Below, piece by piece: positions 1 through 64,000 of a DNA stretch of 64,000 nucleotides. The translations under genes and the position numbers were made by a program. The notes beneath the pieces were generated by a model. The model searched no databases. It was not told the DNA's origin and saw only the letters and a list, made by a program, of their open reading frames with translations. The stretch is from Actinocatenispora thailandica (GTDB taxonomy: Bacteria > Actinomycetota > Actinomycetes > Mycobacteriales > Micromonosporaceae). Numbering within the stretch: position 1 is the first letter of the stretch; every line of letters begins with the position of its first letter. The stretch is taken from positions 7,004,198-7,068,197 of the forward strand of contig NZ_AP023355.1 of assembly GCF_016865425.1 (NCBI RefSeq), in the 5' to 3' direction.

Positions 1-438
1 AGCGCCGGTGGTGCACGGCCCACCGCACCGCGGGGCGCCGGCGGGCCGCTGCCGAAACCGCTGTTCGACGAGGCGAGCGAGCTGTGTGTCGGGTTCGCCG
101 AACCGGACGGCGCCGAGGTACTGGTCAACCGGGACGCGCACACCGGCAACGTGCTGTCCGGCCGGGGCGGTACGGCCTGGCTGCTGATCGACCCGAAGCC
201 GGTCGTCGGCGATGCCGCGTTCGACGCCGGTCACCTGGTCTGGGACCTGCTCCGGTACGAGCCGGTCCCGGCCCGCGCGGCCCGACTCGTCGATCGCGTC
301 GCCGCCGGCCTCGCCGTCGACCGGGCCAGGGTGCGCGGCTGGGCGCTGATTCGGGCGGTGCAGAACCTGACCTGGGCGGTACCCGCCGGCGAGGCGGCGC
401 CCTACCTGGCCGGTGCCGCCGCGCTCGCCGCGAGCTGA
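1..438 (+). CDS. Aminoglycoside/hydroxyurea phosphotransferase-family kinase, C-terminal part
   Basis: The gene runs in from the left edge; only its last 145 codons are present. Visible motifs are those of the APH fold: NRDAHTGNVL at fragment residues 43-52 (catalytic-loop Asp and downstream Asn) and LLIDPKPVVGD around residue 62-72 (the metal-binding Asp of the DFG-equivalent), followed by FDAGHLVWDLL. The IDPKP...GDxxFD arrangement is typical of the streptomycin 6-kinase / hydroxyurea phosphotransferase branch, which phosphorylates small hydroxylated antibiotics with ATP in the cytoplasm. Whether this copy confers resistance cannot be told, because the substrate-defining N-terminus is outside the window. 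It converges with the membrane-protein gene downstream and shares a strong terminator with it. Confidence 0.8.
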   Translation, partial: SAGGARPTAPRGAGGPLPKPLFDEASELCVGFAEPDGAEVLVNRDAHTGNVLSGRGGTAWLLIDPKPVVGDAAFDAGHLVWDLLRYEPVPARAARLVDRVAAGLAVDRARVRGWALIRAVQNLTWAVPAGEAAPYLAGAAALAAS

Positions 439-475
439 CCGGCCCGCCCCGGGGCTGTCCGATCCCGGGCGATCT

Positions 476-507
476 CCCGCTCCCGGACCGAACGGTCCGG
501 GAGCGGG
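476..507. terminator. Bidirectional terminator between convergent genes
   Basis: A perfect 15-bp inverted repeat (CCCGCTCCCGGACCG, 2-nt centre AA, then its complement) lies between two convergent stop codons, 38 bp after the kinase stop and immediately beside the stop of the minus-strand gene. There is no long U tract, which is common for terminators in very GC-rich actinobacteria. Confidence 0.75.
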
Positions 508-508
508 G

Positions 509-2671
509 CTACTTCGGGTCGAGGGTGTAGACGACCGCCGGGCCGGTGTCGGAGAGCTTGACGCCGAGCCCGATGGTCGACTTCGAGATCACGTTCTGGT
601 ACGGCGTGCCCGCCAACCCGTCGCGGAACACCACGACCGTGCGCACCCCCAGATTGCGCAGGTAGTCGACGCTGCGCTGGCTGGGGAAGTCGGCCGCCAC
701 CCGCCGGATCTCGTCCTGCTTGGCCGGCTGCACCCCGCTGCCGCCGTTGACCAGCTGCGGGAACCCGTCGGTCGACCAGTACATGTACCGCTGGTCGGTG
801 AGGGTGTCGGTCGGCAGGATCAGCACCGGGCCGGCGATCGCGTGCAGCTCCTTGGGCTCGGTCGGTACCTGCGGGTGCGGCGTCCGGGCCCATCCCTCGA
901 CCAGCACCAGCACCAGCGGCACCGCGACGAGCAGCCGCAGCGCGGGGCCGATCCGGCGCGGGTTGCGGCCCCGGGAGACGGCGAACTCGTCCGCCCGCTG
1001 GCTGAGCGCGTTCACCGCACCGGCGGCGAGCAGCGCGAGCAGCAGCGTCGTCCACAGCACCAGCCGGCCCGGGGTCCGGATCGCGTCCCACGCCGGCAGG
1101 TGGTCGTAGAGCACCAGGTAGGTGTACCGGCCGCCGCCCGGGAAGGCGGTACCCATCGCCAGCACCGCGCTGACCGCGACACCGGCCAGCAGCAGCAGCC
1201 GGGTCCGGATCCGCCAGCTGGACAGGAACAGCCCGAGCACCGCGAACGCCACCAGCACCATCCCGACCAGCAGCGTCATCTCCGGCTGGAACGGCAGTGC
1301 CTGGCGGGCCTGCGCGTGCGTGTCACCCCACAACCAGGACTGTTCCGGCGCGATGAAGAACCCCTGCCACGGCGGCGAGAACAGCTTCAGCTCGGCGACC
1401 GTGCGGCGCGCCTCCGGATGGTCGTGCACCGCACGCAGGTACGGCAGGCCCAGGTAGAGGCAGGTCGCACCGAAGACGGCGAGCCCGCCCAGGTTGCCGA
1501 GCAGCAGGGACAGGTGGAACCGGCCGGCCGGCCCGCCGTCCTTCCGCACCCGTCGGCGGATCCGGCGGACCAGCCAGACCGCGCAGCCCACCACGACCAG
1601 CACGCCGAGCAGGTAACAGAACGGCAGCCCCAGCCCCCAGCCGAGGGTGACCTGCCAGGCGGCGACCAGCCAGCCGCCGAGGGCCCAGCCCCAGCGGATC
1701 CGGCCGGGCCCGCCGGCCCGGCGGAAGCTGAAGCCGTGTCCCCGGGCCAGCATCGCCAGCGCGAGCGCGATGCCGCCGGTGGACAGGATGTTCAGGTGAC
1801 CGCCGTGCGCCAGGCGCCACGGCGCGTAGGCGAACGCCGCCGCGGCCATCGCCGCGCCGGGCTTGCGGGTGCCGAGCTGCCGGCACAGCGCGTACATCCC
1901 GACGAAGGCGAGCGCGTAGGCCAGCACGTAGAGGATGTTGTACCGGACCAGCGCGGCGACCGGGCCGGTGCCGATCATGCCGAGCGGCGCGTACCCGAGC
2001 AGGCTGTCGGAGAACGCGAGCGTGTCGTGGTCGGGGAAGAACGTGTTGCTGTCCCACAGGTGCAGCGGATCGGTCAGCAGCGCGTGGCCGTCCCAGGCGA
2101 CCTGCCAGGTCTGCAACAGCGGATCGTAGATGTCCTGCGGGATGGTGCTGGCCGGGTGCAGCACGGTCGGCCAGGTCATCAGCACCGCGAGCAGCAGCCC
2201 GGCGACGCTGGCCACCGTCCACTCGTGGGTGGCGAACCGGGCGAGGGCGCCACCGATCCGGCGCGGCAGTCCGGGCGGGTTCGGCTCGACCGGCGCGAAC
2301 CGCGACCAGCCCGCCTCGTCGCCGGTGTCACCGGCCTCGCCGTTGCCACCGTCCTCGGCCTTGCCGGCGCCCTTGCTGGTGTCCTTGCCCTTGCCGGTGT
2401 TCAAGCCTTGGGCGGTGCCCTCGCCTTGGGCGGTGTCGTTGCTCTGCGGGGTGTCGTTGCTCTGCGGGGTGTCCTTGCCTTGGGCGGTGCCCTTGGCCCG
2501 AGCGGTGCCCTGGTCGGTTGGGCTGCGCCCGGCCGGGCCGGTGTCGGTGTCACCCGCGGTGCGGTCGGTCGCCGCCGGAGACGTGCCGGTGCCGGTGCCG
2601 GTGCCGGTCGACGGCTCGTCGGTGTCGTCGCGCTGCTCGGGCGCGGCTTGCCGCAGGGTCAGGTTGGCCAC
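509..2671 (-). CDS. Polytopic membrane protein, GT-C glycosyltransferase-like, with repeat-rich N-terminus
   Basis: A 720-residue protein from a GTG start. Residues 1 to about 125 are low-complexity and hydrophilic, with six-residue repeats of the type GTAQGK/DTPQSN encoded by 18-bp DNA repeats (about 2380-2510). From WTVASVAGLLLAVLMTW onward there are roughly 11-12 hydrophobic segments, interrupted by an extracytoplasmic loop after the first one (PQDIYDPLLQTW...WDSNTFFPDHDTLAFSD). The C-terminus is a soluble domain of about 130 residues. This layout resembles GT-C enzymes that transfer sugars from polyprenyl-phosphate donors at the outer face of the membrane, but no catalytic motif is decisive. 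The start is uncertain: no good ribosome-binding site precedes the GTG and the repeat region could be shorter. Confidence 0.65.
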   Translation of the reverse strand: MANLTLRQAAPEQRDDTDEPSTGTGTGTGTSPAATDRTAGDTDTGPAGRSPTDQGTARAKGTAQGKDTPQSNDTPQSNDTAQGEGTAQGLNTGKGKDTSKGAGKAEDGGNGEAGDTGDEAGWSRFAPVEPNPPGLPRRIGGALARFATHEWTVASVAGLLLAVLMTWPTVLHPASTIPQDIYDPLLQTWQVAWDGHALLTDPLHLWDSNTFFPDHDTLAFSDSLLGYAPLGMIGTGPVAALVRYNILYVLAYALAFVGMYALCRQLGTRKPGAAMAAAAFAYAPWRLAHGGHLNILSTGGIALALAMLARGHGFSFRRAGGPGRIRWGWALGGWLVAAWQVTLGWGLGLPFCYLLGVLVVVGCAVWLVRRIRRRVRKDGGPAGRFHLSLLLGNLGGLAVFGATCLYLGLPYLRAVHDHPEARRTVAELKLFSPPWQGFFIAPEQSWLWGDTHAQARQALPFQPEMTLLVGMVLVAFAVLGLFLSSWRIRTRLLLLAGVAVSAVLAMGTAFPGGGRYTYLVLYDHLPAWDAIRTPGRLVLWTTLLLALLAAGAVNALSQRADEFAVSRGRNPRRIGPALRLLVAVPLVLVLVEGWARTPHPQVPTEPKELHAIAGPVLILPTDTLTDQRYMYWSTDGFPQLVNGGSGVQPAKQDEIRRVAADFPSQRSVDYLRNLGVRTVVVFRDGLAGTPYQNVISKSTIGLGVKLSDTGPAVVYTLDPK

Positions 2672-2806
2672 CGTCGGCTCGCCGGCCGCGCCGCTGCTCG
2701 CCAGCGCGCCACCCGGCCGCCCTCCGGTGTCTCCTCCCCGCTCATGCGCTTCTCTCCCTCGTCGGAACGCTCCGCAGGCAGGCGTCCGCAGGATCCGCCG
2801 CGCCGC

Positions 2807-3598
2807 TCAACGGGCCAGCCGCTCTCTGAGGTACGCGATGTCGGTGGCCTGGCCGCCGTCGGCGTTCGGCGTCTCCACCACGGCGGTGCAGTCGGCAGAC
2901 CGGATCACCTCGGCGACCGCCTCGGCGGCGAGGTCGGGGCTGTCGGCGAGGTTCGCGTGCCGGTCCCGGCCGGAGTCGAAGCCGTCCCGGGAGCCGTTGG
3001 CGTGCACCAGATCGACCCGGCCGGTGATGGCCCGCAGCCGGTCGACCACCCCGGCCAGCTGTTCGCCGCCGCAGAACGCGTGGCAGGTGTCCAGGCACAG
3101 GCCGGGCCCGAACTCGCCGATCGCGTCCCACAGCCGGGCCAGGTTGTCGAACCGGCGGGCGCAGGCGTGGTCGCCGCCGGCGGTGTTCTCGATCAGGATC
3201 GGCAGCGGGTAGCCGCCGGTCTTCGCGGCGCCCTCGAACGCCTTGCGCCAGTTGTCGAATCCGACCTGGATGTCGTCCGAGGTGGTGACGTGCCCGCCGT
3301 GCACGATCAGGCCCTTGGCGCCGATGGCGGCGGCCGCCTCGGCGTGCTGGGCGACCAGCTTCCGGCTCGGGATCCGGATCCGGTTGTTCGTGGAGGCGAG
3401 GTTCAGCACGTACGGTGCGTGCACGTACAGCTCGAACTCGCCGGATTCGGCCGCCGCCCGCAGCTCGGCGGCGTGCGGGTGCTCGGTCGGTGCCTTCCAT
3501 CCCTGCGGATCGGCGAGAAAGAACTGCACCGCGTCGGCGCCGCGTTCGCGTGCGCCGGTGAGTGGGTCGTCGCTGTCCACATGTGCCCCGATACGCAT
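2807..3598 (-). CDS. nfo: Deoxyribonuclease IV (AP endonuclease family 2)
   Basis: A 263-residue TIM-barrel protein. AP endonucleases of this family cut the backbone 5' to abasic sites using three zinc ions in base-excision repair. Visible motifs are MRIGAHVD at the N-terminus, YVHAPY near residue 60, IVHGGH near 100, LIENTAG near 136, LDTCHAF near 170, and GRDRHANL in the C-terminal third, giving the expected His/Glu/Asp/His ligands. The usual HxND ligand motif reads HANG here, so one conserved Asp is replaced by Gly. The ATG at 3598 is chosen because the family starts with this motif and because a minus-strand TAAGCT (3606-3611) lies 7 nt upstream, as in a leaderless transcript. Confidence 0.85.
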   Translation of the reverse strand: MRIGAHVDSDDPLTGARERGADAVQFFLADPQGWKAPTEHPHAAELRAAAESGEFELYVHAPYVLNLASTNNRIRIPSRKLVAQHAEAAAAIGAKGLIVHGGHVTTSDDIQVGFDNWRKAFEGAAKTGGYPLPILIENTAGGDHACARRFDNLARLWDAIGEFGPGLCLDTCHAFCGGEQLAGVVDRLRAITGRVDLVHANGSRDGFDSGRDRHANLADSPDLAAEAVAEVIRSADCTAVVETPNADGGQATDIAYLRERLAR

Positions 3599-3741
3599 GC
3601 CGCCGAGCTTACGGGTTGCGGCCTGGCAGCCGCCGGGCCCGCCGCGGCGCCGCGTGTTCGTACGGTCGGGGCGCGGTTGCGCAGGGCGACCGGTACGGCC
3701 GGCGCTGGTCGAAATCCGGAAAACGTTCGGGTTGTGCGGTC

Positions 3742-3755
3742 TACCGATCGGTAGC
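3742..3755. promoter_or_regulatory. Palindromic operator-like site CTACCGATCGGTAG
   Basis: A perfect 14-bp palindrome between the divergent endonuclease IV gene and the surface-protein gene. Its size and symmetry fit a dimeric TetR-type repressor site. No tetR gene is nearby, so the regulator and the controlled side are unknown. The rest of 3599-3933 shows no gene. Confidence 0.4.
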
Positions 3756-3933
3756 AAGATAGGGCTTTCATCATCTCGGCCGCTGCCTGCCGCGGGCCCA
3801 GGGCACCACCGGGCACCGGCCGTACGACGTCGACAGGAAAACGCGGCAACTCGCGTCACTGACGGTGATGCATCTCGTTGACACGGTAGATCCGCCGCAC
3901 GCGGGTTGCCGCAATGACCTGGGGAGACCGGGA

Positions 3934-4812
3934 ATGCGTTATCAGCCAAGACATCTTCGCCCCCGCGCTCGCACCGTGGCCGCGACCTCGATGGTGGTCG
4001 CGGGCCTGGTCGGGGGCGGTGCCGCCCTGATGTTCGCGACGGCGCCGGTCGCGGCGAACCCGTCGCCGTCGGCGACGATCAACTACACCGGCGACTGCGG
4101 TCTCGGCATCGGGCTGTTCGGCAAGTCGCAGCCGGACACCGACCAACCCGTCTCGGTGCCCGCCGGCAGCTCGGTCGTGTTCGTCAACAAGATGAAGGTC
4201 AAGGCGACCCTCACCGTCGGGTCGCAGACCTACAAGGACATCGCCGCGGGCGACAGCAAGACGGTGGCGATGGACCAGGGCACCGTGCACCCGACGATGA
4301 AGCCGGAGTGCCTGGCCAGCGGCGGCGACGGGAACTACAAGGCGGCGACGATCACCGTCACACCGGCGGAGAGCAGCACCACCGGCGGGAAGACGACCTC
4401 GGGTGGCGGCTCGTCCACGTCCGGCAGCACGCACCGGCCGTCCGGCGACGCCAGCGGTGCCGCGAAGCACCCGACCGGGGGCGCGAGTTCGGCGCAGCAG
4501 GTGCCCGGTCACCAGCCGAACGGCGGCGCCACGCCGAAGGTGCACGACCCGGTCGCGCGCGGCGCGGTGCCATCCTCGGCGGCCGAGCCGGGCGCCGGCT
4601 CGGGCACCAGCGGCGGCGGCGGCGAGGTCTCCGGTACCTCGATCGCCAAGGCGCCGGCCTCGGTGGCCGCGCAGCCGGTCGCCAGCGTCGGCCCGAACAG
4701 CGCGACCAGCGTGCTCGCCCTGATCGCGGCGATCTGCCTGGTCGGTGTCGGCGCCGCCGCGGTACGCACGGTGCTGTCCCAGCGACGTCGGGGCGGCGTG
4801 GCACACAGTTGA
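3934..4812 (+). CDS. Secreted membrane-anchored surface protein with Ser/Gly/Thr-rich stalk
   Basis: A 292-residue protein starting at ATG 3934, preceded by GGGGAG. There is a basic N-terminus and a signal-type hydrophobic stretch ending near AANPSPS. A globular region of about 110 residues follows, with beta-rich phrasing (VPAGSSVVFVNKMKVKATL) and single cysteines near its start and end (GDCG, PECL). Then come a long Ser/Thr/Gly linker and one C-terminal membrane segment (VLALIAAICLVGVGAAAV) with an RRR tail. The globular part recalls cupredoxin-like domains of actinobacterial surface proteins, but no copper ligand set is evident. It is probably an exported, membrane-tethered protein of unknown role. 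Confidence 0.7.
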   Translation: MRYQPRHLRPRARTVAATSMVVAGLVGGGAALMFATAPVAANPSPSATINYTGDCGLGIGLFGKSQPDTDQPVSVPAGSSVVFVNKMKVKATLTVGSQTYKDIAAGDSKTVAMDQGTVHPTMKPECLASGGDGNYKAATITVTPAESSTTGGKTTSGGGSSTSGSTHRPSGDASGAAKHPTGGASSAQQVPGHQPNGGATPKVHDPVARGAVPSSAAEPGAGSGTSGGGGEVSGTSIAKAPASVAAQPVASVGPNSATSVLALIAAICLVGVGAAAVRTVLSQRRRGGVAHS

Positions 4813-4880
4813 CAACGCCGTGGTCGACAGGACACGGCGCACATAGTCTCCGCGGGGCGGCCGGCTCCCACCTCATCGGT

Positions 4881-5040
4881 GTGGTCGTTCCTCCCCAGGT
4901 CCCACCCTGTAAGGCTCGGACCGGGCGCCCCGCGGCCCTTCGCTCCGCCTTCGTGGTCGTTCCTCGCCGCGCTGGTCGCACCCGACAAGGCCGGGCCGGG
5001 CGGCCCGCAGCCCTTCTCCGCGTTTTTCGTGGTCGTTCCT
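4881..5040. repeat. Three imperfect direct repeats (about 74 bp) upstream of rpsF
   Basis: The 12-mer GTGGTCGTTCCT occurs at 4881-4892, 4953-4964 and 5029-5040, spaced 72 and 76 bp. Partly conserved DNA lies between copies (GGCCCTTCGCTCCGCCTTC against CAGCCCTTCTCCGCGTTTTTC). No convincing ORF follows the repeats. They occupy the 415-bp region between the surface-protein gene and the ribosomal operon. Confidence 0.7.
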
Positions 5041-5126
5041 GGCCTGGCCGGGTCGGGTCGGGGCGGCCGGCATACCGGACTGCGGTCGGGCGAGCACCGG
5101 CTGGTACCGTTCTATGGTTCGGACCG

Positions 5127-5198
5127 CGCCGCGGGGTCGTCCCCGCGGCGTTTCGGTGCCGAACGACGCACAGACCTCCTGCCACGGAAAGTCCGTGG
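5127..5198 (+). promoter_or_regulatory. Two-hairpin leader before rpsF
   Basis: Two perfect hairpins precede rpsF: CGCCGCGGGG/TCGT/CCCCGCGGCG followed by TTT (5127-5153), and CCACGGA/AAG/TCCGTGG (5182-5198). The second ends 29 nt before the TTG start. Bacterial rpsF leaders are often bound by the S6-S18 complex for autoregulation, so this could be such a site or an attenuator, but the conserved details of the S6-S18 motif were not verified. Confidence 0.4.
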
Positions 5199-5227
5199 CC
5201 GCCTAGTCCACAGGGGGTGAGAACGTC

Positions 5228-5518
5228 TTGCGTCACTACGAAGTCATGGTGATCCTCGATTCCGATCTCGAGGAGCGCACCGTCGCACCGTCGCTCGACC
5301 AGTACCTGAACGTGATCCGCAATTCGGGCGGATCGGTCGAGAAGACCGACGTGTGGGGCCGGCGTCGCCTCGCGTACGAGATCAACAAGAAGACCGAGGG
5401 CATCTACGCCGTCATCGACCTGTCGGCCGAACCTGCCGCAGTGGCCGAGCTGGACCGTCAGCTGCGACTCAACGAGTCGGTGCTGCGGACCAAGGTCCTC
5501 CGGCCCGAAATTCACTGA
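5228..5518 (+). CDS. rpsF: 30S ribosomal protein S6
   Basis: A 96-residue S6 protein, the normal length. It begins [17 protein letters not shown] and contains the conserved [16 protein letters not shown] region. S6 binds S18 on the platform of the 30S subunit. The start codon is TTG (5228), chosen because the family begins MRxYE and a strong GGGGGTGAG lies 7 nt upstream. It is the first gene of rpsF-ssb-rpsR-rplI, a classic arrangement near the origin. Confidence 0.97.
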
Positions 5519-5592
5519 TATCCGACCGGCTCGGTCACTCGTTGTGTCGTACCACGGTGCGATCCTCGGGGTCCGAGTGTGAGGAGTGAGTC

Positions 5593-6105
5593 ATGGCAGG
5601 AGAGACCGTCATCACGGTCGTTGGCAACCTGGTCAACGACCCTGAGCTGCGGTTCACCAATTCCGGCGCGGCGGTGGCGAGCTTCCGCATCGCGTCGACG
5701 CCCCGCACCTTCGACCGCCAGTCCGGCGAGTGGAAGGACGGCGAGGCGCTGTTCCTGAGCTGCTCGGTGTGGCGGCAGGCGGCGGAGAACGTCGCCGAGT
5801 CGCTGCAGCGCGGCAGCCGGGTGATCGTGCAGGGCCGCCTCAAGCAGCGGTCGTACGAGACCCGCGAGGGCGAGAAGCGCACCGTCATCGAGATGGAGGT
5901 CGACGAGATCGGCCCCTCCCTGCGGTACGCGACGGCCAAGGTGCAGAAGATGTCGCGCAGCGGTGGCGGCGGTGGCGGGTTCGGTTCGTCCGGTGGGCCC
6001 AGTGGTGGGAACTCCGGCGGCGACGACCCGTGGGCGTCGGCCACTCCGGCCGCGAGCCGCTCCGGCGGCGGTAACAGCGGTTTCGACGACGAGCCCCCGT
6101 TCTAG
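5593..6105 (+). CDS. ssb: Single-stranded DNA-binding protein
   Basis: A 170-residue SSB. The OB-fold occupies about residues 1-115 ([56 protein letters not shown]). A Gly/Ser-rich flexible linker follows, then the acidic tip DDEPPF, which recruits replication and repair partners. It acts as a tetramer coating single-stranded DNA at forks. It lies between rpsF and rpsR, with GAGGAG as ribosome-binding site. Confidence 0.97.
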
Positions 6106-6159
6106 CCGGCGTGCCGCCCCGCGCGGCACCGGCACCCGTACGTGAAAGGCAACACTGAG

Positions 6160-6399
6160 ATGGCAAAGCCTCCGTCTTTGCGGAAGCCCAAGAAAAAGGT
6201 GAATCCTCTCGACAAAGAGAAGATCATCTACGTCGACTACAAGGACACCGCGCTGCTTCGGAAGTTCATCTCCGACCGCGGCAAGATCCGGGCCCGCCGG
6301 GTCACCGGTGTCAACTCGCAGCAGCAGCGGCAGATCGCGCGGGCCATCAAGAACGCCCGCGAGATGGCCCTCCTGCCGTACACCGCGCAGAACCGCTGA
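6160..6399 (+). CDS. rpsR: 30S ribosomal protein S18
   Basis: A 79-residue S18 protein with a basic N-terminus, the core [19 protein letters not shown]-type sequence (here VDYKDTALL) and [23 protein letters not shown]18 pairs with S6 on the 30S platform. ATG 6160 is preferred over the in-frame GTG at 6142 because AAAGG lies at proper distance upstream and the mature family starts MAK. No Cys zinc-ligand set is visible, so it is the zinc-independent type. Confidence 0.96.
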
Positions 6400-6409
6400 G
6401 GGGGACGAG

Positions 6410-6859
6410 ATGAAGATCATCCTCACTCAGGAGGTTTCCAACCTCGGTGAGCCCGGCGACATCGTCGAGGTGAAGAACGGCTACGGCCGCAACTACCTGC
6501 TGCCGCAGGGCTTCGCGATCAGCTGGAGCCGGGGCGCGGAGAAGCAGGTGTCGCAGATCAAGCGGGCCCGCTCGGCGCGTGAGATCCGCAACGTGGACCA
6601 GGCGCAGGAGGTCAAGACCCAGCTCGACTCGCTGAAGGTCACGCTGACCGAGCGCGCGGGCGACGGTGGCCGGCTGTTCGGTTCGGTCACCCCGGCCGAG
6701 ATCGTGTCCGCGGTGCAGGCGGCCGGCGGCCCGGAGCTGGACCGGCGCCGGCTCCAGGTCGGTTCGCCGATCAAGACGGTCGGCAGCTACCAGATCCCGG
6801 TGCGGCTGCACCCGGAGGTCGTCGCGACCGTCACCCTCGACGTGGTCGCGTCGAAGTAG
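6410..6859 (+). CDS. rplI: 50S ribosomal protein L9
   Basis: A 149-residue L9 with the N-terminal domain [34 protein letters not shown], the long connecting helix and the C-terminal domain ([13 protein letters not shown]...[11 protein letters not shown]). The start at 6410 is preceded by GGGGGACGAG and lies 10 bp after the rpsR stop, so the two are co-transcribed. A strong hairpin follows. Confidence 0.96.
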
Positions 6860-6874
6860 GTTCGCCAGTTCGAT

Positions 6875-6911
6875 CCGGTGCCCGGGCGGTCCAGGACCGC
6901 CCGGGCACCGG
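6875..6911 (+). terminator. Terminator after rplI
   Basis: A perfect 18-bp inverted repeat (arms 6875-6892 and 6894-6911, CCGGTGCCCGGGCGGTCC and its complement) starts 15 bp after the rplI stop. It closes the ribosomal operon. No U run follows. Confidence 0.85.
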
Positions 6912-7150
6912 CGTCTTCCGCGGCTCCCGTGCCGCCGACGAGGGTGCGCCTCCCGGTGCACGCGCAGCCGCCCGCCGGCCGCCGCAGCCGCCCGCCGGCC
7001 GCCGCCCGGCGGGTGCGCCGCTGGTGGTGTCACCGAGTCGGCAGGTCGAGGCTGTCGGTACGACCCGGTCGAGACCTATGCTGGCTGGATGGCCAGTTGG
7101 TCCGGATATCAGACCGGACTCAGCACTCGGTCCGGAGGAGGAGACCCCCG

Positions 7151-7987
7151 ATGCGCCGGATGATCGCGGCGATTGCCGTGTGCACCGCCGGCCTGCTGCT
7201 CGCCGGCTGCCGCGGCTCGGGGGCACCGTCGGCGCAGCCGTCCGGCTCCGTCGGCGCCACCTCCGCCACGCCGAGCGCCGGCCCGGCGCAGACCCGACGC
7301 GCCACCGCCGAGCTCACCCAGGCGGTGCGCAAGCTGGAGGCGACCAGCTTCGCCTTCGACGGCGGCTCCGGCATCGCCCGGGTGACCGGTTCGTACCAGC
7401 CGAAGCGGCACCTGGGCCGGCTGGACGGTTCGTTCGGGATCGGCGCGATGGACGCCGTGCTGGTCGGTACCGACCTGTACGTCAAGGGGGTCGACAAGGA
7501 CCCGGCCGTGTGGCTGCGGATCCGCACCACCCGGCTCGCCCCCGGCAACGTGCTGGCGCAGGCGATCGACCCGACGTTGAGCACCGGATACCTGACGACG
7601 ATCGAGTCCGCCGTGCGGACCTCCCCCGGCCGGTACCAGGGTCGGATCGACCTGGCCGAGCTGCGCGCCCGCGCGGCCGGCGACCGTACCGCGCAGCAGC
7701 TGGTGACGTTGCTCGGGCCGGCGCCGCGCCGGGTCACCTTCGAGGCGGCGGTGGACCGGTCCGGCCGGCTGACCGAGCTGGCGATCAGCGTGCTGCACTC
7801 GGCCAGCTCGGCGCAGACCACGGTGACCACCCACTACCGCGACTTCGGCACGCCGGTACGGGCGAGCGCGCCACCGGCCGCCCAGGTCCGGGACGCGCCG
7901 CAGCAGCTCTACACCGTGCTCGCGCCCAACCCGACCCCGCCGGCGAGTTCCGGTACCGCCAGCCCGACCGCGCCTTCGTCCGGCTGA
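7151..7987 (+). CDS. LppX/LprG-like lipoprotein
   Basis: A 278-residue lipoprotein. The signal peptide (MRRMIAAIAVCTAGLLLAGC) ends in a lipobox with Cys20. A Ser/Pro/Ala linker follows, then a domain of about 200 residues rich in alternating beta strands (SYQPKRHLGRLDGSFG, MDAVLVGTDLYVKG, VTFEAAVDRSGRLTELAISV), which fits the LppX/LprAFG fold that carries lipids across the actinobacterial envelope. A disordered Pro/Ser tail ends the protein. ATG 7151 has GGAGGAGGAG directly upstream. It is a single-gene unit convergent with the dehydrogenase operon. The substrate is unknown. Confidence 0.7.
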   Translation: MRRMIAAIAVCTAGLLLAGCRGSGAPSAQPSGSVGATSATPSAGPAQTRRATAELTQAVRKLEATSFAFDGGSGIARVTGSYQPKRHLGRLDGSFGIGAMDAVLVGTDLYVKGVDKDPAVWLRIRTTRLAPGNVLAQAIDPTLSTGYLTTIESAVRTSPGRYQGRIDLAELRARAAGDRTAQQLVTLLGPAPRRVTFEAAVDRSGRLTELAISVLHSASSAQTTVTTHYRDFGTPVRASAPPAAQVRDAPQQLYTVLAPNPTPPASSGTASPTAPSSG

Positions 7988-8067
7988 CCCACGCCACCCG
8001 ATGTTGCATATGGGTGCGCAGAGCAAAGGGTGCCGACAAACCTCCCCGACCGTGCCGCCGATCGGCG

Positions 8068-9105
8068 TCAGCGCACCGCCAGAGCGTCCGGGTTGGCCAG
8101 CGCCGGCGGCGTCTCACCCCGCAGGTACGCGCCGACCGCGGTCGCCGCGAGCCGCGCGGCGCGCTGCGCCGTCTGTACGGTGGCGCCCGCCAGGTGCGGG
8201 GTGAGCGCCGTGTGCGGCGCGGTCAGCAGCGGCGCGGCCGGGTCGACCGGCTCGGTCTCGTACACGTCGAAGGCGGCGGCGCCGAGCTGCCCGGAGTTCA
8301 GCGCGTCGACCACGGCCGGGTAGTCGACGAGCCCACCGCGGGCGGTGTTGACCAGCGTCGCGCCGCGCGGCATCGCGGCGAGCTCGGCGGCACCGATCAT
8401 GCCGCGGGTCTCGTCGCTGAGCCGGGCGTGCAGGCTGACCACGGTGGATCGGGCGAGCAGTTCGGGCAGCGGGGTGGAGGTCACCCCCGCGTCGGCCGGC
8501 AGGTACGGGTCGTGCACCAGGACCTCGGCGTCGAACGCGGCGAGGATGCGGGCGACCCGGCGACCGATCGCGCCGTACCCGACCAGGCCGACGGTGGCGC
8601 CGGCAAGCTCGCTGCCGCACTCGGTCAGCGCGTACAGGTCGCTGCGCCACTCCCCCGCCTGTACCGACCGGTGCCGCTGCGGGATGCCGCGCAGCGCGGC
8701 GAGCAGCAGCGCGACGGTGTGTTCGGCGGCGGCGACCGCGTTGCGGCCCGGGGTGGTGCACACCGCGACGCCGCGTGCGGTGGCCGCCGGCACGTTGATG
8801 TTCACCGGTCCGCCGCGGCAACACACGATGAGCTTCAGCGCGTCCGACGCGGCCAGTACCCGCTCGGTGAACGGCGCCATCTGGGTCACCGCGACCCGGG
8901 CGCCGGCGAGCGCGGCGATCAGCGCGTCCTCGTCCCCGGACGCCTCGTCGACCTCGGCGACCGGACCGTACGGGGTGTACGGCCAGGGCAGCGTCAGCGT
9001 CGTCGCCGACAGCGTGTCGGCGCCCAGTTCCGCGTCCAACGCCTCGCGGATCAGCGCGCCGGTGACGAAGTGGTCGCCGGCGACGAGGACCTGGGTCCGG
9101 GCCAC
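8068..9105 (-). CDS. D-isomer-specific 2-hydroxyacid dehydrogenase
   Basis: A 345-residue NAD-dependent dehydrogenase. The Rossmann motif VGLVGYGAIGRRVA is central and is followed by the conserved LLARSTVVSLHARLSDETRGMI and LVNTARGGLVD segments. The catalytic Arg/Glu/His set is suggested by NTARGG, the YETEP region and HLAGAT. Family members oxidise or reduce 2-hydroxy acids such as phosphoglycerate, erythronate or lactate. It is the last gene of a four-gene operon headed by an FGGY kinase and starts 33 nt after the DeoR gene stop. This suggests it acts on a phosphorylated sugar acid or polyol made by that kinase. The exact substrate cannot be read from sequence. Confidence 0.8.
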   Translation of the reverse strand: MARTQVLVAGDHFVTGALIREALDAELGADTLSATTLTLPWPYTPYGPVAEVDEASGDEDALIAALAGARVAVTQMAPFTERVLAASDALKLIVCCRGGPVNINVPAATARGVAVCTTPGRNAVAAAEHTVALLLAALRGIPQRHRSVQAGEWRSDLYALTECGSELAGATVGLVGYGAIGRRVARILAAFDAEVLVHDPYLPADAGVTSTPLPELLARSTVVSLHARLSDETRGMIGAAELAAMPRGATLVNTARGGLVDYPAVVDALNSGQLGAAAFDVYETEPVDPAAPLLTAPHTALTPHLAGATVQTAQRAARLAATAVGAYLRGETPPALANPDALAVR

Positions 9106-9138
9106 GGGTGCTCCTCTCGGCTGCGCCGGGCGCAGCGG

Positions 9139-9924
9139 TCAGTCGGCCAGCTCGTAGCGGGCGCCATGCTCGGTGAGGTCGGCGAGTTCGCTCTCGGTGG
9201 CCTGGGCATCGGTGATGATGCGGTCGAAATCGGTGACGTGCGCGTGCCGGTGCAGCGCGACCCGGCGCAGCTTGGTGTGGTCGACCATCAGGATGCTGCG
9301 CTGCGCGGAGCGCATCATGGCCCGCTTGACCAGCACGATCTCCTGCTCCTGGTGGTACGCGAACTCCCCGGAGACGGCGGAGGTGGAGGTGAACAGCAGG
9401 TCGACCCGGATCGCCTCGATGGCCTCGATGCACGGCACCCCGAGGAACGAGTCGTGCGTCGGGTAGTACTCGCCGCCGAGCGCCATCAGCCGTATCCCCG
9501 GCACCGCGGACAGCAGCTTGATGGTTTCCAGGAAGTTGGTCACCACGGTCAGCGGCGTGATGTCGGTGAGCAGCTTCGCCAGTTCCAGCGTGGTGGTGGA
9601 GTCGTCCAGCATGATCGCCATGCCGGGCTCGATCAGCTCCCGTGCCCGCCGGGCGATGGCCTGCTTCTCCGCGGTGGCGGAACGCATCCGGTAGGCGACG
9701 TTGGACTCGAACACGCTGGACGGTTGGGAGCTGACCCCGCCGCGGTACTTGCGCACCACGCCCTGGCGTTCCAGCTCGTCCAGGTCGCGGTGGATGGTCA
9801 TCAGGCTGACGTGGAACATCTCGGCCAGGTCGGCGGCGGCGACGGAGCCGTGCTGGAGCACGTGCTCGGCGATCTCCGCCTGCCGCTGCGCGGGCCGGTT
9901 CCGCTCGGTCGATGAGCTGTCCAT
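9139..9924 (-). CDS. DeoR-family transcriptional regulator
   Basis: A 261-residue regulator. The N-terminal winged helix-turn-helix (RQAEIAEHVLQHGSVAAADLAEMFHVS...IHRDLDELERQG) is typical of DeoR. The C-terminal sensor has the DeoRC signature regions LDDSTTTLELAKLL, VVTNFLETI, SAVSGEFAYHQEQE and LMVDHTK, which bind a phosphorylated sugar. ATG 9924 has GAGAGGC upstream and lies 12 nt after the phosphatase stop. As the third gene of the operon, it probably represses the operon from the TGTTAACTTAACA palindrome at the head of the kinase gene and is released by the pathway intermediate. Confidence 0.88.
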   Translation of the reverse strand: MDSSSTERNRPAQRQAEIAEHVLQHGSVAAADLAEMFHVSLMTIHRDLDELERQGVVRKYRGGVSSQPSSVFESNVAYRMRSATAEKQAIARRARELIEPGMAIMLDDSTTTLELAKLLTDITPLTVVTNFLETIKLLSAVPGIRLMALGGEYYPTHDSFLGVPCIEAIEAIRVDLLFTSTSAVSGEFAYHQEQEIVLVKRAMMRSAQRSILMVDHTKLRRVALHRHAHVTDFDRIITDAQATESELADLTEHGARYELAD

Positions 9925-9936
9925 GTATGCCTCTCG

Positions 9937-10572
9937 CTACCGGGTGGTGGGCGGTTCGGGTGTCGGCGGCACGTTGAACGCCGCCAGAGCCATATTTCCC
10001 GGCCGTACCAGAAACGTCGTCAGCGAGGTGGGTACCAGGTCGGGCAGCAGCGCGCGGTAGCGCGACAGCGAGCCGCCCATCAGGTCGGTGACCAGCAGCC
10101 GGATCAGCGTCGAGTGCGCCACGACCAGGATCCGGCCACCCGGGTCGGCGGTGACCACGTCGGCCAGTGCGGCGCGCGCCCGGCGTACCGCGTCGGCCGG
10201 GTGCTCGCCGCCCGGGAAGTGGTGACCGACCGGGTCCCGCTCGAACCCCCGGACCGCGTCCGGGTGGCTGTCCCGCAGCTCGGCGAGGGTGTGCCCCTCG
10301 GCGACACCGAAGTGCAGCTCGCGCAGCCGCGGCTCGACCGTCGGGGTCAGCCCGGTCGCCGCGGTGACCGGCGCCGCGGTGAGCCGGGTGCGGCGCAGGT
10401 CGGTGCAGTAGAGCGAGGTCAGGCCGGCGGTGCGGGCCCACTCGCCGAGCCGCGCGGCCTGCCCGACGCCGACCTCGTCGATGCCGACGTCGCTGCTCCC
10501 GCAGTACCGGTTGGGCGAGTGCCACGGGGTCCGCCCGTGCCGCGCCAACACCACCGTGGTGCGTTCACTCAC
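9937..10572 (-). CDS. Histidine phosphatase (phosphoglycerate mutase-like)
   Basis: A 211-residue branch-1 histidine phosphatase. The catalytic RHG appears as VVLARHGRTPWH near residue 7-18, the Glu region is RELHFGVAEGH, and the second His is in VVAHSTLIRLL. Such enzymes hydrolyse small phosphate esters through a phospho-His intermediate. GTG 10572 is chosen because it puts RHG at the usual distance from the N-terminus. Its start overlaps the kinase stop by 8 bp (GTGAGTGA), indicating translational coupling. In a kinase operon it may remove a phosphorylated intermediate or a toxic side product. Confidence 0.85.
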   Translation of the reverse strand: MSERTTVVLARHGRTPWHSPNRYCGSSDVGIDEVGVGQAARLGEWARTAGLTSLYCTDLRRTRLTAAPVTAATGLTPTVEPRLRELHFGVAEGHTLAELRDSHPDAVRGFERDPVGHHFPGGEHPADAVRRARAALADVVTADPGGRILVVAHSTLIRLLVTDLMGGSLSRYRALLPDLVPTSLTTFLVRPGNMALAAFNVPPTPEPPTTR

Positions 10573-12172
10573 CGGCGTCCCTCCCCCGTCGCAACGCCCG
10601 CGCGGCACCAGGCCGCGCGCTGCGCACGCTCGTTCCTGCCGGCCCTGGGGCGGGTACCGGTGTCTCGGTGGTCGCGGCGGCGAGCAGCTCGGCGCCGATC
10701 GAGCCGCGCCGGTGCAGCTCGGCGACGAACGCGCGGTACGGCTCGGTGAACCGTTCCGGGCCGCCCGGCCGCGGCTCGACCTCGACGTACGGCCGGGCCA
10801 TCCGGGCCGCGGTCGCGGCGACCGAGCCGGTACCGGCGGCGGCCAGGACGGCCATCCCGACGGCGGGTTCCGCGTCCCGCGGGACGCGCAGCGGCCGGCC
10901 GAGGATGTCCGCCCGCAGCTGGCACCAGTACCGGCTGCGCGCGCCGCCGCCGGTCAGGGTGACCGGCCCGTCGGTGCGGGCACCGAGGCTGCGCAGGTAG
11001 GCGTAGCAGAGCCGCTCGACGTAGCCGACGCCCTGCAGCAGGGCGGCGTACCCGTCCGCGTCGTCGGCGAGGCGGCCGACGACGAACGGCTCGGCGGCCG
11101 GATCGACGAACGGAAAGCGCTCTCCCGGGGTGGCGACCGGGTAGCGCAGCGCGCCGGCCGGCTCGTACCGGGCGGCCCGCCGGGCCAGCGCGTCCAGCTC
11201 GGCGGCGCCGAGGCCCGGGTACGCCGCCGCGACCGCGCCGGCACCGGAACTCGACGCGCCGCCGGGTAGCCAGCCGCCGTCCGGGTGCCGGTGCGAGTAG
11301 ACCGCGCCGCCCGGGTCGGTGAGCCGCTCCGCGGTGACGCCCTTGAGCACCAGCGTGGTGCCGAGGATCGCGTTCCACGAGCCCTCGGTGAGCGCGCCGG
11401 CGGCGAGCTGCGCGGCGCAGCCATCGGTCATCCCGGCCCGGACCGGCAGGCCGACCGGCAGCCCGGTCGCGTCCGCCGCGGCGCGGTCGACGGCGCCGAG
11501 CCGGGTGCCGGGGCGTACCACCGCGGGCAGCAGGTCGGCGGGCACGCCGAGCCGGCCCAGCACCCCGGTCGGCCAGTGCTCGGCGTCCAGGTCGTACCCG
11601 GTCTTGAGGGCGTGGCTGTGGTCGGTGGCGACCGGCCCGCCGGTGAGCCGGGCGGCGAGGTGGTCGGCCTGGTGTACCAGCCGGAGCCGGCCGGCGGCGG
11701 CGTCGGCGCGCAGCGTGGCGTCCCGCCGCAGCAGCCAGACCAGCTTGGGCAGCGCCCAGCTGCGCTGCATCGCGTAGCCGAGGCGGTCCCACAGGCCGGC
11801 GCCGGCGGCGAGCACGTCGGGCACTTCGGCGCCGGCCCGGCCGTCGTCGTACATCAGGCCGGGGGTGCGCGGGGTGCCGTCCGGGTCGGCGAGCAGGAAG
11901 GTGCCGGAGGTGGCGTCGAGGGCGAGGCCGCCGATCCGGGTCGCGGCGCCGGCCGGCAGCGCGCCGACCGCCTGCCGGCTCGCCCGGCGGAACGCCTGCC
12001 ACCACTGCTCGGGGTCCTGCTCGTGCCGGTCGCCGGCGCGGGTCGAGGTCAGTGGTGCGCTGCCGGTGCCGCGGGTCGCGCCGGTCTCGTCGACGATCGT
12101 GACGCGGACGCTCTGCGTGCCGACATCGGCGCCGGCCCAGAGCTGGTCCGGGCTCGGCTGAGTTTCCGCCAT
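10565..12172 (-). CDS. FGGY-family carbohydrate kinase
   Basis: A 535-residue sugar kinase with the two-domain FGGY layout. The N-terminal phosphate-1 motif is GADVGTQSVRVTIVDETG, the middle region has DATSGTFLLAD and MTDGCAAQLAAGA, the adenosine side has LTGGGARSRYWCQLRADILGRPL, and the C-terminus has AVGMAVLAAAGTG. These enzymes phosphorylate pentoses, polyols or related sugars with ATP in the cytoplasm. The exact sugar is not determinable, although the GTQS start resembles xylulo/ribulokinase relatives. It is the first gene of the operon with phosphatase, DeoR regulator and dehydrogenase, and a palindromic site lies about 40 bp upstream of its start. No transporter is linked. Confidence 0.88.
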   Translation of the reverse strand: MAETQPSPDQLWAGADVGTQSVRVTIVDETGATRGTGSAPLTSTRAGDRHEQDPEQWWQAFRRASRQAVGALPAGAATRIGGLALDATSGTFLLADPDGTPRTPGLMYDDGRAGAEVPDVLAAGAGLWDRLGYAMQRSWALPKLVWLLRRDATLRADAAAGRLRLVHQADHLAARLTGGPVATDHSHALKTGYDLDAEHWPTGVLGRLGVPADLLPAVVRPGTRLGAVDRAAADATGLPVGLPVRAGMTDGCAAQLAAGALTEGSWNAILGTTLVLKGVTAERLTDPGGAVYSHRHPDGGWLPGGASSSGAGAVAAAYPGLGAAELDALARRAARYEPAGALRYPVATPGERFPFVDPAAEPFVVGRLADDADGYAALLQGVGYVERLCYAYLRSLGARTDGPVTLTGGGARSRYWCQLRADILGRPLRVPRDAEPAVGMAVLAAAGTGSVAATAARMARPYVEVEPRPGGPERFTEPYRAFVAELHRRGSIGAELLAAATTETPVPAPGPAGTSVRSARPGAARALRRGRDAGE

Positions 12173-12213
12173 CAGTTGGTGCCTTCTGGCTCGACCTACG
12201 CTGCGATTATCGA

Positions 12214-12226
12214 TGTTAACTTAACA
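12214..12226. promoter_or_regulatory. Operator-like palindrome TGTTAACTTAACA at the kinase operon
   Basis: A perfect 13-bp palindrome in a short AT-rich patch (about 12205-12245), between the divergent FGGY kinase and phosphoesterase genes. It lies where the kinase promoter should be: read on the minus strand it overlaps a TATGTT hexamer. This is the obvious candidate site for the DeoR protein encoded in the same operon. Confidence 0.55.
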
Positions 12227-12332
12227 TAGAAAACTGTAAACAACGCGAGAACATATGGGGCATCCAACATCGCCGTCTGCCGGCAGCGAAGTTGCTTGGC
12301 GCTCCTGCTCGCCGCGCCATAGCGTTTCTGAT

Positions 12333-13079
12333 ATGAAGATCGCCGTCCTGGCCGACATCCACGGCCACCTGCCCGCGCTCGACGCGGTCCTCGCCGACGT
12401 CGAGGCCGCCGGTGTCGACGCCATCGTCCTCAACGGCGACATCGCCACCGGCCCGATGCCCGCCGAGACGCTCGACCGGCTGCTCGCCCTCGGCGACCGG
12501 GCGATCTGGGTTCGGGGCAACGCCGAGCGCGAGCTCGTCGAGGAGTACGACGGCCGGCTGCCGGCCGACCTGCCGGACCTCGTCACGCTGCCCACCCGGT
12601 ACGCGGCGAGCCGGCTCACCCGGGCGCACCGCGACCTGCTGGCCGACCTGCCGCTGACCGTCACGCTCGACGTGGACGGGCTCGGCCCGACCCTGTTCTG
12701 TCACGCCACCGGCCGCAGCGACGTCGAGATGGTGCTCGTCGACTCGCCGATCGAGCGGTACCGGCAAGCGTTTGCCGGCAGCGACGAGCGCACTGTCGTG
12801 CTGGGCCACACGCACATGCCGTTCGACCGGCTGGCCGACCGTCGCCGGTTCGTCAACCCCGGCAGCGTCGGCATGCCGTACGGCGAGCCCGGGGCACACT
12901 GGGCGCTGCTCGGGCCGCACGTCACGCTCCGGCGCACCGGATACGACCTGGCCGCGGCGGCCGACACGCTCCGCGCCGCCGCCCCCGGCTACCCGGACAT
13001 CGACGAGTTCGTCGCGGACAACGTCCGCACCGTCCCGTCCGACGCCGAGGCGCTCGCCGCCTTCACCCCCCAGGACTGA
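12333..13079 (+). CDS. Metallophosphoesterase (YfcE/DNA-repair-exonuclease fold)
   Basis: A 248-residue calcineurin-like phosphoesterase. All metal-binding motifs are visible: DIHGH near residue 8, NGDIATG near 36, GNAE near 66, CHATG near 128 and GHTHMPF near 160, then NPGSVG. These bind two metal ions and cleave phosphomono- or diesters. ATG 12333 gives the canonical MKIAVLADIHGH start, and TAGCGT at 12320-12325 lies 7 nt upstream, a leaderless-type promoter. It is divergent from the kinase operon. The physiological substrate is unknown. Confidence 0.87.
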   Translation: MKIAVLADIHGHLPALDAVLADVEAAGVDAIVLNGDIATGPMPAETLDRLLALGDRAIWVRGNAERELVEEYDGRLPADLPDLVTLPTRYAASRLTRAHRDLLADLPLTVTLDVDGLGPTLFCHATGRSDVEMVLVDSPIERYRQAFAGSDERTVVLGHTHMPFDRLADRRRFVNPGSVGMPYGEPGAHWALLGPHVTLRRTGYDLAAAADTLRAAAPGYPDIDEFVADNVRTVPSDAEALAAFTPQD

Positions 13080-13088
13080 CCCGGCCGG

Positions 13089-13116
13089 CGGCCGGCACCG
13101 GCGGGCGTGCCGGCCG
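13089..13116. terminator. Terminator between convergent genes
   Basis: Inverted repeat CGGCCGGCAC / GTGCCGGCCG with an 8-nt loop, just after the phosphoesterase stop and before the stop of the convergent VWA lipoprotein gene. Confidence 0.6.
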
Positions 13117-13155
13117 CTCGACCCGCTCGATGCCGGCGGCCGCCGGCCAGCGGGG

Positions 13156-14640
13156 TCAGTTCTTCAGCTTCGCCGCGGTCCGGATCAGCGTCGCCAGCTC
13201 GCGCAGCTGGGCATCCTCGGTCGCGTCCGCGGCGGCGTCCACCGCCGCGGCCAGCGTCGCCGGCCGCACGTCCGTCGCGTACCGGTCGCCGCGCAGCCAC
13301 TCGGCGAACGCCGCCACCGCCCGGTCCGCCCGCAGCCGCGGCGCCGCGTCCGCCAGCGCACCGTCCAGATCCGACACCGAGACGGTACGGGCCGCCTCCC
13401 TCGCCTCGTCCGACTCCGGGTCCTGCCAGCGGACCCGCGCCGTCGCCACCCGGCCGGACGCCTTCGCCGTCAACGTCACCTCGTACAGCGCGGTCACGCT
13501 GTGGCCGGGACCGACCCAGCCGCCGTCCACCGAGTCGTTGCGGAAGTCGTCGGCCGCCAGCCGGCGGTCGTCGAACCCGATCAGGCGGTAGCTGCGTACC
13601 TGCGCCGGGTCGAACTCCACCTGCGCCTTCGCCGCCCGCGCCCGTACCGACAGGTTCGCCGTCAGCTCGGTGCCGAACGTCCGGCGTGCGTCGGCCCGGT
13701 CCCCGACGTACACGGCCATGCCGTGCCCGTGGTCGGCCAGCTGCTCCATCAGCGCGTCCCCGTAGTCGCCGCCCACGCCGACACACAGCAACGTGATCCC
13801 GCGCCCGGCCTGCTCCGACACCTTGTCGAGGATCGTCTTCGAGTCGGTGTCGCCCTGGTTCGCCAGCCCGTCGGACAGCAGGATCACCCGGTTCGTCGCG
13901 CCCTTCCGGTACCCGTCGCGGGCCACCCGGTAGGCCGTCTCCACGCCGTCGCCCAAATTCGTACTGCTGGACGCGGACAGGTCGTCGATCGCGCCGTCCA
14001 GCGCGTCCCGGTTCCGTACCGAGGTCAGCCCGCGCAGCACCCGCGACCGGTCGGCGTACGCGACGATCGCCACCCGGTCGGACGGCCGCAGCTGCCGGAT
14101 CAGGGTGTGCAGCGCGTCCTTGACCAGGTCCAGCTTCGCCGCGTCGGCCATCGAGCCGGACGTGTCGATGGCGAACGTCAACGCCACGTCCCGGCGCGCC
14201 GCCGCGTCCTCCCCGCGGGTCTGCAACCCCACCCGCATGAGCCGAGTGTCCGAATCCGGCAACCTCGCGCCGTCCGCAGTCACGGTGAACCCCGACCCGG
14301 CCGGCTGCGGGTAGTCCTGCCGGAAGGCGTTGACGAACTCCTCCGGCCGCACCGTCGACGGGTCCGGCAGGCTGCCCGCCTTCAGCTGTTGGCGCGCGTG
14401 CGAGTAGGACGCCGTGTCCACGTCCAGCGCGAACGTCGACCTGGGTGTGGAACGCGCGTCCACCGGCGGCGCGTCGCCGGGCCGGCCGGTACCCGTCGTC
14501 TCCGGGGTCGCGCCGGCCGCCTTCCGCGGCGCGGCATCGGCACCCGACGAGGACTGGTTTCGCCCGGGGCCGCCGCATCCGGCGACGAGCGCCAACCCGG
14601 CCAGCGCCGCCACGACCGTGACGCTACGTACGATTCGCAT
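13156..14640 (-). CDS. von Willebrand factor A domain lipoprotein (YfbK-like)
   Basis: A 494-residue lipoprotein. The signal peptide ends at the lipobox LVAGC (Cys about 21). A domain before the VWA part (residues about 75-150) contains FALDVDTASYSHARQQL and FRQDYPQP. The VWA domain follows at about residue 170-340 with a complete MIDAS (FAIDTSGSM, later SASSSTNLGDGV and LLSDGLANQGDT). The C-terminal region (VRWQDPESDEAREAARTVSVSD...) matches the DUF3520-type tail of YfbK proteins. It is probably an extracellular lipid-anchored adhesion or complex-assembly factor, metal dependent. ATG 14640 is followed at once by the signal peptide. It is divergent from polX. Confidence 0.82.
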   Translation of the reverse strand: MRIVRSVTVVAALAGLALVAGCGGPGRNQSSSGADAAPRKAAGATPETTGTGRPGDAPPVDARSTPRSTFALDVDTASYSHARQQLKAGSLPDPSTVRPEEFVNAFRQDYPQPAGSGFTVTADGARLPDSDTRLMRVGLQTRGEDAAARRDVALTFAIDTSGSMADAAKLDLVKDALHTLIRQLRPSDRVAIVAYADRSRVLRGLTSVRNRDALDGAIDDLSASSSTNLGDGVETAYRVARDGYRKGATNRVILLSDGLANQGDTDSKTILDKVSEQAGRGITLLCVGVGGDYGDALMEQLADHGHGMAVYVGDRADARRTFGTELTANLSVRARAAKAQVEFDPAQVRSYRLIGFDDRRLAADDFRNDSVDGGWVGPGHSVTALYEVTLTAKASGRVATARVRWQDPESDEAREAARTVSVSDLDGALADAAPRLRADRAVAAFAEWLRGDRYATDVRPATLAAAVDAAADATEDAQLRELATLIRTAAKLKN

Positions 14641-14828
14641 CGGAACCTCCCTCACGTCGTTGTTGGTCAGACGCGGAGGCTCGGGAGCCGGATCCGGGCG
14701 TGGCCGAGTCGTGTCCGCACCGTGTCGCGGCCGTGCCGGCACAGCGGGTCACCGTTTGGTGTGCGGTGGCCGGCCAAGATCCGTTTCACGGCGGGTCGGA
14801 CCCGGGCTCGACTCGTAGAGTTGATCGC

Positions 14829-16625
14829 ATGGTGCGGGCGAACGAGCGGGTCGCCGGCCTCCTTGCGGAGTACGCCGAACTGCTGGCCATGACCGGGGGC
14901 GACCGGTTCAAGATCCGGTCGTACGAGAAGGCTGCCCGCGGCGTCGGCGGCTACGCCACCGACCTCGCCACCCTGGACGAACCCGGCATCCGCAAGATCC
15001 CCAACGTCGGCGCGTCGATCGCCGGCAAGGTCCACCAGGCGGTCCAGACCGGGACGTTTCCGCAGCTGGAAGAGCTGCGCGGGCAGATACCGGCCGGCGT
15101 GCTGACGTTGATGCGCATCCCCAACCTCGGCCCGGCGAAGGCCCTCGCCGTCTACCGGGAACTCGGCATCGCCGACATCGACGCGCTGCTCGCCGCCGTG
15201 GAGAACGGCGACCTGCGACAGCTCAAGGGGTTCGGCCCGCGCACCGAGGAGGTCATCCGTACCGGCATCGAACTGGTCCGCGGTGGCGCCGGCCGGGTGC
15301 TGATGGCCACCGCGCTCGACCTCGCCGAGTCGATCGTCGACCGGCTCGCACCACTCGCCGACCGCTGCACCTACGCCGGTTCGCTGCGGCGCGGCAAGGA
15401 GACCGTCGGCGACATCGACATCCTCGCCGCGGCGGCCGACTCCGGACCGCTGATGGCGGCGTTCGTCGCGCTGCCCGAGGCGGACACGGTGCTGGTCCGC
15501 GGCGACACCAAGACCTCCATCCGGACCGCCCTGCACCCGGCCGCCGCGCTGCCCGCCGCCGGTACGGCCGGCGCCGGTACGGACGCCGACCACGAATCCG
15601 CCACCCCGATGGGTGGGCTGCAGATCGACCTTCGGGTCGTGCCGCAGGAGGTGTGGGGTGCCGCGCTGCAGTACTTCACCGGCTCCCGGGAACACAACGT
15701 GCGGGTCCGCGAGCTTGCCGTGCACGCCGGCCTGAAGCTCTCCGAGTACGGGCTGTTCGACGCCGCGACCGACGAGCTGATCGTCGCCGGCACCGAGCAG
15801 GAGGTGTACGAGCGGCTGGGCCTGCGGTGGATCCCGCCCACCCTGCGCGAGGACCTCGGCGAGGTCGCCGCCGCCCGCGCCGGCGAGCTACCCGAGCTGG
15901 TCACCGTCGAGGCGCTGCGCGGTGACCTGCACACCCACACCGACCTCACCGACGGCGTCGCCACCCTCGACGAGATGCTCGCCGCCGCCGCCGAACGCGG
16001 GTACGACTACTACGCGGTCACCGACCACGCGCCCGAGCTGTTCATGCAGCGGATGACGCTGGAGAAGGCGCTCGCCCAGCGCGAGCGGTTGGCCGAGCGG
16101 CGCGCCAGGTACCCGGGGATGCGGCTGTTGCACGGTACCGAGCTGAACATCGCGCCGGACGGCTCGGTCGACTGGCCGGAGGACGTGCTCGCCGAGTTCG
16201 ACCTGTGCGTGGCGAGCGTGCACAGCCACTTCACGCTGCCGGCCGCCGAGCAGACCCGCCGGCTCGTCCGGGCCTGCGAGAACCCGTACGTGCAGATCAT
16301 CGGGCACCCGACCGGCCGGCTGATCGGCCGCCGGGAACCGATCGACCTGGACCTGCCGGCGGTGTTCGAGGCGGCGGCCGCGACCGGTACCGCGCTGGAG
16401 ATCAACGGCGGGCCGGACCGGCTGGACCTGCGCGACGAGCACATCCGCTGGGCCGCCGAGCGGGGTGTCACGTTCGCCGTCTCCTCCGACGCGCACGCCG
16501 TCCCGCAACTGGACTTCGTCCGGTACGCCACGCTGACCGCGCAACGCGGCTGGCTGACCCCGGACCAGGTGCTCAACTGCTGGCCGTACGAGCGGCTGCT
16601 GGAGTTCCTCACCCGGCCGAGGTAA
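14829..16625 (+). CDS. polX: PolX-family DNA polymerase / PHP phosphoesterase
   Basis: A 598-residue protein of bacterial PolX type. The N-terminal helix-hairpin-helix region (RFKIRSYEKAARGV, LMRIPNLGPAKALAVY) binds DNA. The polymerase nucleotidyltransferase core has GSLRRGKETVGDIDILAA, supplying metal-binding Asp residues, and a third Asp in QIDLRVV. The C-terminal PHP domain has DLHTHTDLTDG, TDHAP, HGTELNI, SVHSHF, HPTGR and SSDAHA, the metal ligands for 3'-5' exonuclease or AP-endonuclease activity. Its role is gap filling in base-excision repair. ATG 14829 lies 7 nt after TAGAGT (14816-14821), so leaderless transcription is likely. Confidence 0.93.
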   Translation: MVRANERVAGLLAEYAELLAMTGGDRFKIRSYEKAARGVGGYATDLATLDEPGIRKIPNVGASIAGKVHQAVQTGTFPQLEELRGQIPAGVLTLMRIPNLGPAKALAVYRELGIADIDALLAAVENGDLRQLKGFGPRTEEVIRTGIELVRGGAGRVLMATALDLAESIVDRLAPLADRCTYAGSLRRGKETVGDIDILAAAADSGPLMAAFVALPEADTVLVRGDTKTSIRTALHPAAALPAAGTAGAGTDADHESATPMGGLQIDLRVVPQEVWGAALQYFTGSREHNVRVRELAVHAGLKLSEYGLFDAATDELIVAGTEQEVYERLGLRWIPPTLREDLGEVAAARAGELPELVTVEALRGDLHTHTDLTDGVATLDEMLAAAAERGYDYYAVTDHAPELFMQRMTLEKALAQRERLAERRARYPGMRLLHGTELNIAPDGSVDWPEDVLAEFDLCVASVHSHFTLPAAEQTRRLVRACENPYVQIIGHPTGRLIGRREPIDLDLPAVFEAAAATGTALEINGGPDRLDLRDEHIRWAAERGVTFAVSSDAHAVPQLDFVRYATLTAQRGWLTPDQVLNCWPYERLLEFLTRPR

Positions 16626-16689
16626 CCGGAAGTTTTCCTCCTCCACACCTTGTTCACGGAGTTTCCCCAGCTCACACTGCTGTGGCGAG

Positions 16690-16766
16690 TTATCCCCAGT
16701 AGTTATCCCCACCCTGTGCACAGCCTTGTGCACAGGCGTCGGCGGGTTGTCCACAGGTTGTCCCCC
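16690..16766 (+). promoter_or_regulatory. Cluster of DnaA-box-like 9-mers upstream of dnaB
   Basis: Within 77 bp there are TTATCCCCA (16690-16698), TTATCCCCA (16703-16711), CTGTGCACA (16714-16722), TTGTGCACA (16726-16734), TTGTCCACA (16747-16755) and TTGTCCCCC (16758-16766), all in one orientation. TTGTCCACA matches the actinobacterial DnaA-box consensus exactly; the others differ by one to three bases. The cluster fills the polX-dnaB gap. It could be a DnaA titration or regulatory site for dnaB, or part of an origin-proximal region. Confidence 0.6.
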
Positions 16767-16893
16767 GCTCCGTCCACCGGTCGATTTGGCCCCGACCCGT
16801 ACCGCTCTCTAACCTCGCCTGGCGACCAGCGCGTCGCCGGCAAGAATGTCGGCGCCGTGTGGTTCGCTGCGGGGGTACAGCCAGGGGGGCGCC

Positions 16894-18320
16894 ATGTCGA
16901 TCTCGGAGGATGTCCGACCGCCCGGTGACGGGCCGGACGACGAGCCGCGTCCGCGACCGCCCCGGCAGCAGTCGGAGCCCAGCGCCGCCGACTTCGAACG
17001 CACCCCGCCGCAGGACGTGGCCGCCGAGCAGTGCGTCCTCGGCGGCATGCTGCTCAGCAAGGACGCCATCGCCGACGTCGTCGAGATCCTCAAGACCAAC
17101 GACTTCTACCAGCCCAAACACGGCATCGTCTTCGACGCCATCCTGGACCTGTACGGGCGGGGCGAGCCCGCCGACCTGATCACCGTGGCGTCCGCGCTGG
17201 TCGACTCCGGCGACATCGGCCGGGTCGGCGGCGCCGGCTACCTGCACACCCTGGTCTCGGCGGTGCCCACCGCCGCCAACGCCGCGTACTACGCGCGCAT
17301 CGTCGCCGACCGCGCCATGCTGCGCCGGCTGATCGAGGCCGGCACCCGGGTCACCCAGCTCGGCTACGGCGCCGCCGCCGGCGGCGGCCGGGACATCGAC
17401 GACGTCATCGACATGGCCCAGCAGGCCGTGTACGACGTGACCGAGCGCCGCGTCTCGGAGGACTTCGCCGCGCTGAACGAGCTGCTGCAGCCCACCCTGG
17501 ACGAGATCGAGGCGATCGGCGCCAACGGTGGCGTGATGACCGGCGTGCCCACCGGCTTCACCGACCTGGACAACCTGCTCAACGGCCTGCACCCCGGCCA
17601 GCTCGTGATCGTGGCAGGGCGACCGGGCCTGGGCAAGTCGACGGTGGCGATGGATTTTGCGCGGGCGTGCTCGATCAAGAACAACATGGCCAGCGTCATC
17701 TTCAGCATGGAGATGAGCAAGGTCGAGATCGTGATGCGGCTGCTGTCGGCGGAGGCGCGGGTGCCGCTGCACACGTTGCGGTCCGGGCAGCTGTCCGACG
17801 ACGACTGGACCAAGCTCGCCCGCCGGATGGGCGAGATCTCCGAGGCGCCACTGTTCTGCGACGACACCCCGAACATGAACCTGATGGAGGTCCGGTCCAA
17901 GGCCCGGCGGTTGAAGCAGCGGCACGACATCAAGCTGATCGTGGTCGACTACCTGCAGCTGATGAGCGGGCCGAAGCGGGCGGAGAGCCGGCAGCAGGAG
18001 GTCGCCGAGCTGTCCCGTGGCCTGAAGCTGCTGGCCAAGGAGGTCGACTGCCCGGTGATCGCGGCCTGCCAGCTCAACCGGGGCCCCGAACAACGCACCG
18101 ACAAACGCCCCCAGCTATCCGATTTGCGGGAATCCGGAAGCATCGAACAGGATGCGGACGTGGTCCTGCTGCTGCATCGCGAGGACTACTACGACAAGGA
18201 GACCCCCGGGCCGGGGAGGCGGATTTCATCGTTGCCAAGCACCGGAACGGGCCGACCGACACGATCACGGTCGCGGCGCAGCTGCACCTGTCCCGGTTCG
18301 TCGACATGGCGGTCGGCTGA
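16894..18320 (+). CDS. dnaB: Replicative DNA helicase DnaB, frameshifted as given
   Basis: The replicative hexameric helicase that unwinds DNA at the fork. The N-terminal primase-interacting domain (PQDVAAEQCVLGGMLLSKDAI) is followed by the RecA-like domain with Walker A GRPGLGKST, FSMEMSK, Walker B KLIVVDYLQLM, and CQLNRGPEQRTDKRPQLSDLRESGSIEQDAD. ATG 16894 has AGGGGGG upstream. At the C run 18203-18207 the frame breaks. As given, translation continues in the wrong frame to 18411, but one extra C restores the normal end EADFIVAKHRNGPTDTI...LHLSRFVDMAVG, stopping at 18320 (475 residues corrected). DnaB is essential, so a one-base sequencing error is the likeliest cause. No intein is present. 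Confidence 0.93.
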
Positions 18321-18580
18321 CGGTTCGGCTCACCGGGCCGCCTGGTTGGGCCGGCGGCCCCGCCGCGCTTGCTGGCCGGAACCGGATGGGCGAGGGCAGC
18401 CCACCAGGTAGGCGGGCAGCCGATCAGGTAGTGGGCAGAACGCGGCCGGCGTGGTCAACTTGATGCGTTAGCCGCGTGTCCCGTGGTGGGACCCGACGCG
18501 CCGACGATCCGTTCGCCACACGCCGAGCCGCCCGAGCGGGGCAGCGGGTCCTGCGTTCGGTAGGGGGAGATGAGGGCGCG

Positions 18581-19015
18581 ATGGCAAGCGCTCCGGGGAT
18601 CGAACAGCATCCAGACCTCGTCGAGCTGCGCGACAAGTACGACCGCGCCGCGGCCCGGCCGGTGGTGCACGTGCTGGACGGGCTGACCGTGCTGGCCGGG
18701 CTGTACCTGGCGATCTCGCCGTGGGTGTTGGGCTTCAACGGGCTGACCTCGCTGGCGGTGAGCAACCTGATCGTCGGCCTGGCGTACTGCGCGACGGCGA
18801 TGGGCTTCGCGGCCGCGTTCGGCCGCACGCACGGGATCGCCTGGACGGCACCGATCATGGGCGTCTGGGTGATCGTGTCGCCGTGGGTGATCCGTGGGGT
18901 GGATGCGAGTACCACCACCACGATGATCAACAACATCGTCGTCGGGGCGGTGTGCGTACTGCTCGGGCTGGCCGCGATGTCGGTGGGGGCCAGGCGGATG
19001 ACGGCACGCCGCTGA
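18581..19015 (+). CDS. SPW-repeat membrane protein
   Basis: A 144-residue integral membrane protein with four hydrophobic helices. Two SPW signatures are visible: AISPWVLGF near residue 46 and VSPWVIRG near 105, each followed by a TM helix pair, the standard two-repeat arrangement of the SPW family. The N-terminus (HPDLVELRDKYDRAAARP) is cytoplasmic and charged. Function in the membrane is not known for this family. The start ATG 18581 has GAGGG upstream. A strong terminator follows. Confidence 0.85.
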   Translation: MASAPGIEQHPDLVELRDKYDRAAARPVVHVLDGLTVLAGLYLAISPWVLGFNGLTSLAVSNLIVGLAYCATAMGFAAAFGRTHGIAWTAPIMGVWVIVSPWVIRGVDASTTTTMINNIVVGAVCVLLGLAAMSVGARRMTARR

Positions 19016-19034
19016 CCCCGCGGTGGCAACAGAA

Positions 19035-19075
19035 CGGCGGCGCGCACCCCGGCGAGTCCGGGGTGCGCGCCGCCG
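19035..19075 (+). terminator. Terminator after SPW gene, shared with the convergent reductase
   Basis: Perfect 18-bp inverted repeat CGGCGGCGCGCACCCCGG (19035-19052) / complement (19058-19075), 5-nt loop CGAGT. It lies 20 bp after the SPW stop and next to the stop of the minus-strand aldo/keto reductase. Confidence 0.85.
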
Positions 19076-19082
19076 TCGCCCG

Positions 19083-20155
19083 TCAGTGGCGGGGTTCCAC
19101 GGTGGTGTTGCCGCCCATCACCGTGCGGGTCATCGGCCGCTGCAGGAACTCGTGCGGGAACCGAGCGGGATCGCGCTGGCCGCGTCCAGTGCGGCGAGCT
19201 GGTCCACGGTGAACTCGACGTCCAGCGCGCCCAGGTTGTCCTCCAACTGCGCCAGGGTGCGTACCCCGAGGATCGGCGCGGTGACCGCCGGGTTCCGCAG
19301 GTCCCAGGCGATCGCGACCCGGGACGGGGTGGTGTCGAGCTCGGCGGCGACCTTCTTGACGGTGTCGGCGATGTCCAGCGCGCGTTCGGTCAGGGCGCCG
19401 TTGCCGGCGGCGACGTCGCGCCGGCTGCCGCTCGGCGACCCGCTCGCCGCCGCGGTCAGGTCGCTCCGGTCGTACTTGCCGGTCAGCACGCCGGACGCCA
19501 GCGGCGACCACGGTACGACGCCGAGGCCGAGTTCGGCGGCCATCGGGATCAGGTCGCGTTCCACGGTGCGCTCGACCAGGCTGTACTCGATCTGCAGGGC
19601 GATCAGCGGGGACCAGCCGCGCAGGTCGGCGATCGCCTGCATCCGGGACACCTGCCAGGCGGGCGTGTCGGAGATGCCGACGTAGACCACCTTGCCGCTG
19701 CGGACCAGGTCGTCCATCCCGCGCAGTACCTCCTCGACCGGGGTGGTGGCGTCCCAGGCGTGCAGGTAGAGCAGATCGATGTAGTCGGTGCCCAGCCGGC
19801 GCAGGCTGTCCTCGACCGACCGGACCATGTTGCGCCGGTGGTTCCCGCCGGCGTTCGGATTGTCCGGGTCGGTGCTGCTGGTGTACTTGGTGGCGATCAC
19901 GAGCCGGTCGCGACGGCCGGCGGCCAGCTCGCCGACGAACCGTTCGGACGTCCCGTTCGTGTACACGTCGGCGGTGTCGATGAAGTTGCCCCCGCGGTCG
20001 ACGTAGCTGTCGACGATGCGCCGGGTCTCGTCCCGGTCGGCGCCCCAACCCCAGTCGGTACCGAAGGTCATCGCGCCGAGCGCGAGCGGCGAGACGCGCA
20101 GGCCGGAGCGGCCGAGCAGCCGGTACCGGTCGAGGGACGGTGTGGTGTGTGCCAT
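19083..20155 (-). CDS. Aldo/keto reductase, frameshifted near the C-terminus
   Basis: An NADPH-dependent aldo/keto reductase of about 357 residues after correction. The catalytic tetrad is visible: Asp and Tyr in NFIDTADVYTNGTSE, Lys in VIATKYTSS and His in YIDLLYLHAWD. The start ATG 20155 has AGGAG upstream. The frame is intact to ...ASAIPLG, then breaks around 19159-19162. Adding one base there (GGnTTCCC instead of GGTTCCC) gives the normal family ending GFPHEFLQRPMTRTVMGGN and a stop at 19083. Read literally, the protein stops at 19130 with an unrelated tail. It is divergent from an XRE/MmyB-type regulator that probably controls it. Confidence 0.85.
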
Positions 20156-20263
20156 GGTGTCGCTCCTGATGCGTTCGCTGGCTTCTGCGGCCAAGCCTCG
20201 CCGTTCACCCGCCCGCCGTTCAGGGACGGTGTTTCCTGGGAAGGCGCGTCCCAGGCTGCGCCG

Positions 20264-20415
20264 CCGCCCGTAGGTCGTCGCGGGTCGGTTCGCCGCCCGT
20301 AGGTCGTCGCGGGTCGGCTCGCCGTCCGTAGGTCGTCCCGGGTCGGTCCGCCGCCCGTGGGTCGTCGCGGGTCGGTTCGCCGCCCGAAGGTCGTCGCGGG
20401 TCGGCTCGCCGTCCG
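20264..20415. repeat. 29-bp tandem repeat (just over five copies)
   Basis: Units begin at 20264, 20293, 20322, 20351, 20380 and (partial) 20409, exactly 29 bp apart, of the form CCGCCCGTAGGTCGTCGCGG followed by GTCGGTTCG with a few substitutions. They lie in the intergenic region between the divergent reductase and XRE-family genes. The unit is not a multiple of three, so it is not selected as a coding repeat. Confidence 0.9.
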
Positions 20416-20488
20416 CTGGGGCCGGGTCGCCCGCGGCGCCGCGGGTGAGGACGCCGGTGGCGCGTTCGACTGCCCGTACGCTGGGTGC

Positions 20489-21337
20489 ATGGCCGAGATG
20501 GTGGACGTCAGCGCGGAGCTGGCGGCGTTCCTGCGGACCCGGCGAGAGCGGCTGACCCCGGCCGAGGTGGGGCTGTCGGTGACGGGACGCCGGCGTACCC
20601 CGGGGCTGCGCCGCGAGGAGGTCGCGGAGCTGGCGAACGTGAGCGTCGACTACGTGGTGCGGTTGGAACAGGCGCGCGGGTTGCGGCCGTCCGCGGAGGT
20701 GCTGGAGGCGCTGTGCCGGGCGCTGCGGCTGACCACCGACGAGCGGTCGTACCTGTTCGATCTGGTCCGGCAGCGTCCCGCGGACCGGCCGGCCGATCGG
20801 CCGGTGTTCCCGGCGGCGGCGGCCCGGCTGGTGCACGACCTGTCGCCGCTGCCGGCGATGCTGATCGACCACCGCTTCGACGTGCTGGCCTGGAACGCCG
20901 AGATGAGCCGGGTGATGCTGGGGCTGGACACGCTGCCGGCGCAGTCGTTGAACACGATGCGGCTGTGCCTGATGGATCGGCGGTTCGAGCACTTCTATCT
21001 GGAGCGGGAGCGGGTGATCCGGGAGGGCATCGCCGACCTGCGGGCGGCCTGGGCGGCGCACCCGGACGACACCGAGCTGGCGGCGCTGCTGGACGATCTG
21101 GTGTCGGGCAGCCCGGAGTTCGCCCGGTTGTGGGAGCAGCACGCGGTGCGGGTGAACGGGCGGGGCCGCAAACCGATGCTGCATCCGGAGTTCGGCCCGC
21201 TCACCGTCGACTTCGAGGTGCTGCTGCCGATGTCGGAACCGGACCTGCGCATCGTGCTGTACCGCGCGGCCGACGAGGCGTCCCAGCGGGTGCTGGACAC
21301 GATCGCCCGGGAGGCGACGCCCACCGCGGTCGGCTGA
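20489..21337 (+). CDS. XRE-family regulator with MmyB-like ligand-binding domain
   Basis: A 282-residue regulator. The N-terminal helix-turn-helix (LAAFLRTRRERLTP...RRTPGLRREEVAELANVSVDYVVRLEQARG) has the RRTPGLRREEVA signature of this actinobacterial family. The C-terminal MmyB-like domain (ALIDHRFDVLAWNAEM-type stretch, here LIDHRFDVLAWN) binds a small molecule, probably a fatty acid. ATG 20489 follows TACGCT (20477-20482) by 6 nt, a leaderless-type arrangement. Such regulators are very often divergent from the oxidoreductase gene they control, which here is the aldo/keto reductase. Confidence 0.88.
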   Translation: MAEMVDVSAELAAFLRTRRERLTPAEVGLSVTGRRRTPGLRREEVAELANVSVDYVVRLEQARGLRPSAEVLEALCRALRLTTDERSYLFDLVRQRPADRPADRPVFPAAAARLVHDLSPLPAMLIDHRFDVLAWNAEMSRVMLGLDTLPAQSLNTMRLCLMDRRFEHFYLERERVIREGIADLRAAWAAHPDDTELAALLDDLVSGSPEFARLWEQHAVRVNGRGRKPMLHPEFGPLTVDFEVLLPMSEPDLRIVLYRAADEASQRVLDTIAREATPTAVG

Positions 21338-21407
21338 CCACCGGCGCCCGTCCGGTGCCGCCGGGGACCGCTGTGCCGCCAGTTGCTGCCGGGTGCCTGG
21401 TCGCCGG

Positions 21408-21857
21408 CTACCGGCCGGGCTGCTGGTCGGCGACCGTGCCGAGCAGCTCGCTGGTGGCGCGGTGGATCTTGGCGAGCGCGGACATCAGGTGTGCTCGCTC
21501 GTCCGGGGTGAGTTCCGCGGTGATCTGTCGTTCGAGACGGCGGCGTTCGGTCTGGACCGGTTCGCGCAGCGCGCGGCCGGCGGGGGTCAGCCAGAGCCGG
21601 ACGAGCCGGTTGTCGTGCTCGTCGCGGCGCCGGGTGAGCAGCCCTGCCGCTGCCATCCGGTCGGCCATCTTCACCACCGCGGGGGTGGTGACGTCGACGG
21701 CGGCGGCGATCTCGCCGGGTGTTCGGCCGTCCCGCTCCCAGAGCACGGCGAGCAGGTGGTCCTGCCCGAGGTGCAGGCCGTGCCGGCGCATGGCGAGCTC
21801 GGCCGCGGCCCGTATCGACTTGTTCGTCCGACCGTGCAGGTCCAGGAACTCGGTCAC
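21408..21857 (-). CDS. MarR-family transcriptional regulator
   Basis: A 149-residue winged-helix dimeric regulator. The recognition region TPGEIAAAVDVTTPAVVKMADRMAAAGLLTRRRDEHDNRLVRLWLTPAGR is the classic MarR DNA-binding and wing segment. The start is GTG 21857, with AAGGGA upstream. It is divergent from an NmrA-like oxidoreductase, and the intergenic region holds two GTTAACC-type dyads. Autoregulation and control of the neighbour are the natural reading. Confidence 0.88.
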   Translation of the reverse strand: MTEFLDLHGRTNKSIRAAAELAMRRHGLHLGQDHLLAVLWERDGRTPGEIAAAVDVTTPAVVKMADRMAAAGLLTRRRDEHDNRLVRLWLTPAGRALREPVQTERRRLERQITAELTPDERAHLMSALAKIHRATSELLGTVADQQPGR

Positions 21858-21879
21858 CGGCCATCCCTTCCGTGCGTCG

Positions 21880-21940
21880 TTGACAGCTTTTCGATAACCG
21901 GTTAACGTTCTGCTCGGACATTCGTTAACCAGTAAACGAA
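21880..21940 (+). promoter_or_regulatory. Promoter and MarR-type operators between divergent genes
   Basis: TTGACA (21880-21885), 17 bp, TAACGT (21903-21908) forms a good promoter for the NmrA-like gene. It is overlapped by the near-palindrome CGATAACCGGTTAACG (21892-21907). A second dyad, TTCGTTAACCAGTAAACGAA (21921-21940), lies just downstream of the -10. Both share the GTTAACC core, so binding by the divergently encoded MarR protein would block transcription. Confidence 0.65.
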
Positions 21941-21952
21941 CTGGGAGCCGTC

Positions 21953-22813
21953 ATGCTACTGGTCACCGGCGCCACCGGGCACATCGGCCGGGAACTCGCC
22001 GCCGAACTCGACGCCCGGGGCGAGCCGTTCCGGGTCCTGGTCCGCGACGCCGGCCGCGCCGCGACCCTTCCGGCGCGGGCCGAACGGTTCGTCGCCGACC
22101 TGGATCGACCCGAGACCCTGGCGCCCGCGTTCGCCGGCGTGCGCGGCCTGTTCCTGCTCACCCCGGGCATCGGGCTCGACCAAACCGCGCACGCCCTGGC
22201 CGCGGCGCGGGACGCCGGCGTGCGCCACCTCGTGCACCTGTCGTCGTTCAACGTCCTGGGCGACCCGATGCCGGCGATGGGGCGCTGGCATCACGAACGT
22301 GAGGAGCTGGTTCGCGCCGCCGGCATCCCCGCCACCACGCTGCGCCCGGGCGGCTTCATGACCAACGCCCTGGACTGGCTGGACACCATCCGGTCGGACG
22401 GCGTCGTGCTCGACCCGGTCGGGCCGGGACGTTTCGCGCCGATCGACCCCGCCGACATCGCGGCCGTCGCGGCACTGGCCCTGGTCGGGCGCGGCCATGC
22501 CGGCGAGCGGTACGTCCTCACCGGTGAGCAGACCTTCACCGTCACCGAGCAGGTCCGGGTACTGGCCGCCGCGATCGGCCGGGAGCTCGCGGTGCGGCCG
22601 GTGACGACCCCGGACGAGATCGTCCGGTCCCGCTTCCCGCACGGGGCGCCGGCCGCCCTGGCCGAGGCCGTCGTCGAGGGATTCGCGCTGATGCGGGCCG
22701 ACACCGTCGGCTTCCGGACCGACACCGTACGGCGGCTGCTCGGGCGCGCGCCGCGGACGTTCGCCGACTGGTGCGCCCGCAACGCGGACAGGTTCCGGCA
22801 AGCCGTCGCGTGA
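21953..22813 (+). CDS. NmrA-like NAD(P)-binding oxidoreductase
   Basis: A 286-residue atypical short-chain dehydrogenase. The N-terminal nucleotide-binding loop is LLVTGATGHIGRELAAEL, and HLVHLSSFNVLGDP and TTLRPGGFMTNALDWL follow in NmrA/QOR2 order. Members often reduce quinones or act as redox sensors. ATG 21953 has GGGAG upstream. Its promoter overlaps the dyads expected to bind the adjacent MarR regulator, suggesting induction by an electrophile or quinone. Confidence 0.83.
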   Translation: MLLVTGATGHIGRELAAELDARGEPFRVLVRDAGRAATLPARAERFVADLDRPETLAPAFAGVRGLFLLTPGIGLDQTAHALAAARDAGVRHLVHLSSFNVLGDPMPAMGRWHHEREELVRAAGIPATTLRPGGFMTNALDWLDTIRSDGVVLDPVGPGRFAPIDPADIAAVAALALVGRGHAGERYVLTGEQTFTVTEQVRVLAAAIGRELAVRPVTTPDEIVRSRFPHGAPAALAEAVVEGFALMRADTVGFRTDTVRRLLGRAPRTFADWCARNADRFRQAVA

Positions 22814-22881
22814 CCGGCGGCGGTGCTCAGCGGCCGGGCTCTGGTACGTCGAAGGATGTGGCGGGCCGGCGCGGGCGCCGG

Positions 22882-23577
22882 TCAGCCGGCGGTGGCCCGG
22901 GGTTCGGAGAGCGTCTGGTGCAGCCAGTCCTCGACACCGGCCACGTGTACGGTCGCCCACGCGCGGGCCACGTCGGGGTTGCGGCCGACCATGGCGGCGT
23001 GGATCGCCGCGTGCTGCTCCCGGGTGCGCTGCACGGCGCCTTCCTGGGTGAGGCCGCGCCACACCCTGGCCCGTACGGTCGGGGCGGACAGGCTCTCCAG
23101 CAGGCTGGCCAGCGACGGGTTGCCGGCGCCGACCGCGATCTCGCGGTGGAACCGCAGGTCGTTCGCGACGAGTTCGTCGACGCTGGGGTCGTCCGGCAGC
23201 TCGGCGAGGATGGCGCCGAGCGCGTCGAGCTGCGCGTCGGTCATCCGCCGGGCGGCGAGCTCGGTGGCGGCCGGTTCGAGGATGTGCCGGATCTCCAGGA
23301 ACTGGCGGATGCTGTCGTCGCGGTGGAAGTCGACGACGAAGCTCATCGTCTCCAGCAACAACTGCGGTTCCAGGCTGGTGACGTAGGTACCGTCACCCTG
23401 CCGGACGTCGAGCACGTGGATCAGGGACAGCGCACGGACCGCCTCACGCAGCGAGTTGCGGGACAGCCCGAGCCGGTCGGCGAGGTCGGCCTCCTTGGGC
23501 AGCCGGTCACCGGGGCGCAGCTCACCGGACGTGATCATGTTCTTGATCCGGTTGATCGCCTCGTCGGTCAGCGCCAT
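22882..23577 (-). CDS. GntR/FadR-subfamily transcriptional regulator
   Basis: A 231-residue regulator. The N-terminal winged helix (INRIKNMITSGELRPGDRLPKEADLADRLGLSRNSLREAVRALSLIHVLDVRQGDGTYV region) is followed by an all-helical FCD ligand-binding domain with the metal-site pattern EIRHILEP, NDLRFHREI and REQHAAIHAAM. These regulators usually control catabolism of organic acids or fatty acids. ATG 23577 is chosen over longer in-frame starts because GGAGGG lies just upstream and the wing begins at the normal distance. The target genes are not obvious in the neighbourhood. Confidence 0.88.
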   Translation of the reverse strand: MALTDEAINRIKNMITSGELRPGDRLPKEADLADRLGLSRNSLREAVRALSLIHVLDVRQGDGTYVTSLEPQLLLETMSFVVDFHRDDSIRQFLEIRHILEPAATELAARRMTDAQLDALGAILAELPDDPSVDELVANDLRFHREIAVGAGNPSLASLLESLSAPTVRARVWRGLTQEGAVQRTREQHAAIHAAMVGRNPDVARAWATVHVAGVEDWLHQTLSEPRATAG

Positions 23578-23719
23578 CCAGCCCTCCAGCTGCCGGGCGG
23601 TGCCCCGCGGCAGCCGGGCCCCTGTCTGCACGACCGCGCGCGGTGCGGTTGGTCGGCGCACCCGGTGGGCGCCGCGGCGCCTGGTCGCGCCGCGGCGGGT
23701 CGAGACGGGGACGGCTCGT

Positions 23720-23998
23720 CTAGTCGAACAGGTCTTCGAGGAAGCTGCGGCGCTTCCGGCGCTGCCCATGGTCCGGGTGGCGTCGCTCATCGTACCGGCG
23801 GGTGTCGTGCCGGCCGCGTTCGTCGTGCGGCCGCTGGTGGTCGCCCGGGCCGTACCACCCCTGCTCGGCGTTGATCAGGTGCTCCAGCTCGCCGCGGTCG
23901 AGGAACAGCCCGCGGCACTCGACGCACTGGTCGACGGTGACGCCGTTGCGCTCGTACTGACGCATCTGTCCATGGCACTTCGGGCAGGTCAGCTCCAT
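23720..23998 (-). CDS. TFIIB-type zinc-ribbon protein
   Basis: A 92-residue protein. The N-terminal ribbon has CPKCxGQM at residues 5-8 and CVECRGLFLDRGELEHL near residue 25, giving four Cys zinc ligands and the GLFLDRGEL signature of the zf-TFIIB family. The C-terminal half is His/Arg-rich and disordered, ending RRSFLEDLFD. The role is unknown; the family occurs widely as small stand-alone proteins. Minus-strand TACCGT (24005-24010) lies 6 nt before the ATG, a leaderless-type promoter. Confidence 0.83.
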   Translation of the reverse strand: MELTCPKCHGQMRQYERNGVTVDQCVECRGLFLDRGELEHLINAEQGWYGPGDHQRPHDERGRHDTRRYDERRHPDHGQRRKRRSFLEDLFD

Positions 23999-24068
23999 CG
24001 AGCAACGGTAGCCGAGCGATCGGGCGATCAGCCAAGGCTCATAGTGCTCCGTTAAGGATGCGTCCGGA

Positions 24069-24731
24069 TCAACCGAGCAGGCCGTGCACCTCGGCGTCGG
24101 AGATCTGCCGGAAGTCCTGGTAGAAGCGGCCGACCGCGTCGAAGTTGCCCGGCCGGTACGGGCAGACCAGCTCGTCCGCGACCGACGCCAGGGCCTGCGC
24201 CGCGTCCGGCGCGGCGACCGGCACGCCGAGCACGGTACGGGCGGCGCCGCGGCGCCGGGCCACCTCGACCGCGGCGCGGGCGGTCGCGCCGGTGGCGAGG
24301 CCGTCGTCGATCAGCACCACGGTGCGGCCGGACAGCGCCGCGGCCGGATGGTCGGCGTGGTAGCGGGCGTCCTGCCGGGCCAGCTCGGCGCGTTCGGCGG
24401 CGACCACGGTGTCGATCTCGCCGTCGGACAGCCGGTCGGCGTACTCGTTGAGGACGATGACCCCGTCCGGGCCGATCGCACCGAAGGCGACCTCCGGCGC
24501 CCACGGCATCCCGAGCTTGCGGACCACCAGCACGTCGAGCGGGGTGCCGAGGCGGCCGGCGACCTCGGCGGCGACCGGCATGCCGCCGCGGGCCAGGCCG
24601 ACCACCGTGACGTCGACGCGGCCCGCATAGCCGCCGAGCCGCGCCGCCAGCGCGGCACCCGCCTCCCGCCGATCCCGGTATGTCCGGTCGACGACCGGGT
24701 CGGCGAACCGGTGTCGGGGTCGCGACCGCAT
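24069..24731 (-). CDS. Phosphoribosyltransferase-family protein
   Basis: A 220-residue type I phosphoribosyltransferase fold. The PRPP loop is VVLIDDGLATGATA at about residue 137-150, and the early segment VVGLARGGMPVAAEVAGRL forms the pyrophosphate loop. The sequence between (LVVRKLGMPWAPEVAFGAIGP) matches the family of predicted phosphoribosyltransferases sometimes fused to dienelactone hydrolases. The substrate base is unknown. The gene starts 9 bp after the stop of the membrane protein upstream on the minus strand, so the two are likely co-transcribed. Confidence 0.83.
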   Translation of the reverse strand: MRSRPRHRFADPVVDRTYRDRREAGAALAARLGGYAGRVDVTVVGLARGGMPVAAEVAGRLGTPLDVLVVRKLGMPWAPEVAFGAIGPDGVIVLNEYADRLSDGEIDTVVAAERAELARQDARYHADHPAAALSGRTVVLIDDGLATGATARAAVEVARRRGAARTVLGVPVAAPDAAQALASVADELVCPYRPGNFDAVGRFYQDFRQISDAEVHGLLG

Positions 24732-24740
24732 GCTTCCTGT

Positions 24741-26114
24741 CTACGCCCGATCCACCGCCGTCGCGACTCGAACGCCGGGACGCTGTGCCGCCTCGGCCGT
24801 TTCGTGCGGTATGCGCAGTGCCACCGCCCAGACCGCGTACGCCGCGGGGTAGAGCAGGTAGCCGAACCGGGTGGCCGGCGCGAGGCAGATCGCGAGCAGC
24901 ATCGCCGCCGCCACCCGCCACGCCACCACGGTGACCTGTGCCGGCGGCCGGACCAGCAGGTGGATCACGAACGCGAGACCGGCCGCGACGAGCAGGCTCG
25001 CCGCGACGACCGTGCCGCCGGGTACGAGCACCGCGATCAGGTGGCCGGGCAGGTTGCTCGCCGCCGGGCTCTCGGCCAGGCCACGGCCCAGCGGGTAGCG
25101 GACCAGGTTCTCCAGCACCCCGTTCGGGTCCCGCAGCGTGATCGGGCCGAGGGTGACGACCGGGACGGCCAGCGCCGGCGTCAGGTACCAGCCGAGCGCC
25201 CGCCCGCCGGCCCGGAATCCGACGAACACCGCCAGCACCACCAGTACCGGCAGCGCGAACAGCTTCATCGCGGCGGCGTCGCCGATCACCAGCCCGGACA
25301 GCAACCACCAGACGGCGCCGCCGCGGTCGTCCAGGTGCCCCCTTACCGCGAAGGCGAGGCCGAGCAGGCACAGCGCGAGGACCGGCAGGTCGTCCCCGCC
25401 GGTGGCCAGGGTCAGCGCGCAGACCGGGAACACCGTCACCACCTGCGCCGCCCGGACCAGCACCGACGCCGGGGCGAGCCGGCGCAGCAGGAACAGGGCG
25501 GCCACGATCGCGGCGGCGGTCACCACCGCGAACCCGACCCGGGCGTCGGTCCACCACTGGTCCCCCGCGTACCGCCGGGGCAGGCCGAACACCGCGATGC
25601 CCGGGTTGTACGGCACGTAGGCGAGGTAGCCGAGCGACGGCAGCGCGCCGACGATGCCGTCGTGCGACAGGTAGGGGCTGCCGGTGTCGACGAGCCGGGC
25701 GCCGGCCATCTCGACGACCGTCACCTCGTCCTGGGCACGCCCGCTGGCGCCGGCGGCCCGCTGCGCCGCCTCGACCAGCAGCGGCAGCAGTGTGCTGGCC
25801 GCCCAGCCGGCGAACACCAGCACCATGCGGACCGCGGGGCGCGCCAGGCCACGCCCGACGAACCGCTGGACGACGGCGAGCACGGTCAGCGCCAGGTAGC
25901 CGAACACCGCGATGCGGCCCCACTGCGCGTGCGCCGGCATGCCGGTGTTGAACGCGGTGATGCCGGCATAGGCCGCGGATGCCGCGTACAGCACGATGTC
26001 GACAACGGTGCCCCGGCCGGCCCGGTGCGTCGCGCGGGCGATTCCGGTCAGCGTCACGCCGGTCAGTCTGGCATCGCTCCCCGCGGCCGCGCACTCCCGG
26101 TAGGCATCCGCCAC
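24741..26114 (-). CDS. Polytopic membrane protein, GT87/DUF2029-like
   Basis: A 457-residue protein with about 10-12 hydrophobic segments, starting VDIVLYAASAAYAGITAFNTG and ending in a cytoplasmic-type tail. Features of polyprenol-phosphate-dependent mannosyltransferases include an extracytoplasmic loop VVEMAGARLVDTGSPYLSHDGIVG and YVPYNPGIAVFG, LATGGDDLPVLALCL and SGLVIGDAAAMKLFALPVL. Such GT-C enzymes add mannose or arabinose to envelope glycolipids. The catalytic Asp is not securely assigned. It lies between the GGDEF-EAL gene and the phosphoribosyltransferase on the same strand with gaps of about 10 bp, so the three may form one transcript. Confidence 0.68.
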   Translation of the reverse strand: MADAYRECAAAGSDARLTGVTLTGIARATHRAGRGTVVDIVLYAASAAYAGITAFNTGMPAHAQWGRIAVFGYLALTVLAVVQRFVGRGLARPAVRMVLVFAGWAASTLLPLLVEAAQRAAGASGRAQDEVTVVEMAGARLVDTGSPYLSHDGIVGALPSLGYLAYVPYNPGIAVFGLPRRYAGDQWWTDARVGFAVVTAAAIVAALFLLRRLAPASVLVRAAQVVTVFPVCALTLATGGDDLPVLALCLLGLAFAVRGHLDDRGGAVWWLLSGLVIGDAAAMKLFALPVLVVLAVFVGFRAGGRALGWYLTPALAVPVVTLGPITLRDPNGVLENLVRYPLGRGLAESPAASNLPGHLIAVLVPGGTVVAASLLVAAGLAFVIHLLVRPPAQVTVVAWRVAAAMLLAICLAPATRFGYLLYPAAYAVWAVALRIPHETAEAAQRPGVRVATAVDRA

Positions 26115-26123
26115 GGCGGCGGG

Positions 26124-28610
26124 CTACAACCGGCGCCGGGCGCTGCGGGTCAGCCGGCCCGGCGGGATGCGGATGACCTGCGCGTCCGCCGACATCGGCG
26201 GCGCCAGCGGAGCCTCGGCGGCGAGCAGCTCGGCGATCCTGGTGTCGGTCACCGGCCGGGAGAACAGGTAGCCGGAGCCGCACGGGCAGCCCAGCTCGAA
26301 CAGCATGGCGCGCTGCCGCTGGCTCTCCACCCCCTCCGCCACCACCGACAGGTCGAGGCTGCGGCCCAGGTCGATCGCGGCGCGCACCACGGCGGCCGGT
26401 TCCGGCGAGGTGACCAGGCCGGCCACGAAGCTGCGGTCGATCTTCAGCTCGTCCACCGGAACCCGGGCCAGCATGCCGAGCGAGGAGCTGCCGGTACCGA
26501 AGTCGTCCAGGGCGATGCGCACGCCCAGCTCGCGCAGCCCGCGCAGGGTGTCGTCGACGACATCCAGCCGGCTCAGGTTGCGCGTCTCGGTCAGTTCCAG
26601 GGTGAGCTGCTCGGGCGGGACACCGCTGGCCACCACCCGCCGCTGCACCACCCGCAGGAAGTCCGGGTCGAGCAGGCTGCGCGGCGACAGGTTCACCGCG
26701 ACGCCGATCGGGTGGCCGGCGCCGGCCCACTCGGACGCCGCCGCCAGCGCGGTGTCGAGCACCAGTTCGGTGAACTCCGGCAGCAGGTCGGACCGCTCGA
26801 TCGCGGTGAGGAACTGCCGCGGCGCCATCTCCCCCCGGTAGGGGTGCTCCCACCGGGCCAGCGCCTCCGCGGCGCTGATCCGCCCGGAGTTGAGCTCGAC
26901 GATCGGCAGGTAACGCAGGGCGAACTGGTTGCCGTGCAGTGCGGCGCGCAGCTCGCCGCCGAGGGCGAGCCGGCCGATGTCGGCGGTGTCGCGCTGCCGG
27001 GCGTACTGCGCGAGCCGGCTGCCGTCCCGCTTCGCCTGGTACATCGCCACGTCGGTGCGGCGCAGCAGCTCGCCGACGCCGCCCTGCACCGGCGCGAGCG
27101 CGACACCGGCGCTGCCGCCGACGGTGATGCGGATGCCGTCGACCTCGATCGGCGGGTCCAGGGTGGCGAGCATCTGCCGGGCCCGGTGCACCGCGAGCGC
27201 CGGGGCGGGCAGCGCGACGAACAGCACCGCGAACTCGTCGCCGCCGAGCCGGACCACGATGTCGTCGTCGCCGGCCGCGGTGGCCAGCCGCCGGCCGATG
27301 GTGGTCAGCACTTCGTCCCCGGCGGAGTGCCCGAGGGTGTCGTTGACCTCCTTGAAGTGGTCCAGGTCGATCAGCACCATCGCCTGGGTGCCGCGGGTCG
27401 GCCGCTCGGCCAGCACCTGCTCGCCCACGTCCAGCAGGTACCGGCGGTTGGCCAGGCCGGTGAGCGGATCGTGCGCGGCGTCGTAGGCGTGCCGGGCGGC
27501 ACGCCGCTGCGCCTCGGCGTACGCGTACGCGTTGCGCAGCGCGGTGCCCAGCGCGGCGGCGAAGGTTTGCAGCGCGTACCGCTCGCGATCGCTGAGCCGC
27601 ACCGTGCCGCGGAACCGGAGTCGCAGCTCACCGGCATCGGTGTCGGTGTCGCGCTGCCCGCCGAGCGGCGTCTCGATCGTCTCCGCCTCGTCGGCGGCCG
27701 GGGCGTCGGCGGCGGCACCGGCCCAGGACACGCCCTGGGCATCGCCGCGGACCAGGCCATCCGGCTCGCTGCCCAGCCGTACCAGCACCTCGACCTCGTC
27801 GGCACCGAACAGCTCGGCGGCGCCGGTCACCGCGGTACCGAGCACCTGCGCCAGGTCGACCTCGCTGAACCGGTCGGTCACCGCGGCGAGCCGCTGCCAG
27901 GCCTCCCGCTCGGTGTGGGTGCGCAGCCGGTACGCGTAGGTCAGCCGGAGGAAGACGATCATCGGGGGGATCGCGAACAGCAGCCGCGGATCGAACCGCA
28001 GCACGGCCAGGATGAGGAACGCGACGGCGATGTTGCCGCTGATGGCGATCAGCTCGACCCGGTGCAGCGGCATCAGCCGCAGCCTGGTCCCGTTGGCGAG
28101 GCTGATCGCGATGCTCACCGACAGCGCTGCGATCAGCGCGTACACCGCGGTCGCGGCGATCAGCGCGGCCACCCCACGGAGGGTGAACGGGTCCACCGGG
28201 GTGCCGGCGATCAGCTGGCTCAGGGTGGCCGCCGCGGTCACCGCGACCACCTGTTTCGCGACGTTGAGGGTGAGCTTGTCGGCCGGCCGGCGACCGATCA
28301 GCTCGGCGGCCAGGCGGCCGAGCGCGGCGGCCCAGATCATCGTGCTCGGCGGCAGCACGACCAGGCCGATGATGACGGCCGCCTCACCCCAGGCGAACTG
28401 CACGCCCTGGCTGCGCAGCCGCAGCTGCACCGGGGCCAGCCCGGCCACGGTGTACAGCGCGAGCATGGCGACCGCGAGCCACGGTGCGCCGGTCGGTCCG
28501 GGCAGTTTGGCGGTGGCGATCAGCAGCACACCGAAGGCCAGCGCCGCGTGCCCGATGATGTAGCGGCGCAGCGTGGTGTTGCGGGCCGTGGAAGCGTCGG
28601 CAGTACTCAC
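26124..28610 (-). CDS. Membrane-bound GGDEF-EAL cyclic-di-GMP protein
   Basis: An 828-residue protein from GTG 28610. About six to eight N-terminal TM helices (residues about 15-230) are followed by a GAF-like linker (WQRLAAVTDRFSEVDLAQVLGTAVTGAAELFGADEVEVLV), then a diguanylate cyclase domain with intact RLGGDEF and DLDHFKEVNDTLGH. An EAL phosphodiesterase domain ends the protein, with EALARWEHP, NLSPRSL, LTLELTETRN, DDFGTGSSSLG, ELKIDRSFV and VVAEGVES, so both activities look complete. Products would set local c-di-GMP levels. A TAGGAT hexamer (minus strand, about 28645) could drive it separately from the mini-ORF array upstream. A longer in-frame start at 28730 would overlap the first mini-ORF and is not favoured. 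Confidence 0.88.
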   Translation of the reverse strand: MSTADASTARNTTLRRYIIGHAALAFGVLLIATAKLPGPTGAPWLAVAMLALYTVAGLAPVQLRLRSQGVQFAWGEAAVIIGLVVLPPSTMIWAAALGRLAAELIGRRPADKLTLNVAKQVVAVTAAATLSQLIAGTPVDPFTLRGVAALIAATAVYALIAALSVSIAISLANGTRLRLMPLHRVELIAISGNIAVAFLILAVLRFDPRLLFAIPPMIVFLRLTYAYRLRTHTEREAWQRLAAVTDRFSEVDLAQVLGTAVTGAAELFGADEVEVLVRLGSEPDGLVRGDAQGVSWAGAAADAPAADEAETIETPLGGQRDTDTDAGELRLRFRGTVRLSDRERYALQTFAAALGTALRNAYAYAEAQRRAARHAYDAAHDPLTGLANRRYLLDVGEQVLAERPTRGTQAMVLIDLDHFKEVNDTLGHSAGDEVLTTIGRRLATAAGDDDIVVRLGGDEFAVLFVALPAPALAVHRARQMLATLDPPIEVDGIRITVGGSAGVALAPVQGGVGELLRRTDVAMYQAKRDGSRLAQYARQRDTADIGRLALGGELRAALHGNQFALRYLPIVELNSGRISAAEALARWEHPYRGEMAPRQFLTAIERSDLLPEFTELVLDTALAAASEWAGAGHPIGVAVNLSPRSLLDPDFLRVVQRRVVASGVPPEQLTLELTETRNLSRLDVVDDTLRGLRELGVRIALDDFGTGSSSLGMLARVPVDELKIDRSFVAGLVTSPEPAAVVRAAIDLGRSLDLSVVAEGVESQRQRAMLFELGCPCGSGYLFSRPVTDTRIAELLAAEAPLAPPMSADAQVIRIPPGRLTRSARRRL

Positions 28611-28710
28611 GGTGGCAGGTCCCCGGGGCGAATCGGGTGACGGATGCGGCGATCCTACGCGGCTGGGCGGATCGACGTAAGTGACTGTTCGACAACGCCA
28701 CACGTCGTCG

Positions 28711-28734
28711 TCAGCTCCAGTTGTGTTCACGCAC
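28711..28734 (-). CDS. MREHNWS mini-ORF 1
   Basis: Seven-codon ORF, GTG start, CGT for Arg and GAA for Glu, stop TGA. Shine-Dalgarno AAAGGAG at 28740-28746 on the complement, 5 nt before the start. It is the copy nearest the GGDEF-EAL gene. Confidence 0.75.
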   Translation of the reverse strand: MREHNWS

Positions 28735-28772
28735 GGCGGCTCCTTTCGTCCGAGGTGGCTGTTCGAGGGCGG

Positions 28773-28796
28773 TCAGCTCCAGTTGTGCTCGCGCAT
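28773..28796 (-). CDS. MREHNWS mini-ORF 2
   Basis: ATG start, CGC for Arg, GAG for Glu, stop TGA. Shine-Dalgarno AAAGGGGA at 28802-28809 (complement), 5 nt before the start. Confidence 0.75.
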   Translation of the reverse strand: MREHNWS

Positions 28797-28838
28797 CGCG
28801 GTCCCCTTTCGGCTGGTCAGGACGGTGTTGTCGGGTGC

Positions 28839-28862
28839 TCAGCTCCAGTTGTGCTCGCGCAT
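28839..28862 (-). CDS. MREHNWS mini-ORF 3
   Basis: ATG start, CGC for Arg, GAG for Glu, stop TGA. Shine-Dalgarno AAGGGAG at 28869-28875 (complement), 6 nt before the start. Confidence 0.75.
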   Translation of the reverse strand: MREHNWS

Positions 28863-28905
28863 GGCGGTCTCCCTTCCGTGGATCGAGATGGGTCGTCGGC
28901 CGCGG

Positions 28906-28929
28906 TCAGCTCCAGTTGTGTTCGCGCAT
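28906..28929 (-). CDS. MREHNWS mini-ORF 4
   Basis: ATG start, CGC for Arg, GAA for Glu, stop TGA. Shine-Dalgarno AGGGAGG at 28934-28940 (complement), 4 nt before the start. Confidence 0.75.
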   Translation of the reverse strand: MREHNWS

Positions 28930-28968
28930 GACGCCTCCCTCGGGTCGTGGTGGTCGGTGCCGATGGGC

Positions 28969-28992
28969 TCAGCTCCAGTTGTGTTCGCGCAC
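28969..28992 (-). CDS. MREHNWS mini-ORF 5
   Basis: GTG start, CGC for Arg, GAA for Glu, stop TGA. Shine-Dalgarno GGAAGGA at 28999-29005 (complement), 6 nt before the start. Confidence 0.75.
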   Translation of the reverse strand: MREHNWS

Positions 28993-29033
28993 GGGCTGTC
29001 CTTCCGGGTCGTCGGGGCGGGGTCGCGGGCGGG

Positions 29034-29057
29034 TCAGCTCCAGTTGTGTTCGCGCAT
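29034..29057 (-). CDS. MREHNWS mini-ORF 6
   Basis: ATG start, CGC for Arg, GAA for Glu, stop TGA. Shine-Dalgarno AGAGGGG at 29064-29070 (complement), 6 nt before the start. Confidence 0.75.
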   Translation of the reverse strand: MREHNWS

Positions 29058-29099
29058 GGCGCACCCCTCTCTGTTCGCCGGGGCGGTGCTCACGGACCG

Positions 29100-29123
29100 T
29101 CAGCTCCAGTTGTGTTCGCGCAC
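29100..29123 (-). CDS. MREHNWS mini-ORF 7
   Basis: GTG start, CGC for Arg, GAA for Glu, stop TGA. Shine-Dalgarno GAAGGGGG at 29130-29137 (complement), 6 nt before the start. It is the promoter-proximal copy if the array is one transcript. A longer open frame (89 codons from 29369) happens to run into it in phase, but its composition looks non-coding. Confidence 0.72.
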   Translation of the reverse strand: MREHNWS

Positions 29124-29535
29124 GGTGCACCCCCTTCGGTACGGCTCGGGGTGGGGTGCCGGCAGGCCGGCGGTGGCGCGGGAGGCAAGAAGGCCGAGGT
29201 ACGAGGCACGAAGGCCGAGGTACGCGGAGCGCGGGGTGCATGCCCGTTTCGCGGTGTCCTCACGACCGCCCCCCAACGTCGCGCGCGTCGTGGCCGGTGC
29301 CTGCGGCCCGTTGCGTCGCGGGGCGGGCTGGGGCGCCGCCATCTCCGGCAGGAGGAACATCGTCAGCATAGATAGCCGTCTATGGCAGGGCCATGTGCGA
29401 AAAGGATGACAGACGGTGTCACGGCGGCAGGTAACGGATCATTGCCGCCCGGCGCTGGCGCCGGCCGCTCCGGTGGGCCGCGCCGATTCGTGCGCCGTCC
29501 CGGTCCGCGCCGGCCGGGCTGCGTAGGCTCGTCGT
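29124..29535. other. 412-bp region between mini-ORF array and moaC, with a dyad
   Basis: No convincing gene. It should hold the promoter of the minus-strand array and that of moaC. CATAGA-N6-TCTATG (29367-29384) is a clear dyad in an AT-richer patch; on the minus strand it overlaps the hexamers TATCTA and TATGCT, plausible -10 elements. A short direct repeat, AAGGCCGAGGTACG, occurs twice near 29188-29225. TAGGCT at 29524-29529, 6 nt before the moaC GTG, is a leaderless-type -10. Confidence 0.5.
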
Positions 29536-30228
29536 GTGACCGAGTCCAGTGGCGGCCTGACCCATGTCGACGAGGCCGGCGCGGCGCGGATGGTGGACGT
29601 CTCCGGCAAGGACGTCACCACCCGCAGTGCCGTCGCCGCCGGCCTGGTGCGCACCACGGCCGAGGTGCTCGACCTGATCCGGAGCAACGGCCTGGCCAAG
29701 GGCGACGCGTTGGGGGTGGCGCGGATCGCCGGCATCATGGCCGCGAAGCGCACTCCGGACCTGGTGCCGCTCTGCCATCCGATCGCGATCCACGGGGTCG
29801 TCGTCGACCTCGAACCCAGAGAGTCCACAGTGGACATACGGGCGACGGTGCGGACGGCGGACCGCACCGGCGTCGAGATGGAGGCACTGACCTCGGTCCT
29901 CGCCGCCGGGCTCGCGCTGATCGACATGATCAAGGCGGTCGACCCGGCGGCCGGCATCGACGCGGTTCGGGTGCTGCGCAAGGACGGCGGCAAGACCGGT
30001 ACCTGGATCCGGCCCACCGATCCGGCGCCGCCCGGCGCCGCCCCGGGAGGGCGCAGCGCCGCGGGAGAGCACAGCGCCGCAGCAGAGCTCAGCGCTGCGG
30101 GAGAGCAGAGCGCCGCAGCAGAGCTCAGCGCTGCGGGAGAGCAGAGCGCCGCAGCAGAGCGCAGCGCCGCGGGAGAGCGCAGCGCCGCGGGAATGGCGGT
30201 ACCGGGAGAGCACGGAGGGCAGGCATGA
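29536..30228 (+). CDS. moaC: Cyclic pyranopterin monophosphate synthase MoaC with repeat tail
   Basis: A 230-residue protein. MoaC converts the MoaA product to cyclic pyranopterin monophosphate, the first stable molybdopterin precursor. The catalytic core (residues about 1-160) shows LTHVDEAGAARMVDVS, VPLCHPIAIHGV, GVEMEALTSVLAAGLALIDMIKAVD and the Lys pair in RKDGGKTG. MoaC is normally about 160 residues; here a tail of about 65 residues follows, made of SAAGEQ/SAAAEL repeats encoded by an 18-bp tandem repeat. GTG 29536 is preceded by TAGGCT at leaderless distance. Its stop overlaps the start of the next gene (ATGA), so mogA-moeA is translationally coupled. Confidence 0.93.
   Translation: MTESSGGLTHVDEAGAARMVDVSGKDVTTRSAVAAGLVRTTAEVLDLIRSNGLAKGDALGVARIAGIMAAKRTPDLVPLCHPIAIHGVVVDLEPRESTVDIRATVRTADRTGVEMEALTSVLAAGLALIDMIKAVDPAAGIDAVRVLRKDGGKTGTWIRPTDPAPPGAAPGGRSAAGEHSAAAELSAAGEQSAAAELSAAGEQSAAAERSAAGERSAAGMAVPGEHGGQA
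30050..30192. repeat. 18-bp tandem repeats in the moaC 3' end
   Basis: About eight units of the form GCAGCGCCGCGGGAGAGC / GCAGAGCTCAGCGCTGCG in alternating variants. They are in frame with moaC and give the Ala/Glu/Ser-rich tail. Confidence 0.85.
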
Positions 30229-32012
30229 CCGAGTTCGTGGCCCGGGTGATCGTGGCCTCCAACCGCGCCTCGTCCGGTGGGTACGCCGACACGACCGGGC
30301 CGGTGCTCGTCGACGGGCTGCGGCAGCTGGGTGCCACGGTGACCGAACCCGTCGTCGTACCGGACGGTGACCCGGTCGAGCGGGCGCTGCGGGCCGCGGT
30401 GGACGCCAAGGTCGACGTCGTCCTCACCACCGGCGGTACCGGCGTCTCCGCCACCGACCGCACCCCGGAGGCGACCGCGCGGGTGGTCGACTACCAGATC
30501 CCCGGCATCGCCGAGTCGGTCCGGGCGTACGGGGTGGGCAAGGTGCCGACCGCGGCGCTGTCCCGCGGCATCGCCGGCGTCGCCGGCCGCACCCTGGTGG
30601 TCAACCTGCCCGGCTCGCGTGGTGCGGTCGCCGACGGCCTTGCGGTCCTCGGCCCGATCCTGGCGCACGCGGTCGACCAGCTCCGCGGCGGCGACCATCC
30701 TCGATCCACCGACCAGGCATCGGCCGGTGCGGCCGATCCGGCGACCGGCCTGGCCGCTGCCGCCCCGGGGCCGGCCGCGGTCGACGGTTCCGGTAGCGGG
30801 GTGCCGACCGGTGGCGGCGCCATCGGGTGGGTCGCGGCCCGGTCCGCCGCGCACGCCGCCGGGGCGACCGCGCCGCCGGAGCCGGTCCGGTTGGCGCTGG
30901 CCGACGTGACCGGCGCGACGCTCGCCGAGCCGGTCCGGGCCCGCACCCCGCTGCCCGCGTTCACCACCGCCAGCGTGGACGGCTACGCGGTCCGCGGCAC
31001 CGGGCCGTGGCGGGTCTCCGGCCGGGTGCTGGCCGGTCAGGTGGCGGTTCCGCTCGCGGCGGGTACCGCGGTGGAGATCGCCACCGGTGCGATGGTGCCG
31101 CCCGGCGCCGACCAGATCATCCGGGTCGAGGACGCCACCCGCGGCGCCGACGGCCTGGTCGACGGCGCGCCCCGCAAGCCGACGCCGGAGTGGCGGGTGC
31201 CGGGCGAGGAGGCCGTCAAGGGGGAGGAACTGCTCCCGACCGGTACCGCGGTCACGCCCGGTGTCGTGGGCGTCGCCGCCCAGTGCGGGTACGACGATCT
31301 GCTGGTGCGGCGTCCGCCGCGCGCGGCGGTGCTGGTGTTCGGCGACGAGCTGCTCACCGAAGGCCCGCCGGGACGCGGCCTGGTGCGCGACTCGCTCGGT
31401 CCGCAGCTGCCCGGCTGGCTGGCCCGGATCGGCGCGCTGCCCACGGTTTCGGCTCCGTCCGAGCCGGTCGGTGACACGCTCGACGCGCACGTCGAGGCGA
31501 TCGCGACCGCGGCCGGCGCGGCCGAGTTGGTGTGTACCACCGGCGGCACCATGCGTGGGCCGGTCGACCACCTGCATCCGGCGCTCGCGCGGCTGGGCGC
31601 CGAGTACGTGGTGGACACCGTGGCGGTGCGGCCCGGATTCCCGATGGTGCTGGCGAAGCTGCCCGGCGGGCGGTTCGTGGCCGGCCTGCCCGGCAACCCG
31701 CAGTCGGCGGTGATCGGCCTGTTGACGCTGGTGTGGCCGCTGGTCGCGGGGTTGACGGGGCGAGCGGTGCCGTCCCTTCGCCGGGTCCGGCTCGGCGCCG
31801 AGGTCGCCGGCCGCGGCGACGACACCCACCTCGCGCTGGCCCGGATCGAACCGGACGGGCTGGCGTACCCGTTGCCGCACAACGGATCGGCCATGCTGCG
31901 CGGGCTCGCCTGGGCGGACGGCTTCGTGCTGGTACCGCCCGGTGGCACCGGCCGGGTCGGTGAGCCGGCCGAGTTCCTGCCGTTCCCGCTCAACGCGGGT
32001 GAACGGCCATGA
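30225..32012 (+). CDS. Fused molybdopterin adenylyltransferase / molybdotransferase (MogA-MoeA)
   Basis: A single 595-residue ORF carrying two enzymes of molybdenum-cofactor synthesis. Residues about 1-160 are a MoaB/MogA domain (VIVASNRASSGGYADTTGP, VLTTGGTGVSATDRTPEAT, NLPGSRGA), which adenylylates molybdopterin. After a linker of about 40 residues rich in Ala/Gly/Pro, residues about 200-595 are MoeA: FTTASVDGYAVRG, EIATGAMVPPGADQIIRVED, GDELLTEG, CTTGGTMRGPVDHLH and VAGLPGNPQSAV. MoeA inserts molybdate into the adenylylated pterin. ATG 30225 overlaps the moaC stop. Fusion of these consecutive steps suggests substrate channelling, as in plant Cnx1 and animal gephyrin, but with MogA first. 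Confidence 0.92.
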   Translation: MTEFVARVIVASNRASSGGYADTTGPVLVDGLRQLGATVTEPVVVPDGDPVERALRAAVDAKVDVVLTTGGTGVSATDRTPEATARVVDYQIPGIAESVRAYGVGKVPTAALSRGIAGVAGRTLVVNLPGSRGAVADGLAVLGPILAHAVDQLRGGDHPRSTDQASAGAADPATGLAAAAPGPAAVDGSGSGVPTGGGAIGWVAARSAAHAAGATAPPEPVRLALADVTGATLAEPVRARTPLPAFTTASVDGYAVRGTGPWRVSGRVLAGQVAVPLAAGTAVEIATGAMVPPGADQIIRVEDATRGADGLVDGAPRKPTPEWRVPGEEAVKGEELLPTGTAVTPGVVGVAAQCGYDDLLVRRPPRAAVLVFGDELLTEGPPGRGLVRDSLGPQLPGWLARIGALPTVSAPSEPVGDTLDAHVEAIATAAGAAELVCTTGGTMRGPVDHLHPALARLGAEYVVDTVAVRPGFPMVLAKLPGGRFVAGLPGNPQSAVIGLLTLVWPLVAGLTGRAVPSLRRVRLGAEVAGRGDDTHLALARIEPDGLAYPLPHNGSAMLRGLAWADGFVLVPPGGTGRVGEPAEFLPFPLNAGERP

Positions 32013-32067
32013 TGGCGGTACGGCGTGGCGTTTCGCGCGTGCCGGTCCGGATTCCGGAGGTGTCGCG

Positions 32068-32493
32068 GTGACCGAGCTGGTCCGGGTCGAGGTGACCGAG
32101 AACCCGTTGGTACCGGCGGAGTTCGAGGCCGCGGTGGCCCGCCGCGCGTCGGGCGCGGTGGTCTCGTTCGCCGGGGTGGTGCGCGACCACGATCACGGCC
32201 GCCCCGTGCGGGAGCTGGCGTACGAGGGGCATCCGAGTGCGGCCGACGTCCTCGGCAAGGTGGTTGCGGACGTCGTGGCGCACTGCCCGGAGCTGCAGGC
32301 GGTCGCGGTCGGGCACCGGGTCGGTTCGCTCGCGGTCGGCGACGCGGCGCTGGTGGTGGCGGTCGCGTGCGCGCACCGGGGCGCCGCGTTCGACGCGTGC
32401 CGGCTGCTGGTGGACGAGGTGAAGGCGCAGCTGCCGGTGTGGAAGCACCAGCTGTTCGCGGACGGTACCGACGAGTGGGTCAACTGCCCCTGA
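32068..32493 (+). CDS. moaE: Molybdopterin synthase catalytic subunit MoaE
   Basis: A 141-residue MoaE. The large subunit of molybdopterin synthase takes sulfur from the MoaD C-terminus and puts it on cyclic pyranopterin. Conserved parts include GAVVSFAGVVRDHDHGRPV, LAYEGHPSAA, VGHRVGSLAVGDAALVVAVACAHR and the catalytic-lysine region DEVKAQLPVWKHQ. GTG 32068 has CCGGAGG upstream. It follows mogA-moeA by 55 bp. Its partner moaD is 5.6 kb downstream, behind moaA. Confidence 0.93.
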   Translation: MTELVRVEVTENPLVPAEFEAAVARRASGAVVSFAGVVRDHDHGRPVRELAYEGHPSAADVLGKVVADVVAHCPELQAVAVGHRVGSLAVGDAALVVAVACAHRGAAFDACRLLVDEVKAQLPVWKHQLFADGTDEWVNCP

Positions 32494-32902
32494 CCGGCCC
32501 GCGACCCACGTCCGTCCGGAGTGGACGGTGACTCGGTGGTGGGTTACCGTGGCGCCCGACAGGTTTCCGCCACTTCGGGCGGTAACGATGCGACAACGCT
32601 CTAGCGCAGCGAATCGCGTCGTTGGGTCAGAAACCCGACACTTGACCTCCGCTTCCCTCCAACGGGGCCATTGTGCTACCCATCGCGCCGTCCGGCGGCC
32701 TATGGTGTCGCTGGTTGGCACGTCGTACTATGCGGCGTGCCGCCCGGCTCAGCTCGGGTGTCGACCAGACAGTGCACATGGTTCGGTGTTGGAACGGCGA
32801 GTGCCCGATGGGCGGCGTTTCGGTTTGAGGTGACTCCGGGGGCGGAGTCCGCAACCAGCGCCATCGCCGACCGATGGTGGAATGCATGTGGGGGGAGTGC
32901 AG
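32494..32902. other. 409-bp intergenic region, no gene seen
   Basis: No open frame here has convincing coding character. A TTGACC hexamer occurs at 32642-32647 without a clear -10 partner. The region presumably contains the promoter of the small ORF at 32903. Confidence 0.4.
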
Positions 32903-33211
32903 ATGAGCATGGTTGCGACGCAGGCTGCCGCGGAGACGGCGGTCCAGGACGATCCACCGCTGGTCGCCCGCGGGCTGATGGATGCCTACCGGCGCTGGTG
33001 GCAGTCGGTCCAGCAGGTGCACAGCATGCTGGAGTTGGGCAGCGGGTCGACCGAGGAGGTCGGCCAGATCCTCGACGAGGAACGCACCGCGCGACTCGAC
33101 TACGCAGCGATGCTGCGCAGTTCGAACCGGCCGGTGGCCGACTACCTGGCCGAGGACAAGGCATTCCCGCCGCTGTGGCCGACCCCGGAGCCACCGGTCG
33201 CCCAGCGCTGA
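32903..33211 (+). CDS. Small hypothetical protein
   Basis: A 102-residue protein from ATG 32903, with GGGGGGAG 5 nt upstream. The sequence is soluble and helical: VARGLMDAYRRWWQSVQQVHSMLELGSGSTEEVGQILDEERTARLDYAAML. The C-terminal quarter is Pro-rich (FPPLWPTPEPP). No known family recognised. It lies between moaE and a convergent NUDIX gene. Strong ribosome-binding site and codon pattern make it a probable real gene. Confidence 0.65.
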   Translation: MSMVATQAAAETAVQDDPPLVARGLMDAYRRWWQSVQQVHSMLELGSGSTEEVGQILDEERTARLDYAAMLRSSNRPVADYLAEDKAFPPLWPTPEPPVAQR

Positions 33212-33221
33212 GCCCGACGGG

Positions 33222-33671
33222 TCACCCGGCTTCCGCGGCCAGCCTCCGATAGTCCGCGGAGCCGAGGAACGACGGCAACACCTGACCGGCGATGTCGGTC
33301 AGGTCCAGCTGCGGGACCTTGTCGGCGGCGACGAACTCGAGCGCCTGCCCCTCGCCCAGCCGGACGTCGTCTCGGGTGACCGGCAGCGCGGTGGCGAACA
33401 CGTGCCAGGCGACCACCCGGCCGGGGCTGACCCGGTCGGGCATGGTGCCGTCGGCCACCGCGTGCACCGGCCCGGACGCGGTCAGGCCGGTCTCCTCGGT
33501 CAGTTCCCGTCGGGCCGCCTGCTCGGCGGTCTCGCCGGGCTCGACGTGCCCGCCGGGCGGTGACCACCGGCTCGGGTCGACCCGGGCGTCGGCGTCGCGC
33601 AACTGCATCAACAGCGCACCGTCGCGACCGACGACAACCATCAATGCGATGCGGTGTCCGATGGGCGCCAT
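33222..33671 (-). CDS. NUDIX hydrolase
   Basis: A 149-residue NUDIX protein. The Nudix box is complete: [18 protein letters not shown] followed by TEETGL (GX5EX7REUXEEXGU), around residue 42-64. The box binds the metal used to hydrolyse nucleoside-diphosphate-linked substrates, often to clean oxidised nucleotides. A minus-strand TACGCT (33680-33685) lies 8 nt before the ATG, giving a leaderless-type start. The substrate is not predictable. Confidence 0.88.
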
Positions 33672-33896
33672 GTCAGCGAAGCGTAGCCGATCGGTTGCCG
33701 GAAACCGAGCGTCGCCGCGCGGCGCCCCGGGTACGCGGCATCGCCGGCGGCGGGCGCTTTCCCGCTGGCCGCCCCGGTACGTGCCGGGTCGCCGTGCCGC
33801 CCGATCGGTGGGCGCCGCGGCGGCCGCCCGGCGCGCCGTGCCGCCGCGGCGGCCGCTTGGTGCGCCGTGCCGGCTGGTCCGGGCGGGGGTGGGCGG

Positions 33897-34415
33897 TCAG
33901 GGCGTGATGCGTTCGACGGCCCGGCGGCGCAGCCGGCCCACCCGCTTGGCGGCGGTCTCGGTGGCGTGTGATGCCCGCCAGCCGAGCCCCGGCCGGCCCT
34001 GGGTGTCGACCGCGGTCAGCGCGAGGCCACCCAGGATCGCCACGTTCTTGAGGAAGTGGTTGCGATGGTTGGCCCGCTGCGCCGGGTCCTGGTAGCGCCA
34101 CCACGCGTGCCCGACGACGGTCGTCGGCACCAGCGAGGCGGCGAGCGCGAGCGCCGCGAGCCGGGGCAGCCGACCGCTGGCGAGCAGCGCCGCGCCGCCC
34201 ACCTGGACGGCCGCGTTCGCTCGTACCACCGCGACGGGCCCGGTGGGCAGCCACGGTGCGGCGCGTTCGGTGGCGGCGGTGATGCGCTCGCTCACCGGCT
34301 CCGCCTGTTTCGCCGCGTGTTCGGGATGCAGCAGGGTGTGCACACCGCCCGAGACGAAGACGGAGGCGAGCATGGCGTGGGCGAGACTCCGTACCGGCTT
34401 CATACCTGTTTTCAT
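33897..34415 (-). CDS. DoxX-like membrane protein
   Basis: A 172-residue protein with about four hydrophobic segments (LAHAMLASVFVSGGVHTLLHP, VQVGGAALLASGRLPRLAALALAASLVPTTVVGHAWW, NVAILGGLALTAV), the arrangement of the DoxX family, which has been linked to thiosulfate metabolism and oxidative stress responses. The C-terminal tail is basic. Two starts are possible, ATG 34415 (MKTGMKP) and ATG 34403; neither has a strong ribosome-binding site. Confidence 0.72.
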   Translation of the reverse strand: MKTGMKPVRSLAHAMLASVFVSGGVHTLLHPEHAAKQAEPVSERITAATERAAPWLPTGPVAVVRANAAVQVGGAALLASGRLPRLAALALAASLVPTTVVGHAWWRYQDPAQRANHRNHFLKNVAILGGLALTAVDTQGRPGLGWRASHATETAAKRVGRLRRRAVERITP

Positions 34416-34496
34416 ACCGCCGATCGGCTCGGATGAATCAGGCAATGTACGATTCGCCGGCCGGTGACCCGTGTCGCAACTCCCGGGGAGTGACTC

Positions 34497-35290
34497 TTGT
34501 CGTACCGTGCGGCTACGGTAAGTGGCATCATGTCGCGCCTTTCGTCCGGGGTTGTCCAGCACTACCGCCCGATCGCGATCTGCTCCGCGGTGGGCGCCTT
34601 CGCTCTGGGCTCGGCGGCGAGCCAGACGACCGGCTGGCTGTTCTGGACCCTGCTCGGCGGCGCCGCGGCGTTCACCGCGATCTCGGTCGGCCTGCCGATG
34701 TACGCGGAGCGGGCCGCGTCGGTGCGCGCCTCGGACGCGCGGCAGATCGCGGAGCGCGCCACCCAGCAGATGCGCATCGTGGTCGGCCGGGTCCTCACCC
34801 CCTCGCGTACCTGCTGGGCGAGATCAGCGACGCCCGCCCGCGCGGCGGTGACCTGGACCAGTTGCAGGGCCAGGCCCGCCAGATCGTGCTGGCGGCGGCG
34901 TGCGAGCTGGTCGCCCCGGCCGGCGCGCGGGCCTGCTACTTCCGGGCCGTCGGCGGCCGGAGCCGCCGGCTGGAGCTGGTCGGTTACTACGGCCGGGCGG
35001 AGCCGGGCACCGTCGAGTTCGTCGCCGGTACTCCGCTGGGCGACGTCGCGTTCCGGCTGCTCGACACCGACACCGACGGCTTCTACCCGGACCTGACCGT
35101 GCAGGCACCGCCCGGTTGGATCACCGGCGACCACAAGCACCGGTCGCTGATCGTGGTGCCGGTGGTGACCGCGCGGCGCCAGTTCGGCCTGCTCACCGTG
35201 GACACCGAGGAGTGCGGTGCGCTGCACGACCAGGACCGCGAGCTGGTACGCCTGCTCGGGGAGCTGCTCGCGGCCGGGCTGAACCGGTAG
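34497..35290 (+). CDS. GAF-domain membrane protein, frameshifted as given
   Basis: Two open frames joined at 34798-34802 make one sensible protein of about 264 residues. Residues about 20-75 carry two hydrophobic segments (IAICSAVGAFALGSA, GWLFWTLLGGAAAFTAISV), then a helix, and a GAF-type domain (LDQLQGQARQIVLAAACELV...FRAVGGRSRRLELVGYYG...SLIVVPVVTARRQFGLLTVDTEE). The frame breaks at a run of five C; six C give VLTPLAYLLGEI across the junction. The TTG at 34497 is chosen because GGGGAG lies 6-7 nt upstream; ATG 34530 is the alternative. A sensor role is likely but no output domain is attached. Confidence 0.75.
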
Positions 35291-35466
35291 TCACCGGCTC
35301 ACGCGAACGGGCGGAATTCAAGGCCACGGACTGACGGATCTAGGACAGTCGCCTCGACATGTGCGCATTAGTGTGCGTAGCAACCTTGGGGCGAACGCCG
35401 TTGCGTTGGCGACGTCGGCAAGGGCATGGCAGGCTGGACCCGATCGGTTCTGGATGGGGGTCTCCG

Positions 35467-35718
35467 GTGTCGAGCTTGATCGAAGCATGCGGTGTGCCGC
35501 TCGTCGGTCCCGTCGTGGCCGAGGCGCGAGACGCCGATCAGAGCCCGCGCGACGGCGCGGCCCGGCTGCTCAAGGACCCCAAGGGATATTTCGCCGACGC
35601 CCGTAACTGGGCGGGCAAGAAGGCCAAGGCCGACGTGCAACGCGAGTTGTCCGAGAAGAAGGCCCAGCGCACCCGGTTGCCGCTGCTGAGCCGCCTGCGC
35701 CTCGCCGCCGTGCACTGA
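35467..35718 (+). CDS. Small hypothetical basic protein
   Basis: An 83-residue protein from GTG 35467, with GGGGG about 8 nt upstream. The C-terminal half is charged and helical (DPKGYFADARNWAGKKAKADVQRELSEKKAQRTRL). No family recognised. The gene is followed immediately by an 18-bp minisatellite. Confidence 0.55.
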   Translation: MSSLIEACGVPLVGPVVAEARDADQSPRDGAARLLKDPKGYFADARNWAGKKAKADVQRELSEKKAQRTRLPLLSRLRLAAVH

Positions 35719-35726
35719 ACCGCGAC

Positions 35727-35846
35727 GCCATCCCGCTTGCTCGTGCCATCCCGCTTGCTCGCGCCATCCCGCTTGCTCGCGCCATCCCGCTTGCTCGCGC
35801 CATCCCGCCTGCGACGCCAGCCCGACTGCTCGCGCCATCCCGCCGG
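35727..35846. repeat. 18-bp tandem repeat GCCATCCCGCTTGCTCGC
   Basis: Six to seven units, the first four almost identical and the later ones degenerate. They lie in the 360-bp gap between the small basic protein and the hydrolase gene. Antisense frames across it read as GMARAS or QAGWRE repeats, with no ribosome-binding site or conserved partner, so it is taken as non-coding. Confidence 0.85.
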
Positions 35847-36078
35847 CCAGGTCAACCACGTCACCCGGACACGGCATCCCGCCGAGCCTGGCGGCGGCGA
35901 CGCGCGGTTCGGGGCCGGCGGTCCGTCGTCGCCGGTTGTGATCCGGCGCAACATGCCCACGGAGCACGTGCTCTCCGGTGGCACACTGTGCCCCATGAGC
36001 GAGCGAATCATGGGCATCGGGCGGGTTGATGCTTCATGACCGGGCAGGTCACGGGCGTTCGAACGGAGGGGAACGCTC

Positions 36079-37098
36079 ATGAGTGACGAGGTGACCGAGC
36101 GCGCCCGGGTGTTCTCGGACGAACCGGCCGACGACGTGCTCGGACCCGACTACACGGCCCGGGTCATCCCGCTGCCCGACGACGACGAGGGCGAGGTCGT
36201 CGCGACCCTGGTGCACCGCTCCCCCACCGGCAGTCCGACCGGCGATGCGGTGCTCTACCTGCACGGATTCTCCGACTACTTCTTCCAGACCGAGCTGGCC
36301 GACTTCCACACCGCCCGCGGTAGCGACTTCTTCGCCCTCGACCTGCGCAAGTACGGCCGTTCGCTGCGCGAGCACCAGACCCCCGGCTACATCACCGACC
36401 TGCGCGACTACTTCGCCGAGCTGGACGAGGCGGTGCGGATCATCCGGACCGAGTACGGCGCCCGCCGGGTGGTGCTGAACGCGCACTCCACCGGCGGCCT
36501 GATCGCCGCGATCTGGGCGCACTGGGTGCGCGAGCGCGGCCTGGTCGACGCGGTGGTCCTGAACAGCCCGTGGCTGGACATGCAGGGGTCCTGGCTGGTG
36601 CGGACGCCGGGCACCGAGGCCCTGGACGTGATCGGCAAGCTCAAGCCGAGTGCGGTGGTCCGGGCCAACGAGGCCGGGGTGTACGGGTACAGCCTGCATC
36701 ACGAGCATCACGGCGAATGGGACTTCGACACCACCTGGAAGCCGCTCGGCGGGTTCCCGGTCCGGGCCGGCTGGTTCCGCGCGGTGCGCCGCGCGCACCG
36801 GTGGGTGCACTACGGGCTCGACATCCAGTGCCCGGTGCTGGTGATGTGCTCGACCGGCAGCCGGTTCCCGCGCAGCTGGCACGAGGACGCGCTGCGGTTC
36901 GACACCGTGCTGGACGCCGACCAGATCGCGCGCTGGTCGCCGAAGCTCGGCCGGCAGGTCACGCTGCTCCGGATCGAGGGCGGGATGCACGATCTGGTGC
37001 TGTCGGCCAAACCCGTCCGGGAACGCGTCTACGCGGAGACCGCGCGCTGGCTCGACGCGTACCTTCCGGCCCGGCCGCGCGATACGGTCGTGGAGTGA
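36079..37098 (+). CDS. Alpha/beta hydrolase (lysophospholipase-like)
   Basis: A 339-residue alpha/beta hydrolase. The oxyanion region is VLYLHGFSDYFFQ near residue 60, the nucleophile elbow NAHSTGG (Ser in AHSTG) near 140, and the end of the core has the His in GGMHDLVLS near 310. The fold resembles monoacylglycerol lipase/lysophospholipase proteins. ATG 36079 has GGAGGGG upstream. Its stop overlaps the moaA start by 4 bp, so it is translationally coupled to moaA, although no direct role in cofactor synthesis is known. Confidence 0.82.
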   Translation: MSDEVTERARVFSDEPADDVLGPDYTARVIPLPDDDEGEVVATLVHRSPTGSPTGDAVLYLHGFSDYFFQTELADFHTARGSDFFALDLRKYGRSLREHQTPGYITDLRDYFAELDEAVRIIRTEYGARRVVLNAHSTGGLIAAIWAHWVRERGLVDAVVLNSPWLDMQGSWLVRTPGTEALDVIGKLKPSAVVRANEAGVYGYSLHHEHHGEWDFDTTWKPLGGFPVRAGWFRAVRRAHRWVHYGLDIQCPVLVMCSTGSRFPRSWHEDALRFDTVLDADQIARWSPKLGRQVTLLRIEGGMHDLVLSAKPVRERVYAETARWLDAYLPARPRDTVVE

Positions 37099-38108
37099 CG
37101 GTCGGAGCTCGGAATGCGTTGACGCTGGTCGACCAGTTCGGTCGGGTGGCGACCGATCTGCGGGTGTCGTTGACCGATCGGTGCAATCTGCGCTGCAGCT
37201 ACTGCATGCCCGCGGAGGGGCTGGCCTGGCTGCCGCGCCGGGAGTTGCTGACCGACGACGAGGTGGTCCGGCTGTGCCGGATCGCGGTGCAGCAGCTCGG
37301 CGTTCGCCAGGTCCGGCTGACCGGCGGCGAACCGCTGCTGCGGCCGGGGCTGGTCGACATCGTGACGCGGTTGTCCGGATTGTCACCACGGCCGGAGCTG
37401 GCGCTGACCACGAACGGGATCGGGCTGGCCCGGCTCGCCGGCCCGTTGCGTGCGGCCGGTCTGGACCGGGTGAACGTGTCGCTGGACACGCTGCGGCCCG
37501 ACCGGTTCGAGACCCTGGCACACCGGCGCAGGCTGCCCGACGTGCTGGCCGGGATCACCGCGGCGGCCGAGGCGGGGATGACCCCGGTGAAGATCAACAC
37601 GGTGTTGCTTCGGGAACTCAACGAGGACGAGGCGCCGGACCTGCTCGACTTCGCGTTGCAGCACCGGCTGGAGTTGCGGTTCATCGAGCAGATGCCGTTG
37701 GACGCGCAGCACGGGTGGCGGCGCGATCGGATGGTCACCGCGGACGAGATCCTGGCCTGGCTGTCCACCCGGCACCGGCTGTCTCCCGACGACCGGGAGC
37801 GGGGCAGCGCACCCGCGCAGACCTGGCTGGTGGACGGCGGCCCGGCCCGGGTCGGCATCATCGCGTCGGTGACCCGGCCGTTCTGCGGGGACTGCGACCG
37901 GACCCGGCTGACGGCCGACGGTCAGGTGCGCTCGTGCCTGTTCAGCCGGGACGAGGCCGACCTGCGGGGCGCGCTGCGCGACGGTGCCAGCGACGACGAG
38001 CTGGCGCAGGCGTGGCGGACGGCGATGTGGGGCAAGGCGCCGGGGCACGCGATCAACGACCCGTCGTTCCTGCAGCCGGCCCGGCCGATGTCGGCGATCG
38101 GCGGCTGA
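37095..38108 (+). CDS. moaA: GTP 3',8-cyclase MoaA
   Basis: A 337-residue radical SAM enzyme that starts molybdopterin synthesis by converting GTP to 3',8-cyclo-7,8-dihydro-GTP. The SAM cluster motif is TDRCNLRCSYCMP (CxxxCxxC), followed by RLTGGEPLLRPGL, LTTNGIGL and the C-terminal second Fe-S cluster FCGDCDRTRLTADGQVRSCLFS. The protein ends in a Gly-Gly tail needed for activity. GTG 37095 overlaps the preceding hydrolase stop, and moaD starts right after the stop. MoaA works with MoaC, whose gene is 7 kb upstream in this window. Confidence 0.96.
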   Translation: MTVGARNALTLVDQFGRVATDLRVSLTDRCNLRCSYCMPAEGLAWLPRRELLTDDEVVRLCRIAVQQLGVRQVRLTGGEPLLRPGLVDIVTRLSGLSPRPELALTTNGIGLARLAGPLRAAGLDRVNVSLDTLRPDRFETLAHRRRLPDVLAGITAAAEAGMTPVKINTVLLRELNEDEAPDLLDFALQHRLELRFIEQMPLDAQHGWRRDRMVTADEILAWLSTRHRLSPDDRERGSAPAQTWLVDGGPARVGIIASVTRPFCGDCDRTRLTADGQVRSCLFSRDEADLRGALRDGASDDELAQAWRTAMWGKAPGHAINDPSFLQPARPMSAIGG

Positions 38109-38109
38109 G

Positions 38110-38349
38110 ATGGTCACGGTGCGCTACTTCGCCGGCGCCCGCGCCGCTGCTGGTACGGCCAGCGAGCAGGTCCGCGCCGGCAGCCTCGGCGAGCTGCTGA
38201 CCGGTCTCACCGACCGGCACGGTGACCCGCTCGGCCGGGTACTCGGCGTGGCGTCGTTCCTGGTCGACGGCGTCGCCGCGCACGACCACGGGGCCGCGTT
38301 GCGGGCCGGCTGCACGGTGGACGTGCTCCCCCCGTTCGCCGGCGGTTGA
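38110..38349 (+). CDS. moaD: Molybdopterin synthase sulfur carrier subunit MoaD
   Basis: A 79-residue ubiquitin-like protein ending in the conserved Gly-Gly (LPPFAGG), where a thiocarboxylate is formed to carry sulfur to MoaE. The beta-grasp core is VTVRYFAGARAAAG and the end VDVLPPFAGG. It starts 1 nt after the moaA stop, so the two are translationally coupled. Confidence 0.92.
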   Translation: MVTVRYFAGARAAAGTASEQVRAGSLGELLTGLTDRHGDPLGRVLGVASFLVDGVAAHDHGAALRAGCTVDVLPPFAGG

Positions 38350-38657
38350 TCGATCCGCGAAGGCCGGCGGTCCGAGGAGCCGTCGATGATGCGCAGACCT
38401 CACGGTGGCGTTCGCCGGCACACCGGCCAGCCGGCGCCTGGTCGGCCGTCTTGCACTGCTGGACGTGACCGTGGGCCGTGCAGCACGAGAACTGGGTGCG
38501 CGGCTCGTCCGGAGCGTGCCGGGCGATGGGCTCGCGCGTCGTCCGAACAGCCGAGGCGGCGACGATCATGCGGCGATAGCCTGCTCGATGCCGTTCCGCC
38601 CTACCCCGAATATCCACTGTGGACGGTGAAGGTTCGCTGCGCGACGAGGAGATCCCC
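38350..38657. other. 308-bp gap before the LPXTG gene, no gene seen
   Basis: No convincing ORF. The right end is AT-richer (CCCCGAATATCCACTGTGG) and should hold the promoter of the surface-protein gene. Confidence 0.4.
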
Positions 38658-40142
38658 TTGCTACGGAAACGAATGAGGCTGCGCGCACTGGTGGCCACGC
38701 TGGCTGCTGTCGCTCTGGCCGGGTTGGCGCCGCTGGCGTTGGCGTCGCCGGCCCAGGCCGGCGACGACCGGATCACCGTGACCGGCACGCCGACCTGCGA
38801 CACCCTCAGCGGAAGGTGGGTCGCCACCTGGGCCGCACACAACCACACGGACGTGACCGCGACGATCCAGGAGCATGCCGGCCACGAGTGGTCGGCGTGG
38901 ACCATCGCGCCGGGCGGCGAGTCGCACTACCGGTCCTCGAACTCAGGCAGCGAGAAGATCGCCTACGGAGGCGTCACCGTCACGTGGCCTGGCAGCAGCA
39001 CCGAAGTCAGCTACACGACCAAGGTGGTGCTGAACGGCACGTGCCGGGTGGACACCAGCCGCGCGCCCAAACCGATCTGCGACGACGACCCGGGCGTCGG
39101 TGTCGATCTGGACGCCGTCGACCGGATGTCGATCGAGTCGTACGGCCCAGCCTGTCCGGGCGCATCAGTCAGTGGTCTGTGGGCCACTTACACGATCGAG
39201 CATCGGGACGGCAAGCGCACTGGGCACCTGTACGACTCAGAGGTGGTCAGCCTCGACAACGCTCATCCACAGGTCGATGTCACGCGGAACCGCCCTGCTG
39301 GCTGTCACGTCGGCTCCTACCTTGCGGCCGGCGGCAGGGTCTACGACCCGATCGACATCGACCACGACCCGTACGGAGACGCCAAACGATCCTGGAGTGT
39401 GGTCGACGACGACGGCTGCTCCGACGTTCCCTTCGTACACGCCACGTTCGCCTCGCAGTGCAACGGCGAGGTCACGGTGACCGTGCCGGCCGCGGCCGAC
39501 GCCACCGAGCCCGAACCGTACCGGTTGGAGACTGCCGACCAGTCCTACACGAAGGACTTCACAGTGCAGCCCGGCGGCACGGCCACGTTCACCGTCCCGG
39601 CTACGCCGGCAAAGGGTTTCTCCATCGGCAGCACGCTGGACAAGCACCAGTCGCTCGACTGGGGGTACTCGTGGGCGGAGCCGCTGTCCTGCCAGGCGCC
39701 GCAACAAGGCACTCTGAAGAGCAGCGCCACCTGCACGACATCGACCGTCGTGGTGACCAACACCGGAACGGTGCCGCTGGCGGCGTGGACCACCCGGCCG
39801 GGCGGACGGAAAGTGACCAAGTCGACCGTGGCGCCGGGCGCCACGAAGACCATCACCGCCAAGACCGGGCTGGCCGTGCAGGTGGTGGACACAACCGAAC
39901 GTGTCGGCCTGAAGGACTGCGGAAGTGCGACACCGACGCCCAGCGCGAGCGTCGGTTCGGGCAGTTCGGCCTCGCCGGGTGCGAGCGCCACGGTCGACCC
40001 GAGCAGCACTCCGGTCGCCGGTGGCGCCGGTGACCTGCCGGTGACCGGCAGCCGGCTGGGCCTGCTCGGAGCGATGGCCGGCGGCCTACTGCTGGGCGGT
40101 GGTGTGCTGATTCTGTTGGCCCGGCGGCGGTCCCGCGGCTGA
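38658..40142 (+). CDS. LPXTG-type cell-wall-anchored surface protein
   Basis: A 494-residue secreted protein. A signal peptide (RLRALVATLAAVALAGLAPLALASPAQA) is followed by several Cys-containing beta-rich segments that look like weak repeats (TVTGTPTCDTLSGRWVATW, LKSSATCTTSTVVVTNTG), then a Ser/Pro/Ala stalk. The sorting signal LPVTG is followed by a hydrophobic stretch and RRRSRG. Sortase would cut between Thr and Gly and link the protein to peptidoglycan. No sortase gene lies in the window. The start is TTG 38658, chosen because GACGAGGAG lies at the right distance; ATG 38673 is the alternative. Ligand unknown. Confidence 0.85.
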   Translation: MLRKRMRLRALVATLAAVALAGLAPLALASPAQAGDDRITVTGTPTCDTLSGRWVATWAAHNHTDVTATIQEHAGHEWSAWTIAPGGESHYRSSNSGSEKIAYGGVTVTWPGSSTEVSYTTKVVLNGTCRVDTSRAPKPICDDDPGVGVDLDAVDRMSIESYGPACPGASVSGLWATYTIEHRDGKRTGHLYDSEVVSLDNAHPQVDVTRNRPAGCHVGSYLAAGGRVYDPIDIDHDPYGDAKRSWSVVDDDGCSDVPFVHATFASQCNGEVTVTVPAAADATEPEPYRLETADQSYTKDFTVQPGGTATFTVPATPAKGFSIGSTLDKHQSLDWGYSWAEPLSCQAPQQGTLKSSATCTTSTVVVTNTGTVPLAAWTTRPGGRKVTKSTVAPGATKTITAKTGLAVQVVDTTERVGLKDCGSATPTPSASVGSGSSASPGASATVDPSSTPVAGGAGDLPVTGSRLGLLGAMAGGLLLGGGVLILLARRRSRG

Positions 40143-40187
40143 GTCGGGCAGGCGGAAGGCGGCCCCGCGCCCGCTGACCAGCCCAGA

Positions 40188-41156
40188 TCAGTGGGCGAGG
40201 GCGGCGCGGAGGTCGGCGGCGCGCAGGGTGCCCGGGGTACCGCCGGTGCGGGCGAGTTCGTTGCTGCGGCGGCGCAGCAGCTCGTTGACCGGCGTGGATA
40301 CCCCGGCGAGGCGGCCCAGCAGCACGATCTCGCCGTTGAGGTAGTCGGCCTCCACGCTGCCGGTGCCGCGGTACAGGCTCTGCCAGGTGGACGAGCCCGC
40401 CGGGGTGTCGCCGAACCGGGTGATGTGCAGGATGTCGCCGCGCCGCTGCCGGTCCTCGGCCGTGGAGACCACGTCGATGCCGGCCGCGGCGAGTACCGCC
40501 TCGCCCTCGGCGCGGGCGGCGTCGATCAGCGCCGCGGTGTCGTCGTCGTCCGTGCCGACCAGCGCGCCGACCGAGTTGGCCAGGTTCATCAGCAGCTTGC
40601 GGTACTTCCAGCGCATGATGTCCGGCCGCGGCTGCGCGACGAACGTGGCGGTACCGAGCCGTGCGGCGAGCGCGGTCGCGCCGGTGTCGACACCCGACGG
40701 GTACCGGCCGAGGTCGAGGATCCCGGTGGTGGGCACCGAGTACGCCTGCACCACGCCGGGTTCCAGGTGGCCGGCGGGCATCATCACGCACACGCCGTAG
40801 ACGGTGCCGAAGTGGCGCAGCGCGAGCCGCTCGTTCGCCACCCCGTTCTGCACGCAGCAGACCGGGACGTCCGGGCCGGCGGCGGCGACGAGGTCGGCGA
40901 GCGCGGCGGCGGTGCCGTTGGTCTTGATCGCGAGCAGCACCACGTCGCCGTCCCGCCAGTCGATCTCGGCGGGCGAGGCGACCGCCGGGATCCGCAGCGT
41001 CGCGGTGGTCTCCGGGTCCTCGATCCGCAGCCCGTCGCGGCGGATCCGGTGCAGGTGCTCGCCGCGGGCGACGAGCACCACGTCCTGCCCGGCCTGGGAC
41101 AGCCGGCTGCCCAGGACCCCGCCGATCGCGCCGGCGCCGTACACGATGAACCGCAT
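40188..41156 (-). CDS. Ketopantoate reductase-family (ApbA/PanE) dehydrogenase
   Basis: A 322-residue NADP-dependent reductase. The N-terminal Rossmann loop is FIVYGAGAIGGVLGSRL, followed by VVLLAIKTNGTAAAL and CVQNGVANERL. The C-terminal helical domain has the catalytic Lys region RWKYRKLLMNLANSVG and a substrate-binding stretch STWQSLYRGTGSVEADYLNGEIVLLGR. PanE reduces ketopantoate to pantoate in coenzyme A synthesis, but several paralogues have other substrates, so the exact reaction is open. ATG 41156 starts directly at the Rossmann fold. Confidence 0.8.
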   Translation of the reverse strand: MRFIVYGAGAIGGVLGSRLSQAGQDVVLVARGEHLHRIRRDGLRIEDPETTATLRIPAVASPAEIDWRDGDVVLLAIKTNGTAAALADLVAAAGPDVPVCCVQNGVANERLALRHFGTVYGVCVMMPAGHLEPGVVQAYSVPTTGILDLGRYPSGVDTGATALAARLGTATFVAQPRPDIMRWKYRKLLMNLANSVGALVGTDDDDTAALIDAARAEGEAVLAAAGIDVVSTAEDRQRRGDILHITRFGDTPAGSSTWQSLYRGTGSVEADYLNGEIVLLGRLAGVSTPVNELLRRRSNELARTGGTPGTLRAADLRAALAH

Positions 41157-41474
41157 GGTCGCAGGTTGCCATGGCGGCGCCGGGCCCGACCGCCGGGTGG
41201 TACCGGAGTGGCGCGGCGAAGTGGCGGGTATGACGCCGTGGACGGGCGCGGGCACCCTCGGTGATCTTGCTGAGATCGCCTCGTGATCATGTGTTGCAAA
41301 TCACTTACTTTACGGAATGCAGTAGATTCAGGCGTAAGAGCCGATTAATGCCGGCAATAGGCGTGAGTCACATTCACAGATGGTGACAATCCTTCGCGGC
41401 GGCGCGAACGCCGCAAGCCGCCGAGCACGGTACGTATCCCGACAGCTCGACGCGGTCCTCTAGTGTTCGGCGCC
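41157..41474 (+). promoter_or_regulatory. AT-richer promoter region of the permease operon
   Basis: A 318-bp gap between the divergent ketopantoate reductase-like gene and the permease. From about 41285 to 41400 it is much richer in A/T than its surroundings. TAGTGT at 41461-41466 lies 8 nt before GTG 41475 and fits a leaderless -10. No gene in the gap. Confidence 0.45.
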
Positions 41475-42875
41475 GTGGTCTTCGAGCAGGACAATCTCCG
41501 GCGATTCGGGTACAAGCAGGAACTCAGGCGCTCCCTGAGCTTCCCCGATCTGCTCTTCTACGGGCTGATCTTCATGGTGCCGATCGCGCCGTTCGGCATC
41601 TTCGGCAGCGTCTACCAGGCCTCCGGCGGCATGGTCACGCTGGCGTACGGGATCGGCATGGTCGCGATGATCTTCACCGCGGCGTCCTACGCCCAGATGG
41701 TCAAGGCGTTCCCGATGGCCGGCTCGGTCTACACGTACGCCGGCCGCGGCATCGCACCGCCGGTCGGCTTCATCGCCGGCTGGATGGTGCTGCTCGACTA
41801 CATCCTGGTGCCGAGCCTGCTGTACCTCGTCGCCGGCAGTGCCATGACCACGTTCGTACCGGGCGTGCCGGTGTGGGCGTGGCTGCTGATCTTCCTGGCG
41901 TTCAACACCACGGTGAACTTCTTCGGCATCAAGCTGACCGCCGTCACCACCCGGGTGATGCTGGTCGGCGAGCTGGCGGTGCTGCTGATCTTCCTCGCCG
42001 TCGGCATCTACGGCGTGGCCACCGGCAAGGCGACCGGCGACCCGCTGAAGCCGCTGTTCGACTCGCACCACTTCTCCACCACCGTCGCGTTCGGCGCGGT
42101 GTCGGTGGCGGCGCTGTCGTTCCTCGGCTTCGACGGCATCTCGATGCTGGCCGAGGAGAACCGCGGCGAGTCGCGCCAGGTCGGCCGGGCGCTGATCGGC
42201 GCGCTGGTCCTCGCCGGGCTGCTGTTCATGGTGCAGACCTGGGTGGCGTCGATGTTCGTGTCCGGACCGGCGCAGATCAAGGGGGACGTGGACAACGCGT
42301 TCTACAACGCGGCGAAGGTCGCCGGCGGACCGTGGCTGTCCACCCTGACCGCGCTGACCACCGCGATCGCATGGGGATTCGCCGACTCGCTGGTCGCGCA
42401 GGTGGCGACGTCGCGGTTGCTGTTCGCGATGGGCCGGGACCGGCAGCTGCCGAGGTTCCTCGCCCGGGTGTCGCCGAAGCGGATGGTGCCGACCAATGCG
42501 ATCTTCCTGACCGCGCTGGTCACCCTCGGCGTCGGGCTGTACATGTCCAGCCGGGCCGACGGCATCGCGCTGCTCAGTTCGATGATCAACGTGGGCGCGC
42601 TCGCCGCGTTCATGCTGCTGCACCTGAGCGTCGTGGTGTACCACCTGATCAGGCAGCGCAGCCGGCGCATCCTGGCGCACCTGGTCGTACCGGTGATCGG
42701 CATCGCGATCCTGGTCCTGGTGGAGGTCAACGCCGACCACAACGCGCAGATCCTCGGCATCGCCTGGCTGGCCCTCGGCCTGATCGTGCTCGCCTCGCTG
42801 TACGCTCTCGGCCGCCGGCCCCGGGTGCCCAGCATGGGCATGGCCGACGAGGAACCGGTCCAGGAGCCGGTGTGA
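41475..42875 (+). CDS. APC-family amino acid permease
   Basis: A 466-residue transporter with about 12 TM helices. The N-terminal SFPDLLFYGLIFMVPIAPFGIFG and the following GGMVTLAYGIGMVAMIFTA helix match the APC amino-acid/polyamine/organocation superfamily, with the unwound first helix expected to bind substrate. GTG 41475 is preferred to GTG 41463 because TAGTGT lies 8 nt upstream. Downstream, with a gap of 34 bp, lies an acetamidase/formamidase gene, so the substrate may be an amide or an amine whose breakdown releases an amide. Confidence 0.88.
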   Translation: MVFEQDNLRRFGYKQELRRSLSFPDLLFYGLIFMVPIAPFGIFGSVYQASGGMVTLAYGIGMVAMIFTAASYAQMVKAFPMAGSVYTYAGRGIAPPVGFIAGWMVLLDYILVPSLLYLVAGSAMTTFVPGVPVWAWLLIFLAFNTTVNFFGIKLTAVTTRVMLVGELAVLLIFLAVGIYGVATGKATGDPLKPLFDSHHFSTTVAFGAVSVAALSFLGFDGISMLAEENRGESRQVGRALIGALVLAGLLFMVQTWVASMFVSGPAQIKGDVDNAFYNAAKVAGGPWLSTLTALTTAIAWGFADSLVAQVATSRLLFAMGRDRQLPRFLARVSPKRMVPTNAIFLTALVTLGVGLYMSSRADGIALLSSMINVGALAAFMLLHLSVVVYHLIRQRSRRILAHLVVPVIGIAILVLVEVNADHNAQILGIAWLALGLIVLASLYALGRRPRVPSMGMADEEPVQEPV

Positions 42876-42909
42876 CGGTGCCGGCGTTGGTGACCCAGGG
42901 GGAGGCAAC

Positions 42910-43935
42910 ATGGCCAGCGAGTTGATCGAGTACCGGCCGGGCGCGGGAGACTACGCCTACACGTTCGGTGGGCGGGCCGCGGTGCGGCACGTCAAACCGG
43001 GCGACCTGATCTCGATGTACACCGAGGACTGCTTCGGCGGCGCGGTGCGCGGCACCAGCGACCTGCCCTCGCAGGTGTGCAACTTCCCGTACCTGAACCC
43101 GGTCACCGGGCCGTTCCACGTGGACGGCGCCGAGCCGGGCGACACGCTCGCGCTGCACTTCGTCGAGATCGCGCCGGCCCGGGACTGGGCGGTCACCACC
43201 ACGCTGCCGCACTTCGGCGCGCTCACCTCCACGCACACCACCGCCACCCTGCAGGATCCACTGGAGGAGCGGGTCTGGAAGTACGACGTGGACGCCGCCG
43301 CGGGCGTGGTCCGCTACCACGCCAGCCGGTCCGGGCACACCGTCGAGCTGCCGCTTTCCCCGATGCACGGCACGGTCGGCGTCGCGCCGGCCGCCGGCGA
43401 GGCGAGGATGACGATCACCCCGGACGCGCACGGCGGCAACATGGACACCCCGGAGCTGCGCGCCGGCGTCACCGTCTACCTGGGGGTCAACGTGGACGGT
43501 GCGCTGTTCGCCATCGGCGACGGGCACTGCCGGCAGGGCGAGGGCGAGGTGACCGGCGCGGCGGTCGAGGCGGCGATGAACACCGTCGTCGCGGTCGACC
43601 TGATCAAGGGGGTGGGCACCCCGTGGCCGCGGCTGGAGTCCGACGACGCGCTGCTGTCCACCGGCTCGGCCCGGCCGCTGGAGGACGCGTTCCGGATCAG
43701 CCAGCACGACCTGGTCACCTGGTCGGCGCAGCTGACCGGGCTGGACACCCTGGACGCGTACCAGCTGATCGCGCAGGCCGGGCAGGCGCCGGTCGGCAAC
43801 GTCGTGGACACCAACTACACGATGGTCGCCAAGGTCGCCAAGCGGTACCTGGGCGCGGTCGGCGCGGCGCCCGCGTACGACGGCGTGCACGACCGGCTGC
43901 GCGCCCTGGGCCGGCAGTACCTGTCGAGCCGGTGA
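42910..43935 (+). CDS. Acetamidase/formamidase-family amidohydrolase
   Basis: A 341-residue protein of the FmdA/AmdA family, which hydrolyses short aliphatic amides to carboxylate and ammonia. Visible signatures are VKPGDLISMYTEDCFGG, GPFHVDGAEPGDTLALHFVEI, SPMHGTVGVAP, the metal-site region GGNMDTPELRAGVTVYLGVNVDGALFAIGDGH, and GEGEVTGAAVE. ATG 42910 has GGGGGAGG upstream. It sits between the permease and the GPP34 gene, overlapping the latter's start by 4 bp, and is likely part of an uptake-and-hydrolysis operon. Confidence 0.85.
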   Translation: MASELIEYRPGAGDYAYTFGGRAAVRHVKPGDLISMYTEDCFGGAVRGTSDLPSQVCNFPYLNPVTGPFHVDGAEPGDTLALHFVEIAPARDWAVTTTLPHFGALTSTHTTATLQDPLEERVWKYDVDAAAGVVRYHASRSGHTVELPLSPMHGTVGVAPAAGEARMTITPDAHGGNMDTPELRAGVTVYLGVNVDGALFAIGDGHCRQGEGEVTGAAVEAAMNTVVAVDLIKGVGTPWPRLESDDALLSTGSARPLEDAFRISQHDLVTWSAQLTGLDTLDAYQLIAQAGQAPVGNVVDTNYTMVAKVAKRYLGAVGAAPAYDGVHDRLRALGRQYLSSR

Positions 43936-44636
43936 GCGAGCGTCGGCCTCCGGGCCGGTACGAGCCGCGGGACGCATCGGCGCGGGGCCACCTGCCGCTG
44001 CCCGAGGCGCTGTTCGTGCTCGGCCACGACGAGGCCGGCCGCACCCGGTACCACCCGCGACTGCTGGACGCGGTACTCGGTGGGGCGCTGCTCGCCGAGG
44101 CGGCGATCGACGGCGCGGTGACCGTCGTGGACGGCGGCACGGTCAAGGTCGCCGAACTCGGTGCGCGGCCGCCGTCCGGCGCCCGTGACCTGCAGATCGC
44201 CGTGCTGGAGACGCTGGCCGGCGAGCCCGCGCCGCACACCGCCGCGGAGTGGGCGGGCCGGTTCGCGCCGGACGCGACGGCCCGGATCCTGGAGTCGCTG
44301 GAGCGGGTCGGGCTGTGCCGCCGGGTCACCGCCCGCCGGCTCGGGCTGTTTCGCGCCGACCGGGTTCAGTTCGTCGATCCCAGCCTGCTGGGCCGTACCG
44401 AGGCATGGTTCACGCACGCGTTGACCTGGGCGCACGACCTGTCGCCGACCGACGCGGTACTCGCCGCGCTGGGCCGGGAACTCGGCCCCGCGCCGCCCGC
44501 GTACGAGGATCTGCCGGCCGAGGAGCGCGCTCGCCGGCGCCGCGCCGCGGACGAGGCGATGGACGAGTCGGTGCGGCGGGTGGTGGCCGCGACCCGGGCC
44601 ACCATCGCCGCCTCCGCCTTCGGCGCCTACCGCTGA
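43932..44636 (+). CDS. GPP34 (GOLPH3/VPS74-like) domain protein
   Basis: A 234-residue helical protein. The GPP34 hallmarks are LPLPEALFVLGHDEAGRTR near the N-terminus, LGGALLAEAAIDGAVTVVDGG, and the C-terminal helices (DLSPTDAVLAALGREL). In eukaryotes this fold binds phosphoinositides and Golgi glycosyltransferases; in actinobacteria the role is unknown and there are often several copies. GTG 43932 overlaps the amidohydrolase stop (GTGA), so it is translationally coupled to it. Confidence 0.8.
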   Translation: MSERRPPGRYEPRDASARGHLPLPEALFVLGHDEAGRTRYHPRLLDAVLGGALLAEAAIDGAVTVVDGGTVKVAELGARPPSGARDLQIAVLETLAGEPAPHTAAEWAGRFAPDATARILESLERVGLCRRVTARRLGLFRADRVQFVDPSLLGRTEAWFTHALTWAHDLSPTDAVLAALGRELGPAPPAYEDLPAEERARRRRAADEAMDESVRRVVAATRATIAASAFGAYR

Positions 44637-44646
44637 CCGCCCGGCA

Positions 44647-44706
44647 CCGGGCGTCGGGTCGTCGCCGGTGGTTCGGGTCGGCGTCGGGCGTCGGGTCGTC
44701 GGCGGT
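44647..44706. repeat. Short direct repeat in the GPP34-GtrA gap
   Basis: The phrase GGCGTCGGGTCGTCG followed by a CGGTGGTTC block occurs twice, about 38 bp apart. It lies between convergent genes. A role as terminator is not evident. Confidence 0.5.
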
Positions 44707-44709
44707 GGT

Positions 44710-45267
44710 TCAGGCGACCTCGTCGTCGGCCCGGTCGGGTACCGGGGCGAGGCCGGCGCCGCGCCGCTCGGGCCGGGGCCGGGCGCCGGCGCGCGGGAAC
44801 ACGAACTTCCGGAACGCCCAGAGCCGGAACACCATCGCGAGCAGGGTGCCGAGGATCATCCCGCTGACGAAGTCGGAGATCTCCTGGGTCAGCAGCGACA
44901 CGGCCGGGGTGCGCAGTTCCAGCAGGTACCGGGAGATCAGCAGCGGGATGTCGTTGACGCCCACGCCCAACCCGCTGACCAGGAAGAACAGCAGCGCCTC
45001 GTGGTGCCGCTCGCGCCCGCCGCGGGTGCGGAACGACCACTCCCGGTTGAGGATGTACGACACGATCGTGGCGATGATGGTCGCCACCGTCAGCGCCGTC
45101 ACCGGCTTCTCGTGCAGGATCGTCAGCTTCAGCGTGTAGTTGATCGCCACGGTGATCAGGAAGCAGGTACCACCGACGATCAGGAACTTGAGTCCCTCGT
45201 GGTGCTTGATGATCAGCGACCGGATCGGCTCCGGCACCCGTCGCACTGCGCTGTCGACCACGAACAC
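44710..45267 (-). CDS. GtrA-family membrane protein
   Basis: A 185-residue protein with four TM helices. The GtrA pattern is visible: KFLIVGGTCFLITVAINYTL, TALTVATIIATIVSYILNREWSFR, LLFFLVSGLGVGVNDIPLLI and GMILGTLLAMVFRLWAFRKFVF. GtrA proteins are thought to flip or present polyprenyl-linked sugars for envelope polysaccharides. GTG 45267 is chosen because minus-strand TAGGCT (45275-45280) lies 7 nt upstream, a leaderless-type start; a longer Arg-rich N-terminus from 45306 looks non-coding. It lies 1.4 kb from a polyprenol-phosphate mannosyltransferase that could feed the same pathway. Confidence 0.83.
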   Translation of the reverse strand: MFVVDSAVRRVPEPIRSLIIKHHEGLKFLIVGGTCFLITVAINYTLKLTILHEKPVTALTVATIIATIVSYILNREWSFRTRGGRERHHEALLFFLVSGLGVGVNDIPLLISRYLLELRTPAVSLLTQEISDFVSGMILGTLLAMVFRLWAFRKFVFPRAGARPRPERRGAGLAPVPDRADDEVA

Positions 45268-45394
45268 CCGACGGAGCCTACGCACCGGCCGCCACCGCCG
45301 GCCCACCGACCCGGAGAATTGGTGATCCGTTGAGTACCTGCTGTGTTTGCGTTGTCCCGGGCCGGTACGAATCCGCCTCGACCGTCCTGGTCGG

Positions 45395-46483
45395 TCACTC
45401 CCGGTCGATCAGCGTGATCACGTCGCTGGCGGCGACCAGCGCCGCCGGGTCACCGGTACGCGCGTGCGTGTCCAGCGCGGTGTCGACGAACTTGAGCACG
45501 TGCTCGTCCCGGTGCGCCGCGGCCCGGTCCAGCACCTCGGTGCGCGGATCGGTACCGCTCGGGCCGGTGCCGAGCTGGTCCGCCGGCATCGGCTCCGCCG
45601 GGGCGTACACGCTGGTCACGGCCGCGGAGGCGGCCCACGCGGCGGCGACGCTGGGCAGCCACATCGCCCGCGGCAGCGCCGGCAGCGTGCGCAGCACCGC
45701 GTTCGGCGCGGTCGCCGAGTGCACCAGCATCACCGGCGAGCCGTACCCGTACCGGCCGTACCGGCGGACCGCGGCGTCGACCAGCCCGGTCAGCCAGTCG
45801 CGGGCACCGTCCGGGTCGTCCGGCGGGCCGGCGGCGGCCACCGATTCCGGCCAGCCGGCGAGGGCATCCAGCCGGGCCAGCCGGTCCCGGATCCCGCCGG
45901 TCTGCTCCGGCAGCGTCGGCACCTGGTCCAGCGCCGCGGCCGGGGTCAGCCCGCCGCGCGGCGCCCGCACCCCACCGACGGTCTGCCAGCGCGCCGCCCA
46001 GTACCCGAGGGCGTGCGCCAGCTCGGCCAGCGCGGCGGGGCTCTCGTCGCCGTGGCGCAGGGTGCGTACCGCGTGGCCGACCCGGATCACCCCGTGCGTG
46101 GCGCCGGCCGCGATGCCGGGCAGCAGCCGCGGCCACCACTCGGCCAGCACGTCCGGCCAGGGGTGCTCGGAGACCTGACCGACCAGCAGGTCCACCCAGT
46201 CGGCGATCCGCCGCGGGTCGCCCAGCGCCGGCCGCCACCGCGCCGCGTCGATCGGCTCGTACCGGGCGGGCATGTCTTCCAGCTTCGGCCGGTACCAGTC
46301 GAGCCAGCCGTGCACGTCGCCGCCGTGGCCGTGCCGGGCCAGTACCTCGACGGCCATCGGGGCGTGGTTGGACAGCCAGCCCTGCCGCTCGGGCCCGGTG
46401 CGGTGCAGCCGCTCGTACGCCTCGTCCAGCACGCCGTCCGCCATCATCTTGCCCCCATCCAGCATCGTTGCCTGCCCGCTCAT
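45395..46483 (-). CDS. Questin oxidase-family protein
   Basis: A 362-residue mainly helical protein. The motifs WLSNHAPMAVEVLARHG, AGATHGVIRVGHAVRTL and the C-terminal DEHVLKFVDTAL resemble the questin oxidase / DUF4243 family, whose fungal members carry out Baeyer-Villiger-type ring opening of anthraquinones without a recognised flavin or metal motif. The bacterial role is unknown. The start ATG 46483 has GTGAGG at moderate distance. It is divergent from the mannosyltransferase gene. Confidence 0.7.
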   Translation of the reverse strand: MSGQATMLDGGKMMADGVLDEAYERLHRTGPERQGWLSNHAPMAVEVLARHGHGGDVHGWLDWYRPKLEDMPARYEPIDAARWRPALGDPRRIADWVDLLVGQVSEHPWPDVLAEWWPRLLPGIAAGATHGVIRVGHAVRTLRHGDESPAALAELAHALGYWAARWQTVGGVRAPRGGLTPAAALDQVPTLPEQTGGIRDRLARLDALAGWPESVAAAGPPDDPDGARDWLTGLVDAAVRRYGRYGYGSPVMLVHSATAPNAVLRTLPALPRAMWLPSVAAAWAASAAVTSVYAPAEPMPADQLGTGPSGTDPRTEVLDRAAAHRDEHVLKFVDTALDTHARTGDPAALVAASDVITLIDRE

Positions 46484-46653
46484 CGTTGAACCTCACGTTC
46501 GGTCGAAGTCAAGCGTCGGCAAGAGAACGGATCGGTACGCCGAATCGGGCGGTACGGATGAACTACGCTGCTCCGGCAGGCCGATCACCCTCGGTGGGGG
46601 CTTCGGTCGGTGAACGGTAGGGCAGTCGGGTCGACCACGGAGGTACCGCAACG

Positions 46654-47532
46654 ATGCAGAACGACGTGGTGGACGATCAGGACATGTCGTCTGAACCTCT
46701 GTCGGCGCCGGCCGCGGACCGGGTCCAGCCCGCCACCGCGCCGGCCGACCCGGTGGTCGAGCGTGCCGTCACCGCGGTGGAGCTGCCGAAGCCGTGGTGC
46801 GACTCGGCCGTCACGGTGGTGCTGCCCACCTACAACGAGGTCGACAACCTGCCGATCATCACGAGGGCGCTGTTCGCGCTGCCGTTGCCGCAGCTGCGGG
46901 TGCTGGTGGTCGACGACAACAGCCCGGACGGCACCGGTGAGCTGGCCGACCGGCTGGCCGCCGAGTACGACGGCCGGTTGAGCGTGGTGCACCGGACCGC
47001 CAAGGAGGGCCTCGGCCGGGCGTACGTGGACGGCATGACCCGCGCGCTGGACGCCGGCGCCGACTTCGTGGTCCAGATGGACGCCGACCTCTCGCACCCG
47101 CCGGAGGCGCTGCCGGAGATGCTCGGCACGCTGCTCGCCACCCGGGCCGGCGTCGTCATCGGCTCCCGGTACGTGACCGGTGGCGTGCTGGCCGAGGAGT
47201 GGGGCGTGCACCGCCGGCTGCTCTCCGCCTGGGCCAACTTCTACGTGCAGCGGCTGCTGTCGCTGCGGATCCGGGACGTCACCGCCGGGTTCAAGCTGTG
47301 GCGCGCCGGGACGCTGCGGGACCTGCGCCTGGAGTCGATCGGCAGCAACGGCTACAGCTTCCAGGTGGAGATGAACTACCGGGCGGTGCTGCGCGGGCAC
47401 AAGGTGGTCGAGGTGCCGATCCGGTTCGACGAGCGGGCCCGGGGCACCTCCAAGATGAGCCTCACGGTGCAGCTGGAGTCGGCGCTGGTCCCGCTGCGGC
47501 TGCGGCGGCAGCGCCGCTCCTTCGGCCGCTGA
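46654..47532 (+). CDS. ppm1: Polyprenol monophosphomannose synthase (GT2)
   Basis: A 292-residue GT2 glycosyltransferase. It moves mannose from GDP-mannose to polyprenyl phosphate on the cytoplasmic face of the membrane, feeding lipoglycan and protein mannosylation. Motifs are [13 protein letters not shown] near residue 52, [21 protein letters not shown] near 88, [17 protein letters not shown] near 130 (metal-binding DxD) and SRYVTGG. The Ppm1 family typically lacks TM helices in the transferase domain, as here. ATG 46654 has GGAGG upstream. The first about 50 residues are a disordered extension. Confidence 0.9.
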
Positions 47533-47764
47533 TCCGTCCGCCGGCTCGCCCCGCCGGCGGGGTGCCGCGGCCCGGGCCGGTCTCCTCCCGTACCGCCCGA
47601 CACGTACGTTCCGTCACCGTACGAGTGGTGCGCGCCACGGTACGCCCCGGCTCGGCGTGACCTGGAAAACAATCGTCTTCGCTGCTCCGAGCGTAAAACC
47701 GGGCCCTACCGGCGAGTACTCGTCGATCGTCACTCCACGCGTCGGACAGAACACGCTGGCGGGG

Positions 47765-47794
47765 TTGCCTGCCGGGTGACCCGTTCGTTATGTT
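47765..47794 (+). promoter_or_regulatory. Candidate promoter for the RlpA-like gene
   Basis: TTGCCT (47765-47770), 18 bp, TATGTT (47789-47794), then about 30 bp to GTG 47826 with GAAGGGGG before it. The rest of the gap 47533-47825 shows no gene. Confidence 0.4.
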
Positions 47795-47825
47795 CCGCGG
47801 GACCTGTTGAGGCGAAGGGGGCAGC

Positions 47826-48410
47826 GTGGAGGGCAAACACGTCCGGCGGCGGTTTCCCCGGCCGGTGCTCCCGATCGCGGTCGGAGCCACCGTCGCCGCG
47901 ATGGCCATCGGCGGTGTGTCCTTCGCGTTGACCGGCAACGAGGGGCCGACCACCAAGCCGGCCGCCGCCGCGGACAAGCAGAGCCAGCCCGACCGGGAGT
48001 CGCTCGAGAAGCGCGCATCCCGCGGCAAGGCCCGCCCCACCGGTTCCGCCTCCCCCGACAGCCAGGGCAAGCAGGGTTCGGACGCCGCCAAGAAGGACGA
48101 CGGCTCCGTGCACACCGCCGTCACCGGGGACAGCGGCAGTTGCAAGGCCGTCTACACCTCGACCGGGTCCACCACCGCGAGCGGCCAGAAGTTCGACGCG
48201 AACGCGATGACCGCGGGGAACATGACGCTCCCGATCGGGACCAAGGTGCAGCTCACCAACCCGAGCAACGGCAAGTCGGTGACCGTCAAGATCAACGACC
48301 GCGGGCCGTACTCGGGGGACAGCTGCTTCCTCCTCACCTCGGGGGCGTACGCGAAGATCGCGTCGCTGGACAGCGACACCGCGACGGTCGACTACCAGGT
48401 GCTGTACTGA
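47826..48410 (+). CDS. RlpA-like double-psi beta-barrel protein
   Basis: A 194-residue secreted protein. There is an N-terminal membrane/signal segment (PVLPIAVGATVAAMAIGGVSFAL), a disordered Lys/Ser/Gln-rich linker, and a C-terminal RlpA-type double-psi beta-barrel (YTSTGSTTASGQKFDANAMTAGNMTLPIGTKVQLTNPSNGKSVTVKINDRGPYSGDSCFLLTSGAYAKI region). The VKINDRGPY signature is the conserved catalytic-type motif of lytic transglycosylases and expansins, but activity here is unproven. GTG 47826 has GAAGGGGG upstream. It probably acts in cell-wall remodelling. Confidence 0.82.
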   Translation: MEGKHVRRRFPRPVLPIAVGATVAAMAIGGVSFALTGNEGPTTKPAAAADKQSQPDRESLEKRASRGKARPTGSASPDSQGKQGSDAAKKDDGSVHTAVTGDSGSCKAVYTSTGSTTASGQKFDANAMTAGNMTLPIGTKVQLTNPSNGKSVTVKINDRGPYSGDSCFLLTSGAYAKIASLDSDTATVDYQVLY

Positions 48411-48623
48411 CCGCTTTGCACCAGGCCGACCCACCCCGGTCGTGACTCGGCGCCGCGCCGCGCCGATGTGGGCTCGCGCGTCACCCCGCCGCAGGGCATT
48501 CTCGAAGGTGCAGTCATTCTCGGACTGTAGAGATTCTTCCCAGCAGTGCACGGCACTCTGGGGAGGCGCCGCGATCCGCCGCGGCGCCGACCTCGCCCAT
48601 CCTGTCCCGGGGACCTGAAGACG

Positions 48624-49757
48624 ATGCCACGAAGCAAGGCCCGCCGCATGATGCGCCCCGACGCGCGCGCCGGCCTTGTCGCCGGCCTGGTGCTGCTGGC
48701 GATGGTCTGTGCGGTCGAGGTCGCCGACGGCCGGTCGCCGAGCTACGTCGGCCTGCTGGCGGTGCCGCCGTTCATCGCCGCGGCGTTCGGGTCCTGGCGC
48801 ACGGTGCTGCCGGTCGGTCTGCTGTCGGTGCTGCTCGCCGCGCTGTTCTGGGTCACCTCGCCGACCGGCCCGCAGACCGCGGTCGCGGTCAACGTGGGTG
48901 CGGTCGTGATCGCGGCGGCGATCGCCGCCGCGGTGGGTGCGATCCGGCAGCGGCAGATGGCGCGGTTCGCCGCGCTGTCCCGGCTGGCCTCGGTGGCGCA
49001 GAAGGCGATCCTCGGCCCGCTCGGCCCGCGGGTCGGCGACCTGCCGCTCGCCGCGCGGTACGTGTCGGCGAGCGCCGAGGCCGACATCGGCGGCGACCTG
49101 TACGAGGCGGTCGACACCACCTACGGGGTCCGGTTGCTGATCGGTGACGTCCGGGGCAAGGGCCTGGATGCGGTCCGGCTGGCCAGCGTCGTGCTCGGCT
49201 CGTACCGGCACGTCGCGTACGAGCGGGCCGACCTGCGGGCGATCCTGGCCGACCTGGACCGGGCGGTGGCCCGTTCGGTCGGCCTGGAGGACTTCGTCAC
49301 GGCGGCGCTGGTGGAGGAGCGCGGTGGCACGCTGACGGTGCTCAACTGCGGCCATCCGGCGCCGCTGCTGCTGCGCCAGGGCCGGGTGATCCCCCTGGCG
49401 CCGCCGGCACCGGCGCCGCCGCTGGGGTTCATGCCGCTGGCCCGCCCGCTGGTACAGCGGCTGGAGCCGGGGGACCGGATCCTGCTCTACACCGACGGGC
49501 TGGCCGAGGCGCGCCGGGACGGCGAGTTCTTCCCGATCGAGGAGCGCGCCTGGGGGCTGCTCGGACACGGCACCGTGCAGGACGGCCTGGCGTCGCTGGA
49601 GGCGGCGCTGCTCGAATGGGTCAACGGCCTGCTGGACGACGACATCGCGCTGGTGCTGCTGGAATACACCGGGGCCGGACTGTCCGGCGAGGCGCGCGGT
49701 GCGACCCCGTCCTGGGAGGTCGGCGACGTCGCCAACCCCGGTGTCCGTGAGGTCTGA
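48624..49757 (+). CDS. PP2C/SpoIIE-family protein phosphatase with membrane domain
   Basis: A 377-residue protein. About three or four N-terminal TM helices (residues about 18-110) are followed by a SpoIIE/RsbU-type phosphatase domain: YVSASAEADIGGDLYEAVDT, LLIGDVRGKGLDAVRLASVV, FVTAALVEERGGTLTVLNCGHPAPLLL, GDRILLYTDGLAEARRDGEFF and DDDIALVLLEY. The Asp residues in these motifs bind the two catalytic metals. Such phosphatases reverse serine phosphorylation of anti-sigma-factor antagonists in partner-switching stress responses. No partner gene is adjacent. ATG 48624 is the first start after a GGGGAC. Confidence 0.88.
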   Translation: MPRSKARRMMRPDARAGLVAGLVLLAMVCAVEVADGRSPSYVGLLAVPPFIAAAFGSWRTVLPVGLLSVLLAALFWVTSPTGPQTAVAVNVGAVVIAAAIAAAVGAIRQRQMARFAALSRLASVAQKAILGPLGPRVGDLPLAARYVSASAEADIGGDLYEAVDTTYGVRLLIGDVRGKGLDAVRLASVVLGSYRHVAYERADLRAILADLDRAVARSVGLEDFVTAALVEERGGTLTVLNCGHPAPLLLRQGRVIPLAPPAPAPPLGFMPLARPLVQRLEPGDRILLYTDGLAEARRDGEFFPIEERAWGLLGHGTVQDGLASLEAALLEWVNGLLDDDIALVLLEYTGAGLSGEARGATPSWEVGDVANPGVREV

Positions 49758-49771
49758 GCCTCGCCCGCTCG

Positions 49772-49832
49772 GTTGATCATGGTGTTGTCGGGCCGGAATG
49801 CGCTTGCTGCGGCAGACGACACCATGATCGAC
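49772..49832. repeat. REP-like inverted repeat (GTTGATCATGGTGTTGTC)
   Basis: Left arm 49772-49789 GTTGATCATGGTGTTGTC, right arm 49815-49832 GACGACACCATGATCGAC; the arms pair with two G-T-type mismatches around a 25-nt loop. It sits 15 bp after the phosphatase stop and may act as a terminator. The AT-rich arm is unlike its surroundings and resembles interspersed palindromic elements of related genomes (from memory, not checked). Confidence 0.6.
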
Positions 49833-49852
49833 CCGGGTGTCGGGCGCTGCGG

Positions 49853-49945
49853 TCAGTCCGAGCGCAGGGCGAGTGCGACGGTGCTGGCGCGGTGCCGGCC
49901 GATGTAGCGGTTTCGACGGAGCCTGTTCAGCAGGATGGTCAACAT
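49853..49945 (-). CDS. Tiny basic protein (30 aa)
   Basis: Thirty codons from ATG 49945, with GGAGG about 12 nt upstream. The product is MLTILLNRLRRNRYIGRH then RASTVALALRSD: a hydrophobic start and a basic middle. The pattern LLxRxRRxRxxxxxRA is shared with the 44-residue ORF at 59812-59946, suggesting a family of micro-proteins. It lies in the gap between the phosphatase and the acyl-CoA dehydrogenase. No function known. Confidence 0.4.
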   Translation of the reverse strand: MLTILLNRLRRNRYIGRHRASTVALALRSD

Positions 49946-50145
49946 CGTCCTGGCCTCCTCCCGGCCGGCCGCGGGTCGCCGGTGGGGGCCGGCGGGCGGC
50001 GTGCGTCGGTGGACCTGCGCGGGCTCCGCGTCTCGGCGGACGGTTCGAGAAACCGACCCGGCACTCCGTCGGTACCAACGAGTCGACCGGAACGCGGTGA
50101 CGCGGGTCACGGTGCGCCCGCACGGCGGGACTGGCTTGCCCACGG

Positions 50146-50182
50146 TTACCGATGAGTAATACAGTTGGTTACCGAAGAGTAC
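50146..50182. promoter_or_regulatory. Paired TTACCGAxGAGTA operator-like boxes upstream of the acyl-CoA dehydrogenase
   Basis: TTACCGATGAGTAA (50146-50159) and TTACCGAAGAGTAC (50169-50182) start 23 bp apart. Each has TTAC...GTA(A/C) dyad symmetry, as expected for a TetR-type repressor of fatty-acid genes. They lie 57-93 bp upstream of the ATG at 50239, a promoter position. Confidence 0.55.
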
Positions 50183-50238
50183 GGGTCGGCGGTGGATCGG
50201 GGTCGCCGACTGGCAGCCAGCAGTCCGGGAGCGTGCAC

Positions 50239-52089
50239 ATGGGGCACTACAAGAGCAACCTGCGGGACCTCGAATTCAACCTGTTCGAGATGTTCGGGAC
50301 CGCGGACCGGCTGGGCAAGCAGCCGTTCCCGGAGATCGACGCGGACACCGCGCGCGGCCTGCTGACCGAGATCGACCGGTTCGCCCGGGAGGACCTGGCC
50401 GAGTCGTTCGCCGCCGGTGACCGGACCCCGCCGGTGTTCGACCCGGAGACGCATTCGGTGCACGTGCCGGAGGCGTTCGCCAAGCCGTTCCGGCAGATGA
50501 TGGAGGCCGAGTACTGGCGGATGGACATCCCGGAGGGGATGGGCGGCACCCCGGTGCCGCGCGCCCTCTGGTGGTCCACCTCCGAGCTGATCCTCGGCGC
50601 CAACCCGGCCGCCTTCATGTACGCCGCGGGGCCGAGCTTCGCCGGCACGCTGTTCAACCTGGGCACCCCCGAGCAGCGGGAGTGGGCGAAGCTGTTCGCC
50701 GACAAGCGCTGGGGAGCGACGATGGTGCTCACCGAGCCGGACGCCGGCTCGGACGTCGGTGCCGGCCGCACCAAGGCGTACCGGCAGGACGACGGGTCGT
50801 GGCACATCGAGGGCGTGAAGCGGTTCATCACGTCCGCCGAGCACGACATGGCCGACAACATCATCCACTACGTGCTGGCCCGGCCGGTCGGCGTCGAGGG
50901 CGCGGGCGGCCCCGGTACCAAGGGGCTGTCGCTGTTCGTGGTGCCGAAGTTCCTGTTCGACCCGAAGACCGGCGAGCTGGGCGAGCGCAACGGCGCCTAC
51001 GTGACCAACGTCGAGCACAAGATGGGGCTGAAGGTCTCCACCACCTGCGAGCTGACCCTCGGCGACGGCACGCCGGCCAAGGGCTGGCTGCTCGGTGAGG
51101 TGCACGAGGGCATCAAGCAGATGTTCCACATCATCGAGTACGCCCGGATGATGGTCGGCACCAAGGCGATGTCGGCGCTGTCCACCGGCTACCTCAACGC
51201 GCTCGACTACGCGAAGTCCCGGGTGCAGGGCGCCGACCTGACCAACCCCGGCAAGGACGCGCCGCGGGTGACCGTCACCCACCACCCGGACGTCCGGCGC
51301 TCGCTGCTGCTGCAGAAGTCGTACGCGGAGGGGCTGCGGGCGCTGGTCGCCTACACCGCGAACTGGCAGGACGTGGCGCTGGTCGCCGAGGCCGAGGGCG
51401 ACGAGAAGGCCGCCAAGCTGGCCCGCCGGGTCAACGACCTGCTGCTGCCGATCGTCAAGGGTTGCGGCTCGGAGCGCGGGTACGAGCTGCTCGGCTCGGA
51501 GTCGCTGCAGACCTTCGGCGGGTCCGGCTTCCTGCAGGACTACCCGCTGGAGCAGTACATCCGCGACTCGAAGATCGACACCCTGTACGAGGGCACCACC
51601 GCGATCCAGTCCCAGGACCTGTTCTTCCGCAAGATCGTGAAGGACCAGGGCAAGGCGCTGATGCAGGTGGCCGGCGACATCAAGGCGTTCATCGACGCCG
51701 AGGCGGGCAACGGCCGGCTCAAGGAGGTCCGCGCCTCGCTGAACACCGCCCTGGAGAACGTGCAGGGCATGCTCGGCAAGATCTTCGAGTACGCCGGTGC
51801 CGCCCAGCAGGGCGAGCCGCGCTCGATCTACAAGGCGGCGCTGCACCTGCGCCGGCTGCTGCTCGGCATGGGCGACCTGGTCATCGGCTGGCTGCTGGCC
51901 CGCCAGGCCGAGGTCGCGCTGACCAAGCTGGACGGCGAGGTGTCCGCCGACGACCGGCTGTTCTACCAGGGCAAGGTCGCCACCGCGAGCTTCTTCGCCG
52001 CCGAGGTGCTGCCCCGGCTGGCCGGTGACCGCGCCGTCGTCGAGGCCGCCACCCTGGAGCCGATGGACCTCCCCGAAGAAGCGTTCTGA
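50239..52089 (+). CDS. Acyl-CoA dehydrogenase, large FadE5-like form
   Basis: A 616-residue flavoprotein, longer than the usual 380-residue acyl-CoA dehydrogenases. It matches the large actinobacterial type with an extra C-terminal helical domain. The N-terminus is [22 protein letters not shown]/substrate signatures are visible: [30 protein letters not shown], and the later [40 protein letters not shown], which includes the catalytic-Glu region YEGTT. It oxidises acyl-CoA in beta-oxidation, probably of long chains. ATG 50239 has CGGGAG upstream. A perfect hairpin follows the stop. Confidence 0.92.
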
Positions 52090-52121
52090 CCGGGCCTGTC
52101 CTCCCGCCCCACCGACCCCCG

Positions 52122-52155
52122 TCGCGTCCGCGCGACGGGGGTCGGTGCGTTCCGT
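52122..52155 (+). terminator. Terminator after the acyl-CoA dehydrogenase
   Basis: Perfect 15-bp inverted repeat CCGACCCCCGTCGCG (52122-52136) / CGCGACGGGGGTCGG (52141-52155), 4-nt loop, 33 bp after the stop. Confidence 0.85.
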
Positions 52156-52234
52156 CCCGTTCCGCCGGGAACCGCTCGGGCCGGACGGCGAGAGGCGATG
52201 GTGGGTGCGGGGCGGGGCGCCGTAGGGTCGCGGT

Positions 52235-52696
52235 GTGGCGGACATGATGTGCGCGGCCCGGGTGCTGTGCCTGGTCGGTGGCGAGGCCGCGGCCCTCGCC
52301 CCGTACCGGCCGGTCCGGCTCTACGTGGCGCCGGACGGGCCACGGCTCGCCGGCGCGGTGGACGCGCCGGTGGAGGAGCGGGCCGGGCTGGCCGGCCCCG
52401 GGCTGGCGCCGCGCGACCGCTGGCTGCTGGCCGGCGAGCTGGCCGCGCCCGCGGCCGGCGGCGAGAGCGGGCAGCAGGTGGTGGACCGGTTCGCCGGGAC
52501 GCTGGCGGAGATCGCCGACCGGCATCGCGGGCAGACCGTCGCGGTGCTCGCGGACGGGCTGGAACTACCGCTCGCGGCGCTGTGCGCCGGCCTGTCGCCG
52601 GCACGGGTGCACGCCGCCCCGCTCGCCCCCGGTGACGTCGTGGTCGTCGAGTACGACGCGGACGGCTGGCGGTACCTGTCGGGCTGGCCGGCGTGA
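52235..52696 (+). CDS. Histidine-phosphatase-like protein, degenerate
   Basis: A 153-residue protein. The region GESGQQVVDRFAGTLAEIADRHRGQTVAVLADGLELPLAALC resembles the second half of a phosphoglycerate-mutase-like fold, but the N-terminal RHG catalytic motif is missing (LCLVGGEAAALAPYRP), and the second catalytic His is absent (ADG where AHG is expected). It is probably a non-catalytic relative. GTG 52235 is 6 nt after TAGGGT (52223-52228), a leaderless-type start. Its stop overlaps the next gene start. Confidence 0.6.
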   Translation: MADMMCAARVLCLVGGEAAALAPYRPVRLYVAPDGPRLAGAVDAPVEERAGLAGPGLAPRDRWLLAGELAAPAAGGESGQQVVDRFAGTLAEIADRHRGQTVAVLADGLELPLAALCAGLSPARVHAAPLAPGDVVVVEYDADGWRYLSGWPA

Positions 52697-53391
52697 CCAC
52701 GCCGCTGCCGGCGCGGCTGGCCCGCGGCGAGGCCGCGATGGCCGACCTCGCGGAGGTCGGCGGGGACTCGGCGACCGTGGCCGGGATCGCCTGTGCCAGC
52801 TACGGCATCGACCAGCCGTGGGCGACCTGGGCGCGTCCCGTGACGCCGCCGGGCGACCTGGGCCCGGTGGTGGACTGGCTGGCCAGCCGCGGCGGTCCGT
52901 GGTCGGTGAAGGTGTCGGCCGCCGACACCGCCGCGCCGGCGTACCGGGGGCTCACCGAGTGGCTGGTGCTCCCGGTGTACGTGCTGGCCGAGCCGGCGGG
53001 GGCGGTACGGGTGCCGGGGCTGTCGATCGGTGCACCGCGCGATCCGGCCGAGTTCCTGGCCGTCTACGGTGCGTCGCTGGCGCCGCTGGCGACGGCGCGG
53101 CACCTGGCGAGCCCGCGGTACCGGTTCCTGGTGGCCCGGCTGGACGGCGAGCCGGTGGGCTGCGCGCTGGCCCAGCGAGCCGGCGACAGCGCCTACGTGT
53201 CGGCCGTGACGGTACGGCCGGAGTACCGCCGGCGCGGCATCGGCGCCGCGATCTCGGTGGCGGCGACGACCGCCGCGACGGAGCTGACCGGCGGCCCGGT
53301 GTGGCTGCACGCCGAGGACGGGCCGGCCCGGATCTACCGCCGCCTGGGATACCGGCGGGTCGACACGCACGTGGTCCTCACCCCGCGCTGA
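52693..53391 (+). CDS. GNAT-family acetyltransferase
   Basis: A 232-residue protein. The C-terminal GNAT domain has FLVARLDGEPVGCALAQRAGDSAYVSAVTVRPEYRRRGIGAAISVAATT, including the acetyl-CoA pyrophosphate loop RRRGIG. An unrelated N-terminal half of about 115 residues precedes it. The substrate is unknown. GTG 52693 overlaps the stop of the preceding gene, so both are translated together. Confidence 0.85.
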   Translation: MTTPLPARLARGEAAMADLAEVGGDSATVAGIACASYGIDQPWATWARPVTPPGDLGPVVDWLASRGGPWSVKVSAADTAAPAYRGLTEWLVLPVYVLAEPAGAVRVPGLSIGAPRDPAEFLAVYGASLAPLATARHLASPRYRFLVARLDGEPVGCALAQRAGDSAYVSAVTVRPEYRRRGIGAAISVAATTAATELTGGPVWLHAEDGPARIYRRLGYRRVDTHVVLTPR

Positions 53392-53630
53392 GTCACAGGT
53401 CGGCCAGGTGTCCGTGGCCTTCTCGAGGTTCTCCCTGGTGCCGGCCGCAGCGACACCGACGACCCGGGCCCGCACCGCACGGGCGGCACCGGTCCGGCGC
53501 GGCGCGGGCACCGAGGGCGTGACTCGACCTTGCCGCGCCGGCGTCGTCGTCGCGCCGCACGCCGTATGGTGAGGCGCGTGAGGTCCGTCGATTCGGCCCC
53601 GGCCGCCGGCCCCGGCCGCCGGCCGAGCGC

Positions 53631-54248
53631 ATGAGAACCCGGCCGGCGGGGCCGCGCGCGATCCTGCTGGAGTGCGCGGACGCGGCCGAGGTCGCCGCCT
53701 GGCACGCCGAGCTGCGCCGGCGCCTGGACTCCGGTGCGCTGGTCGCGACCGACCTGGTCCCGGCCGCCCGTACGGTGCTGGTGGACGGCGTCGCCGATCC
53801 CGCCGGGCTGGCGGAGAGCCTCGCCACGATGTCGGCCGGGCGGGCGGCCCCGCCGGAGCCCGGGACGGCCGTCGAGCTGGACTGCGTGTACGACGGGCCG
53901 GATCTGGCCGAGGTCGCGGAGCTGTGGCGCACCAGCGTCGACGGGGTCGTCGCGCGGCACACCGGTACCGAGTTCCGGGTGGCGTTCTGCGGCTTCTCCC
54001 CCGGCTTCGGCTACCTGACCGGGCTGCCGGCGGAGTTCGCCGTGCCGCGCCGGGACAGCCCCCGCCCCCGGGTCCCGGCCGGGGCGGTCGGCCTGGCCGG
54101 CGAGTACTCCGGCGTCTACCCGTCGCCGTCGCCGGGCGGCTGGCGGCTGATCGGCCGTACCGGCGCGGTGCTGTTCGACCCGTCCGCGTCGCCGCCGGCA
54201 CTGCTGACCCCCGGTACCCGGGTGCGGTTCCGGGCGGTGCCGGGATGA
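53631..54248 (+). CDS. pxpB: 5-oxoprolinase subunit PxpB
   Basis: A 205-residue subunit (KipI/allophanate hydrolase subunit 1 type) of the prokaryotic 5-oxoprolinase, which opens 5-oxoproline (pyroglutamate) to glutamate with ATP. The conserved core is FRVAFCGFSPGFGYLTGLPAEFAVPRRDSPRPRVPAGAVGLAGEYSGVYPSPSPGGWRLIGRT. It is first in the order pxpB-pxpC-pxpA, with its stop overlapping the pxpC start (ATGA). The 240-bp gap upstream shows only a TATGGT hexamer around 53564. Confidence 0.9.
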   Translation: MRTRPAGPRAILLECADAAEVAAWHAELRRRLDSGALVATDLVPAARTVLVDGVADPAGLAESLATMSAGRAAPPEPGTAVELDCVYDGPDLAEVAELWRTSVDGVVARHTGTEFRVAFCGFSPGFGYLTGLPAEFAVPRRDSPRPRVPAGAVGLAGEYSGVYPSPSPGGWRLIGRTGAVLFDPSASPPALLTPGTRVRFRAVPG

Positions 54249-55198
54249 GGGCGTTCACGGTGCTCAGGCCGGGGCTGCTGAGCACGGTGCAGGACCGTGG
54301 CCGGCCCGGCCTGGCGTACCTCGGGATACCGCGGTCCGGCGCCGCCGACCTGCCGGCGCTGGAGCTGGCGAACCGGCTGGTCGGCAACGATCCGGCCGCG
54401 GCGGGGCTGGAGTTCACCGTCACCGGCGCGGTACTGCGGGCCGAGGAGTCGCTGCTCGTCGCGGTCACCGGCGCGCCGGCACCGGTCCGGGTCGCCGGCG
54501 CCGAGGTGCCGCACGGCGCGGCGGTACCGGTGCCGGCCGGCGCCGAGCTGGCCGTCGGCACCGCTCGCACCGGGCTGCGCAGCTACCTTGCCGTCGCGGG
54601 CGGCATCGCGGTCCCGCCGGTACTCGGCAGCCGCGCCACCGACACCCTGTCCGGGCTCGGCCCGGCACCGCTCCGCAAGGGCGACACCGTCCCGGTCGGC
54701 GCCACACCGGTGGCCCCCGCGCCGGGAGGGCCGGCCGCCGCGCCCGCCGGTACCGCATCCGCCGGCCCGCGCTCGGCCGAGACGGTGCCGGGCGGTACCG
54801 GATCGGGGGGCTCGACGCCGCCCGGCGCGCGGCGCACGGTGGTGTTGCGGGTGCATCCGGGGCCGCGAGTCGGCTGGTTCACCGCGCCGGCGGTACGCAC
54901 GCTGCTGTCCGCGGACTACCAGGCGTCGCCGACCAGCAACCGGGTCGGCATGCGGTTGACCGGGCCGCCGCTGGCCCGCAGCGTCGACGCGGAGCTGCCC
55001 AGCGAGGGTGTCGTGCTCGGCGCGGTGCAGGTGCCCGCCAGCGGCGAACCGCTGGTGTTCCTGGCCGACCACCCGACCACCGGCGGCTACCCGGTGATCG
55101 CCGTCGTCGACCCCGCCGACGTGCCGGCCGCCGCGCAGGCGAGGCCCGGTACGCCGGTGCGGTTCGAGCCCGTCGAAGGAGTGTCCGGATGGACCTGA
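54245..55198 (+). CDS. pxpC: 5-oxoprolinase subunit PxpC
   Basis: A 317-residue subunit (KipA/allophanate hydrolase subunit 2 type). Conserved segments are VLRPGLLSTVQDRGRPGLAYLGIPRSGAAD, LEFTVTGAVLRAEE, GLRSYLAVAGGIAVPPVLGSRATD, and SPTSNRVGMRLTGPPLARS...ELPSEGVVLGAVQVPASGEPLVFLADHPTTGGYPVI. A Pro/Ala/Ser-rich insert of about 50 residues sits in the middle. It starts inside the pxpB stop and overlaps the pxpA start, so the three genes are coupled. Confidence 0.9.
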   Translation: MRAFTVLRPGLLSTVQDRGRPGLAYLGIPRSGAADLPALELANRLVGNDPAAAGLEFTVTGAVLRAEESLLVAVTGAPAPVRVAGAEVPHGAAVPVPAGAELAVGTARTGLRSYLAVAGGIAVPPVLGSRATDTLSGLGPAPLRKGDTVPVGATPVAPAPGGPAAAPAGTASAGPRSAETVPGGTGSGGSTPPGARRTVVLRVHPGPRVGWFTAPAVRTLLSADYQASPTSNRVGMRLTGPPLARSVDAELPSEGVVLGAVQVPASGEPLVFLADHPTTGGYPVIAVVDPADVPAAAQARPGTPVRFEPVEGVSGWT

Positions 55199-55959
55199 AC
55201 AGCGACCTCGGCGAGGGTTTCGGGCGCTGGACGCTCGGCGACGACGACGCCCTGCTCACGATCGTGACCAGCGCCAACGTGGCCTGCGGGTTCCACGCCG
55301 GCGACCCGGCGACGATGCGCCGGGTGTGTGCCGGCGCGGCGGCGCAGGGGGTGGCGGTCGGCGCGCAGGTCGGGTACCGGGACCTCGCCGGGTTCGGCCG
55401 GCGGCGGATCGACTACGACCCCGCCGAGCTGACCGACGACGTGCTCTACCAGCTCGCCGCGCTGGACGGCTTCTGCCGGGTCGCCGGTACCCGGGTCACC
55501 TACGTCAAGCCGCACGGCGCGCTCTACAACACCGCGGTACGAGACGAGGCGCAGGCGACGGCGGTCGCCCGGGCGGTGGCCGAGTACGACCCGAGCCTGC
55601 CGGTGCTGGGGTTGCCCGGCTCCGCACTGCTGCGGTGTGCGGCCGAGGCCGGGCTGCGGACGGTCGCGGAGGGCTTCGCGGACCGCGGCTACGCCCCGGA
55701 CGGCACGCTGGTGTCCCGGCGCGAGCCGGGCGCGCTGGTCACCGACCCGGACGAGGTGGTGGCGCGGGCGCTGCGGATGGCGGTCGGCGGCGAGGTGGTG
55801 GCGGTCAACGGCGCCACGCTGCCGATCGCGATCGACTCGCTGTGCGTGCACGGGGACACGCCGGGGGCGGTGGCGCTGGCCGAGCGACTGCGCACGGCGC
55901 TGACCGAGGCCGGGCTGTCGCTCACCCCGTTCGCCCCCGGCGACCTGTTGCGGCGTTGA
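55189..55959 (+). CDS. pxpA: 5-oxoprolinase subunit PxpA (LamB/YcsF family)
   Basis: A 256-residue LamB/YcsF protein, the third subunit of the pyroglutamate-opening enzyme. Conserved segments are MDLNSDLGEGFGRWTLGDD, ANVACGFHAGDPATM, GAQVGYRDLAGFGRR, TYVKPHGALYN, GFADRGYAPDGTLVSR and SLCVHGDTPGAV. The start overlaps pxpC by 10 bp. Immediately downstream is a repeat-rich intergenic region. Confidence 0.92.
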   Translation: MDLNSDLGEGFGRWTLGDDDALLTIVTSANVACGFHAGDPATMRRVCAGAAAQGVAVGAQVGYRDLAGFGRRRIDYDPAELTDDVLYQLAALDGFCRVAGTRVTYVKPHGALYNTAVRDEAQATAVARAVAEYDPSLPVLGLPGSALLRCAAEAGLRTVAEGFADRGYAPDGTLVSRREPGALVTDPDEVVARALRMAVGGEVVAVNGATLPIAIDSLCVHGDTPGAVALAERLRTALTEAGLSLTPFAPGDLLRR

Positions 55960-56040
55960 GCGGCTGGGCGGCCCGTTGCGGCGCCGAGCGGCTGGGCGGC
56001 CTGCCATCGCGTTGAGCGGCTGGGTGGTCGCGGCGCTGGG
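55958..56040. repeat. 28-bp imperfect direct repeats
   Basis: The phrase GAGCGGCTGGG(C/T)GG begins at 55958, 55986 and 56014, exactly 28 bp apart. The first copy starts in the last codon of pxpA. Directly upstream of the 47-bp array. Confidence 0.75.
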
Positions 56041-56057
56041 CGGCCGTCCGGGCAGGC

Positions 56058-56275
56058 TCGACCGGCTGGCCTCCCGGTGGTCCGACCGCGGCGACCGGCG
56101 GCGGTCGACCGGCTGGCCTCCCGGTGGTCCGACCGCGGCGACCGGCGGTGGTCGACCGGCTGGCCTCCCGGTGGTCCGACCGCGGCGACCGGCGGTGGTC
56201 GACCGGCTGGCCTCCCGGTGGTCCGACCGCGGCGACCGGCGGTGGTCGACCGGCTGGCCTCCGGCGGTCCGGCCG
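56058..56275. repeat. 47-bp tandem repeat (four copies plus a partial fifth)
   Basis: Units begin at 56058, 56105, 56152, 56199 and 56246, 47 bp apart and nearly identical (TCGACCGGCTGGCCTCCCGG, then TGGTCCGACCGCGGCGACC, then GGCGGTGG). They occupy the gap between pxpA and the DHFR-like gene. Forty-seven is not a multiple of three, and the open frames across it give STGWPPGG-type repeats without a ribosome-binding site, so it is non-coding. Confidence 0.92.
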
Positions 56276-56341
56276 TGGCGGTCGGCGGGACGTTCCGGCG
56301 AACTGACATGGGTTGTCAGGGCGAGGCGGCACGCTGACCGT

Positions 56342-56940
56342 ATGACACTGACCCAGTACTTCACCGCGACCAGCATCGACGGGTACATCGCGGACGAGCA
56401 CAACAGCCTCGACTGGCTGTTCGAGGCGGACGGTTCGAGCGGGGAGGACCGAGCCGACGGCGCCGCCGAGGAGCCGGCCGGCGACGGGTTCCGCCGGTTC
56501 TTCGCCGGGATCGGCGCGATGGCACTCGGCGCCACCACGTACGAGTGGATGCTGGAACACGAGCGGATGCTCGACCACCCGGAGAAGTGGCAGGGCTGGT
56601 ACGGGCAGACCCCGGCGTGGGTGTTCACCCACCGGAAGCTGCCGGCGGTGCCGGGCATCCCGCTGCACTTCGTGGCCGACGACGTGGTGGGTACGCACGC
56701 GGCGATGGTCGAGGCGGCCGCCGGCCGCAACATCTGGCTGATCGGCGGTGGCGGCCTGGTCGGCCAGTTCGCCGATCACGGGTTGCTGGACGAGATCATC
56801 CTGGGGTGGCGCCGGTGACGCTCGGCGCCGGCGCGCCGGTACTGCCGCGCCGGCTCACGTCCCGTTCGCTCACCCTGACCCAGCTGAGCCGGGACGACAA
56901 CGGCTTCGCCAACCTCACCTACCGGGTTCGGCACGGCTGA
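56342..56940 (+). CDS. Dihydrofolate reductase-family (RibD C-terminal) protein, frameshifted as given
   Basis: A 199-residue protein when corrected. The N-terminal TATSIDGYIADEHNSLDWLFE, the middle MALGATTYEWML and the nucleotide-binding WLIGGGGLVGQFADHGLLDEIIL are typical of the DHFR-like/RibD reductases, which use NADPH. The frame breaks at GGGG 56803-56806: as given the protein stops at 56818 (LGWRR), but one extra G gives LDEIILGVAPVTLGAGAPVLPRRL...NGFANLTYRVRHG and a stop at 56940, the normal family end. The substrate is unknown. Confidence 0.8.
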
Positions 56941-56955
56941 CCGGCGTGCACCCGG

Positions 56956-58824
56956 TCAGCCGCGGAGAACCAGGGCGAGGGTCTCGTCGGCACCGTGGGT
57001 GACCGTCACCGGCACGCCCCAGTCCTGCCGGGTCAGGTGGCAGGCCGGGTTCTCCGCCTCGGCGTCGCAGGTGGCCGCCTGCGCGGTCACCGACAGCACG
57101 CCGCTCGCGCCCGGCGCGAACACCAACCGGCGGGACAGCTCGCTGCCCACCCCGGAGCCCTCGGCCAGCAGCGACGGTGGTGTCGCGGTGACCTCCAGCC
57201 GGGTCGCCGGCCCGTAGCTGTCGTCCAGCTTCGCCCCGGGCGGCGGGTCGAACACGACGTCCAGCGTGACCGGGCCGTCGGCGACCGCGGTGGCCGGCCG
57301 CTCGGTCTGGTACCGGGTGGCCGGTGCCGCGCTGGCGGCCAGGTCGGGCCGGGCCAGCCGGTGCGCCCCGGACTCCACCACCAACAAGCCGGTCGCGTCC
57401 GGGTCCGGCAGCACGTCGGACGGCTCCGCCAGGCCGCTGGCCAGCGTGGTCACCGCACCGGTCGCCGGCTCGTACCGCCGGATCGCCCCGTTGTACGTGT
57501 CGGCGACGAGCACCGCGCCGTCCGGCGCCACCGCGACCCCGAGCGGGTGCTGCAGCATGGCCGCCGGTGCCGGGACCGGCACCCCGTCGGGCGCCGGCTC
57601 ACCCCCCGGCGCGTCGGCGTGGCCGAAGTCGAACAGGCCGCTCCCGATCACCGTGTGCAGCTCGCCGTCCTGCACGTACCGCAGGGCGGAGGACTCGGAG
57701 TCGGCGACCCAGAGCCGGTCGCCGTCGGCCGCCAGCCCGGACGGCTGCGCCAGGAACGCCTCCCCGACCGGTCCGTCGCGCAGGCTCTCGGTGGTGGTCC
57801 CGGCCCAGCGCGACACGGTGCCGGCGACCGGGTCGAACCGCCAGAGCTGATGGATGCCGGCCATCGCGATCACCGCCGCGCCCTGGTACCAGGCCAGGTC
57901 CCACGGCGACGACAGCTGCACCGTGAGCGCGTCGCCGGGCCCCTCGCCGGCGTCGGTGCGGTGATCGGAGCGCCAGGGCTCGCCGGTGCCGGCCACGGTG
58001 CGTACCGCGCCGTCGGCCGACCGCACCCCGCGCAGCAGGTGGTTCACCGTGTCGGCGACCAGCAGGTCGTACCCGACCCGCTCGGCCACCGTCGCCGGCA
58101 GCACCAGCAGCCCCTGCGGCTCGCTGAACGACGCCTGGTCGGCCGGGCCGTCCGCAGCGCCGCGGTCGCCGCTGCCGATCCGGCGCAGCACGGTCCGGCC
58201 GTCGGCGGCGAGTTCGGCCAGCTGGTGCCGGGCCGAGTCGCTGACCAGCAGCGTCCCGCCGGGCAGTCGCACCACCTTGCCCGGGTACCGCAGCACGGTG
58301 TCCTCCGGCGGGGGCGGCACGTACGGCCCCTGGCCGCGGATCAGGGTGCCGTCCGCGGTGTGCTGGGCGACCAGCTCGGCGAGCAGCCGGTCCAGCCCGT
58401 CGCCGTGCCCCTCGCCGGCCATGCTCGCCACCACGTACCCCTGCGGGTCGATGACGGCGAGCGTCGGCCAGGCCCGGGCCGCGTACTGCTGCCAGGTCGA
58501 GAGGTCCGGGTCGTCCAGCACCGGGTGGTGCACCCCGTACCGCTCGACCGCGGCGGTCACCGCGTCCGGCGCCTTCTCGTGCTCGAACTTCGGCGAGTGC
58601 ACGCCGATCACGACCAGCGAGTCGGCGTACTTCTGCTCGATCGGGCGCAGCTCGTCGATGACGTGCAGGCAGTTGATGCAGCAGAACGTCCAGAAGTCGA
58701 GCAGGACGATCCGCCCGCGCAGGTCGGCGAGGCTCAGCTCGCGCCCGCCGGTGTTCAGCCAGCGGCGGCCACGCAGCTCCGGCGCCCGCACCCGGGCACG
58801 ACGATCATCCTGGTGGTAGGCCAT
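56956..58824 (-). CDS. Thioredoxin-like/NHL-repeat protein
   Basis: A 622-residue protein. The N-terminal thioredoxin-like domain has LLDFWTFCCINCLHVIDELRPIEQKYAD, where the CCINC motif is that of NHLRC2-type proteins, then VIGVHSPKFEHEKAPDAV. The central part is a beta-propeller of NHL repeats (VLLVADTYNGAIRRY, LLVADTVNHLLRGVR and similar). The C-terminal about 130 residues form a beta-rich domain. ATG 58824 is chosen over 58833 because a CAGAAT hexamer lies 7 nt upstream, a leaderless-type position. A redox or scaffold role is likely. Confidence 0.8.
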   Translation of the reverse strand: MAYHQDDRRARVRAPELRGRRWLNTGGRELSLADLRGRIVLLDFWTFCCINCLHVIDELRPIEQKYADSLVVIGVHSPKFEHEKAPDAVTAAVERYGVHHPVLDDPDLSTWQQYAARAWPTLAVIDPQGYVVASMAGEGHGDGLDRLLAELVAQHTADGTLIRGQGPYVPPPPEDTVLRYPGKVVRLPGGTLLVSDSARHQLAELAADGRTVLRRIGSGDRGAADGPADQASFSEPQGLLVLPATVAERVGYDLLVADTVNHLLRGVRSADGAVRTVAGTGEPWRSDHRTDAGEGPGDALTVQLSSPWDLAWYQGAAVIAMAGIHQLWRFDPVAGTVSRWAGTTTESLRDGPVGEAFLAQPSGLAADGDRLWVADSESSALRYVQDGELHTVIGSGLFDFGHADAPGGEPAPDGVPVPAPAAMLQHPLGVAVAPDGAVLVADTYNGAIRRYEPATGAVTTLASGLAEPSDVLPDPDATGLLVVESGAHRLARPDLAASAAPATRYQTERPATAVADGPVTLDVVFDPPPGAKLDDSYGPATRLEVTATPPSLLAEGSGVGSELSRRLVFAPGASGVLSVTAQAATCDAEAENPACHLTRQDWGVPVTVTHGADETLALVLRG

Positions 58825-59001
58825 GCCGACCATTCTGCGCGGCGCGGCGCGGCGCGGCGCGGCGCCCACCGGCAGCGTGGCGAACGCGACAGCGCGGGCC
58901 GGCGGCTGCTGCCCCGGCCGGCGACCGCACCGGGCCGGCGGCTGCCACCGCGACCGGCGACCGCACCGGGCCGGCGGCTGCTGCCCGGCCCGGCCCGGCG
59001 G

Positions 59002-59598
59002 CTACTTCACCGGGGCGAGGCAGCGGAACCGGTCGCCGGACGCACCCTGCAGCTCGACCGCCGGTCCGGTCGGGTCGGGGCATTTCGCCCGGCTCGACGT
59101 CACCTTGGTGACCTTGTACGCCCCGGGCTTGGTGCAGGAGGCCGGCACCGCCCTGCCGCCGGCCGCGGTGACGCACGACCCCACCGGGAAGGAGTCGTCC
59201 TGCCGGCCACGCAGCAGCAGCACCGACACCACGGCCGCAGCGACGACCACCACCCCGGCGATCACGAGTACGAGGGTGCGTCTGGGCTGCCGTGGTGGCT
59301 TCACCGGCACCGGCATCGGCCACCCCGGCGGCGCGGCGCCGGGTGGATAGCCGGGTGGAGGCGGCCCGCCGGGCGGTGGCGTGCCGCCGGGTGGCAGGGG
59401 CGGCCCAGCAGGCGGTGGCGTGCCGCCGGGCGGGAGGTGCGGCCCGCCGGGCGGTGGTGTGCCGCCGGGCTGGTGGCCCGGTGACGGCGGGCCGGCCGGC
59501 GATGGGGCGCCGGGCTGGTAGCCGTGCGGCGCTGGGCCGGCGCCGGGGTCTTCGGGGTGGCCGTCCCGGTCGGGTGCGGACGCGCCGTCCGGTTGCAC
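59002..59598 (-). CDS. Proline-rich single-pass membrane protein with C-terminal LppU-like domain
   Basis: A 198-residue protein. An N-terminal stretch of about 95 residues is Pro/Gly-rich with GGTPPPGGP repeats. One TM helix (TLVLVIAGVVVVAAAVVSVLLL) follows, then an extracytoplasmic domain of about 65 residues with four Cys (GSCV, PASCTKPG, AKCPDP, FRCLAP) that probably forms two disulfides and resembles the LppU/septum-type domains of actinobacteria. GTG 59598 has GGAGGTG upstream. The Pro-rich cytoplasmic part is expected to be disordered. Confidence 0.75.
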   Translation of the reverse strand: MQPDGASAPDRDGHPEDPGAGPAPHGYQPGAPSPAGPPSPGHQPGGTPPPGGPHLPPGGTPPPAGPPLPPGGTPPPGGPPPPGYPPGAAPPGWPMPVPVKPPRQPRRTLVLVIAGVVVVAAAVVSVLLLRGRQDDSFPVGSCVTAAGGRAVPASCTKPGAYKVTKVTSSRAKCPDPTGPAVELQGASGDRFRCLAPVK

Positions 59599-59811
59599 CG
59601 CGCCACCTCCGTCGCATCGCCGTCGCCCGGCCGTCCCGGGCCGCGGGCGTCTCACGCTACCCGGCTGCGGGAGCCGGCCGAGCGGGGCGGTCGTCCACCA
59701 TCTCCGGGGCCGGACACGTTTCCGCCCCCTCGACTCGATGTCGAGGAGGGCGGTGTCTGGGCGGCGACGTCCGGCGGCCCCCCGGCCGCGGGTCGCGGAG
59801 GAGTGAGGGAA

Positions 59812-59946
59812 TCAGTCGCGGTTGGCGATCGTGAGCAGCTCGTCGCGCATCGCGCTGGACGGGCAGCGCGACAGCGCCCGCTCGATGGCGCGCGTCCGAC
59901 GGACCACCGTGCGACGCTCCCGGTACTTCTGGAGCAGGTTGTTCAT
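59812..59946 (-). CDS. Tiny basic protein (44 aa)
   Basis: Forty-four codons from ATG 59946 to TGA 59812, with a clear GGTGAGG 5 nt upstream. The product starts MNNLLQKYRERRTVVRRTRA, then has a helix ending RDELLTIANRD. It is highly basic in the first half, with one Cys. The start and ribosome-binding site are strong and codon use is normal, so it is a likely real gene. Function unknown; see also the 30-residue ORF at 49853. Confidence 0.7.
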   Translation of the reverse strand: MNNLLQKYRERRTVVRRTRAIERALSRCPSSAMRDELLTIANRD

Positions 59947-60108
59947 CAGTGCCTCACCTCTGCTGGATGTATCTCCGGTACCTCCATTAGAGCGCAGATG
60001 ACCGGTTCACTGCAAAAGAATCTATGGTGAGGGCGCTTACATGCCTAACATCCTTCGGTACGGCAAGGGAAGTAACCGTGGTGTCGACGGTCACGCCGGA
60101 AACGAGTA

Positions 60109-60139
60109 ACGGCCGCGACCCGGATCGGGTCGCGGCCGT
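60109..60139 (-). terminator. Terminator of the branched-chain dehydrogenase operon
   Basis: Perfect 14-bp inverted repeat ACGGCCGCGACCCG (60109-60122) / CGGGTCGCGGCCGT (60126-60139) with a 3-nt loop, 20 bp after the stop of the E2 gene on the minus strand. Confidence 0.8.
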
Positions 60140-60159
60140 CACATGCCGTACTGCGTGGG

Positions 60160-61644
60160 TCAGCCCCAGGCGAGCAGCGCCGCCTCCGGATCGGTCAGGA
60201 AGGCGCCGATGTCGGCCAGGAACCGGGAGCCCAGCTCGCCGTCCACGATGCGGTGGTCGAACGAGAGCCCGAGCGTGGTCACGTACCTCGGCTTGACCTT
60301 GCCCTTGTGCACCCACGGCTGCTGCTTGATCGCGCCGAAGGCCAGGATCGCGGTCTCCCCCGGCGGCAGGATCGGAGTACCGGTGTCCACCCCGAACACG
60401 CCGACGTTGGTGATGGTGAACGTGCCGCCCTGCATCGCGGCCGGCGCGGTGCGACCCGACTTCGCGGTGGCGACCAGGTCGTTCATCGCATCTGCCAGCT
60501 CCCGCAGGGACAGCCGGCCGGCGTCGGCGATGTTCGGCACGATCAGGCCGCGGTCGGTGGCCGCCGCGATACCGAGGTTCACGTACTCCTTGACCACGAT
60601 GTCGCCGTTGGCCTCGTCCCAGGTCGAGTTGACCAGCGGGTGCCGGCCGACGGCGAGCAGCACCGCCTTGGCCACCAGCAGCAGCGGCGAGATCCGCACG
60701 TCCCGCCAGTCGCGCATGGTGCGCAACCGCTCGACCGCCTTGACGGTACGGGTGGCGTCCACGGTCAGGAACTCCGTCACGTGCGGCGCGGTGAACGCGC
60801 TCGCCACCATGTTCGCCGCGGTGAGCTTGCGGACGCCCTTGATCGGGATGCGTTGCTCGCGGTCCGGGCCGAACGACGGGGCGGCGACCGCCGCCGGTGC
60901 GGCCGGCGCGGACTGCGCGGCCAGCACGTCGTCCCGGCTGATCGACCCGTTCGGGCCGGTCGGGGTCAGCGTGGTCAGGTCGACGCCGAGATCCTTGGCC
61001 AGCTTGCGGACCGGCGGCTTGGCCAGCACCCGGACGCTCGCCGGCTGCGCCGGTACCGCCGGTGCCGGCGCGACCGGCGCGACCGGGGTCGCCGGTATGG
61101 CCGGTGCGGCCGGTACGGCCGATGCAGCCGGGACGGCCGATGCAGCCGGGACGGCCGGTGCGGCCGGGACGGCCGGTGCGGCCGGGACGGCCGGTGCAGC
61201 CGGGGCGGCGGGAGCAGCCGGTGCGGCCGGGGCCGTGGCACCGTTGACCGGGCGGCGGGCCCGGCGCTTGCCGCCGGACTCCTTCGGCCCGTACCCGACG
61301 AGCACCGCGGTGCGACCGTCGGCGCTCTGCTCGCCGATCAGCGGCCCGGTGACCTCGGCCGGACCGCCGGACTCCGGCTCCGGCAGCGGGCCCGCATCCG
61401 GGTCGGTGTCGAACGCGACGATCGGCGCACCGACATCGACGGTCTCGCCCTCGCCGTGGAAGATCTCCACCACCGCACCGGTGTACGGGCAGGGGATCTC
61501 GACCGCCGCCTTGGCGGTCTCCACCTCGACGATCGGCTGGTTCAACGTGACCCGGTCACCCGGCGCGACGAACCACTTCAAGATCTCACCCTCGGTGAGG
61601 CCCTCACCGAGATCGGGCAGGGGGAACTGCTTGACGCGCGACAT
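60160..61644 (-). CDS. bkdC: Branched-chain 2-oxoacid dehydrogenase E2, dihydrolipoyl acyltransferase
   Basis: A 494-residue E2. The N-terminal lipoyl domain is VKQFPLPDLGEGLTEGEILKWFVAPGD...EVETAKAAVEIPCPYTG, with the lipoylated Lys in VETAKAAVE. A peripheral E1/E3-binding domain (VRVLAKPPVRKLAKDLGVDLTTLTPTG) follows. The C-terminal catalytic domain has the HRxxDG motif as SFDHRIVDGELG. The linker between the lipoyl and binding domains carries Ala/Pro-rich repeats encoded by 18-bp units (about 61080-61235). It transfers acyl groups from lipoate to CoA in valine, leucine and isoleucine breakdown. The third gene of the operon after E1alpha and E1beta. Confidence 0.9.
   Translation of the reverse strand: MSRVKQFPLPDLGEGLTEGEILKWFVAPGDRVTLNQPIVEVETAKAAVEIPCPYTGAVVEIFHGEGETVDVGAPIVAFDTDPDAGPLPEPESGGPAEVTGPLIGEQSADGRTAVLVGYGPKESGGKRRARRPVNGATAPAAPAAPAAPAAPAVPAAPAVPAAPAVPAASAVPAASAVPAAPAIPATPVAPVAPAPAVPAQPASVRVLAKPPVRKLAKDLGVDLTTLTPTGPNGSISRDDVLAAQSAPAAPAAVAAPSFGPDREQRIPIKGVRKLTAANMVASAFTAPHVTEFLTVDATRTVKAVERLRTMRDWRDVRISPLLLVAKAVLLAVGRHPLVNSTWDEANGDIVVKEYVNLGIAAATDRGLIVPNIADAGRLSLRELADAMNDLVATAKSGRTAPAAMQGGTFTITNVGVFGVDTGTPILPPGETAILAFGAIKQQPWVHKGKVKPRYVTTLGLSFDHRIVDGELGSRFLADIGAFLTDPEAALLAWG
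61080..61235. repeat. 18-bp repeats encoding the Ala/Pro-rich E2 linker
   Basis: Repeats of the type GCCGGTGCGGCCGGGACG run in frame through the E2 linker and encode APAAPAVPAAPAVP-type sequence. Such linkers are normally flexible and repetitive. Confidence 0.8.
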
Positions 61645-61655
61645 CCGGGCGGCTC

Positions 61656-62669
61656 CTAGTAGCTGAAGGTGCGGTCGACGGCGTCGAGCACCCGGTCCAG
61701 GTCGGGCAGGAAGTGCTCCTCCAGCTTCGACGCCGGGTACGGCGTGTCGAAGCCGGTCACCCGCTGCACCGGCGCCTCCAGCGAATAGAAGCACTCGCTC
61801 TGCACCCGCGCGGCGACCTCCGCGGCCGGCCCGAGGTTCGTCGGTGCCTCGTGCACCACGACCAGCCGACCGGTGCGCTTGACCGACTCGTACACCGGGT
61901 CCAGGTCGAGCGGGGAGAGCGTGCGCAGATCGACCAGCTCCAGCGAACGGCCGTCCTCGGCCGCCGCGTCGGCGGAGTCCCGCAGTACCCGCATGGTCGG
62001 GCCGTAGCCGACGACGGTGGCGTCGGTGCCGGCCCGGACCACCCGGGAGCGGTGCAGCGGCTCGGCGGCGGTGACCGGGGCGTCCAGGTCGACCTCGCCC
62101 TTCTCGTAGTAGCGGGCCTTCGGCTCCAGGAAGATCACCGGGTCGTTGGACCGGATCGCCTGCTGGATCATGAAGTACGCGTCGACCGCGGTCGACGGGG
62201 TGACCACCTTCAGGCCGGCGGTGTGCATGTAGTAGGTCTCCGGCGACTCGGAGTGGTGCTCCACCGAGCCGATGCCGCCGCCGAACGGGATCCGGATCAC
62301 CACCGGCAGCGTGATGCGACCGCGGGAGCGGTAGTGCATCTTCGCCAGCTGGTTCGTGACCTGGTCGAACGCCGGGTAGGAGAACCCGTCGAACTGCATC
62401 TCGCAGACCGGCCGGTAGCCGCGCATGGCCAGCCCGATCGCGGTACCGACGATGCCGGCCTCGGCGAGCGGCGAGTCGAGCACGCGGTCCTCACCGAAGT
62501 CCTTCTGCAGCCCGTCGGTGATCCGGAAGACGCCGCCGAGCCGGCCGACGTCCTCGCCCATCAGCAGCACCTTCGGGTCGTCCTCCAACGCCCGGCGCAG
62601 GCCGAGGTTGAGCGCCTTGCCGATGGTCAACGTCTGCGTACCGGTCAGCGGTCCCTGCTGCTTGGCCAT
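61656..62669 (-). CDS. bkdB: Branched-chain 2-oxoacid dehydrogenase E1 beta subunit
   Basis: A 337-residue E1beta, the normal length. Conserved parts are GEDVGRLGGVFRITDGL, DSPLAEAGIVGTAIGLAMRGYRPVCEMQFDGFSYPAFDQ, VVIRIPFGGGIGSVEHHSES and YGPTMRVLRDSA. It pairs with E1alpha to decarboxylate branched-chain 2-oxoacids using thiamine diphosphate. The ATG overlaps the E1alpha stop by 1 nt (TGATG) and the E2 gene starts 11 bp after its stop. Confidence 0.92.
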   Translation of the reverse strand: MAKQQGPLTGTQTLTIGKALNLGLRRALEDDPKVLLMGEDVGRLGGVFRITDGLQKDFGEDRVLDSPLAEAGIVGTAIGLAMRGYRPVCEMQFDGFSYPAFDQVTNQLAKMHYRSRGRITLPVVIRIPFGGGIGSVEHHSESPETYYMHTAGLKVVTPSTAVDAYFMIQQAIRSNDPVIFLEPKARYYEKGEVDLDAPVTAAEPLHRSRVVRAGTDATVVGYGPTMRVLRDSADAAAEDGRSLELVDLRTLSPLDLDPVYESVKRTGRLVVVHEAPTNLGPAAEVAARVQSECFYSLEAPVQRVTGFDTPYPASKLEEHFLPDLDRVLDAVDRTFSY

Positions 62670-63871
62670 CAGTGCGCCCCCTCCCCGACGAAACTGCTCT
62701 GGTACTGCTCGAACCAGGCGCGCTCGGCGTCCTGCAGCGGCGACTCCTCCGCGTACACGTGCTCGAACAGCCGGCTCGGATCCGGGTCGGGCAGGCCGAT
62801 CACGAACTCGCGGAGCCGGCCGGTGATGCGGTCCGCGTCCGCGTCGACCGAGGCGAAGAAGTCGTCGTCGCCGATGCCCGCCTTCGCCAGGTACGTGCGC
62901 ATCCGGGTGATCGGGTCGCGCTGCTTCCAGGACTCGACCTCGCTGCCGGTGCGGTACCGGGTCGGGTCGTCGGTCGTGGTGTGCGCGCCCATCCGGTAGG
63001 TGTAGGCCTCGATCAGCGTCGGGCCCTGGCCGTGCCGGGCCGCATCCAGCGCGTGCCGGGCGACCGCGTAGCAGGCCAGCACGTCGTTGCCGTCCACCCG
63101 CACGCCGGGGAAGCCGTAGCCGGCGGCGCGCTGGTAGATCGGGGTGCGGGTCTGCCGCTCGACCGGCTCGGAGATCGCGTACTGGTTGTTCTGGCAGAAG
63201 AACACCACCGGTGCGTGGTAGACGCCGGCGAACACGCACGCCTCGTGCACGTCGCCCTGGCTGGACGCGCCGTCACCGAAGTAGACGATCGACGCCTCAC
63301 CGTCGTCGCTGCCGACCTTGCCGTCGTAGTTGATGCCCATCGCGTAGCCCACCGCGTGCAGCGTCTGCGCGCCGATGACCAGCGTGTACAGGTTGGCGTT
63401 GTGCTCGGCCGGATCCCAGTCGCCGTGGTCGTTGCCGCGGAACAGCCCGTGCGGTGCGGTCGGGTCGACGCCGCGGCACCACAGCACGCCGTGCTCGCGG
63501 TACGTCGGGAACGCCATGTCCTGCTTGCGCAGCGCCCGCCCGGACCCGATCTGTGCCGCCTCCTGGCCCTCCAGGCTGGCCCAGATCGCGAGGTGGCCCT
63601 GGCGCTGCAGCGCGGTCGACTCCAGGTCGAGCCGGCGCACGATCACCAGGTCGCGGTAGAGCCCCTGCAGCTGCTCGTCGGTGAAGTCGACCGAGTAGTC
63701 CGGGTGCTCGACCCGCTCCCCCTCCGGGGTGAGCAGCTGTACGAACTCCGGCTCCTGCGCGGACCCCTGGAGCGCCGCCTCGCCGGCCGGTGTCGATGCC
63801 GGGCGTGACCGCCGAGCACCGGACCGGGCCTTGGTGGCGGGCCGCCCCTTCGTCGCGGGCTTGTCACCCAT
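62669..63871 (-). CDS. bkdA: Branched-chain 2-oxoacid dehydrogenase E1 alpha subunit
   Basis: A 400-residue E1alpha. An N-terminal Lys/Arg/Ala extension (about 30 residues) is followed by the E1 domain. The thiamine-diphosphate/Mg motif is GDGASSQGDVHEACVFAGVYHAPVVFFCQNN, and the phosphorylation-loop-type region TYRMGAHTTTDDPTRYRT is present. It is the first gene of the operon and starts at 63871; the promoter must lie in 63872-64000, where no clear hexamer was seen. Confidence 0.92.
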   Translation of the reverse strand: MGDKPATKGRPATKARSGARRSRPASTPAGEAALQGSAQEPEFVQLLTPEGERVEHPDYSVDFTDEQLQGLYRDLVIVRRLDLESTALQRQGHLAIWASLEGQEAAQIGSGRALRKQDMAFPTYREHGVLWCRGVDPTAPHGLFRGNDHGDWDPAEHNANLYTLVIGAQTLHAVGYAMGINYDGKVGSDDGEASIVYFGDGASSQGDVHEACVFAGVYHAPVVFFCQNNQYAISEPVERQTRTPIYQRAAGYGFPGVRVDGNDVLACYAVARHALDAARHGQGPTLIEAYTYRMGAHTTTDDPTRYRTGSEVESWKQRDPITRMRTYLAKAGIGDDDFFASVDADADRITGRLREFVIGLPDPDPSRLFEHVYAEESPLQDAERAWFEQYQSSFVGEGAH

Positions 63872-64000
63872 GTCCGATCCCTCTCCCTCTGCTTGCGTCG
63901 CCGGCGTGGGGTTACCGCACCGGTCGACGTCTCCGTCGTGCCGCGCGGACCCCGGTTGGGGGTTCGCCCGGCGGGAGCGTCGGCGCAGGGGCCGGACCGC

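Follow-up and report, generated by a model that had tools for sequence, protein, structure and literature searches.

Tandem heptapeptide micro-genes of Actinocatenispora belong to a larger family paired with membrane GGDEF(-EAL) proteins and may encode their peptide ligands

Why would a bacterium encode one and the same heptapeptide seven times in a row, each time as a gene of its own? The question is raised by positions 28711–29123 (minus strand) of a 64,000-nucleotide stretch of Actinocatenispora thailandica DNA, which is called the window below. There, seven units of 24 nt all read M/V-R-E-H-N-W-S-TGA, with a purine-rich Shine-Dalgarno sequence directly 5' of the start in every one of them. 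The array and its flanks comprise the following features.

29536..30228, plus strand: moaC, flanking the array at its other end; divergent, with conserved synteny (start from our own gene calling)
29351..29400, minus strand: candidate promoter region upstream of the array, nearly identical in three of four genus genomes and partly kept in A. rupis, with TATGCT at 29365-29370 (flank alignment)
29100..29123, minus strand: micro-gene unit 1, GTG start, REHNWS, TGA; Shine-Dalgarno GAAGGGGG upstream
29034..29057, minus strand: micro-gene unit 2, ATG start, REHNWS, TGA; Shine-Dalgarno AGAGGGG
28969..28992, minus strand: micro-gene unit 3, GTG start, REHNWS, TGA; Shine-Dalgarno GGAAGGA
28906..28929, minus strand: micro-gene unit 4, ATG start, REHNWS, TGA; Shine-Dalgarno AGGGAGG
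28839..28862, minus strand: micro-gene unit 5, ATG start, REHNWS, TGA; Shine-Dalgarno AAGGGAG
28773..28796, minus strand: micro-gene unit 6, ATG start, REHNWS, TGA; Shine-Dalgarno AAAGGGGA
28711..28734, minus strand: micro-gene unit 7, GTG start, Arg as CGT, REHNWS, TGA; Shine-Dalgarno AAAGGAG
28652..28657, minus strand: TAGGAT hexamer between the array and the GGDEF-EAL gene, present in all four genus genomes; candidate -10 box of the GGDEF-EAL gene
26124..28610, minus strand: membrane GGDEF-EAL gene (828 aa), the proposed receptor; its N-terminal part (~27891-28610) and the membrane domain of array-flanking Pseudonocardia GGDEF proteins are homologous
24741..26114, minus strand: GT87-type membrane glycosyltransferase gene, a syntenic neighbour that also lies by the single-copy micro-gene of a Micromonospora-type locus (L234)

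An earlier, sequence-only reading had described seven minus-strand units, each with its own Shine-Dalgarno sequence, silent variation inside the units and periods that are not all multiples of three, and all of this was confirmed. Four units start with ATG and three with GTG; apart from these starts, three codon differences among the units are silent and none is replacing, and the start-to-start periods are 66, 65, 63, 67, 66 and 62 nt. Identity amounts to 94% for the units and 59% for the spacers (minus the 14 nt before each start), as compared with 53% for shuffled spacers. In the A. thailandica genome (7.43 Mb, one contig) the exact pattern occurs only at these seven units, with no eighth, and the dinucleotide-shuffled window yields 0 matches vs 7 in the real one, for which reason a chance origin of the array was rejected. 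The window also contains two other tandem repeats, at 56058-56288 (47-nt unit, 4.9 copies) and 20262-20415 (29-nt unit, 5.3 copies).

The exact pattern matches five of 354 Micromonosporaceae genomes, namely A. thailandica, three more of its genus and one of another genus (G168), where no stop codon follows and the match was dismissed as chance. Close relatives, whose lack of the array the sequence-only reading had taken as grounds for giving up its claim, all carry it: the array is present in all four Actinocatenispora genomes, with 12, 13 and 10 units in the three others. By pattern, 41 of the 42 units in the genus encode MREHNWS and one, the last unit of G005, encodes MREHNWT, while A. comari has an additional degenerate unit, MRERHWT, after its twelfth; the last unit is the least constrained. 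The CGT codon of unit 7 recurs in both of these last units. Synteny is conserved in all four genomes (moaC / array / membrane GGDEF-EAL gene / GT87 gene), and although the GGDEF-EAL protein of A. rupis is just 73% identical to that of the window, 13 of 13 peptides in that species are MREHNWS.

Beyond the genus, we scanned the genomes of 84,980 species for two neighbouring MRxHxW-like units. This gave 22 stretches, two from Actinocatenispora and seven from Pseudonocardia/Pseudonocardiales with real arrays; the remaining ones look like chance or like repeats without Shine-Dalgarno sequences. The seven loci encode MRNHNW (2 to 13 copies) or MRNHGWS, one genome having both MRNHNW and MRGHSWG, and in each of the seven a membrane GGDEF protein adjoins the array. 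Repeats of a seemingly unrelated kind, spaced by ~145 nt, occur in Phycisphaerae (L079 and L085), where L079 reads MRNHAWLH up to 48 times; the repeated micro-ORFs of L079 and L082 mostly have no Shine-Dalgarno sequence.

The GGDEF neighbour of these first Pseudonocardia arrays was then used to predict new ones. Out of 62 Pseudonocardia genomes searched with the array-flanking GGDEF protein 61 matched, and the prediction held in all 30 loci examined, some of which the genome scan had already found: each has at least two copies of a micro-ORF of 6-7 residues with a Shine-Dalgarno sequence (at least three copies in 25 of 30), and in each the micro-genes are divergent from the GGDEF gene. Further peptides found in this way are MRNKNW, MRNKSW/MSNKSW, MRNRSW, MRNRTWI, MSKDWN, MGKDWN, MSGHGWG and MRGKEWH, and one wide locus (L223) contains 18 MRNKSW, 3 MSNKSW and 1 MRNKSWH. 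After shuffling, none of the 30 loci was positive in any of three rounds, and when the window was cut into 15 tiles, the one with the array was the sole positive. Sixteen unrelated control loci, a set that leaves out the repeat-rich L079, L082 and L085, gave one positive without the Trp requirement (L083, MRKVY four times) and none with it. Interspersed TGCGAG-TCACC repeats in three Pseudonocardiaceae genomes (G358, G587 and G728; loci L087, L117, L120, L121 and L123) are unrelated to the arrays.

A survey of 246 genomes of the class with the GGDEF alignment extended the pairing to other families. A micro-ORF was present in 24 of the 30 loci examined, in all 24 oriented away from the GGDEF gene: in 18 of 18 loci of family f21, 16 of them with at least two copies (MRDNTWT, MRDTTWS, MRDNNWN and others), in five of ten loci of family f18, each with a single copy (MLRGVTWT/I, MSSGVQWV, MASVVQWG), and in the one locus of family f33. 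The scans found no micro-ORF in the other six loci, which include the second GGDEF locus of A. thailandica (L203, 0/1). One f21 genome (G967, locus L185) has, upstream of its GGDEF gene, an array of 15-residue ORFs with two fused cores each, MRDTNWV-LRDTNWSW, interrupted by a scaffold gap; the fused cores suggest either processing or that the core alone matters. The GGDEF-EAL alignment, run against 296 genomes, led to 27 loci at greater distance, of which four contain a micro-ORF that fits (MSKMWA, MSKDWK, MRSTSWN, MRDTYWG); the low-scoring matches among the 27 contain none. The pairing thus becomes weaker the farther one moves away from these proteins.

Closer to the window, the GGDEF-EAL homologue was sought in 81 Micromonosporaceae genomes, and 30 loci were examined, four from Actinocatenispora and hence 26 others. 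In 25 of these 26 a micro-ORF of the form M(3-4 residues)W lies within 1.5 kb upstream, the one of L055 farther off than the rest, and the 26th locus (L057) has MKKSNGWG. Within 400 nt, the strict pattern M[RS]xxxWx is present in 23 of the 26 loci and a loose one in 25, as against 1 strict and 9 loose matches in 383 kb of background, a rate that excludes peptides already in the reported set. These micro-genes lie upstream of the GGDEF-EAL gene, close to it and on the same strand, usually as one copy, L039 having two of MRDDSWH. The loci L039-L064 had originally been chosen as negative controls; since they hold single-copy micro-genes, they are not negatives. Gene order at the Micromonospora-type locus L234 matches that of the window (moaC side, micro-gene MRGNDWL, GGDEF-EAL, GT87, phosphoribosyltransferase), and the array thus looks like an amplified single gene.

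Altogether, the array belongs to a larger and apparently undescribed family of micro-genes of 6-8 residues, mostly M-R-x-x-x-W-x, that in related bacteria number from one to about twenty per locus and neighbour a gene for a membrane GGDEF or GGDEF-EAL protein. Comparison of genomes lends good support to a pairing of micro-gene and sensor family in several actinobacterial families; related genomes and conserved neighbours were what the sequence-only reading had proposed to search, and both arrays and a conserved membrane GGDEF(-EAL) partner were found, a partner that the reading itself had not named. Relative orientation varies, with partner and micro-genes on the same strand in Actinocatenispora and Micromonosporaceae and on opposite strands in Pseudonocardia, f21 and f18. 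As the pairing is conserved and the position in the partner's mRNA is not, a peptide that acts in trans is favoured.

That the peptide is what selection maintains is indicated by the codons. In 49 arrays with 302 units, 81 of 105 differences from each array's consensus are silent, among them Ser switches AGC <-> TCC, and 24 are replacing, compared with a replacing share of about 87% expected under random change, the count of replacing differences being lowered by unit detection, which allowed at most one replaced residue relative to the main peptide. The Arg/Ser exchange between MRNKSW and MSNKSW accounts for eleven of these 24. Arrays with the repeat kept and the frame broken, which had been named beforehand as evidence against a coding role, did not turn up as such, in that unit differences are mostly silent, but a few degenerate units do exist. 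We thus regard the earlier proposal of selection for the peptide as well supported by these comparisons, and the peptide is very probably a real product with an action in trans. Arg2 occurs in 59 of 79 listed peptide types; Trp is the residue fixed by the search. His is replaced in many relatives (e.g. MRNKSW, MRDNTWT), and in the neighbourhoods examined no modifying enzyme turns up repeatedly; with this, the earlier suggestion of a His-Asn-Trp cross-link core had to be dropped.

As for the partner, the N-terminal membrane domains of the GGDEF and GGDEF-EAL types are homologous according to hhalign (probability 96.5, E 9.5e-10, 194 columns), which compared alignment A1 with alignment A2, the latter starting with the GGDEF-EAL protein of the window. 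The MASE9 model (PF20972) had no match in the window protein at 0.001 and stayed below its curated cut-off (24.3 bits) in two of eight GGDEF proteins scanned, both from Pseudonocardia (19.9 and 20.7 bits). For one Pseudonocardia GGDEF protein, AlphaFold predicts a bundle of long helices followed by the GGDEF domain (mean pLDDT 73, pTM 0.52), a model in which no pocket or known receptor fold was seen; Foldseek returned GGDEF proteins alone among the 50 matches listed, and a PDB sequence search with A2 gave 0 matches.

The surroundings of the pair were surveyed in 20 wide loci (11 Pseudonocardia, 5 f21, 3 f18, 1 Micromonospora) and vary from family to family. An MFS gene, which runs towards the micro-genes where present, was found in ten of the 11 Pseudonocardia loci and in four of the five from f21, the fifth (L229) being without usable gene calls; there was none in the three f18 loci, in the Micromonospora locus or beside the Actinocatenispora array. 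No exporter is common to all families examined, and the micro-gene peptides show no signal peptide. The neighbours scanned with Pfam include no Rgg-type family; the neighbour of the array is GGDEF-EAL.

Peptide distance correlates with sensor distance (Mantel r 0.71, n=54 pairs), also after removal of the GGDEF distance (0.63, p 0.0002). The plain peptide-GGDEF correlation of 0.51 is what relatedness would give; with the sensor removed it becomes -0.32 (n=54). The 54 pairs leave out GGDEF matches scoring <280 or not covering model positions 30-400 (L074, L088/L151, L210, L213 and the Micromonosporaceae proteins), duplicates of one gene, loci without a scanned micro-ORF (including L185) and the chance peptides MLNSWR and MLKIWR. 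Within Pseudonocardia (n=33) the peptide-sensor correlation is 0.66, and 0.68 with GGDEF removed, with a plain GGDEF value of 0.16; the values within f21 (n=17) are 0.68, 0.63 and 0.43. With the opposite flank as control (n=37), the MFS gene behaves as GGDEF does: peptide-sensor given MFS is 0.64 and peptide-MFS given sensor is -0.33, and for 13 dereplicated primary Pseudonocardia pairs GGDEF-MFS is 0.68, sensor-MFS 0.11 and peptide-sensor 0.61. Genomes with two pairs keep them apart, the sensor of MRGHSWG being nearest those of MSGHGWG and MRGHDWG and not that of its neighbour. Part of the correlation could stem from neutral exchange of one DNA block, peptide and sensor being adjacent, or from gene conversion between tandem paralogues in their GGDEF half, which could also blur the GGDEF signal. 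A joint change of peptide and sensor is well supported, and the two look like a module that is exchanged as such. It is likely, in our judgement, that the sensor domain is the peptide's partner.

We thus lean towards reading the product of the array as a leaderless peptide that serves the sensor next door as its ligand and is probably a signal between cells, feeding into c-di-GMP; a multi-copy signal was also the best of the options offered by the sequence-only reading. The array would be transcribed as a single mRNA, each unit would be translated from its own Shine-Dalgarno sequence and copy number would set the peptide dose; the peptide would leave the cell, where the transmembrane domain of the GGDEF-EAL protein would sense it and alter c-di-GMP synthesis or breakdown, and the pair would work as a peptide pherotype system. 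Binding, export, sensing from the outside, the sign of the c-di-GMP effect and cell-cell signalling are the steps that we infer, and for an exported cell-cell signal as such we put the chances at slightly better than even. That a peptide-gated c-di-GMP system of this kind extends across several families of Actinomycetes, with transmembrane GGDEF(-EAL) receptors that each answer to their own leaderless signal of 6-8 residues, made from single or tandem micro-genes, and with peptide and sensor exchanged as a pherotype, is in our view an evenly balanced proposition.

Results on pairing and covariation would fit equally well if the peptide never left the cell and bound the membrane GGDEF protein from inside or served as its assembly partner, in which case c-di-GMP output would report transcription and translation of the array. 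The missing leader sequence, the lack of an exporter shared by all families and the close, in-line arrangement of peptide and enzyme genes in Micromonosporaceae speak for such an intracellular partner. However, peptide and sensor diversify between species as a module while the flanks follow one another, the usual pattern for cell-cell signals such as the agr and ComX systems, and we consider the intracellular alternative unlikely. In the agr and ComQXPA pherotype systems, too, signal and receptor input domain diversify together and the output part is conserved; they differ from the present loci in having processed precursors and histidine kinases, and are not known to have micro-gene arrays. 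Far less credible is a repeat DNA or structured RNA element with an incidental reading frame: tandem repetition and a copy number that differs between species would suit it, but the unit differences are biased towards silent ones, the spacers are poorly conserved, and the peptides of other lineages differ while start, Shine-Dalgarno sequence and stop are kept. A structured RNA was rejected, as there is no Rfam match in 20000-40000 of the window and the array RNA folds less well than 100 of 100 shuffles (z +3.84), weak folding that fits open start sites.

The same weak folding argues against a leader-peptide attenuator or translation buffer, in which translation of the micro-ORFs, with one Trp each, would control the downstream gene in cis. 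Such control, also considered in the sequence-only reading, would suit the window and the other Micromonosporaceae with their micro-genes upstream of GGDEF-EAL on the same strand, but all 30 Pseudonocardia loci and all 18 f21 loci have their micro-genes divergent from the GGDEF gene, and for the family as a whole a cis leader was rejected on this account. The direction of the MFS gene in the wide loci, the conserved TAGGAT between array and GGDEF-EAL gene, and the non-Trp residues, which stay constant inside an array but vary along with the sensor, point the same way, making an attenuator quite improbable. Barely more probable is a multi-copy RiPP precursor of the biarylitide type, giving cross-linked or otherwise modified, secreted natural products, with the GGDEF protein as a mere regulator. 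Biarylitide precursors have 5 residues, often start with MR or similar, are encoded by bytA genes of 18 bp missed by gene finders and, as described in PMC13417212, can number as many as six in a single Lysinibacillus strain; the fused cores of L185 recall multi-core precursors, and a ThiF/nitroreductase gene lies near f21 arrays. Against this, the neighbours examined show no recurrent P450, radical SAM or other modifying enzyme, the moaA of the window belongs to a molybdenum cofactor set, and peptide divergence follows the sensor domain. Furthermore, where bytA has aromatic residues 3 and 5 and a nearby P450 (PMC13417212), MREHNWS has Glu3 and Asn5. Membership in the biarylitides was rejected, there being no P450 among 10 window neighbours (Pfam) and no MRY-x-[YH] pattern in A. 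thailandica; by this pattern, one of the four genus genomes, A. rupis, has a separate MRYWY micro-gene (G004 C19:99264-99281, locus L235) besides its MREHNWS array. MRYWY is the biarylitide precursor form reported for A. rupis together with the P450 AciB in PMC13417212.

For the favoured ligand reading, leaderless communication peptides are by analogy the closest working model, albeit with another kind of receptor. As PMC10518010 describes, LCP/SIP peptides of Firmicutes act with RopB-type Rgg receptors, are about 8 residues long and come from a tiny ORF that lacks a secretion signal; direct translation of a short peptide is likewise seen here in 7-codon ORFs with start, Shine-Dalgarno sequence and stop. 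Further likenesses are that the LCP ORF is often divergent from the receptor gene and that peptide codes vary between lineages (PMC10518010). The LCP receptor, however, is a cytosolic transcription regulator and LCPs are hydrophobic (PMC10518010), whereas we propose a transmembrane GGDEF(-EAL) protein and find polar peptides with one Trp; also, the phylum differs, and the words 'tandem' and 'copies' are absent from the main text of that paper. The proposed partner is of the same general type as the MASE-type diguanylate cyclases covered in a review of c-di-GMP sensing (PMC8846402), which counts AI-2 and BDSF among the quorum-sensing molecules with receptors in c-di-GMP networks and whose main text uses 'peptide' a single time, in connection with another domain clan. 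In open PMC papers we found neither MREHNWS nor anything showing a micro-gene/diguanylate cyclase system, which may be in print elsewhere.

If the ligand reading is right, it would supply the missing input of a family of membrane diguanylate cyclases and make peptides a further class of c-di-GMP-gating signal. Filamentous actinobacteria, whose development depends on c-di-GMP, would gain a peptide signal. Tandem arrays of identical genes of 6-8 residues are a gene architecture of which many more may be hidden, since standard gene finders pass over such genes, and peptides of this length can be purchased and tried out directly.

Two minor observations concern the neighbourhood of the micro-genes. 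Near the array's MFS gene, f21 loci carry a ThiF/nitroreductase gene, seen in this family alone, and an unclassified gene (L228:2472-4604 and 4601-5341). In the intergenic regions that separate micro-genes from GGDEF genes (L130-L148 and f18 loci), a scan with the BldD box motif gave 12 BldD-like boxes vs 1.6 expected in 60 regions; since seven of the 12 share a single homologous position, 81 nt ahead of the model start, the boxes are not counted as evidence. BldD is a c-di-GMP effector, and a BldD feedback on the micro-gene/GGDEF loci is conceivable.
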